From the NCBI RefSeq assembly GCF_029168945.1, contig NC_083601.1, positions 72,405,595 to 72,469,594 of the forward strand: a stretch of 64,000 nucleotides of DNA, given 5' to 3'. A model generated the notes under the pieces. That model did no database searches, had not been told where the DNA came from, and saw only the letters and a list, made by a program, of their open reading frames with translations. This DNA is from Cannabis sativa (Eukaryota > Streptophyta > Magnoliopsida > Rosales > Cannabaceae). Positions 1 to 64,000 of this stretch are shown here, piece by piece (within the stretch, counting starts at the first letter, position 1; each line of letters opens with the position of its first letter). The position numbers were made by a program, and so were the translations under genes.

Positions 1-771
1 TGATCCACAAGATTTTGTCACACAATTTGTGACACGCAATATTCTGATTATGTTGAAAATAAAGAATATTTACACCATATTGAAAATTTTAATTATTTTA
101 CTTTTATGATAGGGAATTTTTTTAAAAAATACTATATTTTGTTCTTAAAAAAATATTGTGTAAATTTTATCTTTGTGTTCGTGTTAAGTTTTCGCGGTTG
201 TTGTTATTCTAGTTTTCTTGTTGTTTTAATTATTCCGTTTTGTTTTCTTACTGTTGTTTTATAAAAGAATAGTATTTTTGTAAAAAAATTCCGTATAACA
301 GTAAAATTATAAACATTTATTCAAAATATAATATTTTTGTAAAAATCTCTAAAAAAAAAATAATAAGGGTCCTCCGTGTGCGCAACTACATAATATGATA
401 TGAATGAACACGTCTCTCATTGTATTATTTTCAAATACTAAGGTCCAACTTGAACAAGAATGTCAAGGAATAAAACCCGAAAATCAAAGAAAGCAAGTAG
501 TGAACTTGAAATTTGTTTATATATTTATTTTATAAAATATTATCAGTACGTAACTTACTTACTTAATTGAATAAAAATAAAACCTTGCTCGATGAAATAA
601 TCGAGTTGTTTGTTTTAATTAGTAGTTTAGTTTAAATTATATTTTTGCCACATAAATTATTCAATAAAAAAATTGAACTAAAATTTCTCTACATTTTAAA
701 AACAAGTTGTATTGGAAGGTCAACCGTTACACTCTATTTATAAAGTATTCTATATAAAACATCACTTTTCC
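1..771. other. AT-rich intergenic DNA, no gene seen
   Basis: Homopolymer-rich AT sequence without a convincing reading frame. It leads into the LINE remnant that follows. Confidence 0.6.
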
Positions 772-855
772 CGTGGCATTGCTGCTTGGGCTGCATCCCG
801 GAATTTGGCTCGTTTCCTTTTCGTTGAGGAGGTTGCTCCTATCGTTCAGCGTTGA
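772..855 (+). pseudogene. C-terminal remnant of LINE-type RNase H
   Basis: A 28-codon frame ending in TGA at 853-855 reads like the tail of the RNase H-like domain (RVT_3 type) at the end of plant LINE polyproteins: an Ala/Arg-rich stretch with S-R-N-L-A-R-F, followed by V-E-E-V-A-P-I-V. The bases after the stop, an ATGAAAT stretch and an AT-rich tail to about 892, resemble a LINE 3' end. The upstream part is missing. The assignment is by motif resemblance only. Confidence 0.5.
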
Positions 856-908
856 TTATGTTGGTTAATGAAATGTTCTATAGTTATAAAAATATAGCGT
901 ACTCCTTA

Positions 909-951
909 GGTGAGAGCATCACTTTTGCTCTCACCCATGAGAGCATTTTTG
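909..951 (+). repeat. Left TIR of the 909-4698 element
   Basis: This is the inverted counterpart of 4656-4698. It differs from it by a few substitutions and one extra terminal G. It contains an internal hairpin formed by GTGAGAGCA and TGCTCTCAC. Confidence 0.8.
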
Positions 952-1280
952 TTGTATTCTAATTGGTTAAATAATAAAAGTGCATGAAATTAAAATGGGT
1001 TAGTAACATATAAATATAATATATATTGGTAGTTTTTTTTTTTTAGAAAAAAAATTGCTATTTAGTTATATTAATGTTATTTTTTTTAAAAAAAATAAAT
1101 AAATTCAATACCATACACGTATGAAATGGTATTGTATAACAAAAAACAAACAAACAAACAAACAATTTAGTCAGGTATTTTTCTATTTTTCTTCTTTTAT
1201 CATCATCCCTAAAATCTATAGCCATCATCATCTCCAGCATCATACCTCACCCACCAACGCCACCCCTCTTACAGGTTTGA

Positions 1281-1417
<137 letters not shown>

Positions 1418-1628
1418 TTCTATAATTTCTTATTTCTCCCTTAACTGCTCCAATAACATCACCGGACTTCTCATTACTAGTAGACTTCAGTGAACGCTTA
1501 ATCGTGCGTGTTGATGACTTCTACATAAAGTATATTATAAATATTAACAAAAGATGTTGTGAACACAAGGACTTAATATACACATATATACAAATTTTTC
1601 TAATTAAACCATTAAATTCTTCACTTAC

Positions 1629-4056
1629 TGTAATTCCCATCTCACGTTCAAGAAAAGTTGACCAAACTGAGTGGTCTTTTGAAACACTGCATCGTCAAAG
1701 GCTAATTGTTTTCCACGCACACAACCACTCTTCAATGTAGTATCCCATACACTTGTGGAAGTCTTTGTTGGAAATTATTTTACTAGGATCTTAGATCTAC
1801 TCACAAGTATGTTGATTAACATCCTAAATATGAACTTTCTAAAACGATGAAATAAACACATATAAAGTTTAGGAAACCTTACATTGGGTGCAGCGGAATA
1901 TAATGACTCCTTCCGTTCAGATATCTAGCCCTTGATTCCTTTTTGTAGCAGAGCATTATCAATATCTGAACTTGGATCTCTTTCTCTGATTCTTTAGTGC
2001 TGAAACTCCTTCTTGCTGAAAGTCTTTCTTCACGATCTTCCTCACTATAATTGAGGTATCACTTGCTGTGTGTGGGCACTACTCTTACACTAAGAATTTC
2101 GAAATTCAAGAGGAAAGAAAGAGAGAGGTAGTGGTCGGCCAGATAGGGAGAGAGAAGGCTCAGGTTTTTCTCTGAAGGAAAAATAGAAAATTTTAGTGTA
2201 ATTTTCCTGAAGCCTTCACTATCTATTTATAGCATTCCACTAGGGTTAGGTTTGAATTATTTGGCATTAAAATAATGAAAATATCAGTTTAAATTCCCTA
2301 CAAAAGTGGCCGGCCATGCTTAGTGGATTTGGGCCTCACTTTTTGCAATTTTGCAGTTTTATCTTTTCTGCATCTGATTTTCTCAAAAACGCCAATTTTC
2401 AAATTCAACCATTTAAATGCCAATTCTAACTATTTAATAACTATAAATAATTATTAAATAATATTGTCATTTATCATATTTATTAATTGAACCATACAAA
2501 GTATCATAATTAACAAATATGCCCCTAAAACTCTTTCTTTACAATTTCGCCCTTACTTAGTGAAAAATTCACAAATAGACATAGTCTAATTTGAGAATTA
2601 TCATTGATTAATCAAAACCAATTATATGAGTCTTACAAGCAATATTATCTCAACTAGTGGGGGGACCATGGGTCTATATAACCGAGCTTCCAATAAGCAA
2701 ATCAAGAATTTATAACCTAAATTCACTGACTTATTAATTCTTCGTTGAATCCACGCATAGAACTTAGAATTGCACTCTCTGTATATAGAATGCTCTATAT
2801 GTTCCACCATATAGACACATCATTAGTTATCCATTGTTATTATCCTAATTTGATCAATGATCCTCTATATGAATGATCTACACTGTAAAGGGATTAGATT
2901 ACCGTTACACCCTACAATGTATTTAATCCTTAAAATACTTAGCCCCGTATAAATGATATTTCAGCTTATGTGAAATGAGATCTCCACCATTTATTTTCGT
3001 TTGGTCAAGCTCGAAGGAGATCATCCTTTACTTACTATTCGCCAGATAGAAGCTATAGATTCCATGTTTATGTTAGCGCTCCCACTCAATTGCACTACCG
3101 TGTTCCCAAAATGTACGTATCACCCTGACCCAAAAGTAGGCTTAACTAACAAATCAAAGAACACGAATAGCCTCTTGAGATTGAGCCTAATCATAACAGG
3201 ATTAAGATCATTTGATCTAGGATCAACTAGGCGATATTGACTTGAATAGATATTACGGTAAGTTTAATACATCTAAGTCAAAGTTCAATATCGGTCCCTT
3301 CCGATGCATACTCCATGCATCCAACCTGAGCTTTACTTTAACCAATGCTCTGGAAAGAACATAACATTTCTCCAAATACAAGTAAACTCTGTTGTAGATT
3401 ATCATATCAGTAAAACCCTGTGTCTATAAATCTAGGAAACTTTATTCACATAGTCATGTTTACTTTCCAATGTGTTGACAGCACAATAAACAGGATCAAG
3501 TATGTGAAAAGGGTTTCAGATGAATTTATACATTATGTACATATAATCATGAAATAAATCATGTGAACCATGCAACATTAAATGTTATTTCTGATCTATA
3601 TTAATAAGTAAATCTGATTATATTGAAATGAGTTTTATTTAGGGCATAAAACCCAACAGTCTTACCATTGACACTTTTAAAAAAAGCAATTGCAGGTGAA
3701 GGTGTTGGTAAATTCGATTCAACAGCCTCAGTAGTTGACTTCTCACCAATATACTGTTGATTGAAATGATCTTGTTTCTTTACATTTTCATTAATGAGTA
3801 TAACAGATTCATTTTTAACTCTAAATTCTCTGCTCTTCTTCTTACCTAGCTCATTTGAACCCTCATCCAAACTCCCAAGATAAAATTTTAAATTTTTTGA
3901 TTGAAATTGTTTTCGATCCTCATCTCGCCTTTTACCCTCCTCAGATAGGGTATGCATATCAGATCGTATTGTACGGACACTTTCTTTCAACTCATCGTAG
4001 GATGTTCCCAATATTTGTAAAGTTTTCAATATGTTATCCAAAGGTACTGCTTCCAT
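1629..4056 (-). pseudogene. Transposon-borne gene split by a solo LTR
   Basis: The ATG at 4056 follows an AG acceptor-like site. The frame starts MEAVPLDN, is rich in Lys, Glu and Arg over its first 60 residues (possible coiled coil), and runs to the LTR insertion at 3658. If the LTR and one GTCTT copy are set aside, the frame stays open for about another 45 codons between 1765 and 1629, to a GTAAG donor-like site. A probable non-coding first exon at about 4240-4312 precedes an intron holding the (GA)n tract. I do not recognise the protein family. It may be a transposon accessory protein or a captured gene. The LTR insertion has inactivated it. Confidence 0.45.
1766..3658 (-). mobile_element. 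Solo LTR of the large-LTR family, minus orientation
   Basis: A complete LTR reading TG...CA on the minus strand (TGTTGGGTTTTATGCC start; TTCCAACA end). It is flanked by perfect 5-bp duplications GTCTT at 1761-1765 and 3659-3663. It is closely related to the LTRs at 31397, 40994, 50040 and 56477. A TATA box reads TATAAATA on the minus strand at 2224-2231. With no internal region and intact TSDs, it is a product of LTR-LTR recombination. Confidence 0.93.
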
Positions 4057-4115
4057 ACTATAAATAATTCAAATATGATAAGTTAAACGAAAATTAAAAT
4101 AATCTTTGAGTATGA

Positions 4116-4221
<106 letters not shown>

Positions 4222-4655
4222 TAACACATAGAACCTGTTTAGTCTTAGCGTCGGCGTTGGCTTCGGTGGTTTCGGTTGTGTCAGTTGTGGTGGCGGCAGA
4301 AATAGATGAAGCTTTTGGTTTTATTTTTAGAAATACTAATTTCTTTTTTTTTTTTGAATAATTTTTGTTGGAAATAATTTGAATAGAGAGTGAAGTTGAA
4401 ATAATTTTGTTGGAAACAATTTAAATAGGGAGTCGGGTAGAACTAATTTTTTAACAAAATCAGATCATGCCTTGAATATAGGAGAATTTTTTTTAAAAAA
4501 ACTAACGTATTCATTTTTTAGAAAGGTAAAAAAAAGAGATCATGCCTAGATTATAAGAGAATTAAAAATAAATAATAAAAATTCTATGTGTGATACCTCA
4601 TGATAATCAAATAAACTACAATAAATTATTACCATTAGATTAAAAATCAAAGGTT

Positions 4656-4698
4656 TAAAAAATGCCCTCATAAGTGAGAGCAAAAATGATGCTCTCAC
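4656..4698 (-). repeat. Right TIR of the 909-4698 element
   Basis: The reverse complement matches 909-951 over almost its full length. It is followed directly by the TTA duplication at 4699-4701. Confidence 0.8.
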
Positions 4699-4701
4699 TT
4701 A

Positions 4702-5084
4702 AGAATATATATCACTTTTGTATTTACTTATAAGTGCATTTTTGTTTTTGGTACATGAAGAAAATACAATATATATTTTTATGATAATGTATATATGATA
4801 CACAATATATATTATAGTATAGTAAATTTTTGGCTATGCCATGATTTATCTGAGTATATACTATAATTTAGATTAAAATTTATTAAGTATAGATGACTAA
4901 TTATACTTATTGTCAAACTTTTAAACTAATTACAATATATATTATTATATAATACTTTATTATATTAAAAGATGAATTACATACATCTATTTAAAGTATT
5001 GAAAGATTATTTTTAAATTATATTTGAATTGTAAATTTTTTTATACAAGTAAGGGGAATTACTTTTTTTTCTACCAGTACACTA
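4702..5084. other. AT-rich DNA, nothing recognised
   Basis: Low-complexity AT sequence between the TIR element and the GC-richer repeat block at 5085. No open frame of note. Confidence 0.6.
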
Positions 5085-5400
5085 TCTCGGGCCTCGACGG
5101 GCTCTTTAGACTGCCGATATTGACCAATAACGGGGGCCCGGGCCCGTCGAGATAGGTATCGAAAAATGTTAAATTAGGATAAAAATATACCTATATATCT
5201 TGACGGACATAGACTGCTGAGATTGCATCATAATTAACGGTGAGTTTTGCCCGCCGAGAGTGTCTAAAATAACGAAGGACCGGGACCACCGAAATAAATT
5301 CACCACCAATATTCTTATCATTGAAATTTATGGTGGGCCAAACCCGCCGAAATTGATCAATAACGGGGACGAGCCCGCCGATATAAACCTATTTTTTTGT
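5085..5400. repeat. Degenerate GC-rich repeat block, possible TE terminus
   Basis: Variants of a motif of the form GCCGAtATTGAcCAATAACGGGG followed by GCCCG recur at about 5110-5145, 5215-5255 and 5335-5380, spaced roughly 100 bp apart. Subterminal repeat arrays of CACTA-like elements look like this, but I found no CACTA terminus or TSD here. The class is unassigned. Confidence 0.4.
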
Positions 5401-5599
5401 GGTGTTAATGCGCCTGTGTGTTTTTATATATATATATATATATGTATATGTAAAATAATTCTAGTTTGGTAAATTATTTAGAAGTATTTTAAAATTAATG
5501 GACTATTAATACTTTAAGTACTATGTACAATGTTATGTAAAAAATTGAATTATAATTTTTTATATGCTATAAAAACATAGATGACCTTATAACTTATTA

Positions 5600-6185
5600 G
5601 TATGGTTGAATATCCAATTCAATTCATATATTTTTCTTCTAATCTAATTTAATCTAATTGGTAATTAGATTTGAAAATTCATTATCCGATCCAATCTAAT
5701 TAGGACTCAAAATTCAATCTCATTCAATCCAATTATTAATTTCAATTGGGCTAGTTTTCTAATTAGATATCTAATACTTACATACCTATTTTTTATATTA
5801 ACCTAAAATCATGAAGAAAAATAAAAGTAAATAAATATTATTCTTCAGTTAAGTTTAATACTCCATAAATATATCATTTTTATAAGTTTAATGCAACTAA
5901 AAATTTAAAATAACTAAAATAACAATACTCCCAAATAGTGAAAAAGAATAAAAATTATAAAAATAAATATACAAAACAATTAAGTATTACAAATTAAACA
6001 ACAACAGTAAAATTGTAAAAATTAAAATAAAATATAATTGGATTGATCAATTTTTAATAATTAGATTTTAAAATTGACACTTAATAATCGATTTAATCTA
6101 ATTAAAATTCAACTTTTAATATCAAATCTAATCCAATTATAATTGGATTAAATCAATTTAGTTTAATTGAATTGATTGGATCCTC
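5600..6185. repeat. Possible MITE with long imperfect inverted halves
   Basis: The left part (about 5605-5780) is rich in AATCTAATT and CCAATTCAATT motifs. The right part (about 6030-6182) carries their reverse complements (AATTAGATT, AATTGAATTGATTGG). This suggests a MITE-like inverted-repeat structure of about 580 bp. The ends and TSD cannot be fixed by eye, and low complexity inflates the apparent match. Confidence 0.35.
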
Positions 6186-6364
6186 TCCATTAAAATAGAG
6201 TGACCCCCGATGATAAAATCTCCTAATATATATTCGTGTTGGTTGTAAATGTTTTGCTCTTTTCTAATTAGTTTATATGTTTTAATGATCATTTGTACAA
6301 ATACAATTATTCAAATAATATTTTTTTTAACTCAAATCGGTATCTTTATTAATTAATCAAATCG

Positions 6365-6778
6365 TTAAAAACAAATAGAACGTGCTTCAAAGGAACAATC
6401 CTCCAACTGAAGCACACAACCTGGAGAGAAACAAGAATCTCTAGCTAAACATTGAGCCAGCTTATTTGCAGATCGTTTGACAAAACGAGATTCAACATTG
6501 TCGAAAGATAAAAGCAAGGCACGAACATCATGCCCTAAAAGACCAAAAGAAAATGACATAGAGACTTGTCCCCAATTGTAACGATCAATCCAACTTAATG
6601 CTTCTTTGATGCCAACCATCTCAGCAACTTCAGGTTGAACCCTCCCTACATGACCCGGATTAAATGCCTCCACGATATTACCATGGCAGTCGTGAGCCAC
6701 ACAACCCCACCCAAACCTGCCTTCAACCATCTCAAACCAGACAACCATAAAACATCTCAACCTAGAAAACTTAGTCAC
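6365..6778 (-). pseudogene. LINE RNase H-like domain fragment
   Basis: A 137-codon frame with features of the plant RNase H-like domain at the C terminus of non-LTR retrotransposon polyproteins: an early GWGCVAHD strand, an E-x-x-G-I-K-E-A-L helix, and near the end F-V-K-R-S-A-N-K-L-A-Q-C-L-A-R. No reverse transcriptase is seen upstream on this strand (6779-7210). This is a 5'-truncated LINE relic. The T-rich bases at about 6320-6330 could be the old poly(A) tail. Confidence 0.6.
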
Positions 6779-8089
6779 TCAAACCAGAAAACTTAAACTT
6801 CTCAAACTAAAAAATAATGGCAAAAACCAAAACAATCTCAAACCAATAATCAAGAACCAAACTCAGACCATAAAACAATCACACCATGTCACAAAGACAA
6901 GACTTACGGTAACGGAACCGAACAGAAGACAAAAGACAAAAGACAAAAATTTTACTAGATAAACTAATAACAGTAAATTAACTAAGAATCTAACCCCATA
7001 AAAACCTAATTAGAATTAACTACTAACAGTAAAAATAGAAGCAACAAAATTAAACACAGATTTTAAACCAAACTCAAAACAAGATCCCCTTGTCGCTGCC
7101 TACGTCGCTGCAGAATCCCATCGCCGAAATCATGGTGTGTGATCATCAAAAAACCAAGGACTTCAAAACAGAGACCAATGTGATCACATGGAAGCGACAA
7201 CTTCAATACCCGAGTGCTTCAAATAATATTAATTAATCATCAGATAGTGAATATAATTAGTTAATTTATATTTTTATAGAAATAGTATAATTAATTTATT
7301 TATTTTAATTAAGCATTTACATATTACACATTGCATAGTTTGAGATTCCAATCAAGAACTCTAAATACACATTTTCCTATGAATATTTGAGTTAGCCTTA
7401 AGTGGTTGTATAATTAATTTGTTAATTATTGTTATTATTTTTTTTTTTGGTGCATACTTTGCTAGTGGTGTCTTCTTCTTCTTTTGGTGGTTAAAATCTC
7501 AACAAGGAAGCTACAATAAATTAATGAAGTAAATAGATCAGAATAGAATAAAAGAAATTGAATTAAGCACATTTAAAAGATCACATGTAAACTAAGAATC
7601 TAAAAAAGAGAAGTGTATTCTCTTGTCTTATAACGACTGCTAAAGAATTGTGTCGTATCGAATTTTAAATAAATAATCTAATTCTATATCCCATACGACA
7701 ATATTTCACCTTTATCACGAGAATCATGCATGAATATATTTTCCCAAATTAATTCTATATCCAACTTTTGATCACTCAAACTATAATATTCATAAATTCT
7801 CTCCTATTCGACACCCGAATATGCCATTGCCAATAAGCCAAGCAAATATTTGGAACTTATTATATATGTTAATTCCATAATATAAGGGGTGATATCTCAT
7901 CTCATATTCAGCACACATGTTTCGATTTCGAATATAATTATATAAGAGCACAATAGTCATGATCTGTAGCCAGCAAATGGTGTTAGTTTTCGTATGAATG
8001 GACCCCACCAAATTTTATTATTAAAAAAAACAAAATTAAGATGGACAGATATATATAATGGGATTTGGTTGATAATAGGAAGCACATAT
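6779..8089. other. Non-coding, AT-rich; nothing firm
   Basis: No supported gene. 6785-7210 is A-rich and could be degraded LINE-associated sequence. 7210-8089 is low-complexity AT DNA. Short open frames here show no family motif. Confidence 0.5.
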
Positions 8090-8098
8090 TATAATTAA

Positions 8099-8343
8099 GG
8101 GATCTTGGCGGCTAAACTATCTGAACTTTACGGTTTGTAACACTTAACCACAAAAATCGAATTTTTGGCGGCTAAACTACCTAAACTCTAGTTCCGTTTT
8201 GGTCTGCACACCTCTGTCCAAAAATCACAGTTAAATGCCACGGTGGACTGTCTACGTGTACAAGTGTGTACACGTGGCAAATTTTTAGTGGTCCACGTAA
8301 TATTAGTTTTAAAAAATAATTATAAATATTAAAAAAAAATAAA
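8099..8343 (+). repeat. Left TIR of the Pack-MULE
   Basis: Matches the reverse complement of 9330-9574 closely. It contains two direct copies of TTGGCGGCTAAACTA and a hairpin (ACGTGTACA, 4-nt loop, TGTACACGT). Confidence 0.9.
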
Positions 8344-8649
8344 AAATCAGAAATAAAAAATAAAATATTTTTTTTATTATTTTTTTTTCTTTTTCTTTTT
8401 TTCTGCTTTTATTTATTTTTTTTTTCATTTTTTTGTTCTTTTTTATTTTTATTTTGATTTACTCTTTTCTTCCTCCTCTCGCAAAACCTACACCCACCCA
8501 CTCCTTCTTCTTCCTCTTCCTTTCTTCATCTCCTTCGTCTTCTCGCAAAACCCTAACCCTTCTTCAATGTTAGCTTTACTACCCAAAACCTTTTTCCATT
8601 GTTGCTCTGTTGGACTAAACCTTAGCAGTCTTATTCCTTGTTTCTACAA

Positions 8650-8959
8650 ATGTCTTGGGGCTACAAAAGATGCACCTTTCTCAACCCCTCATCTCAGAAA
8701 TCCACTTGCCAAATCTGCTTTTCATCTGAATCGTCGTCATTGCCATCATCATCATCTTCCTCTTCTCTTGCTTCTACCCCGAAATGGTCTTGCAAAGCTT
8801 GTACTTTCCACAATCCATAAAAATTCCAACTGCGAAGTTTGCGACACTAGGGCACATGTCTCGTCTTTTTCGAGCTTTGAGGATTTGAACGATACGGGTC
8901 CGGGATCCGAATCGGACTCTTCAAAGGGGGTCTGTTTTCATGCCCTTGCAGCCTTGTGA
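8650..8959 (+). pseudogene. Captured RanBP2-type zinc-finger gene fragment
   Basis: From the ATG at 8650 the frame begins MSWGYKRCTFLNP and contains a C-x2-C ending in CQIC. After a Ser-rich spacer comes a second module WSCKACTFHNP, completed in another frame by N-C-E-V-C. W-x-C-x2-C-T-x3-N with a distal C-x2-C is the RanBP2-type zinc finger. One frameshift at about 8817 separates the two halves of the second finger, followed by an acidic/Ser-rich stretch (SSFEDLNDTG). In plants such tandem fingers occur at the N terminus of larger proteins, but I cannot name the parent. Non-functional as it stands. Confidence 0.7.
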
Positions 8960-9007
8960 GAGGATGAAGATTTCTGAACCAGTCGAGGTCGAACCAGATT
9001 TTGCCCA

Positions 9008-9171
9008 TTGGGGTCGGAGATAAAGAAGGCTATGGAGGAGAGGAAGGCGGCGGAGAAAGAGGAGAGGGTTTTCAAGACAGAGTGGCTGAGGAGATTAGGA
9101 AAATACAGTGGCCGGCGTTTGATAAGGTGTTGGGGACGACTGGGGTTGTGTTGGGTGTGATAGCTGGCTGA
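9008..9171 (+). pseudogene. SECE1: Captured chloroplast SecE1 fragment
   Basis: The translation reads LGSEIKKAMEERK, then after a one-base frameshift near 9070-9083 it reads RVAEEIRKIQWPAFDKVLGT followed by TGVVLGVIAG, ending at a TGA at 9169-9171. This matches the conserved core of plant plastid SecE (thylakoid Sec translocase subunit SECE1): amphipathic helix, W-P-[AS]-F motif and the start of the membrane helix. The remaining transmembrane segment and the C terminus are absent. It lies about 50 bp after the zinc-finger fragment, so two unrelated genes were joined inside one MULE. Confidence 0.85.
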
Positions 9172-9329
9172 GGAGGGTTTTCGTATATATATTTCATGAA
9201 GTAGAAAGAAGAAAGAAGAAGAAGAAGAAGAAAGAAGAAGAAAAAGAAAAAAAAATTAATTTAATAATTTTCTTAAATTATGAAAAGTAAAAAAATAAAA
9301 AAAAAATAATTAATTTTTTCTGATTTTTT

Positions 9330-9574
9330 TTTTAATTTTTTAAATATTTATAATTATTTTTTAAAACTAATATTACGTGGACCACTAAAAACTTGCCATG
9401 TGTACAAGTGTGTACACGTGGACAGTCCACCGTGGCACTTAACTGTGATTTTTTGACGGAGGTGTGCAGACCAAAACGGAACTAGAGTTTAGGTAGTTTA
9501 GCCGCCAAAAATTCGGTTTTTGTGGTTAAGTGTTATAAACCGTAAAGTTTAAGTAGTTTAGCCGCCAATATCCC
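9330..9574 (-). repeat. Right TIR of the Pack-MULE
   Basis: Inverted counterpart of 8099-8343, with the same twofold TTGGCGGCTAAACT(A) motif. It is followed by the TSD TATAATTAA. Confidence 0.9.
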
Positions 9575-9583
9575 TATAATTAA

Positions 9584-11583
9584 TTAATAACAAAGATCGA
9601 AATAGCTCCATCAAAAGGTAATTAAAATTTTTGTAAAATTTTGATATATACCAATCATGCTTCTTATTTTAATTAATATTTAAATATTTTAATAGTATTT
9701 TATAATTTAAATTTATCAAATATAAATCAATTTTTATAAAATAATAAAAAAATAATACTGTTTTTAATTAAAATACTAATTTACTATCTATTCTCTATTA
9801 TAGAAAGTCATTTCTTATATGACTGTAACTCATGCAAGCATACTTTAATTAAAGAGTGTGTTTAAAAAGTACATTGAAGATGCTCTAAAAATTAAAAATA
9901 AGAGAACTTGATTAAATCATAAATAAAAGAAATTTCCCATGGTTTTTCCAAGGAATATATCAAGGATAATGATTTTTATTTACTTTTATTTAATTTTTTA
10001 AAATTAAATATATAATTACAATTTTTCCTTAAAAATATGATACAAAATAACTAACTTAAAAAGATAATTTAATTAATTTAATTACATTTTCTTAAAAAAA
10101 GATAAACAACATATCATCATTTCATTTCCAAAAAAATAATATATTACAAATATTAATTTTCATCATTATTTCTTTTCTTCCGTTATATTTTTTGATTGAT
10201 TGTGAATACTATTTATATATTTTTTGATTGATAATAACTCTTATTTATATTTATATATTTATTTAGTCAATTAAAGCTAGCGCGGCAGTGGTGTAAATTA
10301 TTGTTTTTTTTTTCCTTAAAATATCTTAAATAATAATGTCTTAACCAATAACTTTATTCAAATTTCATACTAGTTAATCTTATCTCACCTCGTCATTAAT
10401 CTCTATATGCATCAATCATCTCAATCAATTAGTTATATCACTCCTTTTTGTTTGTTAATTAGTTCTGTTTTTTTTAAGACTTGGCATAGCCAATTATCAC
10501 AAGTTGCATACACGTACGTCATTAGTTATATATTTATATATACAATAATAATTACATGTAAAATGACTACCATTTTCTAGCCCTCTCAAACTTGTTTTTT
10601 CGACCCCAGATTGCTGAGAACAAATATCTATAATAATTACTAATAAGGCAAATAGCAATAAACATTTAGTGGTATAGACTATATATTGCTTATCAAATTC
10701 AAAATAAATATATGATTAATTAAATAATTATCATAACAGTATATATATGAATTATGTAACGTGTGGATATGTGTGATCGGCTTTTTACGTGATCATTAAG
10801 AGTCTAAGACGGCAATCCTGTATGTATTAATTAATTATTAAGGCTAATTAATAACTTAATCAAACAATTTGTGTATGTAAGACAAATTCATATTAGTAAT
10901 TCATAGTGGGGGACATCGAATTGAATACGATTGCTCTCAACTATTTGACCTTTTCTATAGCAAATGTCGACGTTTTTTGTTAATCAAATTATACTTTTTT
11001 TTTTCTTGTATAAAAGGATAAGAGTGCAAGTAGTTTGATTCAGCACTTATCACAATTGGATAAGAATATATGCAGATAATTAAAATTAAAGCAGAGAATT
11101 TTAAATTTTTTGATCAGAAGAGAATTTTAATTTTTCATTAATTAATATATGTGAGTCTATATACTATAATCACTATTTGGTTTTCATCAGAATTTATTCT
11201 TCCAATTTCCAAATATCAAAATTAAATATATTTAGATAAGAAAAAATCAAAATTAATATTAGTTTTAGGTAAAGTTTACTTTTTTTTTTCTTCTTATTTA
11301 GATTGTATGTGAAGGTATGATTACACGAATGATTTGTTTTAGCAAATTAATATTTGTGCTATTATAATTGGTTGGTAAAATATAATTAGGTATATATAAA
11401 TCAAAATAAAATGATACTTATTATTTACTTCTAGAAAATTGGGTATATGAAATACTTGCATACAATACTCCATGTAAATCCGTAGATAACAAGTCAATAG
11501 AAAGTGAAAGAAGCTCGGCACCAAGAAAAGTCTTAACACTAAATAAAATAAAATTACTGTAAAAGAAAAATAGCAACTTCTGC
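9584..11583. other. AT-rich DNA between Pack-MULE and Helitron
   Basis: No gene or structured repeat recognised. The 3' terminus of the minus-strand Helitron should lie here, to the left of its last exon at 11584, but no CTRR end with a GC-rich hairpin could be identified. Confidence 0.5.
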
Positions 11584-14500
11584 CTAATCTTCCATTGGTT
11601 CAACTGCTTGAATGGTGAACTGATTGTACTTTGAACTCATTGTTCGGTTTGCATCTACGTACAACTGAATTCTCCATTTTTTGGCTGATAGTTGCCTTGT
11701 AGTTTTTTGGACAAACAACTTATGTTTCTGAAGAAAAAAAATGATTAGTTATAAGTTTTAATGTATTTCTATATACGAAAATGTATAAATTTTACATATT
11801 TATTTTTTTATAGTTACCTCGTCCGAATATGATCTTAATTGAACTGCAGTACATGAGAATATGTTTTCTGCAACATCACCGAACATCACAGCATCTAGCA
11901 ACTCTGTACCATCGTCGAGTTGTACATATGTCCTTGCACTAATAATTTATACAGAATATGTAACGGTTAGTATGAATATGCAAGAAGTTCAAGTATTAAT
12001 TTAGTTATAATGTGCTTACCGTGGTGTAGGAAGACATCTTTTTCCGCATTTTGGATTTTCACAATCTGTTTCTTCGTTGTCGTTGTAGAACATAAGTTTC
12101 TTATTACAAAAATCACACGACATGTAATAATATTTTCAGCATATTTAAATGTACGAAATTGATAGAAATATATACGGTGGTAGTTAGTATATAAGTACCT
12201 CTCTTAGTTTGAACAATCATCTTTGTTCCCATTATTATTGGGTTGTTTCCAGTAACTTCAGACAATTTTTCACTAATATCTTGTACCAAAGCACCCCACA
12301 GAGTTAAACATATCGGGTGGAAGCTACAACTGTAATTGAAAATAGTAATGGTAATTATTAGTTTTGCTATGTATCATAATTTTAAATCCACACTACTACA
12401 ATCTTGGCCTTTAGAGGCTGTTTTTTCACTCCCACTTATAAAAAGGGAAGCTAAAGGGTGTGAAAATACCCGTTTTTTTCGAAATTGACATTTAGAGGCG
12501 GTTTTTTGATAAAAACCGTAGGTATAAAATTGCATTATACCATTTAGAGGCGGTTGGGAAATAATTTTTTTTTTTTTTTAGGTTTAGCCCTATGCCGTCG
12601 GTTGCTTTATAGGAACCGACGGCATAGGGTACACGTGTTTGCGGACACGTGTACCCTATGCCGTCGGTTATTCTATAATAACCGACGGCATAGGGTTATA
12701 TATGCCAACCCTATGTCGTCTTCCTCATTCACCTCACGCGAACCAAACCAGAGAGCACAGCCACCACCAGAGAGAAGAGAAAACCCTCACCAACCACCCC
12801 TCCGCCAGCCCTTTTCTCCCCCATTTCTCAACCATTTCAGCCCATTTTTGTTGCAAAATCTTCTATTTTCGATACTTAATCCTATACACCCAAAAAGTTT
12901 TAATTTTTTTCCCTATTTCACTGTCATCCGAACCTATACAAAAATAGTGGGTATAACTCCGGCCACCATTTTTTGTTGAGAAAACATTGAATCTCAACCT
13001 CTTTTAAGGTATAAATATAGTTTCTATTCATTTTTATAATGTACATTGTTTTATTTTTAGTTTTTGTAAATTATTTTTTGGGTTTTTTAATTTTAATGGT
13101 AATATTGTTGTGTTGTATGTGTATAGTGCCCGAATTTTTTACGGAATTGCTCGTTGGATTGCGGTTATTAGGTAAAAATTTAAAGCTCAACATATAGTAT
13201 ATATATGTAATTTTATATTTTATTGAATATGTGTGTATATAATGTGTGTATATTAGTGTGTGTATAGTTTAGAAATAAAAATTTTAAAATTAAATTAGTG
13301 TGGGAAATAATTTTTTTTTGAGATAATAGTGTGATATATAATTGATTATATATATATGTATGTATAATTTAGTAACTAAGTAACTTGTTACTATTTTTAA
13401 TAACTAGTTATAAGTAATGAAATAATTATTTTTGCAATTTCGTTGTATTTGTTTATATTGTAGGTTCGGTATAATTTTGTGTGTAGTGTATTTGAGCTTG
13501 CATTGATAGGTATATACTTTAACTAACTTTTTCTTATTATATAATTAATTATCAATGCATGTTAGTTGAGTTTGAATATCTTAAATATTCATCCGTAGTG
13601 AAGTAGGTTCTGCGAATACATGTACTGCGGTCGGATGGGTGGATAAATTTTGTATTGGTTATCTGTTTTGTTTGTTATTTTAGGCACTTTTAAAATTTTT
13701 GGGAACGTCCAATTACAGCCGTTGTGCTGCCGAAATTTCGGTAGAATTAGGATAAATCTTACTAAAAAAATATTAATATTTACATCACCCAAAGAACTAA
13801 TTAGCTATAACATAGTAATAAGATGTTAGGTCACTAAAAAATAATCTAACCATTTGTTATGTTAGCTTACTAATCTAGTGAAAATGGTGACCTTAATTTT
13901 AAAATTTCTTTCAAAATTGGAATCAAACATGCCCAAAAATTCATCTTTGCCATAACTAATAAAAAAAAAAAAATCCCAATATCATTTCAATCATCTTCTT
14001 TTTGGGTATAATTGATGACCATTGTAATGATTAGCTACATGGTCCACAACATGTTTAACACTTTACTAAAATCACAATCCTTAAGCTAAATGTCATTCAT
14101 CATTACGCATAATAATAGTAATAAAAAAAAAAGTTACTTAATTATGGAAGAAGAATACAAATGCAATAACAGATAAAAATAATAAAAGTAAATTAAAGCA
14201 AAAAACACATTTCTTATGCTTAAATCATTGATTCATTGTTCTGTTAACCTAAAATAGAAACCCAAAGAAATCGAACGAGACTTACTTCCATTAACATACT
14301 CCAACTCGGGAATGACTTGATATATAGCTTACTTTATATTGTGGTTGTGAATGCTCCTAAATCATTAACATATTGTTTATGCTTTTAATATTTCATATAC
14401 ACTACTTGTTATATATATAGCTAACTTTGAAGTTTGTTTGTTAATGGTGTAGACATGGCGAACTCGGAATCAGGATCTGATTCGGGAGCAGAAAATGAGT

Positions 14501-17500
14501 GTCCAACCACAATACCTACACGAGGGCCGACGCAAATGAATGAAATATCCAAACTAATGGATCAGGGCAAAAGAGTGGCCCTCGAAGTTAATGATAAAGG
14601 TCAATACTGTGGAAAAAGCTACGCGAAGCTCGTATCCACTCTGGGAGTCAGATGTCGGCAGACAATAGGGTTGGCTTATAAAAATTGGAAAGAAGTCAAC
14701 CAGACTCTGAAAAATAAAGTTTGGAAAGACATTCAGGTAAGCTATTATTTGTTAGAATTTTGATTTGTTTTTCTATTACTCCAAATGTTGACTCTAACCG
14801 TGTTTGTTTTCCTTCAAAATAGACGGGGTTCATTGTGCCGGACACCTTCAAACATGATTGTCTCATCCTAGCTGGGAAGTTAATGAAAGACTTCAAGAAT
14901 AGGATGACAAAAGACATCATAATGCCCGCGTTGAAAGAGAATGATCTGGGACGACTAGCACAAGTCCCCGAAAAGCACCGGAGATCGACGCCGCCGATTG
15001 GTGCAAATTTGTTGAAAGTAGACTAACTCCTGAATTTCCGGTACGCTAATTATATTAACACTAAGATAAACTCTTAAATACAAGTACATGTATCTAATGT
15101 ATTTTTTTGGCATTGTAGGAATTGAGTAAGGTGCAACGTGAACGTTCCTCAAAAATTCAATCCAGACATCGAAGTGGTCGGAGTGGAATGGTGAACGTAC
15201 GGGAAGCTGTGGTAAGTAATACTAAAAATTTAATGTGCTATAATGTGCTATACAATTTAATTGGTACTCATTTCATTGTTATAACGTTATGTAGAAAAAG
15301 GACCTCGAAGTTGCAGATCCTCCCCGCCACCGTGTTTGGATTAAATCTCGCACCAAGAGTAGAAAACTTGTCACTGATTACGACAAGGAAATTGCCGAGA
15401 AGATAGTAAGTATATATTAATCCTTAATTGAGTTCTACTCATGAGTTAGTGTATATAATTCATATACTAATTGCTTGAATATATGCGTGCATTAGGCTCA
15501 ATTAGAGGAGAAGCTTAGTCAGGGACAAATTCAGGTCCAGGGCCAAAACGATATCCTCACGCAGGCGCTCGGACACCGCAGCATCCCGGAGCGTGTCGGG
15601 CCGCCGGGTATGCTATTACTTCAAATGTTATTTATTTAGTTACACAAATGAAATCGTTGCTAATTTGCATTTTATGATTTGTAGGTTCCTGACCAGGGCA
15701 TCTCAACTGTTCGGCAGGAAGAAAAGGGAAGTGTCTGATGTTGTGGCTCGGCAAGCGAAGGAGATTGAACAATTAAAAGCCGAAGTCCAATCCCTTAAGC
15801 GACGGAGAGGAACGCTGCCGAACAAGAGGAAGAAGGAGAGGTGGCTGGTGAGGCGTATGTTCCACAACCATACGCTCCTCAGGATGAGGTACAACCACAA
15901 ATTTATGCTGAGGAGTTCATTTCCCTCAACGACCAAGGTATCCTATACAATTTTGATGACCATGCGGCCCTTAATCAGCAAGTACATCTCTGCTCTGACA
16001 ACATCGACAATATTGTGGCCCGAGGGTATTTGTACGAGCATGTGGGTAAGATCAAAGTTCACTGCCAGGATTACGATGATTCACATGCTCGGATCATGGT
16101 TTCGGAAATCCTGCAAGAGGACGCTGAAATCCCAGTCCCACTTGAAGAGTTCAGATATGTTAGGGACGTGTACCAGATGTTCCTTCCTTGGCCTAAACAC
16201 TTAATTTTAACAACCGAGGTAACTTCTCAACTGAAATTAATTATTAATGATTAGTGGAGTTTGAATATCTTCAATATTCATCCGTAGTGAAGTAGGTTCT
16301 GCGAATATATGTGTTGCGGTGGGATGGATGAACAAACATACCGTTATATATGTGTTATTTGTCGTTATACAGCCATGTTCAAAATTTTTGGGGTCATTCA
16401 ATTACAACCGTTAGTTATCTTCTTAGAAATTTCAGTAGAATTTAGATAAAATTTGATATATATATATATATATTATGTTCTGTTTTGTTTAGGGTCCACT
16501 CGCTCAACCGCCCTCAAGACGTGATGCGTCAAAGGGGAAAGCTCCGATGCTTTCTCCACAACGCCGTGGTGCACGGGAAGATGAGTTGTTCACGGAAGAG
16601 AAGATGGCGTTGATCCCTAATTCGCTAAAATGGATGATTCATGAATTCCTAAGGCTCAAAGATAAACGTGATATAATCACAATTTCTGTCCCCCGAGGAT
16701 TCATTGCACCGCGTACCCAGATCATTTTATCTGGAGAGGATTTGCAGCAGGTTGCTACGTGTAACTACATCGGCAACCAGGGAATGCTGTTTGGAATGAT
16801 GTATACTCTTCTTTAATCTAATTAACCTTATATCAAATTATAGTTAAATTATTATAAGGCACTAACACTTTTTTTGGCGAGCACATATGGGAGAGCATCA
16901 ACGGTCTGAGAAAAATTTTCAAGTTTTACGACCCGTAGCTTCTCACAAGGTGCATGGGATCGGCGATGAAGAACGAGTCAATCTTTTGACGATGCGGCAA
17001 GACGATTGGCTAATTGGTTATCATTAATGAACAACAACCACCAAATGTTCTTTATTCCTTGGAATATCGGGTAAACTTTATTAAATTCTTTAGTGCTAAT
17101 TGTTCATTTCTATATTATGTCTTCAAATTATTTTTATACTATCTTACTTATATTCCAATATAATTTTCTAGGATGCATTGGACGCTAGTGGTGGTTGCGC
17201 CAAGGAAAATTATCCATTTAAACCCTGTAAAAGGCCGCCCAATTCCCGAAGAAATAGAACAAATGATCGGAAGGTAATTATTTAATGACTTCTTATGTAA
17301 CGAATTTAAATTAACTAACGAATTGAAATGCTAATATAATTTTCCCAAACAGGGCATTCATGTATATAGGGGACGCACATCAGTATCTTGGCCCGTGGCA
17401 AGGAATTTCACAAGCAAACTGTCCAAGACAACCTAAAAGCCAAGAATGCGGTTTTTATGTTTTGAAATATATCACTGACATCGTCGCACGTGCCAACCCC

Positions 17501-19055
17501 AACCGTTACATAGAAGATCAAAAAGCTGTAAGTTTTAATTATTGATCATAGTATATAAATTTTATAATAACAAATATATAATATACATATACATAAACTA
17601 ATATAAATTTTTAATTTTTTTAACAGTTTGGGGGTAAGAAGCAATACGATCCAAAAACAGAATTGTTACCACTACAGCGAAAGTGGATCGAACAATTGAT
17701 GGCGGTGATTCACGGTGACGATTGAGGTTCAAAGGTCGAAGAATTTTTCTTCATTATGTAATTTTTATAGATTAACTTGTAATTAGATTTATTAACTTAT
17801 TAATATTTTTAACTAATTTTACATGTTTGTGTAATATTTAATTATTTTTATGAAATCAAATTAAATTTTTACCCAAATTTAATTACTATTTAATTTAAAA
17901 TGTAATTAATATATAATTAAATTAAATAAATATGTAATTTAAATTAAATATAATAATATATAAATTAATAAATATAAAATTAAAATTATATAATTAAATT
18001 AAAAAAAATGAAAAAAACTGAAATCTGCTCACTTTTGGCGTCGGTTCCTACAACCCCTATGGCGTCGGTTATTGGCTAGGAACCGACGCCATATATACCC
18101 CTATGGCGTCGGTTCCTAGCTAATAACCGACGCCATAGGGGTACATATGGCGTCGGTTCATATAAACCCTTTAGCGTCGCCTTGATAGGCGTCGGTAGCG
18201 AATTTCGCGAAAACCGACGCCTAAAGGGCTTAAAAACCCCCTCTAAAGGGTGTTTTTGTAGTAGTGCCATATGAAATTATTATGAGTGCTCCAATGAAGA
18301 TTATCATTATATATTTGTATGTTATATTATATATACCTGTCATCGATTAGATAAATTTCTTGTATGGTTCGCTGTCCATACACTGTGTTCACCACTTTTG
18401 TTGGGTTTATCTTGACAGCTACTCCTATGATATCTAAAAATTGAATGTGATGTTAGTTAAAACTTCGTAAATCATTTGTCATGTTGGTATATCGTTGGGA
18501 TCCGAAGTTACCTTGTGGTGTGTTGGAGTATTTGTCAGATGACAAGTTCTTAAACGAAACGAACTCATGGACTGGCTTAGAAATTTGTTTGTCTTCATCT
18601 TGGACCTCAACAACTTGTGTTTTTGAGTTCAGCGTCCAGCTAAAATTGTAATTTGTGCCATTTTTAAGGTATCTGGCAGGGGTTCTGTTGACACGGGCAT
18701 CACTGATGTGGTAGGTGTGTAACTCATGCAAAGTGTCCTCCAAAGCTTCAATATCTTCTGCGAAAATTACTGCATCTACTCTCGTCCCCTGTGTGAAGTT
18801 TATCAATATAAGACATGCAATTAGATTTTGTATTAGATAACTATTCAAATTAAAACTTGTCTAGCAATGTGCAACTAATATTATTGAAAAAAAGAGGAAT
18901 AAATTTACCTTTGGATCAGATAAATACAGCTTCTGATATCGGACTGGTGAACTCATGCTTGTTCGTGGTGGAAATTTTTGTAGAACTGTCATTTTTATTT
19001 TCCATCCAACTGTGGTTGGAGTGATATCATCAACTGATTGGTGTAGAGTCAGCAT
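11584..19055 (-). CDS. Helitron-borne RPA70-like ssDNA-binding protein
   Basis: Seven exons read on the minus strand: 18909-19055 (ATG), 18512-18788, 18337-18433, 12199-12329, about 12020-12137, 11818-11938 and 11584-11727 (stop). Phases agree across the first three introns. The first exon has the N-terminal OB-fold signature (WKIKMTVLQKFPP, KLYLSDPKG). The fourth has C-S-F-H-P-I-C-L-T-L-W-G. The fifth holds a zinc ribbon (CDFCNKK...CENPKCGKRC). The end reads AVEPMED. This is the large-subunit RPA fold that plant Helitrons carry, presumably to coat single-stranded DNA during rolling-circle transposition. The CACTA element lies in the third intron. No AG acceptor is visible before the zinc-ribbon exon (TGCTG where TGCAG would be expected), so splicing may be impaired. 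Confidence 0.8.
12588..12696. repeat. Left subterminal hairpin array of the CACTA element
   Basis: Two hairpins built from CCCTATGCCGTCGGTT and its complement (12588-12630 and about 12653-12695). Between them is a third hairpin, TACACGTGT paired with ACACGTGTA. Subterminal motif arrays in CACTA elements are binding sites for the TNPA-type protein; that role here is inferred. Confidence 0.85.
12700..12980 (+). promoter_or_regulatory. Probable 5' UTR/leader of the CACTA gene
   Basis: CA-rich, C-rich sequence (ACCACC, CACCAACC, CCCTTTTCTCCCCC) of the kind seen in plant 5' leaders, followed by AT-rich intron-like DNA. A leader exon here spliced to the coding exon at 14455 is plausible but not proven. 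Confidence 0.35.
13564..13765 (+). repeat. Imperfect direct repeat inside the CACTA element, copy 1
   Basis: Pairs with 16254-16455. Both contain TTGAATATCTT, ATTCATCCGTAGTGAAG and TAGGTTCTGCGAATA, and later a CCAATTACA(G/A)CCGTT-like stretch. This copy lies upstream of the coding exons. Confidence 0.8.
14455..17725 (+). pseudogene. CACTA-encoded En/Spm-type protein with Ulp1-like protease domain
   Basis: At least ten exons can be traced: 14455-14736, 14823-15040, 15119-15211, 15295-15405, 15496-15607, 15685-16218, 16493-about 16800, about 16890-17070, 17172-17273, 17353-17527 and 17627-17725. The first exons match the plant En/Spm (Ptta) domain (GKSYAKLVSTLG, ADWCKFVESRLTPEF). Exon six has a coiled-coil stretch (VVARQAKEIEQLKAEVQSLK). 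The last exons form a C48/Ulp1-like cysteine protease: MHWTLVVV with the His, and QECGFYVLKYI with Gln and Cys. The usual triad Asp is Asn (IIHLNPVKG). Decay: a one-base loss near 14980, a frame break near 15800 and a TAG in the exon after 16880. It is therefore a broken gene. Confidence 0.75.
16254..16455 (+). repeat. Imperfect direct repeat inside the CACTA element, copy 2
   Basis: Second copy of the roughly 200-bp unit at 13564-13765. It fills most of the intron between the exons ending at 16218 and starting at 16493. Confidence 0.8.
17726..18036 (+). other. 3' region of the CACTA element, no gene
   Basis: AT-rich sequence between the stop codon and the right subterminal array, probably including the 3' UTR and polyadenylation region. 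Confidence 0.5.
18037..18233. repeat. Right subterminal repeat array of the CACTA element
   Basis: Multiple direct and inverted copies of GGCGTCGGTT, with partner AACCGACGCC, within 200 bp of the right end. The left array uses GCCGTCGGTT, so the two ends differ at one motif position. Confidence 0.85.
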
Positions 19056-19273
19056 CTGAAATGCACATTTAATAATTATATTTCGTTAATTGTTAATTAA
19101 ATAATATTAAAAATTATTGTGTATAAGTAGCATTTCAAATGTAATAAATTATTAATGCAATATAATGTTAATATGGTAGCAATTATAATTCATATAAAAA
19201 AAAGTACTTAGATTGATATGCATGAGTTTAGGATAGATAATTACTCGGTCACTTTGCAAGTTGTTTGAAGAGA

Positions 19274-22200
19274 TTAACTTAAACAAGATAATGCTAATAA
19301 CTCTGTGTACACGATGTTTTTAGTCGAGTTCTTATCTTGTTGCGAAGTTGACACAGGTCGGATCAGGACTCTAACTGTTGATGACGTCTTTGCTCGTGAT
19401 ATTGCTACATATAACTGACCGTGTGAAAAAACAGGTTGTGGTAAATAGATCCCAACGTAATCCAATGTTTGTCCCTGGGACTTATTTATAGTCATTGCAA
19501 AACTCAATCTGATTGGGAATTGTGTTCGTTTGAATGGAAAACCACTATTTTCATCCACATTTGGCAGGAATGGTATCCTTGGAATGAACACTCTTTTTCC
19601 GATATGGTGTCCCACGGCAATTTCAGCATCTATGACATTTTGGTCGAATGCCCGACATATTAAACGTGTTCCATTGCATAAACCTTCAGAAGGATTAATG
19701 TTTCTAAGCAGCATTATGGGACAATTTTTTTTGAGTTTTAATTCATGTGGGGGTAATCCATTCGGAGTTAGAGTTTTTAAGAAGTCCTCCATTACCGATT
19801 GCTCAGTATTATCTACCGTCTCATCCCTACTATAGTATAGGTGGACTTCTCCTGGGAATCGTCCAATTAACAACGAATTTATTTCATCGACAAAGCTGTT
19901 CTTTGGTGTTAGTATTGCACGGTTCATCATGGTAGACACATTTTCTGGATATTGCTGAATGTTGTGGAAAACGTCTTCTATCAAGATATTTAAGGAACTG
20001 TTGTCGTCATCATACGGTACAAGCATTTCATGTGGTATTTTTATTATGTCATTGATTGTGTTTGGTGGCGTGCCGTTGCCCACCGACAACACGTAGTCCG
20101 AAAACAACGGATCCAGCCTGGCTCGCATGTTTTGAATTAGTCGAAATTTAGTCAAAGTAGGCCACAGGTATGAATATACCAAGCTGGAATTTATCTGCTC
20201 CTGTCTCGTTCCTTTTTGTACCACAGGTAACACCTGGCGAAAATCTCCTCCAAAAACAATTACCTTTCCACCAAATGGTAAGGTTGTATCGTTAATGTCT
20301 TGTAGCATTTTATCCAACGCTTCTATGTGCTGTTTTCGGGTCATTGGGGCCTCATCCCATATAATTAATTTTGCTGCACAAAGTAGTTTGGCCAGTGCAC
20401 TCTGTTTGCTTACACAGCATGTGCTTTTTCCATCGGCATCGAGGGGAAGCTTGAAACGAGAGTGAGCTGTACGACCTCCCGGAAGAATAGATGCTGCCAC
20501 ACCTGATGAAGTAGTTGCGAGTGCCACGACACCATTAGATCGTACGGCTGCAAGTAACGCCTTGTATAGGTACGTTTTACCTGTCCCACCGGGCCCGTCC
20601 ACGAAGAATGCATTGCTTTTTTTTTTGATGAAATACTATCCATTACTGCATTGTACACTTGTTGTTGCTCAGTATTAAGTCTTTCTGACGCTGTAACATC
20701 TTCCTCTGGAATTTCTACATTCAATTCATCGTTAATTTCTCTGGATTGAAATTCGTCATTATCAAAGATGATGTCTTCGTCAAGCAGTTGGTATGAATTA
20801 ATGTCTTTTCCCATAGACTCAATTGTAGAAGATATCGACCGCAATACTTGATATCTTACGTTTTGTGTATCATTTTCTGTTTTTTTGATATCGAGTGACA
20901 TTTGTTCCTCAAAATGTTCCCAAAGTTCTCTGGGATTGTTCGGATTACAGTAGACTAATATTGTTGCAAACAATCGCCTCAAACTGGAAGGCATTTGATA
21001 AAGGGATGCTTCGTGTAAACAGTCTTCTAAGCAACTATCTCTCTGTAGCAATCCATGCATTGTTGCTGCATAACGATATGTTAGCGCCAATACGCCATGT
21101 ACTGTCCTGATATCTTCGAAAGATAACGGGCCTTTTATGTGATTTAGCAGTATCCGCAAAAAATATCTTTCGCCTTCTAATGGGTTTGCTGTTACAATAC
21201 GTCCTATTACTGTCTTTTTTTTTTTTCGTGGAGTCCACCGTCTGTTTTGATTGTTCCAAACATAGTATTCAGGAATTTGTTTGTACAGTAACATCCTTGC
21301 ATTTTCATCTACTTTATTTAATTCAAAGAATTCTGTTAACATAGATTTTTTGTAATGTTCCGAATTAGCAATGTTTGACAGGTCAGAATTTCCTCGGAAT
21401 GTAATCGTATGCTGATTCTTGAGATGTAAATGCAAGCTATATACTGCTGGGGACATCTCATTTACAATAAATCCGTATATTCTCCACATTGCTTCGGGGG
21501 CAACAATCCATCGAGCTGTCTGGAACTGATGTATTTCATCAACTTGTTGGTTGTTTGTTTCGGAGACCAAGTTGAATGCAACACGATCATGGTCTTTGTA
21601 AATGTATTTATAGAGATACTTTACCGCCTTCACTGTAGAGCAAATTTCTACATTAATGTGGCAGTCAAATGTGGCAAGGAGATATGGGTTGTAGGGAACA
21701 ACCCAACGATTGTCTAATGTTGTCCCTCTGACCTTTACGGTCACACCATTATTTGAATGCCTATAAATAGGGAAACAGTCATTTCCGACAGACGTAAATG
21801 GAGCATATTTTTTTGGAAAATTATTTTTGCAACGTGGATTCTCCCCCTTCATGCAAACATTTGTTTTGTTCAAATCCCCACAAGGTCCATGCATCATGTG
21901 TTTTACAACCGCCTTGTGCAAGTGGATGTTAGAGTTTTTATCTGGAATCTCTGCTGACACGATCTCATCGAAGGATTCAGGAGCATGGACTTTCCAATCC
22001 CTTTTCAATATAATTAAAAAGTGTGCATGTGGAAGACCTCTTTTTTGGTGCTCAATAACGTAAACATATGCTGCGACCTTGCCGAATATCTCTTTCTTGA
22101 ATAACCTGTCCTTTAATTCCTCTAGTTTTGCATGGAAAACTCGTGCAACCAGATCAGGTCTATTGTGGCTCTCCTCGTGTTGACATAATTCATTTGTGAT

Positions 22201-23634
22201 TTCCTTCCAGTTTGGATTGCATGTCATCGTTAGAAAAATATCAGGTTTACCATAGCGTTGTACCAACGCCATTGCCTCCATGTATCTCTTCCTCATGTCT
22301 CTTGGTCCTCCTATGAAAGATGAAGGGAGTATGATTCGCTTTCCAACATTAGAAGCGTCTCGTTCTCCCAGCGTAATTGTGTCAACTATACCTTGATATA
22401 ATTCTGTTCGTATGTGCATTTGCTGGCCTCTGTAATAATCCAATCTTGAAGTCTCCATCTTGACATACATGTCTACTGCATATTGTTGAAGTAGCCGACT
22501 AAAGAGTAGCAAAATCGATCTTTCATCTTCTCGTATTTGGAACTTGAAGCAGTAATATTCACGGCACGAAACCTTTGGTTCTTTCGTTTCTTGGATTGAT
22601 ACTGCATCAATTTGAATTGAAGGGAGTATAATAATATAGTTAGATGTGAACATTGAGTGATTTGTACCTATTTATTTAAATATATATAAATATTTATACA
22701 TATTCAAGGATTGTTTACCTGCTTCTTCTGCTGCTAATAATTCTTCTACATTTGATGATCGTCGAGGGTTTGTTGTTTGAGTTTGTTCGACGGATCTTGA
22801 TTGGGTTTCTCCAACCCTTTCAATCCCTTTATGCCAACCATTATCACCGTACGGAAATAACAATGGATATTGCAGTGAGTCGTAACACCCGTAGTAATAT
22901 TGAACTTTAAATTGTCTACCGGAATGGTTATATACAAAGATATCACGCCTTCCAATTTGGTTCTCGTTGTCATTTTCAACCCATATTGCCGCTACTTGTG
23001 AGGAAGTAGGGGCATTGAATACACGTTGATCTAGGCCAGCGTCACTCCTAACATGTATTATTTGTCTTTCCAAATCTGGCATATCACCAAGTGAACGAAA
23101 GAAAATAGAGTACGGATTGATGCGAAGAATATGGATGAGTTGACTTGTGACTGTTGGGAGCATTCTGTATTGTGAATCTAATAGTCGATTATCTAACTCA
23201 TGTTCCGTGTCATAGAAATATAATTGGAGATTAGAAGGACGACCATCAGAAGGAAGTAAATCTGTGATGTTGTGGTAGATTTGTCCCTGTGCTCTAAAAG
23301 TGTATATTCCATTGTTTCTTTGGCAGAGATTGTGATCATATTTAACACCCAAAGATGTGAATGCAAATTGGTTGTTATAAGTTCGAATATATGTCCGGAA
23401 ATGTGCAGAATCACTTGTGGTGGAGGTTAATAATGCAAAAAGTTCATTTGGAACTTCATTTGTGGCCAGATAGATCTTTCCATCTGCACAACAGAATCCA
23501 TTTGTTTCATGGATAAATCTCTTTGCTTTACAGTGTATGCATATGGGGACCGACGGAAGTGAAAATGCTTCAGATGGCACATTTTGTAGCAAATCTCGAA
23601 ATCGAGTGACCCTATTTTGCGATTGACCTATCAT
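19274..23634 (-). CDS. Helitron RepHel transposase-helicase, one frame break
   Basis: The N-terminal exon (ATG at 23634, or an acceptor just before it, to 22719) is a Helitron-like N domain with a C-x2-C...CC zinc motif. After an intron (22718-22602) comes the Rep part: the HUH motif GLPHAHFLII near 22030 and the tyrosine-rich Y2 region KYLYKYIYK near 21610. The helicase part has Walker A GPGGTGKT near 20590, Walker B IIWDEAP, GGDFRQVLP, and C-terminal INKSQGQTL and YVAISRAKT, typical of PIF1/SF1B helicases. Rep nicks and joins DNA in rolling-circle transposition while Hel unwinds it. A run of ten T at 20617-20626 separates the two frames by one base. Everything else is open, so this is either one mutation or a sequencing slip. 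Confidence 0.88.
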
Positions 23635-23882
23635 GATGAACGGTTTAATTAGGTTAAAGTAGCATACTGATATTTTGTTATTATGAATGTATACTAATAT
23701 GAAACAAATATTGTGATGTTGGAATAACACTTACTTCTAGAAGTTGTTGACATAATTGTGTGGCTAATTGAGTTCTCGAGATCAACTGAATGTATCTGTG
23801 TGGGATTTTTATTAGGTGGACTGTTGAGAAAAAACCGAAGGTAAGATCAATTAGAAAAAAGAAGGCGGTGTTCAGTATATAC

Positions 23883-24003
23883 CTGATCAAATCTCCCATT
23901 ATTTTCGGAAGATAAATTTTGGTAGAGACTATTTTTACCACTGCATCCATTTGAAGAATCCAGAACTTGATAAGAAGATCTCTTGTCAGTAGAGCTTAAG
24001 TTA
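23883..24003 (-). CDS. Upstream exon of the Helitron RepHel gene
   Basis: On the minus strand this encodes a Ser/Asn-rich stretch (SSYQVLDSSNGCSGKNSLYQ) ending GRFDQ directly before a GTATAT donor. It lies between the duplicated basic exons and the main Rep exon. Assignment to RepHel rests on position and open frame. Confidence 0.45.
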
Positions 24004-24028
24004 GTATGATGATTGCATTATCTCTTTG

Positions 24029-24730
24029 ATACTCTGTCACCATGTCTATCTTGTCGAACATTGTTAATATTATCAGCATGATAACACGAATGTTGCGTAC
24101 TTGTAGATGCCGCATGATCATCAGTACATGGGGGTAAATTGTTACGATTCAAATAACTTGAATTAGTCGTATCAATTTGATAGTTTTTCAATACTTTTTG
24201 TTTAGCATATCTCTCTCGTTGTTTTCTACGTATTTCTTCCTTCTGCTCTTCTGGCAATTCTCTATATGAGATTCTTTTAGAAGCTCGGTTGTTTTGATCT
24301 TCAAAAAACCAAATCGCAATACATAAATGTTTTATGAAATTTGTGGTTCAATATTATGTAGATTTGAATTTAAATTTTTAAGTATGGTATCTGTACAATC
24401 TTACCATCTCCATGTTGTCGATCATTGTTAATATTATCAACATGATAATACGAATGTTGTGTACTTGTAGATGCCGCATGATCATCAGTACATAAAGGTA
24501 AATTGTTACGATTCAAATAACTTGAATTAGTCGTATCAATTTGGTAGTTTTTCAATGCTTTTTGTTTAGCATATCTCTCTCGTTGTTTCCTACGTATTTC
24601 TTCCTTCTTATCTTCTGGCAGTTCTCTATATGAGATTCTTTTAGAAGCTCGTGTGTTTTGATCTTCAAAAAATCAAATCGCAATACATAAATGTTTTAAG
24701 AAATTTGTTGTTTAATATTATGTAGATTTG
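24029..24730 (-). repeat. Tandem duplication of a Helitron N-terminal exon
   Basis: Two copies with a 363-bp period (about 24029-24368 and 24392-24731) each contain an exon and flanking intron. Each exon encodes SYRELPE(D/E)xKEEIRRKQRERYAKQK, followed by NYQIDTTNSSYLNRNNLP and a His/Asn-rich tail. The copies differ at only scattered bases. Basic R-R-K-x-R-Y repeats of this kind are common at the N termini of plant Helitron proteins (established). DNA binding is an inferred role. Confidence 0.8.
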
Positions 24731-24739
24731 AATTTAAAT

Positions 24740-26462
24740 TTTGTAAGTATGGTATACCATCTGTCATTATGTCAATCAAGGAAATGTAGGTTTGAGACGT
24801 CAAATATCATTCTACATCAATAAAATATTAAGGTCAGTATAATAATTATGATGTTCTATTAACTTTAAAGTATATATCTTTTGGTCTTTTCATTTTTTCC
24901 AAGCGTTTTCCATTGTATATATCACAATACATACATTAACAAATATAACATAGTGAAATCGAATAAAAACAAATTCCACCCAACACAAATGATACCCAAA
25001 ACGTAAATGACTCATACAATGAACACATAACTTATACAAATTCCAACATAAATGCTCAAAAGACATGGCACAACATCAGTGAATTTGAGAATAATATACT
25101 GACCTGAAAAGAGGTAAATTGACTTGAAAATGCTTGACACCCTGTGACTTGGTGATGTAATTGGCTTTCCTTCTTCTTCCCTGTAAATAAAATTACACAA
25201 AGGTCACTCTTAATAAAAAATGGCAAATATCCATTATCCAAACTCAATCACACACATTGTATCGCTGCTTGGGGATCACAGGGTCAGCCATGTGTTGTGC
25301 CATATCATATATATGATGATGATTCGTGCCAGTAATATTAGTGAAGATACTTTTGATTTCTAGAATATATACATACATATATTTATACCAAGAAAGGTAA
25401 TAATATATACATTTCTTATCAGTAAAAAATTAAATCCAGATACTTGAAATTAATCAAAAACATTTACGGAATGTAAAGTACGCGCGTAGTATAGTTTATA
25501 ATTAATATCGCATAGCAATATAAATATAATTATTCACTGCGCGAGAAATGATGAGTATTGTTCCGTTGCGCCATATGCTTTGGGTTCGGATACCTAAACA
25601 GTATATAATTGTAAACAGTTGAATTAGTTTCCAAGTTTGAATTGGAAATTCTTACCAAAAAAAAGTTTGAATATATAGGAAAATAAATTTTATATAATTA
25701 GTTTAACCAATCAATTATAGTCTATAGATACGAAACTCCTGAAAAAAAAAAAACAATAAACAAATTAAATTTACGATTTTTTTTAAAAAAATATTAACAT
25801 AATATATTGTTAATAATTACAATTTTTTTAAAATATAACTCAAACTCGTTGACTTGAGTATTTATAGTTTTATTAATTATTTGTTTTTTTTTTCAACTTT
25901 TTATAATTTTAGTATAGTTTTTATTTATTAAGAATTATAAATAGTGAGTATTATCAATAAAAATTATATAAAATTGTCTATAACTATTAAAAAAAATATA
26001 ATGTTATAATAATAAATTTAATTAATAAAGAAGTTAATCTAGTTACAAAAAAAATAGTAGTAATAATCTTAATAATAATAATAATAATAATAAAGAAATA
26101 ATTGTATGCGGTGATCAGGTTGAGGGGAAGCAAGAAACACAGAAAGACCGAGACTCAATTGTGTTTTTTTTTTTTAATTTTCTCTTATAAAAGGCAATGA
26201 CACACTCAGTGAGTTAGGCAATAATATACACATATATATATAAATAAAATATATAGCCAGGGAAACCCACTTATCCTAACTACTATCTAATTCAAATTTA
26301 AATTAAGATTTATATTAAAAAATACTTATCTAATTTATATTTTAATAAATAAATTAAATTTAGATATTTCATTTTTTTAAAAAAAATAATTAATTGATTA
26401 ATTTTATGGTATTATTTTTAATAAAAAAAATTATTATATCAACGATTTCTATTAAATAAACA
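24740..26462 (-). other. Helitron 5' region, non-coding
   Basis: No clear gene. A possible minus-strand leader exon near 25110-25180 is bounded by CAG|GT-like sites. A 10-bp palindrome TACGCGCGTA occurs near 25481 and an (AAT)n tract near 26070-26090. The rest is AT-rich. Confidence 0.45.
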
Positions 26463-26472
26463 CAGTACTTAT

Positions 26473-27419
26473 GGAAGAGGTTTCAATGGTTACATTTTTT
26501 TTGTAACCATCATGGTTACATTTTTTTAAGCCATTGGATTACTATTTAATGGTTGTGATTAATTTGGAAATTAAATAAAAATAAATAAAAAATAACTTGT
26601 AACCTGAAAGTAACCTAATTATTTATTTCCTTATAAAACTTTAATTAAGATTAATCATATTTTAAAATTAAATTAATTATAATTATTAATTAATTTTTTG
26701 CAATTTATTACTATATAAGGATCTTTTAGCAATTTATTTTCTTATAGTTAAATTATTTAAAATTTTATAGCAAAGTTTTTTATAATTTAAAATTATACAC
26801 ATATAATTTCATAATTTAAATTTTATTATACTTGTAATCTTAATTTTAAATTATTACACATAATTATTTAATTTTTTTTTATTTAAATATTTAAAAAGTA
26901 AAAAATGAAATTAGTTGAAGGATTTTTTAGAAAAAAAATGGCTGCACTTGTTATCGATTGATTAGCTTGAGGTCTCATACTTAGTTCATATAATTGTAAC
27001 AAAATAATTAAATATCATTTAAAAATAATTAATTATTTGAAAATTTATTATAAGAAGAGAATTTTAATTTGTGTCAAAAGAAGTTTAATTTTTGTAAAAA
27101 AAATAATTTTTTTTTGTAAATATTATAATTAAATGGCTTAATTATTAAAATAATTCAAGTAAGGATTTAAATATAAATATTAATTACTAAAAGAGGTCTT
27201 GTTAAATATTTAATTAATTATTTTAAGAAAATAGTTAATTATAATTAAATAATTCTAAAAAAGGAATGTCTATTTAATTAATTATTTTAAGAAAATAATT
27301 AATTATAATTAATTAAATCTAAAAAAGGAAAGTCTACCTATTAGTAACCTGCTATTACAGGTTAAAGAAAAATGTAACCATATAGTTACAATAAAAATGT
27401 AACCATTGAATAGTCACCC
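26473..27419. mobile_element. Small Mutator-like element, 10-bp TSD
   Basis: The direct repeat CAGTACTTAT lies at 26463-26472 and 27420-27429. The ends are imperfect inverted repeats of about 50 bp sharing TTCAATGGTTACATTTTT and a second TGGTTACATTTTT. Internal sequence is AT-rich and non-coding (947 bp). TSD length and the TIRs fit a MULE-type MITE. It inserted about 20 bp inside the Helitron 5' terminus. Confidence 0.8.
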
Positions 27420-27607
27420 CAGTACTTATATATAAAGATATATATATATATTTAGTTTAAATATACCCTTAAATATAAATTTATACATTATAACTTATTC
27501 TAAAACTTTTATACATATATATTGTGCTATATATATGCATGAGATTCCTTATTGAACTAACTTATTCTTTAATTAATTAGCTATTATTGGTTAAAAAGTA
27601 ATGGTCT

Positions 27608-27848
27608 ATCAAAAATACTTACACATATATAAACAAATTATTATTATTACTATTTTTTTCACAAAACAAATAACTTTAAAATATAAAAGGGCAGCAAAAT
27701 CAGCAGACTGGCCATCAAAACCCAGAAGACAAAATACTCAGCAGACTGGCCATCAAAAATACTTACACATATATAAACAAATTATTATTATTACTATTTT
27801 TTTCACAAAACAAATAACTTTAAAATATAAAAGGGCAGCAAAATCAGT
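27608..27848. repeat. Tandem duplication, period 144 bp
   Basis: The block from ATCAAAAATACTTACAC to GGGCAGCAAAATCAG occurs at 27608-27698 and again at 27752-27848, essentially identical. The linker also repeats CAGCAGACTGGCCATCAAAA twice. High identity points to a recent duplication. Confidence 0.9.
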
Positions 27849-27999
27849 ACCCACGCAATTGAAAATTATAGAAAAATTGCAATAAACTTTAATTACCAGC
27901 AAACATAAAGTCAACGAAATTGGAAAGAATCCAGCAAATTTGAGAATAGAGTAAAAAGACGATAAGGTGTTGAGAAGTAAAAAGACAATGAAGACAGAG

Positions 28000-28140
28000 T
28001 ACTCTTACCAGTACCAGTAGAAAGACAATGAGAAGAACTTGAAGTTGTCGAGGCCACGGAGCGAGTAAATTGGAGTGGAGGCTTCAGGATTGACCTTGAT
28101 TGAGAAAGAAGAGGAGAAGACGATGATAAAGAAAGAGAGT
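28000..28140 (-). other. Exon-like sequence, possible captured gene
   Basis: On the minus strand an open stretch reads SIKVNPEASTPIYSLRGLDN followed by FKFFSLSFYWYW. Its base composition is clearly higher in GC than its surroundings. I cannot assign a family. Confidence 0.3.
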
Positions 28141-28564
28141 TTTAGTGTTAGTTAATTAAATCTAAACATTATAAATATGAAAGTGAGATTATTAAAAATT
28201 GCATTACAGTGAGATGGAATTGAGACCTGAGAGCAAATCTATGGAGAGAGGAGAAGAAGAGATGAGCGGGCAGAGATATTAGGTATGATTAACCTAATAT
28301 CACATCCCCAAGTTCAAATTCAAAAAATTAACAATTTTCAAATTAAAACTGCTTCCTTATTTCATGATGATATTTATGAGTATAACTAAAAATATTCAGT
28401 TTCTTAAAAAAATAAAATAAAAAAAATAACAATAATTTGAATAACATTCAAATAACTTTTAAATAGAAAACACATGTATATTTATATTTATTTAATATAC
28501 ACGTATATTACTTTAATTCAAATTCATATTAAAAAAAAAAAAAAAACACAACAGGGGAATCAAG

Positions 28565-30135
28565 CTCAGCCATCCTTTTGTTGCCCATGCAGGAATCAAG
28601 TCACACTGAGGAGACCAACTATTAATATTTTAAGAAGTTACAGGGGAATTTAATAATAATAAAAAAAAAAAGGAACACGAGATGAGAAACAGACCTTGTT
28701 TAACAAAAGAATCATGTTTTTGTGTTTGCAGTGCTCTTTCAAATGCCTTTCTAAGTGGCGACACTTGTTCCTTGTGGGTCCCTCGCATCCAAAACCTGTA
28801 AAATGAAAAATGAGAAGGAAATTTAGAGAAAGAATGAAGGATAAAAAAATCATTCAATATGAATTAGCAATTTTTTAAGATGATCATATATGGTAGGACA
28901 GCAGAAAACTATCTAATATAGTACACTAAGATACAGTGATTTACTGATGATGCTTCTACATCACTAATAAGCAGGAACTGACACTAAACTAACTGGCAAT
29001 GCTTCTACATCACTAATTGAATTAAAATCAAATTAAGTTAACAATCTAGAGTGAAGTACACACACCTGGACAACAACATCCGAAGAATCTATCACTTTGT
29101 AGAGTTCACCCCAAATACGTTTACTTTGACCCTTCTCAAACATATTATGTCGAACCAGGTCTCTGAATCCATCCCCTTCACCTTCGTCAACATTGACATC
29201 ATCACCATGCTTCTCCTCAAAAGCATCTACACATTACCACAAAAAAAAAATTATCCTCAAATGAAAGGAAAAGCAATCAGTACTTAATAGAATCTAATAA
29301 AGAGTAGAATGCTTATAGCAATAATTACCCTGGGAACCATCAGCTTTCTTGAGTAAAGAATCATAATCAGCAGCTAAGAGTCTTGGTCGCTTCCTCTTAG
29401 TCTTTGGTCCAAAAGCATCCTGAAAGGGCTCTTTGTCGAGCAGATGAACTCTCGCTTGCTTCACAAATATCAAAAGAGCAAAATTATGTTAAATATATAC
29501 TGCTATATAATGTTACTATAGAAAATCTAAACATTACCATTAGTATACCTCAAAAAGGCAATGGCTATCTTACAATGCCCTCACAGAATGAAAAATAATG
29601 CTAGAGAAAGGCATCATTCGTACCTTCTGGTGATCATTCAAGAGAGACAAAGGCAGTTTTCTCTCCTTCAAAATAACATTATAGTTATTCGACATTCGGC
29701 TTTGAAGTTCTTCACGGAAAAACTCGAGCTCCTTCTGATTTACAACACAGGTATTTCCTATAAAATGCAAAATAAAAATTAAAAAACACAATTCCTTCGC
29801 ACAATAACTGGTATCCAAATATAATGAACTCTTCACAGGGAAGAGTAAGTACTTCCACAAAGCACAAACAACAATTTCGGTAAGTACCCAGAACCCAATT
29901 TCTCACTCTATCTAAGCCCAATACTGTATTCTATAACAAGAAAGACAGTACCCGAAAACTGCCAGTGCGCCATGATTATAAATATACAAAAGTAGGACAA
30001 TTGCGTACCAAACCATCGGCGGTCGGGTTGGATTCGGGTACATGGCAGCTCGTCAGACTGAAATTCATTCCTTAAAACCTTTCCTTTGCGATCACGCTTG
30101 GGTCTCGTGTTGTACATATTAAGTCGGCGAACCGT
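28565..30135 (-). pseudogene. NUG2: Captured fragment of nucleolar GTPase 2 (NUG2/NOG2)
   Basis: Exons with GT/AG borders read, in order: TVRRLNMYNTRPKRDRKGKV and TRIQPDRRWFG (to about 30010); NTCVVNQKELEFFREELQSR (about 29750); VILKERKLPLSLL; FGPKTKRKRPRLLAADYDSL (about 29400); [20 protein letters not shown] with [14 protein letters not shown] (about 29070-29180); LDARDPQGT (about 28780); and PAWATKGWL (about 28570). These follow the N-terminal half of plant NUG2/NOG2, a nucleolar GTPase of 60S ribosome assembly, in collinear order and with introns retained. It stops before the G1 P-loop. A one-base loss near 28765 breaks the frame. Intron retention shows DNA-level capture, as Helitrons do, rather than retroposition. 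Confidence 0.9.
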
Positions 30136-30477
30136 GCGTGAGTAAACAGAGCAAACAGAGCTACTTCTGGAGTTGATCGTGCGTGAGATAGAAGGTATCG
30201 ATGGTAGCCCTAAGAAGAGAAACAATTCATTTATGTAAATAAACAGAGCAAACAGAGCTACGATTGAGATGATTTTTTTTTTATATATATACATTTTTAT
30301 AAGAAAAAAAGTTAACGGCGTTAAAAGAACCCGCTAAAAAAAATAAAAAATTATTTATTTTTGGGTTAAAAAAAATAAAAGAATCGTTAAACTAAGAATT
30401 CCCGTTAAACCAAGAATTGCCGTTAAATAGGCACTTTTAATATATAAAGATATAAAATGTGGCTATGTAATAATTTT

Positions 30478-31267
30478 TGTTGGTTTAAGAGAATATAGAT
30501 GTAAGTTGTCGTTATTTTGACAGATTATTTTAATAGAAAGTCTAGTCGTATATGGTGATTTTAGTCTTTATATCTGCACACCTGCTTACTGTTATAGTCC
30601 GTGTGAGTCTGTTACGACTTAACGGTTGGTGTTAGTTTGTGTTAGGAAGGCTGAACTATTGCGTATAAATAGTCTTTTTCGTTCTGTAAACTAATCATCT
30701 ATTGAATTGATATCTTTGATTAGTTCAGGTTCATCGTGAGAGTCTGAGTTGTATCTTGCTTTTCTTGTTGTTGATTTTACAGGTCTGATTGTTGAGCTTG
30801 AAGATGGAGATCTATTGCAGACAGATCAGAGCCTGACGTTGCTGAGTTCAAACTGAAGGGATTTCAGTGTCATCTTCGTCATCAAATCTGAAGGGATTTC
30901 AGATTGAAGAGAAGTGTCGAAGAAAAACTCAGTAGTTGCACAAGTGATTGTGTTCTTACAATCAAGATTCTTGATTGTTGTTGGTAATTCATTACTAATT
31001 GCTGTAAAGATTGTATTAAATTCCTAAAGTGAACTGGATATTGTAATACGAATCTTTTGGATTTAGTTGAAGTGATTACCCTGGTTCAGGAAACCCAAGC
31101 ACTTGTCGGCTAAGATGTGTTCTCAGTGCAGATGAAGCTTGTAAATCATTGTGTGCTTTACTGCTTTATTCTCAATCCAATTCTTGAATGCAAGATTTGA
31201 AATTAATCAATCCAGTGATAAACAACTCGGTAATAAGAATCTTGAAAATTGACAAGTAGTTCTTTCA
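30478..31267 (+). repeat. 5' LTR of a Copia element
   Basis: Starts TGTTGGTTTAAG and ends TTCTTTCA, directly followed by a tRNA-Met type primer site. TATA box TATAAAT at 30664-30670. About 790 bp. The corresponding gag lies at 43002-43675, beyond the nested element. The 3' LTR is not in the window. Confidence 0.75.
30664..30670 (+). promoter_or_regulatory. TATA box of the Copia LTR
   Basis: TATAAAT within GCGTATAAATAG, about 600 bp upstream of the LTR end; the expected U3/R promoter. Confidence 0.55.
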
Positions 31268-31268
31268 A

Positions 31269-31281
31269 TTGGTATTAGAGC
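31269..31281 (+). other. Primer-binding site of the Copia element
   Basis: TTGGTATTAGAGC, one mismatch from the TGGTATCAGAGC complement of initiator tRNA-Met used by many plant LTR elements. Confidence 0.75.
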
Positions 31282-31396
31282 TTAAAATTTTCTAAAAATT
31301 AATGTTAGATCCTAGACTTGTCTGATTCTTGATTCTGTAAATAATCTCTTGATACGTGTTCGAGGACAGATCTTGTCACCACAAACCATATCTGAG

Positions 31397-33291
31397 TGTT
31401 GGGTTTTATGCCCTAAAGAAAACTCATTTCAATATAATCAGATTTACATATTAATATATATCAAAAATAACATTTAATGTTGCATGGTTCACATGATTTA
31501 TTTCATGATTATATGTACATAATGTATAAATTCATCTGAAACCCTTTTCACATACTTGATCCCGTTTATTGTGCCGTCAACACATTGGAAAGTAAACATG
31601 ACTATGTGAATAAAGTTTCCTAGATTTATCAGACACAGGGTTTTACTGATATGATAATCTACAACAAGAGTTTACTTGCATTTGGAGAAATGCTATGTTC
31701 TTTCCAAAACATTGGCTAAAGTAAAGCTCAGGTTGGATGCATGGAGTATGCATCGGAAGGGACCGATATTGAACTTTGACTTAGATTTATTAAACTTACC
31801 GTAATATCTATTCAAGTCAATATCGCCTAGTTGATCCTAGATCAAATGTTCTTAATCCTGTTATGATTAGGCTCAATCTTGAAAGGCTATTCGTGTTCTT
31901 TGATTTGTTAGTTAAGCCTACTTTTAGGTTAGGGTGATACGTACATTTTGGGAACACGGTAGTGCAATTGAGTGGGAGCGCTAGCATAAACATAGAATCT
32001 ATAGCTTCTATCTGGCGAATAGTAAGTAAAGGATGATCTCCTTCGAGCTTGACCAAACGAACATAAATGGTGGAGTACTCATTTCACATAAGCTGAAATA
32101 TCATTTATACGGGGTCAAGTGTTTTAAGGAATAAATACATTGTAGGGTGTAACGGTAATTTAATCCCTTTACAGTATAGATCATTCATATAGAGGATCAG
32201 TGATCACATTAGGATTATAACAATGGATAACTAATGATGTGTCTATATGGTGGAACATATAGAGCATTCTATATAACTGAGATTGCAATTCTAAGTTCTA
32301 TGCGTGGATTCAACGAAGAATTAATAAGTGAGTGAATTTTAGTAATAAATTCTTGATCTACTTATTGGAAGCTCGGTTATATAGACCCATGGTCCCCGCA
32401 CTAGTTGAGATAATATTGCTTGTAAGACTCATATAATTGGTTTTGATTAATCAATTATAATTCTCAAATTAGACTATGTCTATTTGTGAATTTTTCACTA
32501 AGTAAGGGCGAAATTGTAAAGAAAGAGTTTATAGGGGCATATTTGTTAATTATGATACTTTGTATGGTTCAATTAATAAATATGATAAATGACAATATTA
32601 TTTAATAATTATTTATAGTTATTAATAGTTAGAATTGGCATTTAAATGGTTGAATTAGAAAATTGGCATTTTTGAGAAAATCAGATGCAGAAAAGGTAAA
32701 ACTGCAAAATTACAAAAAGTGAGGCCCAAATCCACTAAGCATGGCCAGCCACTTTTGTAGGGAATTTAAACTGATATTTTCATTATTTTAATGCTAAATA
32801 ATTCAAACCTAACCCTAGTGGAGTGCTATAAATAGATAGTGAAGGTTTCAGGAAATTTACACTTAAATTTCTACACTTCTGATTCAAAAAAACTGAGCCT
32901 CTCTCTCCCTATCTTTGGCCGAACCCACTCTCTCTCTCTTCCTCATTGAGATTTTGAAATTCTTAGTGTATGAGTAGTGCCCACACACAGCAAGTGATAC
33001 CTCAATCATAGTGAGGAAGATCATGAAGAAAGACTTTCAGCAAGAAGGAGGTTTCAGCATCAAAGATTCACAGAAAGAGATCCAGGTTCAGATATTGATA
33101 ATGCTCTGCTACAGAAAGGAATCAAGGGCTAGATATCTGAACGGAAGGAGTCATATTATTCCGCTGCACCTAATGTAAGATTTACTAAACTTTATACGTG
33201 TTTATTTCATCGTTTTAGAAAGTTCATATTTAGGGTGTTAATCAACATACTTGTGAGTAGATCTAAGATCTTGGTAAAATAATTTCCAACT
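31397..33291 (+). repeat. 5' LTR of large-LTR copy 1
   Basis: TGTTGGGTTTTATGCC start, TTCCAACT end (normally TTCCAACA). TATA box TATAAATA at 32827-32834 puts U3 at about 1.4 kb, unusually long. Confidence 0.92.
32827..32834 (+). promoter_or_regulatory. TATA box in LTR of copy 1
   Basis: TATAAATA, conserved in every family LTR here: 42425-42432, 51470-51477, 52332-52339 and 57912-57919 on plus, 2224-2231 and 44128-44135 on minus. Confidence 0.65.
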
Positions 33292-33293
33292 AC

Positions 33294-33310
33294 TGGCCTC
33301 AGAGCCATGG
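33294..33310 (+). other. Primer-binding site of copy 1, mutated
   Basis: TGGCCTCAGAGCCATGG, versus TGGTATCAGAGCCATGG in copy 3. It would pair with initiator tRNA-Met except at two bases. Confidence 0.75.
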
Positions 33311-34431
33311 TAATTGATTTACTTGCAAGAAATTTGGACTTTACAACGATTGTTTGTTTATTTTTTGGATGGTATCATGTTGTATTGAGTGTTATTTGAT
33401 GATTGATTGATGTTTGTGAATTTTCGTGAAAAATAATTGCGATTCTGTTTCTGGAATTATTTTTATTGGATAGTATGGAAAAAATTAAGCAAGTTACTTT
33501 TTTACAGAACTCAATTTCGATTTAATTTGAATTAGGTATGATTTTTTTGAAGATTCGAAAAAAATTAGAGATGTGCTGAAATTTTCCTGCGTTCGCGAAA
33601 ACTGTCCGTACAGCTCACAATTTTTTCGTTTTTCTTCGATTTTTCATGCTTTTTCATGGAATTAACTTCCGATTTTTTGTGTAGTTCTATATTTATACTA
33701 TTACTATTCCTAATTCAATTCTAATTATCTTTTTGAATTAATTTAATATTTTTTAAATTTAATTCAAGATATTAGTGTAATTTGAATTTGAAAATAGTTA
33801 ATATCTATCTTTTTGCTTAATTATCTATCTTATTTTTAAATTTGATTATATCTTATCTTATTTTTAAATTTAAGGTCAGATTTTAAATTTTTTAAATTAA
33901 ATCTTTTTTTTTAAATAATTTGACCTTATTTAAATTTAAAATAAGATAACTATAATCATGTAATTTTAAATAGATATAAGATATTTTGCTAACTTTTAAA
34001 TTTTGTTATTTTATTTATTTAAATTACATTTAAAATCTGAAAAAGATATTCATTTATCTTTTCTAATTTTTTATTTAATTTTTATTTATAAAATAACATT
34101 TAAATTTTAAAAGTAGTTAACAAATTTTGAAATGATATTTAGGTTGGTTGAAACCTAATTTTTCAAAATTGTAGGTTTAATTTTAAATTTAAATTATTTT
34201 TAAATTTTCAAATTTTTGAAATATTTTTTTTTTTAAATTTTCGAAAATTATCATTTTTTTATTTAATTAATTATTTTCGAAATTAATAATTTAATTTAAA
34301 ATTAAATAAATCCTATATCCAACTATCCAGCTAACCTTGTTGCAGGAGTATGTGTTTTAGCTTGTGTGTAAGTTTTCAAAACCTATTATTACTTGACTGC
34401 AAATAGCCATTGTTACTTTTTGTCAGATCTA
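33311..34431 (+). other. Leader of large-LTR copy 1, non-coding
   Basis: AT-rich sequence, collinear with 45453-46470 and 58396-59570. No frame is shared between the copies. Confidence 0.75.
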
Positions 34432-35530
34432 ATGATCTGATGGCTCCCTTGGTCAAGTTAATAATTTGTAACAGGTATATTTACAATCTTCTTTCATCTG
34501 TGTATGATCTAGCAACATGATAGGACCCATCCAAAGTGTGTCTGTGTGAGCCTATGTGTTTAATTTCATTATAGATGCATATAGGTTAATGTTGCTAAAT
34601 AAATTATCATAGTTCTTGATAGATTTTATTTAGGCCCATTTAGTTTTAAGGTTAAATTCCTCTCTTTTGGGCCTTGTGTGAGAGTTGGGAGCCATAGAAG
34701 TGGGTACGACATACTGGACCAAGCCCCCCCTCACATGGACAACCCCAATTGTGAAGGCCCATTTGCCTGATTTGGATAACTGTGCTAGGTTAATTATATT
34801 AGTTTGACCTAATAAAATTGATTAGCAACATAATTAATTTCATTATTCCTTGAAATTAATTTAAGAAAAACATAGTTTGATGAATAATATTCTAGAAAAC
34901 TAAATGTATTTTTCTTGTGTTTAATTAAATATAGAATTATAACCATGAAAATTCTTTCTGTGTTTAATTTTATACTTTTTGCCAGATCTAATGATCTGAT
35001 GGCTCCCTTGGTCAAGTTAATAATTTGTAACAGGTATATTTACAATCTTCTTTCATCTGTGTAGGACCTAGCAACATGATAGGACCCATCCAAAGTGTGC
35101 CTGTGTGAGCCTATGTGTTTAATTTTATTATAGATGCATATAGGTTGATGTTGCTAAAATAAATTATCATAGTTCTTGATAGAATTTATTTAGGCCCATT
35201 TAGTTTTTGGGCCTATTCAATTAATAACAGTTGTTCTTATTAAGGTTAAATTCCTCTCTTTTGGGCCTTGTGTGAGAGTTGGGAGCCATAGTAGTGGGTA
35301 CGACATACTGAACCCAGCACCCCCTCACATGAACCACCCCAATTGTGAAGGCCCATTTGCCTGATTTGAGTAACTGTACTAGGTTAATTAAACTAGATTA
35401 ACCTAATAAAATTGATTAGCAACATAATTAATTTCATTTATCTTGAAATTAATTTAAGAAAATTATAGTTTAAAGAATTTTTTATTCTAAGCTAAACTAT
35501 ATGTATTTTCTTGTATTTAATTAAATATAG
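34432..35530 (+). repeat. Tandem duplication of about 549 bp in the leader of copy 1
   Basis: The block starting GTCAGATCTAATGATCTGA at 34432 recurs at 34981 and both run to a TTAATTAAATATAGAATT stretch. Copies 2 and 4 of the family have it once, so the duplication is particular to this element. The two units differ by several substitutions and a 25-bp indel, so it is not very recent. Confidence 0.9.
34677..34735 (+). other. Conserved leader hairpin, copy 1a
   Basis: TGTGAGAG...CTCACA arms enclose GTGGGTACGACATA. Related copies are at 35271-35329, 46737-46795, 54561-54620 and 59913-59971. See the separate finding. Confidence 0.6.
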
Positions 35531-38289
35531 AATTATAACCATCTAGATTCTTTCTGGAGCTTAATTTAAATTTTTCATTAAATATTCCTATTTAAGTTGA
35601 TATTTAGTTATCTTCAACTAACCAACTTAAATCTGAATATCTTTTGGATTTAAAATTTCAAAATTAAGTTGAGGAATTTTAGGCATTGGTTATTAAGATT
35701 CTTTAGATATTTTTTAAGTTAATATCTTTTCGAATATTAACTTAAAATGGAATATTTTCAAATTAAGTGGTTACAACTTAATTTTTGATATTTAATTAAA
35801 TTTAAATTTGAAAAATATTTAGGTTCTAGATTTTTTCTAATACAACCTAAATTAGATATTTTTTCAAATTTTGTGGAAAAGATACTTAGTCAAAAAAGAT
35901 ATTTTCTAGATAGTTATTTCTAGACTACTTATTATTTCTAATATTTAAAAGGAAAATATTATACATTGTGAAATTAATTATTTATATAATTAATTTTGGT
36001 ACAATTTATTTTAAGTATATTTTTCCTAGTATTAAACTAGAGATTAATAATTAAGCCTTCTCTACACTTAATTATTTATTTCTTGAATTTAATACATTTA
36101 ATTAATTTGAAAATTAAATATCTAAGTTGATTTTCATCATGATACTTAAATATTTCTTTTTCATGACACTTAATTAAATAGAAAATTATTTTTAGTTGAA
36201 ATTTATTTTTTCAACTAAATTTAAATAATTTTCAAAATATATTTTTCTTTATTTTATTAATCAAATTTCGAAATTGCATTTCTTAAATGCTGGAATTTCG
36301 AATTTTATTTGAAAAAAAGACTAAAGTTGTAAATTATTTATTTTAATTTTGGACCAACTTAAATCAATAATTTTTTCATTTAATGATTAATTAAAATAAA
36401 TTGAATTAAAGTATATTATTAAAAATTGAATTAATTAGTCAAAGGAAAATCTAGATAGCTGATATTTTTGCTTGAAGTATTTTTCTAGTGTATTTAATTA
36501 AATAGAAAATTAATATTTAAGTTGATTTTCATCATCATACTTAAATATTTGAAATTTTTCTTATATATTTAATTAAATAGGAAAATTATATTTTTTGTTG
36601 TAAATTAATTTTATTAATTAATTTTGGGCCAACATTAAATTAGAATAATTTTTCCAGGATTAATTTTTTATTTTAACATGCATTTTCGAAAATTGTGTCC
36701 TCGAATACTTTAATTTTTTGAAATGCAATATATATTTATAGAAAATTAAATTTGAGTTGTAAATTAATTTTGTAACAACTTAAATTGAATATTTTTCTAA
36801 ATATTTATTGGAAATTATTACTAAGATGGAAATAATTCATGTTATTTTCATATCCATCTAAGTAAAATTGATAAATATTAAATTAAAATTTATATTTAGA
36901 ATTTTTCATTCTAAATTGGAAATTTTAAATAAATATATATTTAAAATAAATAAATTAAATAAAGAGAATCAAAGAAAATACAACTCACTTTAAATAATGA
37001 GCTTGATTATTATTAAGATATTCGATCTCCATTGTTGGTCTTACAAAAGTTAAATGTTTTCAATATAACCTCGAGACGCTAGACTTCGTCCCCTTATGGA
37101 TGGTTATTCGTTGAACGCATTTAACACCGTAAGATTTCATTTTATAAGTGTTTTGTGAGTTTTCGTCTCTATTTAGACTCTCCCATACGGTGACTACTTA
37201 GAGATAAACTCATAAAACATGAAACAATGGTGGAAGCTCATAAAATAAGAATAACCTTGACTCTCGCCTACCGGGACAACGTTGGATTCTTATTTTGATC
37301 GAATAAAAGGTTGCTAGAATGGTTTCTATTTTAGATGAGCTGACAACTCTATTCAATAAATGATACTTTTACTCTCGCCTACCGGGACACTGTATCAGTT
37401 TGTTGAAAACCTTGGAAATTATTTAGTATTGTATGTTTTAGTATTTTCACTAGTCATTCCTACTTGCTATATGTTTATAATTTCTGAATTGTGTATGAAT
37501 TTATATTGAACCATGTTATTTTCTGTTATTAAGTTGTAGTTTAATTTCGAATCTTCATTGTTGGTCTAACATGTTTGTTTTTCTAATGAGATAGATCCCT
37601 AATGGATTTTCACCATTAGACATACATAATAGTGTAAGATCTCGAAAGATAAATATTGTATATGCAACATCTAGCTGTTTATCAATTGATGACACCTTAG
37701 ACTAGTATTTTTACAATATGAAACAAGAAGATTACATAAATAAGATTACTTTGTCTTTCGCTAATCGAAGCATCGTTGGATTCTTATTTATAAACGAAAT
37801 TATCCTAATTCCTCTTAGCTTATTCATTTCGAATTAGCTCAATAATATATCATTGGATGAATGGTCTATAAATCATTTCATGTCATTATATTTTCTCTTA
37901 AGAAATTAAATGATGCATATGATTATAATCCCGAAATTCTATTCCCAATTGATATAAATCCTCAATCTTAGAAATCTCCTACTTGTATGGGCAAATCTGA
38001 CTTAGAGTTTGTATTAGTAGTGCTGGTCCAAGATAGAATTACTCATTATATTTGGTATAAATTTAAGTCTTTGACTTTAATTTTAGATTCCAAATAGAAA
38101 TTTTCTTATATTTCTAATTCCAGAATACAATACAGTTACACTTTCTCAAGTGTTTAATATCCATCTTCTATTAATGGATTAAAACTGTATGGAATATGAG
38201 TTAGGTATTCTGTGACCAGGATCCACTTGCAGTATTCTAAGAACTCTTTGATGTAATTAAACCTATGTCATCAAAAGATACTACCATTT
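35531..38289 (+). other. Leader of copy 1 continued, non-coding
   Basis: AT-rich until about 37000. Then a GC-richer part with the repeated phrase ACTCTCGCCTACCGGGACA (about 37261 and 37372). No open gag frame; remnants before 38290 are not assignable. Confidence 0.6.
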
Positions 38290-39012
38290 TTTTAATCTAT
38301 GCCATTTGTATCTTGTTCATAATGGATTTGACAAGATCAATCTCTGCAAAGAGTTAATATGCCTATATCCACTGAAAGTAGTTCATCTCATTCGCAGATG
38401 GATGTACATTCAGGGGTGGATATGAGTTTTTCGTTGTATTCTTAAAACGATACTCTAGATTATACCTTTTAGCAAAGAAATTTGAAATGTTTGAAAATTT
38501 CATTAATTTCTAGCAATGGTTAAAACCATTAAGGTAAGTGATTAAAGATCTTGCGAACTGATAGGGGTGGAGAAATAGTTAGTAGATATGCAGTTCAAAG
38601 ATCATTAATTTGATTTTTGAATTATATCCAAACTTACCTCCCTAGAAATTTCAATTTGCACATTGATGATTAGTTACTAGTCGTTGCCTAATTCCTTCTA
38701 TGGTAATACAATTTCAGAATGATGTAATGGTTGTATACTTAATGTAAATCATTACTAGATTCATGGATGACCTAATCAAAATCTTAAGAAAAGCTAGAAC
38801 TGTTAACCATGGTTTGTTAGCTATTCTAAGTGATTAGGGGTGGACCATCCCATTGTCAATAGATAAGAAAGTGTTTGTTCAAACAAATACTACTTTTCTA
38901 AGATAATGACTAAGTCTGAAAAAAAGTAGCAAATAAAGGAGATATTTTTCTTGATTCCAAAAGTGTTCTATCATCTTATATAACATATGATGATCCCACT
39001 GCCTCTGTTGTC

Positions 39013-39258
39013 TTGTCACAACCGAAGAGATCAATACCATTTAGTTTTCTTCGACATAATTCACGGTACCTTGTCGTAGTGGGAGAGTTTCTAGGAACTC
39101 CCCTTCTTATGACTTGGGAGACACTAGTGATTAAAATCCATTGTGAGTTTAAACAAGTAATGGATTGTCAAGATAAGAAACTAAGAAGAAAGCCAATAGA
39201 ACTATGGTTTAATCCATTCACATGGAGTAACCTAAATTTTTCTATTACAAGGACATAA
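39013..39258 (+). pseudogene. Residual open frame inside decayed pol
   Basis: An 81-codon frame with no recognisable motif. Its position within decayed pol, between integrase and RT remnants, suggests it is a chance-open piece of pol rather than a gene. Confidence 0.3.
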
Positions 39259-39645
39259 AAGGAAATTTTTGTTTATAAGTCTATTCAATAGACTTAACAA
39301 AACTTCCTGTTCCTTGTATTATAGGTTTGAGTTTATCTAAACCTATGGGTTGTGGTATACCTGGTAATTACTTACTCTAATGCAAGCAACTTACTTTAGT
39401 AAGATGCTGAAGCATTTTCTTTCTAATGGAAATCTATAGAAGCTTCACAACTTCTTAGGTATAGATTTTATTTATCTAAGGAAAAGTCTTAACTATTCCA
39501 GAAAAGATAAAGCCATGAAAGAATTTCTTATATCAACAGTGAGAGGTCTTAGATATGCTTTTGTATGCCTTAGACCAGACACCTGCTGTTGAGTGGGAGT
39601 AATGAGTAGGTATCAGATTAATCCAGGAGAAGAACATTGGAAGAC

Positions 39646-40426
39646 TGTTGCTCCAGAATTCGCCCAAAATACGTGGACCAGTCGAGAGGGGACACGTGGA
39701 TCAGATAACTTGTAAACATTTGCTAAGTCTTTGTGCGCCACAAGGAAGCGCTGTTAGCATGGGTCCCGGAGGAGGCACCCGGAGTACAAGGTACTCCGGG
39801 AAGCTAGTATAGCGTGAAGGCTCTCCGGGATATGTCAGGTCTCTCCCGAGCAATTAAGTCGCATTTAATGCTGCATGGGAGGAAGCGTGTTGGGACTGTA
39901 ACACGCAATAAAGTCTGACGGCACAACCCCCAAACAGCAGCGCTACAGTAATGATCATTTAAGTCTAGCGACGGCTACTCTGTGAAGAGTCACGTCAATC
40001 ACAAGGCAAAAAGGACATTCTTCATAAAAACCCTACAGCACCTAGGGATTTGACCATGCATCACCCATGGTATATTCATTGGAAATGCCCAACTTTATGG
40101 ATACTTACAGATACATGTGTAAGAACAATTCCAGGGATTACCCCACCAAAACACTATAAATACCCCCTCAAAGCTCATTTAATGGTGTGGAGATTCTTGG
40201 TTTGCAAAAGAGCAAAAAAGAGAAAATACTCACCAAGAACATTCTCTGTATTTAAGAGAAAGACATTCTCTCAAGTGTGGAATCTGTATTAAATACATCC
40301 ATTAATAACAGAGACTCGTGGACTAAGGCTCATTAACGCCCCAACCACGTAAAAACCTTCATCTCACTTTCTTACAGCTCTTTATTATAATCATATTTTA
40401 ATAGTTGCCGAAAATCTCGGTCAACA
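39646..40426. mobile_element. Solo LTR of another family, TSD AAGAC
   Basis: Begins TGTTGCTCCAG and ends GGTCAACA, with AAGAC at 39641-39645 and 40427-40431. 781 bp, much GC-richer than its surroundings. TATA box TATAAATA at 40155-40162. The pol remnant reads GEEHWK before and TIK after it, confirming a clean insertion into the older element. Confidence 0.93.
40155..40162 (+). promoter_or_regulatory. TATA box of the 781-bp solo LTR
   Basis: TATAAATA followed by a CCCCCTC stretch, about 265 bp upstream of the LTR end. Confidence 0.55.
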
Positions 40427-40983
40427 AAGACAATCAAGTAAATCCTAAGATTAAGAAGAGGAACTATATGTTAGTCTATAAGAGCGTGTTTAAAACTCTA
40501 AGACTACACCATATCAGATTTCAAAATTTGCCTTTGTGCTAGAAAATCTTTCTGATAAGATGGTGATTACTCGGGGGTGGAATAGTGATTTTGGAGAAGT
40601 GTAAAAACCTATCTGAAGTCTCTAGGTCTACCAGGAAGGGACTGAATGTTAAAGTTGCAGGAAAGGTACTTATTCAGTCTAAGGAAAGTTCTATACATTT
40701 TTGGCGCCATTCCAAATTGCCTAAACTACTAGTGTTAATTTCCTGATTAACCAAAAGTAGTTGCCAAAGGTATAGAATCCAGTATCCCAAGAGAGTAGAC
40801 ATATAGAGAGGAATTTCACATTATCAATGATTTTGTGATTAAGGAAGAGTAATGGTGGAGAAAAGGTTGTGTTTAATTCAACCTTTCAGATCCTATTACG
40901 AGGAGTTTACTACTACTACACTTGATTTGTATATCGAGGTGTTGAGATTATTTGAAACACACTTTTTGTTTTATATTAGTGCA

Positions 40984-40990
40984 AGTGGGA
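40984..40990 (+). other. Polypurine tract of large-LTR copy 1
   Basis: GTGGGAG followed by TTTGTTGGG, the usual site of plus-strand priming just before a 3' LTR. The same context precedes the LTR at 50040. Confidence 0.65.
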
Positions 40991-40993
40991 GTT

Positions 40994-42940
40994 TGTTGGG
41001 TTTTATGCCCTAAATAAAACTCATTTCAATATAATCAGATTTACTTATTAATATAGATCAGAAATAACATTTAATGTTGCATGGTTCACATGATTTATTT
41101 CATGATTATATGTACACAATGTATAAATTCATCTGAAACCCTTTTCACATACTTGATCCCGTTTATTATGCCGTCAACACATTGGAAAGTAAACATGACT
41201 ATGTGAATAAAGTTTCCTAGATTTATCAGACACAGGGTTTTACTGATATGATAATCTACAACAAGAGTTTACTTGCATTTGGAGAAATGCTATGTTCTTT
41301 CCAGAACATTGGTTAAAGTAAAGCTCAGGTTGGATGCATGGAGTATGCATCGGAAGGGACCGATATTGAACTTTGATTTAGATTTATTAAACTTACCGTA
41401 ATATCTATTCAAGTCAATATCGCCTAGTTGATCCTAGATCAAATGTTCTTAATCCTGTTATGATTAGGCTCAATCTTGAAAGGCTATTCTTGTTCTTCGA
41501 TTTGTTAGTTAAGCCTACTTTTAGGTCAGGGTGATACGTACATTTTGGCAACACGGTAGTGCAATTGAGTGGGAGCGCTAGCATAAACATGGAATCTATA
41601 GCTTCTATCTGGCGAATAGTAAGCAAAGGATGATCTCCTTCGAGCTTGACCAAACGAACATAAATGGTGGCGTACTCATTTCACATAAGCTGAAATATCA
41701 TTTATACGGGGTCAAGTGTTTTAAGGAATAAATACATTGTAGGGTGTAACGGTAATTTAATCCCTTTACAGTATAGATCATTCATATAGAGGATCAGTGA
41801 TCACATTAGGATTATAACAATGGATAACTAATGATGTGTCTATATGGTGGAACATATAGAGCATTCTATATAACTGAGAGTGCAATTCTAAGTTCTATGC
41901 GTGGATTCAACGAAGAATTAATAAGTGAGTGAATTTTAGTAATAAATTCTTGATCTACTTATTGGAAGCTCGGTTATATAGACCCATGGTCCCCGCACTA
42001 GTTGAGATAATATTGCTTGTAAGACTCATATAATTGGTTTTGATTAATCAATTATAATTCTCAAATTAGACTATGTCTATTTGTGAATTTTTCACTAAGT
42101 AAGGGCGAAATTGTAAAGAAAGAGTTTATAGGGGCATATTTGTTAATTAGGATACTTTGTATGGTTCAATTAATAAATATGATAAATGACAATATTATTT
42201 AATAATTATTTATAGTTATTAAATAGTTAGAATTGGGATTTAAATGGTTGAATTAGAAAATTGGCGTTTTTGAGAAAATCATATGCAGAAAAGGTAAAAC
42301 TGCAAAATTACAAAAAGTGAGGCCCTAATCCACTAAGCATGGCCAACCACTTTTGTAGGGAATTTAAACTGATATTTTCATTATTTTAATGCCAAATAAT
42401 TCAAACCTAACCCTAGTGGAATGCTATAAATAAATAGTGAAGGCTTCAGGAAATTTACACTTAAATTTCTACACTTCTGATTCAGAAAAAACTGAGCCTC
42501 TCTCTCCCTATCTTTGGCCGAACCCACTCTTTCTCTCTTCCTCATTGAGATTTCGAAATTCTTAGTGTATGAGTAGTGCCCACACACAGCAAGTGATACC
42601 TCAATCATAGTGTGGAAGATCGTGAAGAAAGACTTTTAGCAAGAAGGAGGTTTCAGCATCAAAGATTCAGAGAAAGAGATCCAGGTTCAGATATTGATAA
42701 TGCTCTGCTACAGAAAGGAATCAAGGGCTAGATATCTGAACGGAAGGAGTCATATTAAAATAATTTAGGGTGTTAATCAACATACTTGTGAGTAGAAAGT
42801 TCATACGTGTTAATCAACCTAATGTAAGGTTTAACAAACTTTATAAGTGTTTATTTCATCGTTTTAGAAAGTTCATATTTAGGGTGCTAATCAACATACT
42901 TGTGAGTAGATCTAAGATCCTGGTAAAATAATTTCCAACA
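40994..42940 (+). repeat. 3' LTR of large-LTR copy 1
   Basis: Matches 31397-33291, except that near 42757-42817 the ATTCCGCTGCAC segment is replaced by about 60 bp copied from sequence further along the same LTR (AATTTAGGGTGTTAATCAAC and a TTCATACGTG piece). Confidence 0.92.
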
Positions 42941-43001
42941 CTGAGTTCCTTCTCGAAGAACTACAGTACAAGAGTGTGCTTTTTTTTTTCTTCTATGCAA
43001 A

Positions 43002-43675
43002 ATGGAAATGTTTAGGGAAGGAGGATCAACCTCAAAACCTCCGATGTTGGAAGGTGCTAACTATCCAAACTAGAAGACGAAGATGCGGGCTTTCTTGAGA
43101 GCTGTTGATGAAAGAGTCTGGATGTCCATTGAAGAAGGGTGGTCAAAACCAACGTTAATGGAGAATGAAATAGTTATCCCTAAGCCCATGAGCCAATGGA
43201 CCACAAACGAAATAGAAAGGGCTAACTTCAACTCAAAGGCCTTACATGCTTTGTTTAATGCTGTCTCCACGAACCAGTTAAATGTCATTGCTAACTGTGA
43301 AATTGTAAAGGAATCATGGGAGAAGCTGAAAATTAAAAACGAGGGAACATATGCTGTCAAGAAATCAAGGTTGCGTGCCTTGGTCAAGGCTTTTGAAAAT
43401 CTGACCATGGAGCAAGACGAGTCAGTAGTTGAATTTCATGCCAAGTTGTGTGATATCTCCAATGAGTCCTATGCTCTGGGGAAACCCTACTCAAATTCAA
43501 AACGCGTTCGAAAAGTTCTTGGAGTTCTCCCTAGAAGATTTATATCCAAAGTAACCTCACTTGAAGAAATGAGAAACATTGAGGAACTTGATCTTGATGA
43601 ACTCATTCGGTCCCTGCAAAATTATGAGTTGTCACTGTCCAGGTGGAAGAAAACCAAGAAACATAAGGATGTAGT
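43002..43675 (+). pseudogene. Copia gag (UBN2-type), disrupted
   Basis: ATG at 43002. The frame starts MEMFREGGSTSKPPMLEG, reaches a TAG at 43071-43073 where Copia gags have Trp (N-Y-x-x-W-K), then is open for another 200 codons: WTTNEIERANFNSKALHALF, VSTNQLNVIANCEIVKESWE, TMEQDESVVEFHAKL, VLGVLPRRF. This is the UBN2 gag polyprotein domain. It belongs with the LTR at 30478 once the nested 31397-42940 element is set aside. The frame is cut at 43676 by an inverted LTR. No zinc knuckle or pol follows in the window. Confidence 0.85.
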
Positions 43676-45452
43676 TGTTGGAAATTTATTTTACCAGGAT
43701 CTTAGATCTACTCACAAGTATGTTGTTTAAACACCCTAAATATGAACTTTCTAAAACGATAAATTAAACACATATAAAGTTAAGAAAACCTTACATTGAT
43801 GCAGCGGAATTAATGTCTCCTTCCACTCAGATCTCTAACGCTTGTATCCTTTCTGTAGCAGAGTATAATCAAGATCTGAGCCCGAATGTCCTTCTTCTTC
43901 AAGTTTGATCCTTCACAGTCTTCCAATCTATGATTGAGTTACTGCTTGCTGTGTGTGGGCACTTACTCTTTCACTAGGGTTCGAAATTGATGAAGGGAAA
44001 AGAAGAGAATAGGTTTCGGCCAGGTATAGAAAGTGAGGAAGGCTCAGTTTTTCTGAAGAGAGAATTTTCTGTCAGATTACTAATGAAAGCGTGTGAAAGC
44101 ATATTATTTGACTAAGCCATCACTTTCTATTTATAGGCAACTACTAGGTTTAGGTTAGGAATTATTTGGCATTAAAATAATGAAAATATTAATTTGAAAA
44201 ACTTCATTAAGTGGCCGGCCATGGTGTTATAGTGGGCCCCACTTGATTTTGCAGTTTTATCAAATTTTATCTCTATTTTCTCCAAAACGCCAATTTTCCA
44301 GTTCTAACCTTTTAAATGCCAAAACGAATTATTTAATAACTAAAATAGATTATTAAATAATATTGTCATTTAATTTAATTATTAATTAGACATATAAAGT
44401 CCATTAATAAATAAATAAACCTAGAAACTCTTTTCTTTACAATTTCACCCCTGCTTAGTGAAAATTCATAAAATTAGTCATAGTCTAACTTTAGAATTAT
44501 AATTGATCAATCACGAATCAATTAATGAGTCTTACAAGCAGAATGTTCTCAACTAGAATAGGGACCATGGATCTATATGCTGAGCTTCCAATAAGTGAAC
44601 CAAATTTACCAAGTAAATTCCTACTTATTAATTCTTCGTTGAATCCACTCTTAGAACTTAGAATTTCACTCTCAGATTTATATAGAGCATATTGTATGTT
44701 CCACGATATCAATACGCTATCTCATTTAACCATTGTTATAATCTTATTGTGATTTAAAGATCCTCTATATAGATGATCTACATCGAGATGGGATTTCTTT
44801 ACCGTTCTCACCCCTCAATGTATTTTGCCCCTTAAAACACTTAGCTACCTGTAAATGGTGTTTAGTGATCTAATAATTAGTCAGTTAAACAAGAGCTCAT
44901 CCATTTACTTCTATTTGCTAAGCTCGAAGGGAATCATCACTTGACTTCTATACACCAGTAGAAGCTATAGATTCCATATTTATGTTCAGCACTCCCACTC
45001 AATCATACTATCATGTTCCCAAAATATACGTATCACCCTGACCTAAAAGTAGGCTTAACTAATAAATCAAAGAACATGAATAGTACTCCTGAGTTGAGCC
45101 TAAGCATATCAGGATTTAGATTCTTTTAATCTTAAGATCAACTACTGATATTGACTTGGAAAGATATGTATAACGGTAAGTTTGTAATATCTTAACTTAG
45201 TTGCAATATCGGTCCAGTCCAATGTATACTCCATACATTCGAAACTAGTATACTTTACTAATGTCCTGGAAAGAACATAACACTTACTCCAAGTGTAAGT
45301 ACACATCATCGCTGATTATCACATTAGTGTAAATCCAATAACACTGATGAAACAGGGACCAAGACTTTTGATTCATATGATCACAATCACATTCCACTGT
45401 GTTGACGATACTGTAATTGTGAATAAACATATGATCTGGATTTAATTGATTC
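43676..45452 (-). repeat. Truncated inverted LTR of the large-LTR family
   Basis: Minus-strand LTR beginning at its CAACA end (TGTTGGAAATTTATTTTACC on plus) inside the Copia gag. It runs about 1.78 kb and stops about 150 bp short of the TGTTGGG end. More diverged than the other LTRs here. It abuts leader sequence of copy 2 in the opposite orientation, so a rearrangement or deletion joined them. Confidence 0.8.
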
Positions 45453-46736
45453 TGTTTCATGTTGTATTGAGTGTTATTTGATGATTGATTGATGTTTGTA
45501 AATTTTCGTTAAACATAATTGAATATCTGTTTCCGAAATTATTTTTATTGGATAGTATGGAAAAAATTAAGCAAGTTTATTTTTTTACAGAACTCAATTT
45601 CGATTTAATTTGAATTAGTTATGATTTTTTGAAATTTCAAAAAAATCGGAGTTGTGCTGAAATTTTCCTGCAATCGCGAAAATTGTCCGTACAACTCACA
45701 ATTTTTTTCGTTTTTCTTCATTTTTTCATGCTTTTTCATGGAATTAACTTCCGATTTGTTGTGTAGTTCTGTATTTATGCTATTATTATTCCTAATTCAA
45801 TTCTAATTATCATTTTGAATTAATTTAATATTTTTTAAATTTAATTCAACATATTAGTGTAATTTGAATTTGAAAATAGTTATTATCTATCTTTTTTGCT
45901 TAACAATCTATCTTATTTTTTAAATTTGATTATATCTTATCTTATTTTTAAATTTAAGGTCAGATTTAAAATATTTTAAATTAATTTTTTTTAAATAATT
46001 TGACCTTATTTAAATTTAAAATAAGATAACTATAATCATGTAATTTTAAAAAGAAGTAAGATATTTTACTAACTTTTAATTTTGTTATTTTATTTATTTA
46101 AATTACATTTAAAATCTGAAAAAGATATTCATTTATCTTTTCTAATTTTTTATTTAACTTTTATTTATAAAATATCATTTAAATTTTAAAAGTAGTTAGC
46201 AAATTTTGAAATGATATTTAGGTTGGTTGAAACCTAATTTTTCAAAATTGTAGGTTTAATTTTAAATTTAAATATTTAATTAAATTTCGATTTTTTTTTT
46301 ATTTTTTAAATTTTTTTTATTTTTCGATTTTTTTTTATTTAATTAATTATTTAATTTAAAATTAAATAAATCCTACATCCAACTATCCAACTAACCTTGT
46401 TGCAGGAGTATGTGTTTTAGCTTGTGTGTAAGTTTTCAAAACCTATTATTACTTGACTGCAAATAGCCATGGTTACTTTTTGTCAGATCTAATGATCTGA
46501 TGGCTCCCTTTGTCAAGTTAATAATTTGTAACAGGTATATTTACAATCTTCTTTCATCTGTGTATGATCTAGCAACATGATAGGACCCATCCAAAGTGTG
46601 TCTATGTGAGCCTATGTGTTTAATTTCATTATAGATGCATATAGGTTAATGTTACTAAATAAATTATCATAGTTCTTGATAGATTTTATTTAGGCCCATT
46701 TAGTTTTAAGGTTAAATTCCTCTCTTTTGGGCCTTG

Positions 46737-46795
46737 TGTGAAAGTTGGGAGCCATAGAAGTGGGTACGACATACTGAACCCAGCACCCCCTCACA
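46737..46795 (+). other. Conserved leader hairpin, copy 2
   Basis: Counterpart of 34677-34735, with one change in the left arm (TGTGAAAG). Confidence 0.55.
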
Positions 46796-49700
46796 TGAAC
46801 AACCCCAATTGTGAAGGCCCATTTGCCTGATTTGAACAACTGTACTAGGTTAATTAAACTAGTTTAACCTAATAAAATTGATTAGCAACATAATTAATTT
46901 CATTTATTTTGAAATTAATTTAAGAAAATCATAGTTTAAAGAATTTTATTCTAAGCTAAACTATGTGTATTTTCTTGTATTTAATTAAATATAGAATTAT
47001 AACCATCTAGATTCTTTCTGGAGCTGAATTTAAATTTTTCATTAAATATTCCTATTTAAGTTGATATTTAGTTATCTTCAACTAACCAACTTAAATCTGA
47101 ATATCTTTTGGATTTAAAATTTCAAAATTAAGTTAAGGAATTTTAGGCATTGGTTATTAAGATTCTTTAGATATTTTTTAAGTTAATATATTTTCGAATA
47201 TTAACTTAAAATTGAATATTTTAAATATTTTTTAAGTTAATATCTTTTCGAATATTAACTTAAAATGGAATATATTTTTTTTTTTTTAAAATTAAGTGGT
47301 TACAACTTAATTTTTGATATTTAATTAAATTGAAATTTGAAAATATTTAAGTTCTAGATTTTTTCTAATACAACTTAAATTGATATTTTTTCAAATTTTG
47401 TGGAAAAGATACTTAGTCAAAAAAGATATTTTCTAGATAGTTATTTCTAGACTACTTATTATTTCTAATATTAAATAGGAAAATATTATACATTGTGAAA
47501 TTAATTATTCATATAATTAATTTTGGTACAATTTATTTTAAGTATATTTTTCCTAGTATTAAACTAGAGATTAATAATTAAGCCTTCTCTACACTTAATT
47601 ATTTATTTCTTGAATTTAATACATTTAATTAATTTGAAAATTAAATATCTAAGTTGATTTTCATCATCATACTTAAATATTTCTTTTTCATGACACTTAA
47701 TTAAATAGAAAATTATTTTTAGTTGAAATTTATTTTTTCAACTGAAATTTAAATAATTTTCAAAAAATATATATGTTTTCTTTATCTTAATTAATCAATT
47801 TTCGAAATTGCATTTCATAATTCAAGATGATTTTGAATTTATCTTGAAAAATTGATTAAGTTGTAAATTAATTATTTAATTTAATTAATTCTTGGACCAA
47901 CTTAAATCAATGATTTTTTCATTTATTGATTAATTTAAAATAAATAAATTAAAGTATATTATTAGAAATTGAATTAATTAGTCAAAGGAAAATCTAGATA
48001 GGTGATATTTTTTTGCTTGAAGTATTTTTCTAGTGTATTTAATTAAATAGAAAATTAATATTTAAGTTGACTTTCATCATCATACTTAAATATTTGAATT
48101 TTTTTTATATATTTAATTAAATAGGAAAATTATATTTTTTGTTGTAAATTAATTTAATTAATTAATTTTGGGCCAACATTAAATTAGAATAATTTTTCCA
48201 GGATTTATTTTTTATTTTAACATGCATTTTTCGAAAATTGTATCCTTGAATACTTTAATTTTTCGAAATGCAATATATATTTATAGAAAATTAAATTTGA
48301 GTTGTAAATTAATTTAAATTAATTTTATAACAGCTTAAATTGAATATTTTTCTAAATATTTATTGGAAATTATTACTAAGATGGAAATAATTCATATTAT
48401 TTTCATATCCATCTAAGTAAAATTTATAAATATTAAATTAAAATTTACAATTAGAATTTTTTATTCTAAATTGGAAATTTTAATTAAATAAATATATATT
48501 TAAAATAAATAGATTAAATAAAGAGAATCAAAGAAAATATAACTCTCTTTAAATAATGAGCTTTATTATTAAGATATTCGATCTCCATTGTGGGTTTTAC
48601 ACCGCGTTTGTTTTAGTGAGTAATCCTCCCTAATGGAGGAACGTTCATTAGCAATTTCGCACCGTTTAATCTCGAATGATAAGTAGTTTGTAAGTGTTTT
48701 GTATGGTATGGATCACCCTAATGTGGCGACCATACTTGACTTGCAAATTATGAAACAATGGTGGAAGCTCATAAGATAGAATTGCCTTGACTCTCGCCTA
48801 AACGGGACAACGCTGAATTCCAATCTTGGTCGAATAAAAGGTTGCTAGAATGTTTATCATTTTAGATGAGTTGACAACTCTATTTAATGAATGGTAGCTT
48901 TGACTCTCGCCTGAACGGGACACTGATATTAGTTTGTTGAAAACCTTGGAAATTATTTAGGATTGTAAGTTTTAGTATTTTCACTTGTCATTCCTACTTG
49001 CTATATGTTTATAATTTCTGAATTGTGTATGAATTTGTATTGAACCGTGTTCTTTTCTGTTATTAAGTTGTAGTTTAATTTCGAATCTTCATTGTTGGTC
49101 TAACTTGGCTTGTTTATCTAATGAGATAAATCCCTAGTGGATTTTCACCATTAGACATACATAATAGTGTTAGATCTCGAAAGATAAATATTGTATATGA
49201 GACATCTAGCTGTTCATCAATTGATGACACCTTAGACTAGTATTTTTACGATATGAAACAAGAAGATTGTATAAATAAGATTACTTTGACTTTCGCTAAT
49301 CGAAGCATCGTTGGATTCTTATTTTAAACGAAATTATCCTAATTCCTCTTAGCTTATTCATTTCGAATTAGCTCAATAACATATCATTGGATGAATGGTC
49401 TATAAATCATTTCATGTCATTATATATTTTCTCTTAAGAAATTAAATGACGCATATGATTATAATCCCGAAATTCTATTCCCAATTGATATAAATCTTCA
49501 ATCTTAGAAATCTCCTACTTGTATGGGCAAATCTGACTTAGAGTTTGTATTAGTAGTGCTGGTCCAAGATAGAATTACTCATTATATTTGGTATAAATTA
49601 AAGTCTTTGACTTTAATTTTAGATTCCAAATAGAAATTTTCTTATATTTCTAATTCCAGAATGTTAAAGTTAAAGTTACAGGAAGGGACTGAATGTTAAA

Positions 49701-50039
49701 GTTACAGGAAAGGTACTTATTCAGTCTAAGGAAAGTTCTATACATTTTTGGCACCATTCCAAATTGCCTAAACTACTAGGGTTATTTCCCTATTAACAAA
49801 AAGTAGTTGCCAAAAGTATAGAATCCAGTATCCCAAGAGAGTAGACATATAGAGAGGAATTTCACATTATCAATAATTTTGTGATTAAGGAAGAGTAATG
49901 GTGGAGAAAAGGTTGTGGTTAATTCAACCTTTCAGATCCTATTACGAGGAGTTTACTACTACTACACTTGATTTGTATATCGAGGTGTTGAGATTATTTG
50001 AAACACACGTTTTGTTTTATATTAGTGCAAGTGGGAGTT

Positions 50040-51921
50040 TGTTGGGTTTTATGCCCTAAATAATACTCATTTCAATATAATCAGATTTACTTATTAATAT
50101 AGATAAAAAATAACATTTAATGTTACATGGTTCACATGATTTATTTCATGATTATATGTACATAATGTATAAATTCATCTGAAACCCTTTTCACATACTT
50201 GATCCAGTTTATTGTGTTGTCAACACATTAAAAGTAAACATGACTATGTGAATAAAGTTTCCTAGATTTATCAGACATAGGTTTTACTGATATGATAATC
50301 TACAACAAAGTTTACTTGCATTTGGAGAAATGCTATGTTCTTTCCAGAGCATTGGTTAAAGTAAAGCTCAGGTTGGATGCATGGAGTATGCATCGGAAGG
50401 GACCGATATTGAACTTTCACTTAGATTTATTAAACTTACCGTAATATCTATTCAAGTCAATATCGCCTAGTTGATCCTAGATCAAATGATCTTAATCCTA
50501 TTATGATTAGGCTCAATCTCGAGAGGCTATTCGTGTTCTTTGATTTGTTAGTTAAGCCTACTTTTAAGTCAGGGTGATACGTACATTTTGGGAACACGGT
50601 AGTGCACTTGTGTGGGAGCGCTAGCATAAACATGGAATGTATAGCTTCTATCTGGCGAATAGTAAGAAAAGGATGATATCCTTCGAGCTTGACCAAACGA
50701 ACATAAATGGTGGAGTACTCATTTCACATAAGCTGAAATATCATTTATACGGGGTCAAGTATTTTAAGGAATAAATACATTGTAGGGTGTAACAGTAATC
50801 TAATCCCTTTACAGTGTAGATCATTCATATAGAGGATCATTGATCACATTAGGATTATAACAATGGATAACTAATGATGCATCTATATGGTGGAACATAT
50901 AGAGCATTCTATATAATGAGAGTGAAATTCTAAGTTCTATGCGTGGATTCAACGAAGAATTAATAAGTTAGTGAATTTTAGTGATAAATTCTTGATCTCC
51001 TTATTGGAAGCTCGGTTATATTGACCCATGGTCCCCGCACTAGTTGAGATAATATTGCTTGTAAGAATCATATAATTGGTTTTGATTAATCAATTAGAAT
51101 TCTCAAATTAGACTATGTCTATTTTGTGAACTTTTCACTAAGTAAGGGCGAAATTGTAAAGAAAGAGTTTTAGGGGCATATTTGTTAATTATGATACTTT
51201 GTATGGTTCAATTAATAAATATGATAAATGACAATATTATTTAATAATTATTTATAGTTATTAAATAGTTAGAATTGGCATTTATATGGTTGAATTAGAA
51301 AATTGGCGTTTTTAAGAAAATTAGATGCAGAATTGAGAAAACTGCAAAATCCAAGTAAGGCCCATTACTGTACATGGCCGGCCACTTGGTTTGAATTTTT
51401 AAACTGATATTTTCATTATTTTAATGCCAAATAATTCAAACCTAACCCTAGTGGAATGCTATAAATAAATAGTAAAGGCTTCAGGAAAATTACACTTAAA
51501 TTTTCTACTTTTTCATTCAGAAAAAACTGAGCCTTCTCTCTCCCTATCTTTGGCCGAACCCACTCTTTCTCTTCCTCATTGAGATTTCGAAATTCTTAGT
51601 GTATGAGTAGTGCCCACATATAGCAAGCGATACCTCAACCATAGTGAGGAAGATCGTGAAGAAAGACTTTCAGCAAAGGATTTTCAGCATCAAAGATTCA
51701 GAGAAAGAGATCCAGGTTCAGATATTGATAATGCTCTGCTACAGAAAGGAATCAAGGGCTAGGTATCTGAACGGAAGGAGTCATTATATTCTGCTGCACC
51801 CAATGTAAGGTTTCTCAAACTTTATATGTGTTTATTTCATCGTTTTAGAAAGTTCATATTTAGGGTGTTAATAAACATACTTGTGAGTAGATCTAAGATC
51901 CTGGTAAAATAAATTCCAACA
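50040..51921 (+). repeat. 3' LTR of large-LTR copy 2
   Basis: TGTTGGGTTTTATGCC start, AATTCCAACA end, TATA box at 51470-51477. A short stretch near 51330-51400 differs markedly from copy 1 and has CATGGCCGGCC where copy 1 has CATGGCCAGCC. Confidence 0.9.
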
Positions 51922-52756
51922 TGGTCCCCATACTAGTTGAGACCATACTGCTTGTAAGACTCATTTAATTGATTTTAATTAATCAATTATAATTCTCAAG
52001 ATTAGACTATGTCTATTTGTGAATTTATCACTTATTAAGGGTAAAACAGTAAATAGAGAGTTTAAAGGGTATATTTATTAATTGGGAAACTTTGATTAGT
52101 TTTTATTAATAAATAAAATAAATGACAATATATTATTTAATAATTAATTATAGTTATTAAATAATTAGATTTGACATTTATGTGGTTGAATGAGAAAATT
52201 GGCAATTTTGGAGAATGGGAAACTATGAATGATAAAATAGGAAAGTTGCAAAAGTGAGAGGCTTGTTTCCATAGCCGGCCCTTTTCATTTTTAAATGCCA
52301 AGTAATTCAACCTTAACCCTATGTGGTATTCTATAAATAGAAGGTAAAGGCTTCAGGTTTCACACACACATCACTGCATTATTTTCTTTCACTCAAACAC
52401 TCTGAAGCCGCCACTGCCTCTCTCTCTTTCTTCTCTGTTTTTGAAATCCCCTTGTGTGATAGAGTAGTGCCCACACACATCAAGTGGTACCTCAATCATA
52501 GTATGTAAGACTATGGAAAATCAGCATCAAAGAAGAAAAGAAAGAGATCCAGATTCTGATCTTGATAATGCTCTGCTACAGAACGGAATCAAGGGCTAGA
52601 GATCTAAATAGAAGGAGTCATAATATTCCGCTGCACCCAATATAAGGTTTTCTTAAACTCTTATGTGTTTATTTTATTATTTTAGAATTCATTTTAGGAT
52701 GTTAATCAAACATACTTGGTAGTAAATCTAGATCCTGGTAACATATTTCCAACAAC

Positions 52757-52773
52757 TGGTATCAGAGCCATGG
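52757..52773 (+). other. Primer-binding site of copy 3, intact
   Basis: TGGTATCAGAGCCATGG, a perfect complement type for initiator tRNA-Met, directly after the LTR end CAACA. Confidence 0.85.
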
Positions 52774-52984
52774 TAATGATTTACTTTCATGTAATATGAA
52801 TTAAAACGATATTTTATATGTTTTGTGTTGATTTGGATGGTTTCATGTTGGTTTATGTGTTTATGTGATGAAAGTTTGTGTTGTACGAAATTTTTCCATT
52901 AAAAATATTTTATTTGGATTCCTTGTGAAAAATTAAGCAATTTTCGTTTTTACGGAACTCGATTCCGATAAAAATTGAGAAAGT

Positions 52985-53235
52985 TATGAATTTTGGAAAA
53001 TCGGGAAACAATGGTGTCGAGGGTGGTGCTCATGCGCACCAGACCCTCGGTCACCACCCCCCCTTGCGCGCGCGTGTGACAGGTGCATCCGCCCACGATT
53101 GCCGCCCATACACCCTGCATTCGCCCACGATTGCCGCCCATGCACCCTGCAGCTCCCCTTGTTTGCGCGCGTAGGAGGCTACGTGCAGCCTTCCTGGGCT
53201 GCACGTGCAGCCTCCTGGGCTGCCTTTCCCCATAT
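52985..53235 (+). repeat. GC-rich palindromic cassette in leader of copy 3
   Basis: An abrupt GC-rich block in AT-rich DNA. It has two tandem units of about 33 bp starting CGCCCACGATTGCCGCCCAT (about 53090-53155), GCGCGCG runs, and a perfect 16-bp palindrome GGCTGCACGTGCAGCC at 53197-53212. Open frames across it look like chance frames in GC-rich DNA. Confidence 0.7.
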
Positions 53236-54560
53236 TGCGATTTTTTAGATTTTTTCCCCAAAAATCCAATTTTTTATGGGATTGTTTCCCAAAAATTGAT
53301 TTTTTCAATTTTAAATATTTCCAATTTGAAATATTTCTAATTTTAAAATATTTTCAATTTGGAATTTTTCTAATTTTAAATATTTCCATTTTCGAATATT
53401 TCCAATTTTAAATATTTCCTATTATGGTGAGATTTAAAAATTTGTTAACTTCTTTAATATTTATTTATTATTTAATTATAAGATTAAATATTTTGATATT
53501 TAACATATTTTAAATTAAAAGATAACATTGTCTTTTTATTTAAAATATTATATTATAATTATTTTATATGACAAATTAAATAATTAATAAATTTGAAATT
53601 AACATAGATATTTTTATAAATACACTTACCATTATATTTTCAAAATTCAAAATTTGTTATTTTGTTAAATATTTAATTATTTATAAATTATAAGTTTAAA
53701 AATGATATTTTTCTATATATATATATATCATTTTTTTCCTTATTGGAAATTTATAAATCATATCTTAAATATTTAAATAACTTAGATATTTTTGTAGAAA
53801 TTTGAATATTCTTAATTTAAGATATTTTGACATATAATTATGGAAATCATTATTTATTTATTATTTTATTCCTAAAATAATAATTATCTAACCAAATCTA
53901 TTTAAAAATTGGTTTATTTTATTACTTTATTTTATTAAATTATAAGATTTAAAAGTGATATTGAAGATTCTTTCTTTGAAATCATTGATCTTACAAGATA
54001 TTTAATTTAATTTGATTCAAATAAACCTAGATATTTTAAAATTAGTTTCTTTATTTTGAGATTTTAGGATTTGTTTTAACAACCCTAAATTAGTTGGTTA
54101 GTTTAAGAATAATAATTTAATTATATTAATATCTTATTTCACATCTGTTACATGGACAATGTTTGTTTATTCAAATTTTTTTTTAACAAACCTATTATTT
54201 ATTTGATCTAAATTGCTATGATTAACTTGTTGACAGATCCAATGATCTGATTTTAATCATAGTTCAATTGTCAATAGATCTTATAAATAATTTGTAACAG
54301 GTAAATTTTGTACTTCTTTCATCTGTGTAAACCTAGTAACATGATAGGGCCCATCCAAATTATTTGACTTGTGTGAGCTTCTATGTTTACTATTGGGCTT
54401 AGATGCATATAGGAAGCCCATTTAAGTTTTACTAAGTAAATGGACTAGGTTGCTAAAATAAAATTTATTAGTAATTTTATTTAGGCCCAATTAGATTTGG
54501 GCTTATTCAATGAATAACAATTGTTTATTTAAAGGATAAATTCCTCTCTTTTGGGCCTTT

Positions 54561-54620
54561 TGTGAGAGTTGGTAGCCAATAGAAGTGGGTACGACATAAT
54601 GAACCCAGCTCCCTCTCACA
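54561..54620 (+). other. Conserved leader hairpin, copy 3
   Basis: TGTGAGAG pairs with CTCTCACA, all eight bases complementary. Loop contains GTGGGTACGACATA. Confidence 0.65.
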
Positions 54621-56476
54621 TGAACTACTCCAATTGTGAAGGCCCATTTGCCTTATTTAAATAATTATATTAGGTTAATTATATTAGTCTAACCTAATTA
54701 AAATTGAATTAGCAACATAATTAACTTTTAAAATATATGAAATTTATTTTTCATTTTAATATTTTAAAGTTAATTTTAGAAAAACACTTAGTTAATGATA
54801 TATATTCTAGGAAAATATCATTGATTGTGAAATTAATTGTTTCATAATTAATTTTGGTACAATCTAAGTTTAGTATATTTTTCTAGTATTAAACTAGAAT
54901 TAATAATTAAGTTTCCTCTATACTTAATTATTTATTTCTTGAATTTAATACATTTAATTAAATTAAAAATTTCAATATCTAAGTTGATTTTCATCATGAT
55001 ACTTAAATATTGTTATTTTCATGTTATTTAATTAAAGTGGAAAATTATTTTAAGTTTGGAATCTTATTTCAGAATAACCTAAATTTGAATAATTTTCAAA
55101 ATATATTTTATTTTATTTTATTAATCTTTTTCCAACAATTTCGAAATTGCATTTCTTTAATGCAGAAATTTCGATTTTTATTTGAAAAATAGAGTAAAGT
55201 TGAAAATTATTTATTTAATTTTGGACCAACTTAAATCAATGATTTTTTTTTATTTAATGATTAATTAAAATGAATGAACTAAAATGTATTATAATTAGAA
55301 ATTGAATTAATTAGTTTATGAAAGTTTAGATAGTTATTATCTGTTTTGCTTGAAGTATTTTTCTAGTGATATTTAATTAAATAGAATATTAATATTTAAG
55401 TTGATTCTTAATCATGATACTTAAATATTTGAAATTTTTTCTTAAATATTTAATTAAATAGGAAAATTATATTTTTGTTGTAAATTAATTTTATTAATTA
55501 ATTTTGGGTTAACATAAAATTAAGATAATTTTTCCAGGATTTATTTTTATTTTATTTTAAAGCATTTTCGAAAGTAGTATTCTTATACACTTCATTTTTC
55601 GAAATGCAATATATATTTATAGAAAATTAAATTTGAGTTGTAAATTAATTTAAATTAATTTTGAAACAACTTAAATTGCATATTTTTCTAAATATTTATG
55701 GAAATTATTACTAAGATGGAAATAATTCACGTTATTTTCATATCCATCTAAGTATAATTTATAATTACATTAAAATTTAAATTTAGAATTTTTCATTCTA
55801 AATTGAAAATTTTAATTAAATAAATATATATTTAAAATAAATAAACTAAAATAAGTTTCAGAAGAAAATACAACTTTCTTTAAATAATGAGTTTTATTAT
55901 TAAGACATTCGATCTCCATTGTTGGTTTTACATAGCTTTTGTTTTAGTGAGTAATCCTCCCTAATGGAGGAACGTTCATTAGCAAGTTAGCACCGTTTAA
56001 TCTCGAAAGATAAGTATATTTGTAAGTGTTTTATATGGTATTGATCACCCTAATGGTGGCGACTGTATTTAACTTACAAAATATGAAACAATGGTGGAAG
56101 CTCATAAGATAGAATAGCCTTGACTTTCGCCTAGGACAACGCTAGATTCCAATCTTGATCGAATAAAAGGTTGCTAGAATGTTTATCATTTTAGATGAGC
56201 TGACAACTCTATTCAATGGATGGTATCACTGATTCTCACCTAAACGGCACACTGATATCAGTTTGTTGAAGACCTTAGAAATTATTTAGGATTGTATGTT
56301 TTAGAATTTTCACTTTTCATTCCTACTTGCTATATGTTTAATAATTTTTGAATTGTGTATGAATTTATATTGAACCATGTTAATTTCTGTTATTAAATTG
56401 TAGTTTAATTTCGAATCTTCATTGTTGGTCTAACTTGGTTTGTTTTTCTAATGAGATAAATCCCTAATGGATTTTC

Positions 56477-58376
56477 TGTTGGGTTTTATGCCCTAAATAA
56501 AACTCCATTTCAATGTAATCTATTTTATTCAACATCAATAAAGAAACAGAAGTATTTTTCATTCATTTGTGTATGTTTTGGTTCATGTTATCAATTGCTT
56601 GTCTGTTTGATTTATAAATTCATCTGAAACCCTTTTCACATACTTGATCCTGTTTATTGTGTTGTCAACACTTTGGAAATTAAACATGACTATGTGAATA
56701 AAGTTTCCTAGATTTATCAAACACATGGTTTTACTGATATGATAATCTACAACAGAGTTTACTTGCATTTGGAGAAATGCTATGTTCTTTCCAGAGCATT
56801 GGTTAAAGTAAAGCTCAGGTTGGATGCATGGAGTATGTATCGGAAGGGACCGATATTGAACTTTGACTTAGATTTATTAAACTTACCGTAATATCTATTC
56901 AAGTCAATATCGCCTAGTTGATCCTAGATCAAATGATCTTAATCCTGTTATGATTAGGCTCAATCTCAAGAGGCTATTCGTGTTCTTTGATATGTTAGTT
57001 AAGCCTACTTTTGGGTCAGGGTGATACGTACATTTTGGGAACACGGTAGTGCAATTGAGTGGGAGCGCTAACATAAACATGGAATCTGTAGCTTCTATCT
57101 GGCGAATAGTAAGTAAAGGACGATCTCCTTCGAGCTTGACCAAACGAAAATAAATGGTGGAGTACTCATTTCACATAAGCTGAAATATTATTTATTCGGG
57201 GTTAAGTGTTTTAAGGATAAAATACATTGTACGGTGTAACGGTAATCTAATCCCTTTACAGTGTAGATCATTCCTATAGAGGATCATTGATCAAATTAGG
57301 ATTATAACAATGGATAACTAATGATGTGTCTATATGGTGGAACATATAGAGCATTCTATATACTGAGAGTGCAATTCTAAGTTCTCTGCGTGGATTCAAC
57401 GAAGAATTAATAAGTCAGTGAATTTAGATTATAAATTCTTGATCTGCTTATTGGAAGCTTGGTTATATAGACCCATGGCCCCCCCTCTAGTTGAGATAAT
57501 ATTGCTTGTAAGACTCATATAATTGGTTTTGATTAATCAATTATAATTCTCAAATTAGACTATGTCTATTTGTGAATTTTTCACTAAGTAAGGGCGAAAT
57601 TGTAAAAAAATAGTTTTAGGGGCATATTTGTTAATTATGAGTCTTTGTATGGTTCAATTAATAAATATGATAAATGACAATATTATTTAATAATTATTTA
57701 TAGTTATTAAATAATTAGAATTGGCATTTAAATGATTGAATTTAAAAATTGGCGTTTTTGAGAAAATGAGATGCAGAAATGATAAAACTGCAAAATTGCA
57801 AAAAGTGAGGCCCAAATCCATATTGCCTGGGCCAGCCACTTTTAGGTTTTTTCATCTGATATTTTTATTTTTTTAATGCCAAATAATTCAAACCTAACCC
57901 TAGTGGAATGCTATAAATAGATAGTGAAGGCTTCAGGAAATTTACACTTAACTTTCACACTTTCCTTCAGAGAAAAACCTGAGCCTTCACTTTCTAAACC
58001 CTAGCCTCCACTCCATGCTCTTCTTCTTGCTTGAAATTTCGAACCACTTAGTGATTAGAGTAGTGCCCACACACAGCAAGTGATACCTCAATCATAGTGA
58101 GGAAGACCGTGAAGAAAGACATTCAACAAGAAGGAGTTTCAGCACTAAAGAAGGAGAGAAAGAGATCCAGGTTCAGATCTTGATAATACTCTGCGACAGA
58201 AAGGATACAGGGTTTAGAGATCTGAACGGAAGGAGTCATATTATTCCGCTGCACCCAATGTAAGGTTTCTAATACTTTATGTGTTTATTTCATAATCGTT
58301 TTAGAAGTTCATATTTAGGGTGTTAATCAACATACTTGTGAGTAGATCTAAGATCCTGGTAAAATAATTTCCAACA
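56477..58376 (+). repeat. 5' LTR of large-LTR copy 4
   Basis: TGTTGGGTTTTATGCC start, TTTCCAACA end, 1,900 bp, TATA box 57912-57919. Confidence 0.92.
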
Positions 58377-58378
58377 AC

Positions 58379-58395
58379 TGGGCTGAGAGCCATGG
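58379..58395 (+). other. Primer-binding site of copy 4, mutated
   Basis: TGGGCTGAGAGCCATGG, three changes from the intact site of copy 3. Confidence 0.7.
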
Positions 58396-58639
58396 TAATT
58401 GATTTGCTTGCAAGAAATTTGGACTTAAAACGATTTGTTTGTGTTTTGGATGGTATCATGTTGTTTTGAGTGTTGTTTGATGATTGATTGATGTTTCTGA
58501 ATTTTCGTGAAAAATAATTGAATATCTGTCTCTGGAATTATTTTTATTGGATACTCCGGAAAAAATTAAGCAATTTACTTTTTTACAGAATTCAATTTCT
58601 ATTTAATTTGAATTAGTTATGATTTTTTGAAGTTTCGAA

Positions 58640-58850
58640 AAATATGAGGGTGGAGCAACTAGCCACGTGCGCGCATGAGGGGCATCCCTCGGATAGCACG
58701 CGCGCAGACAAGATTTTGTCTGAAACTGAGGTTCGCGCGCGCGGAATAGGCTGCATGCAGCCTCCGGCGCCGTCGTCTCTCGGTCAAGCACCCTAATGCG
58801 CGCGCGCGGACAGTATGCAATGCATACTGTCCGTACAGCTCGCAATTTTT
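58640..58850 (+). repeat. GC-rich palindromic cassette in leader of copy 4
   Basis: Same location as in copy 3, about 250 bp after the primer site. It has GCGCGCGC runs, the perfect palindrome GGCTGCATGCAGCC at 58749-58762, and a hairpin at 58808-58832 with 12-bp arms (GGACAGTATGCA) and a 1-nt centre. The flanking GTCCGTACAGCTC is shared with copies 1 and 2, which lack the cassette. Confidence 0.75.
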
Positions 58851-59912
58851 TCGTTTTTCTTCGATTTTTCATGCTATTTCAGGGATTTAACTTCCGATTT
58901 TTTGTGTAGTTTTTTATTTAGACATTTACTATTCCTAATTCAATTCTAAATATCATAATTAAATTAATTAATTTTTTTTAAATTAATTAATGATATTAGT
59001 ATAATTTGAATTTGAAAATAGTAAATATCTATCTTTTTTGCTTAATTATCTATCTTATTTTTAAATTTAAGGTCAGATTTTAAATTTTAAATTAAATATT
59101 TTTTTTAAATAATTTTACCTTATTTAAATTTAAAATAAGATAACTATAATCATGTAATTTTAAATAGAAGTAAGATATTTTGCTAACTTTTAAATTTTGT
59201 TATTTTATTTATTTAAATTAAATCATAAAATCTGAAAAAGATATTTATGTATCTTTTTTATTTTTATTGAATATTTAATTTATAAAATAACATTAATTTT
59301 TTAAAAGTAGTTAGCAAATTTTGGAATGATATTTAGGTTAGTTGAAACCTAACTTTTCAAAATTTTAGGTTTAATTTTAGATATTATTTCATTAATTTCG
59401 AAAATATATATAAATTTTATTATATTATTATTTTTTTTTGAAAATAAATATTTTTTTTTATTTAATTTATTTTTGAAATTTAATTATTTAAAATTAAATA
59501 AATCCTACATCTAACTATCCAGCTAACCTTGTTGCAGGAATATGTGTTTTAGCTTGTTTGTAAGTTTTATAAAACCTATTATTGCTTGATTGCAAATAGC
59601 CATGGTTAACTTGTTGACAGATCCAATGATCTGATTTTAACTCATGGCTCCATTGGTCAAGTAAATAATTTGTAACAGGTAAATTTACAATCTTCTTTCA
59701 TCTGTGTATGACCTAGCAATATGATAGGATCCATCCAAATGTGTGCCTTTGTGAGCCTATATGTTTAATTTTGTTATAGATGCATATAGGTTGTTGCTAA
59801 ATAAAATACCATACTTTTTGATAGTTTTTATTTAGGCCCATTTAGTTTTTGGGCCTATTCAATTAATAACAGTTGTTCATTTTAAGGTTAAATTCCTCTC
59901 TTTTGGGCCTTG

Positions 59913-59971
59913 TGTGAGAGTTGGGAGCCATAGTAGTGGGTACGACATACTGAACCCAGCACCCTCTCACA
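59913..59971 (+). other. Conserved leader hairpin, copy 4
   Basis: TGTGAGAG and CTCTCACA arms fully complementary. Enclosed GTGGGTACGACATACTGAAC is as in the other copies. Confidence 0.65.
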
Positions 59972-60158
59972 TGAACTACCCCTATTGTGAAGGCCTATTT
60001 GCCTGATTTGAATAACTTTACTAGGTTAATTAAATTAGTTTAACCTAATAAAATTGATTAGCAACATAATTAATTTCATTTATTTTGAAATTAATTTAAG
60101 AAAACCATAGTTTAAAGAATTTTATTCTAAGCTAAACTATCTGTATTTTCTTGTATTT

Positions 60159-62318
60159 TCTCTATTTTGTTATGTTTTCTAATTTTTTTCTGTTGAATAA
60201 TAAGAAAAAAATAATGTAACCTCCCCATTCTTAATTTTTTATAATCTATTAGTATTCTTTTAAACTATTAATACTCTCATCTATATATATAGATATTTTA
60301 TTACACCCAAAAAATATGATATATGTATAGTAATTTTATAAACTTATATAATTAATTAATCTTTAACAATTCAAAATATATGCATACATATTTATATTGC
60401 AAAAAAGTATATACATATAGCTATATTTATATATCTATCTATATATTTATATATATATAATTATACAATTCTAATGTTAGGATAGATAATGTAATCCTTT
60501 AACTTTTCAAAGAGCTAATTTTTCTATTCTCTCATTTTTTCTCAAATTTTTATTCATTTTCTAATTATTTTAATTAATTATCTGTTAATTCATATTTACA
60601 TTAATATTTACATTGATTTTATGATAAATAAAGCTTTTGGCATTCTTCAAAAGAAAAAAAATTATTCAATAAATTCATGTTATAATTACAAAATTTATTT
60701 TAAGAGACCTTTGGTTATACCTCCTCATATTTCCATATAATATATATAGATGAGTTGAAGATATAAAAATACAAACACTTTGACACATATATGAAGATGG
60801 GAAGGGAAAAGAATTTTAAGAAGAGGATTAGAAAAATTGGAACAAGTTGCCATGGATGATCATATATGCTAAAAAAAAAATAGCATTTTATATGAGGTTT
60901 CTTTCTAATTATTTGTTTTCTCTATTTTTTTTTTTATATTTATTCATTTTTTTTTTTATTATTTTCATCATTTTATAATGTCAAGTATTCATACCTTTCA
61001 CTTCTCTATGTAAATATTTTAACAATACATTTGTGTTTTTTTTTTATCATTTTTTACTCCATTTTTTATACACATGTATAAATATTACATATATATAGTG
61101 TAATATTAGATACTTTCTCAGTTTTTCTCTTTCCTACTATTTGTATAATTTTTTAGTCTTACAATACATTTTTTCTCATTAAATATTGAGATGATTTATT
61201 AATGCATAGAGAATGTTATACCACTCTCAATAGTGTAGATGATGCAAAATAATAATGATCATACCTAAAAATAGAGGCAACTACAACAAGTACATGATGG
61301 AAAATATTATTTTTAATTTATTTATTTAAAATATATTTTGTGTTAATAAATGCTAATTGTTCTATATTTGTAATAAAATAAATGTCTTGACATTATTTTA
61401 ATATTGATTATGTGATCATGATACTCATTTTTAGCATTAAAAAAATTAATTGAACAATAATAATTCATCTCTAATAGGATTGTTAAAAACAAAAAATACT
61501 CTCGAAAGTGAAAAAAAAAACAATGATAATATAGAGAGGTGAGATGATATTTTATTTTTCAAATATCTTATTTTTCATAATTTTTGATAATTTCAATTTT
61601 TAATTTCACATAAATAATATAATTAAATAATTGATTTGTCTTAAAATAATAATAATAATAATAATTTAATTAAGTAAAAAGTAAAGTTATATGATCATTC
61701 AACTTATAATATTTATTTAAAAATAAATGCAACAATAATATGATAATAATTTTCCCACAACAAAAAAAACTAATTAAAGAGGTGGCGGTATATTCTTCTT
61801 TTGCTAATCTCTCTATTTTTGTAGTAATTTTAATATTTATTACAAATTATGAATAATGCTAATTAATTAATTAAGTTGTTGTATGTCTATTATTAAAAAA
61901 ATTAAGTAATAATTAATATTAATAATTGTAACTTATTATTGAAAGTTTAAATAATATTTTATATATTTTTTTATTAATTTATCAGTGAAAAAATATGTGT
62001 GTTATTAGTGACTATTAATTTTGTTTTAAAATATAGTGATCGTCGATTTTTAAGAAAAAATACACCTTAAAAACTTTTCTCAAAAGATATTTTAATAAAT
62101 TAATTGTTAATAATTAAAAAAATTCATATATGTAAGACTAAGAATGATAAGATAAATCATATTTTTTCAATGCATTTTTATTATTTTTTAGAAACTTCAG
62201 TTTTTTCTATAATATAACTTTGTAAAAAATTCACATTTAAAAAATAAACTTTTTTCAATAGTAATTATAGCTTATGATTTTTTTTAAGACCGCGCAACGC
62301 GCGGCTTTTGTTTCCTAG
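60159..62318 (+). mobile_element. Non-autonomous Helitron
   Basis: The 3' end is textbook: stem CCGCGC (62290-62295), loop AAC, stem GCGCGG (62299-62304), 10-nt spacer, CTAG at 62315-62318, then host T. The 5' end TCTCTATTTTG at 60159 coincides with the point where similarity to the leader of copy 2 (about 46979) stops; similarity resumes after CTAG at about 47934. No coding region. The base before TC is T, not the expected A, so the left end is slightly less sure. Confidence 0.85.
62290..62318 (+). terminator. Helitron 3' terminal hairpin and CTAG
   Basis: Six-bp GC-only stem with a 3-nt loop, followed after 10 nt by CTAG. This is the signal that ends rolling-circle transfer in Helitrons. 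Confidence 0.9.
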
Positions 62319-64000
62319 TTTAAAATAAATGAGTTATAGTATATTATTAGAAATTGAATTAATTAGTCAAAGGAAAATCTAGATAGGTGATATTTTTGCT
62401 TGAAGTATTTTTCTAAGTAATTATTACTTAAGTATTTCGAAAATATAAAGTTTTTATACTTTCTTTTTCAAAATACAATAAATATATTCTCATGAAAATT
62501 TATTTTGAGTTGCAAATTAATTTAAATTAATACAACTTAAATAATTTTCTTAATATTTATATAACAAAATTACTACTGAGATGGAAATAATTCAATTTAT
62601 TTCAATCACCATCTAAGTATAATTTTATAAATATTAAATTAAATTCTAATTTAGAATTTTAATTCTAAATTCGACATTTAATGAATATATTTTATTATAA
62701 ATAATAATGAAAATACATTTTAAAGAATGAGCTTTATTATTAAGATATTCGATCTCCATTGTTGGTTTTACATAGCGTTTGTTTTAGTGAGTAATCCTCC
62801 CTAATGGAGGAACGTTCATTAGCAAGTTCGCACCGTTTAATCTCGAAAGATAAGTAGGTTTGTATGTGTTTTATATTGTATGGATCACCCTAATGGTGGC
62901 GACTGTATTGACTTGCAAAATATGAAACAATGGTAGAAGCTCATAAGATAGAATAACCTTGACTCTCGCCTAAACGGGACAACGTTGGATTCCAATCTTG
63001 ATCGAATAAAAGGTTGCTAGAATGTTTAACATTTTAGATGAGCTGACAACTCTTTTCAATGGATGGTAGCTTTGACTCTCGCCTAAACGGGACACTGATA
63101 TCAGTTTGTTGAAAACCTTGGAAATTATTTAGGGTTGTACGTTTTAGTATTTTCACTTGTCATTCCTACTTGCTATATGTTTAATAATTTCTGAATTGTG
63201 TATGAATTTATATTGAACTAAGTTATTTTCTGTTATTAAATTGTAGTTTAATTTCGAATCTTTATTTTTGATCTAACTTGGTTTGTTTATCTAATGAGAT
63301 AAATCCCTAATGGATTTTCACCATTAGACATACATAATAGTGTTAGATCTCGAAAGATAAATATTGTATATGCAACATCTAGCAGTTCATCAATTGATGA
63401 CACCTTAGACTAGTATTTTTACAATATGAAACAAGAAGATTGTATAAATAAGATTACTTTGACTTTCACTAGTCGAAGCATCGTTGGATTCTTATTTAAA
63501 CAACGAAATTATCCTAATTCCTCTTAGCTTATTCATTTCGAATTAGCTCAATAATATATCATTGGATGAATGGTCTATAAATCATTTCATGTCATTCTAT
63601 TTTCTCTTAAGAAATTAAATGACATATGATTATAACCCGAAATTCTATTCCACAATGATATAAGTCCTCAATCTTAGAAATCTCCTACTTGTATGGGCAA
63701 ATCTGAGTTTAAATTAGTAGTGGTGGTCCAAGAAAGAATTACTCATTATATTTGGTACAAATTTAAGTCTTTGACTTTAATTTTAGAATCCAAATAGAAA
63801 TTTTCTTATATTTCTAATTCCAGAATACAATACAGTTACACTTTCACAAGTGTTTAATATCAATCTTCTATTAATGGATTCAAACTGTATGGAATATGAG
63901 TTTAGTATTCTGTGACCAGGATCCACTTGCACTATTCTAATAACTCTTTGATGTAACTAAACCTAAGTCATCAAAAGACACAACCACACATTTTTAATCT
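62319..64000 (+). other. Leader of large-LTR copy 4 after the Helitron
   Basis: Collinear with about 47934-49665 of copy 2 and onward to copy 1 at about 38300. It includes the CTCTCGCCTAAACGGGACA phrases near 62960 and 63078. Non-coding. Confidence 0.8.

What the first reader, a model, noticed from the sequence alone, without database searches (positions are those of the whole stretch)
8099..9574. Pack-MULE that fused fragments of two unrelated genes
Seen: long TIRs and a 9-bp TSD TATAATTAA enclose a RanBP2-type zinc-finger fragment (8650-8959) and a SecE1 fragment (9008-9171) in the same orientation, about 50 bp apart. Known: Pack-MULEs acquire and combine host exons. Inference: two capture events, or capture of an already joined sequence, made a chimera. 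Both parts carry frameshifts, so any product would be a regulatory RNA rather than a protein.
Basis: partly seen in the sequence, partly recalled or inferred. Interest (0 to 1): 0.75.

Follow-up and report, generated by a model that had tools for sequence, protein, structure and literature searches.

The report
Cannabis Pack-MULE joining two gene fragments
A small, decayed cannabis jumping element carries copies of the start of a DNA-repair gene and the middle of a chloroplast protein-export gene joined end to end; this is a known kind of event, seen here with both source genes identified.

Summary
The finding holds. Window 8099-9574 is a non-autonomous Mutator-like element: its 286-bp terminal repeats match at 252 of 286 positions, and TATAATTAA is duplicated at both sides. 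The host is Cannabis sativa. Both parents were found, on different chromosomes: TDP2 exon 1 on C1 (8549-9005) and SecE1 on C9 (9007-9167). Correction: the pieces abut at a shared ATTGGG; they are not 50 bp apart. The only other chimera found (C1:57.12 Mb) has the same flanks and target duplication, so it is a copy of the whole locus (or a misplaced allele), not a second transposition. The element belongs to a family of at least 37 loci with mostly different interiors, some holding host-gene fragments; another member joins pieces of two host loci. Left and right arms are of different subtypes, which is unusual here (2 of 29) and hints that two one-gene elements fused. Frames are broken in both copies; regulatory RNA is untested. 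Ordinary in kind, well documented.

The parts
8090..8098 (.). left copy of 9-bp target-site duplication TATAATTAA
9575..9583 (.). right copy of the target-site duplication
8099..8384 (+). left terminal inverted repeat (core)
   Evidence: 252 of 286 positions match the right one
9289..9574 (-). right terminal inverted repeat (core)
8099..8548 (+). whole left arm, subtype A: the inner part (about 8440-8548) is shared with both arms of L004, L006, L007, L016 and one arm of L005, L015, L017
9168..9574 (-). whole right arm, subtype B (AAG-rich inner part)
8105..8190 (+). 26-bp terminal motif repeated 60 bp further in (8105-8130, 8165-8190); mirrored at 9483-9508 and 9543-9568
   Evidence: families D6, D7
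8549..9005 (+). captured TDP2 piece: 18 nt before the start codon plus exon 1 sequence encoding two RanBP2-type zinc fingers; parent at G000:C1:44966960-44967430 (-)
9006..9012 (+). join: one unassigned C, then ATTGGG, a hexamer present in both parents at this point
9007..9167 (+). captured SecE1 piece (codons about 94-146 of the 176-codon gene); parent at G000:C9:10881014-10881172 (-)
8567..8959 (+). remaining open frame from the TDP2 start codon, in the wrong frame over finger 1; a longer version (P0004, 151 aa) is annotated as a hypothetical Cannabis protein
8904..8925 (+). patch of 7 substitutions plus an adjoining indel, absent from the duplicate copy and, by its protein sequence, from P0004
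1..11261 (.). block holding the element that is duplicated in inverted orientation at G000:C1:57118347-57129500 (97.7%)

Best explanation
A two-gene Pack-MULE of Cannabis sativa. Shown: a non-autonomous MULE with a subtype-A left arm and a subtype-B right arm carries TDP2 (18 nt before the start codon plus exon 1) directly joined to an internal piece of SecE1, at one 9-bp target site. Inferred: the pieces were brought together by DNA-level joining at short homologies, perhaps when an A-type element carrying TDP2 and a B-type element carrying SecE1 fused (neighbouring elements mobilised as one), because each gene sits next to a different arm subtype. The chimera inserted here (or was completed here), decayed by frameshifts, and was later copied together with its flanks to a second site on the same chromosome. 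It probably has no coding function now. The confidence given is for the two-gene Pack-MULE; I put the fusion route itself at about 0.5 against serial template switching.
For: TIRs and TSD. Both parents located, open in the matched parts; 6-9.5 kb around them hold only short arm matches of 17-81 bp. The junction carries ATTGGG from both parents; a shared 6-mer this close to a random join came up in 0.86% of 200,000 simulated joins. Arm subtypes usually match within an element: BB 18, AA 4, BN 3, AN 2, AB 2 of 29; 8.6 AB expected by random pairing. Family traits: 29 two-ended loci (duplicate included) of 1.0-1.8 kb, with perfect 8-10-bp direct repeats at or within 2 bp of the ends in 26; 16 of 30 interiors share nothing of 80 bp or more with the others. 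Pfam domains in 4 of 10 sister ORFs that I picked. Another sister, L015, has an interior X-Y-X from two host loci.
Against: No one-gene precursor (A+TDP2 or B+SecE1) was found in this assembly. The join is not a clean hexamer join: both copies read GCCC-ATTGGGG where TDP2 reads GCCAA-ATTGGG. The tree of the outer 300 bp separates A from B only weakly (71/96, bootstrap not settled), with 3 B-type arms on the A side and 4 arms of A-type elements on the B side. Arm homotypy is partly due to related copies (L004, L006, L007 share interiors), the type thresholds were set by eye after seeing the scores, and the one other AB element (L005) has a weak B match (56.3 bits). No autonomous partner or transposase was sought.
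Confidence: 0.93

Rival explanations
1. Serial template switching in a single element: after a break inside an A-type MULE, gap repair copied TDP2, switched to SecE1, then to the arm of a B-type element. No fusion of two Pack-MULEs was needed. (A rival to the fusion step only.)
For: Short homology at the joins; sister L015 has an X-Y-X cargo with abutting pieces, which looks like leaving and re-entering a template; microhomology-guided switching is the published model for animal Pack-TIRs (PMC8277862, passages).
Against: Does not by itself predict that the arm subtype changes together with the gene; needs three switches.
Confidence: 0.42
2. Capture of a pre-existing host fusion of TDP2 and SecE1 in one event.
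For: The pieces abut and are in the same orientation, and the shared hexamer is in the same codon phase in both parents.
Against: Parents on C1 and C9; no joined locus found outside the two MULE copies in this assembly.
Confidence: 0.03
3. The element is a functioning source of regulatory RNA (siRNA) against TDP2 and/or SecE1.
For: 94.7% (TDP2) and 96.2% (SecE1) identity of the aligned bases to the parents; long inverted arms could give double-stranded RNA (inference); in maize, captured fragments including those in Pack-MULEs are reported as siRNA reservoirs (PMC13317346, passage).
Against: No RNA data. The raised substitution rate in the element compared with its flanks (29 of 1455 vs 60 of 9666) fits a silenced, decaying element equally well.
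Confidence: 0.1
4. The chimera encodes a retained small protein (annotated elsewhere as CsatA_019032, P0004).
For: P0004 runs from the TDP2 start codon across the TDP2/SecE1 join.
Against: In P0004 finger 1 is read out of frame and the SecE1 part is only a few out-of-frame residues; the window allele ends earlier (8959), and the duplicate stops inside finger 2. A search with P0004 gave 3 proteins among 7 candidates: itself and two unnamed TDP2-like ones, P0002 and P0003.
Confidence: 0.03

Closest known systems
Pack-MULEs with two or more parent genes (rice and relatives)
   Same: Non-autonomous MULE with cargo from at least two host genes; [quoted passage not shown]
   Different: Here in Cannabis; decayed frames; arms of two subtypes.
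Fused neighbouring Pack-TYPE elements (rice Pack-Mariner cluster 217, group AB)
   Same: An element that combines two smaller elements of one TIR family (PMC8903248, section 9 read).
   Different: Those are mariner elements with 15-nt TIRs that still contain both elements; here a long-TIR MULE, with no inner arms left and a direct gene-to-gene join.
Tomato PM-ZIBP Pack-MULE family
   Same: Dicot Pack-MULE carrying a fragment of a zinc-ion-binding protein gene; 944-1372 bp in the three complete table rows that I saw (PMC3310237, passages).
   Different: Copies with single or tandem TIRs and one parent gene in the passages seen; relatedness in sequence was not tested.

Membership tests
Pack-MULE | TIRs of at least 100 bp with at least 80% similarity | tested here: met
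   286 bp, 252 matches; criterion as used in PMC3310237 (passage)
Pack-MULE | 9-11-bp target-site duplication | tested here: met
   TATAATTAA at both sides
Pack-MULE | carries fragments of host genes found elsewhere in the genome | tested here: met
   TDP2 and SecE1 parents
Pack-MULE | no transposase of its own (non-autonomous) | tested here: met
   Interior accounted for by TDP2, SecE1 and arms except one base at 9006; no transposase family among the Pfam matches of five ORFs scanned
Pack-MULE | family mobile: same ends at many sites with different target duplications | tested here: met
   26 of 29 two-ended loci (duplicate included) with perfect 8-10-bp repeats, most of them different; shifts up to 4 bp were allowed, which favours matches in AT-rich DNA
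Pack-MULE | TIRs recognised by, or homologous to, an autonomous MULE with MURA transposase | not tested
   No autonomous partner was searched for
Chimeric (two-parent) Pack-MULE | cargo from two unrelated loci within one TIR/TSD pair | tested here: met
   Parents on C1 and C9
Fused Pack-TYPE element (two neighbouring elements mobilised as one) | outer arms from two different elements | tested here: inconclusive
   Inner arm subtypes differ (A left, B right), but the outer-arm tree is weakly supported
Fused Pack-TYPE element (two neighbouring elements mobilised as one) | one-element precursors present (supporting, not required: they may be lost) | tested here: not met
   None found in this assembly
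New protein-coding gene | conserved open frame spanning both parts | tested here: not met
   Frames differ between window, duplicate and P0004

The most novel reading that the evidence does not exclude
Two one-gene Pack-MULEs of different arm subtypes (A with TDP2, B with SecE1) fused at a 6-bp microhomology, and the fusion was an in-frame gene at birth: the shared ATTGGG lies in the same codon phase in both parents, the A arm ends 18 nt before TDP2's own start codon, and a stop codon (9169-9171) follows directly after the SecE1 piece. The element would then be a direct record of modular gene assembly by joining Pack-MULEs of different arm subtypes, since decayed. Against it: both surviving copies are one base short of the in-frame join.
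Probability: 0.17. Interest if true: 0.5.

Novelty: new member of a known kind. Interest (0 to 1): 0.3.

Why it matters
It is a worked case of how transposons assemble new gene combinations: both parents, all joins, the insertion site and a duplicate copy are identified in one genome. It points to a Cannabis family (at least 37 loci) in which arm subtype could serve as a tag to tell element fusion from template switching. I found no paper on Pack-MULEs in Cannabis in the held open library: the search 'Pack-MULE' + 'Cannabis sativa' listed 3 papers, none on that subject by title and start of abstract; the passages seen of the 2025 pangenome paper mention Mutator elements near genes and at duplication breakpoints but no gene capture.

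Tried and rejected
Independent transposition of the sister copy: rejected, because its flanks and target duplication are the same and the identity continues far beyond the element. Empty-site test: the left flank (7400-8098) matched only two places in the assembly, each next to the element, so no empty site was found. Introns as a test of DNA- versus RNA-mediated capture: uninformative, since the TDP2 piece lies within one exon and the SecE1 coding region matched without a break. Dating from TIR divergence: rejected, because the arms belong to different subtypes; no age is claimed. P0004 as an independent gene: rejected as an allele-like copy of the window locus; it shares the window's 4-bp deletion frame and 'DFAH' (the duplicate has 'DSAH'). 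Arm search near the parent genes: only matches of 17-81 bp. The DNA alignments of L002 and L003 (DNA part only) were made on the wrong strand and redone. A working note said 18 or more interiors were unique; the correct count is 16 of 30. Rows left out: matches under 500 bp or 93% identity or on the other strand; the duplicate and the 8 loci with one end only; I aligned 11 chosen A-side and 14 chosen B-side sister arms.

Full report
WHAT IS THERE. The element is bounded by 286-bp inverted repeats (8099-8384 and 9289-9574; 252 of 286 ungapped positions match) and by a perfect 9-bp direct repeat TATAATTAA (8090-8098 and 9575-9583). The terminal motif TTGGCGGCTAAACTA, sought with up to 3 mismatches, occurs only in these arms within the window (4 sites, all exact).

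HOST. The host genes of the assembly match proteins named Cannabis sativa: P0001 (RanBP2-type domain protein with PF03372) at 100% over its first 120 residues, with two later stretches at 98-99% and one at 71% where the match crosses a gap, and the SecE1 protein P0012 at 100% over all 176 residues. The window is G000:C1:72405595-72469594 of a 770.7-Mb assembly in 18 contigs.

CARGO. Window 8549-9005 derives from the 5' end of a TDP2-like gene: 18 nt before the start codon at 8567 and exon 1, which encodes two RanBP2-type zinc fingers. Aligned to the parent at C1:44966960-44967430, 436 of 464 aligned bases are identical over 8549-9017; over 8549-9005 K2P is 0.055 for the window copy and 0.041 for the duplicate copy. 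The name TDP2 rests on names given to several relatives (for example P0104, P0110, P0113, P0114) and on Pfam PF03372 in P0001 and most of the listed relatives (297 proteins at E up to 1e-5, 120 listed). Window 9007-9167 derives from SecE1 at C9:10881014-10881172: 153 of 159 aligned bases identical. The SecE1 gene matches its protein in one uninterrupted stretch, so no intron was seen in the coding region.

JOINS. TDP2 reads ...GCCAA-ATTGGGTGGG, SecE1 reads ...GTGA-ATTGGGGTCGG, and the element reads ...GCCC-ATTGGGGTCGG. The hexamer ATTGGG is common to both parents at the join and lies in the same codon phase in both. In a simulation of 200,000 random joins of the same two genes, 0.86% had a shared 6-mer that close. 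The element is one base short of a clean hexamer join, in both copies, so the fusion is out of frame as it stands; whether it was in frame at birth is open. The left join shares about two bases between arm and TDP2, and the right join about two between SecE1 and arm (read by eye).

SISTER COPY. The only other chimera found, at C1:57120047-57121505, has the same flanks and the same target duplication. Identity continues beyond the element: the whole 4459-bp locus matches at 98.2%, and inverted blocks of 95.0-99.5% run from 9.6 kb before the window start, where the fetched sequence ends, to window position 43674, interrupted by blocks present in only one copy. So the locus was duplicated with the element in it, or an allele was misplaced in the assembly; it is not a second transposition. 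The left flank has no third match (2 candidates, both scored). The annotated protein P0004 (CsatA_019032, from a record whose contig length, 66.6 Mb, fits none of the contigs of this assembly that I saw) is the same chimera: it shares the window's 4-bp deletion frame and 'DFAH', crosses the join, ends HWGRR, and lacks the patch of changes at 8904-8925.

DECAY. Shared by window and duplicate: a 3-bp insertion and a 2-bp deletion in the TDP2 part and a 2-bp insertion in the SecE1 part. Window only: the 4-bp deletion and the 8904-8925 patch. Between window and duplicate the element has 29 mismatches in 1455 aligned bases and the flanks 60 in 9666 (Fisher P 1.5e-6); 21 of the 29 are transitions, 14 of these at CG or CHG in one copy. 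Seven of the 29 are the patch, and several lie in poly-T stretches. In the flanks 13 of 36 transitions are at CG or CHG. This fits methylation of a silenced element (inference; not tested).

FAMILY. One search scored 40 of 1584 candidates and listed 143 matches. I examined 37 loci (36 besides the duplicate); 29, duplicate included, have both ends and 8 have one. Lengths are 1.0-1.8 kb; a perfect 8-10-bp direct repeat lies at or within 2 bp of the ends in 26 of 29 (shifts up to 4 bp were allowed, which favours matches in AT-rich DNA). Of 30 interiors (window and duplicate included) 16 share no stretch of 80 bp or more with any other. Of ten sister ORFs that I picked by eye from the output, four have Pfam matches above the cut-off: Mem_trans in L004, Bromodomain in L037 (one end only found), Methyltransf_16 in L023, PRA1 in L042; six have none. 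Sister L015 joins two host loci: positions 40-87 and 602-764 of the query match C1:43.21 Mb and 85-600 match C1:38.75 Mb, and the same interior occurs at four places, L015 and L017 among them (11 candidates, all scored). I did not identify these two loci as genes; the one ORF of L015 that I scanned had no Pfam match. So cargo from two loci is not unique to the window element in this family.

ARMS. The arms fall into subtype A (inner part to about 452 bp) and B (inner part to about 377 bp). With thresholds that I set by eye on the bit scores, 29 elements (28 sisters plus the window, duplicate left out) pair as BB 18, AA 4, BN 3, AN 2, AB 2 (window and L005); random pairing would give 8.6 AB (P 0.0004 for 2 or fewer). 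L005's B match is weak (56.3 bits). The window is A on the TDP2 side and B on the SecE1 side. Against this, the tree of the outer 300 bp of 68 arms puts the window's left arm on the side with 10 arms of A-type elements and 3 of B-type ones, and the right arm on the side with 47 of B-type and 4 of A-type ones, with weak support (71/96), and the bootstrap had not settled. Thirteen columns that tell A from B in the outer 300 bp give mixed readings in many arms. Some of the homotypy comes from related copies.

MECHANISM. Two published routes fit: mobilisation of two neighbouring elements as one, which gives elements with the sequence of both (PMC8903248, section 9 read), and microhomology-guided template switching (PMC8277862, passages). 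I favour fusion slightly because gene and arm subtype change together; L015's X-Y-X cargo suggests that switching or nested capture also happens in this family. Expression, if any, would start in the TIR, as stated for other Pack-MULEs (PMC3310237, passage); nothing here tests it.

NOVELTY. [quoted passage not shown] This is a new member in a species for which I found none in print. The searches behind this statement were made; of their hits I looked only at listings and at passages or sections of the six papers opened. Subscription papers such as the 2004 Nature paper on rice Pack-MULEs were not read (seen only as cited by others).

Noticed in passing
8904-8925: A patch of 7 substitutions and an indel against the parent gene, the duplicate copy and, at protein level, another Cannabis record; possibly conversion, error-prone repair or an assembly error.
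   Followed up: partly
1-11261, 30450-31397, 42941-43674 (and 43672-45455 at lower identity): Inverted duplication at C1:57.12-57.15 Mb, extending at least 9.6 kb left of the window; window 11262-30449 and 31398-42940 are absent from that place in the other copy, so they are later insertions here or deletions there.
   Followed up: partly
19274-23730 (-): Helitron coding region: PIF1-like helicase with 2B domain, and Helitron_like_N in an overlapping frame, within the block missing from the duplicate.
   Followed up: partly
31414-33290, 41011-42949, 50057-51921, 56494-58377, 43672-45455, 1764-3411: Repeat of about 1.6-1.9 kb in several copies, 76.6-94.7% identical to their best stretch in the duplicate region outside the main alignment, four of them at LTR-like spacing; copia-type gag at 43074-43727.
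   Followed up: no
24039-24755: Two tandem copies of a 364-bp unit, 93% matches.
   Followed up: no
L015 1660-2460: Sister element whose interior reads X-Y-X from two host loci and is present at four places in the genome; unlike the window chimera it lies at several places.
   Followed up: partly
8105-8190 and 9483-9568: Each arm repeats its 26-bp terminal motif 60 bp further in, a possible second transposase site.
   Followed up: no
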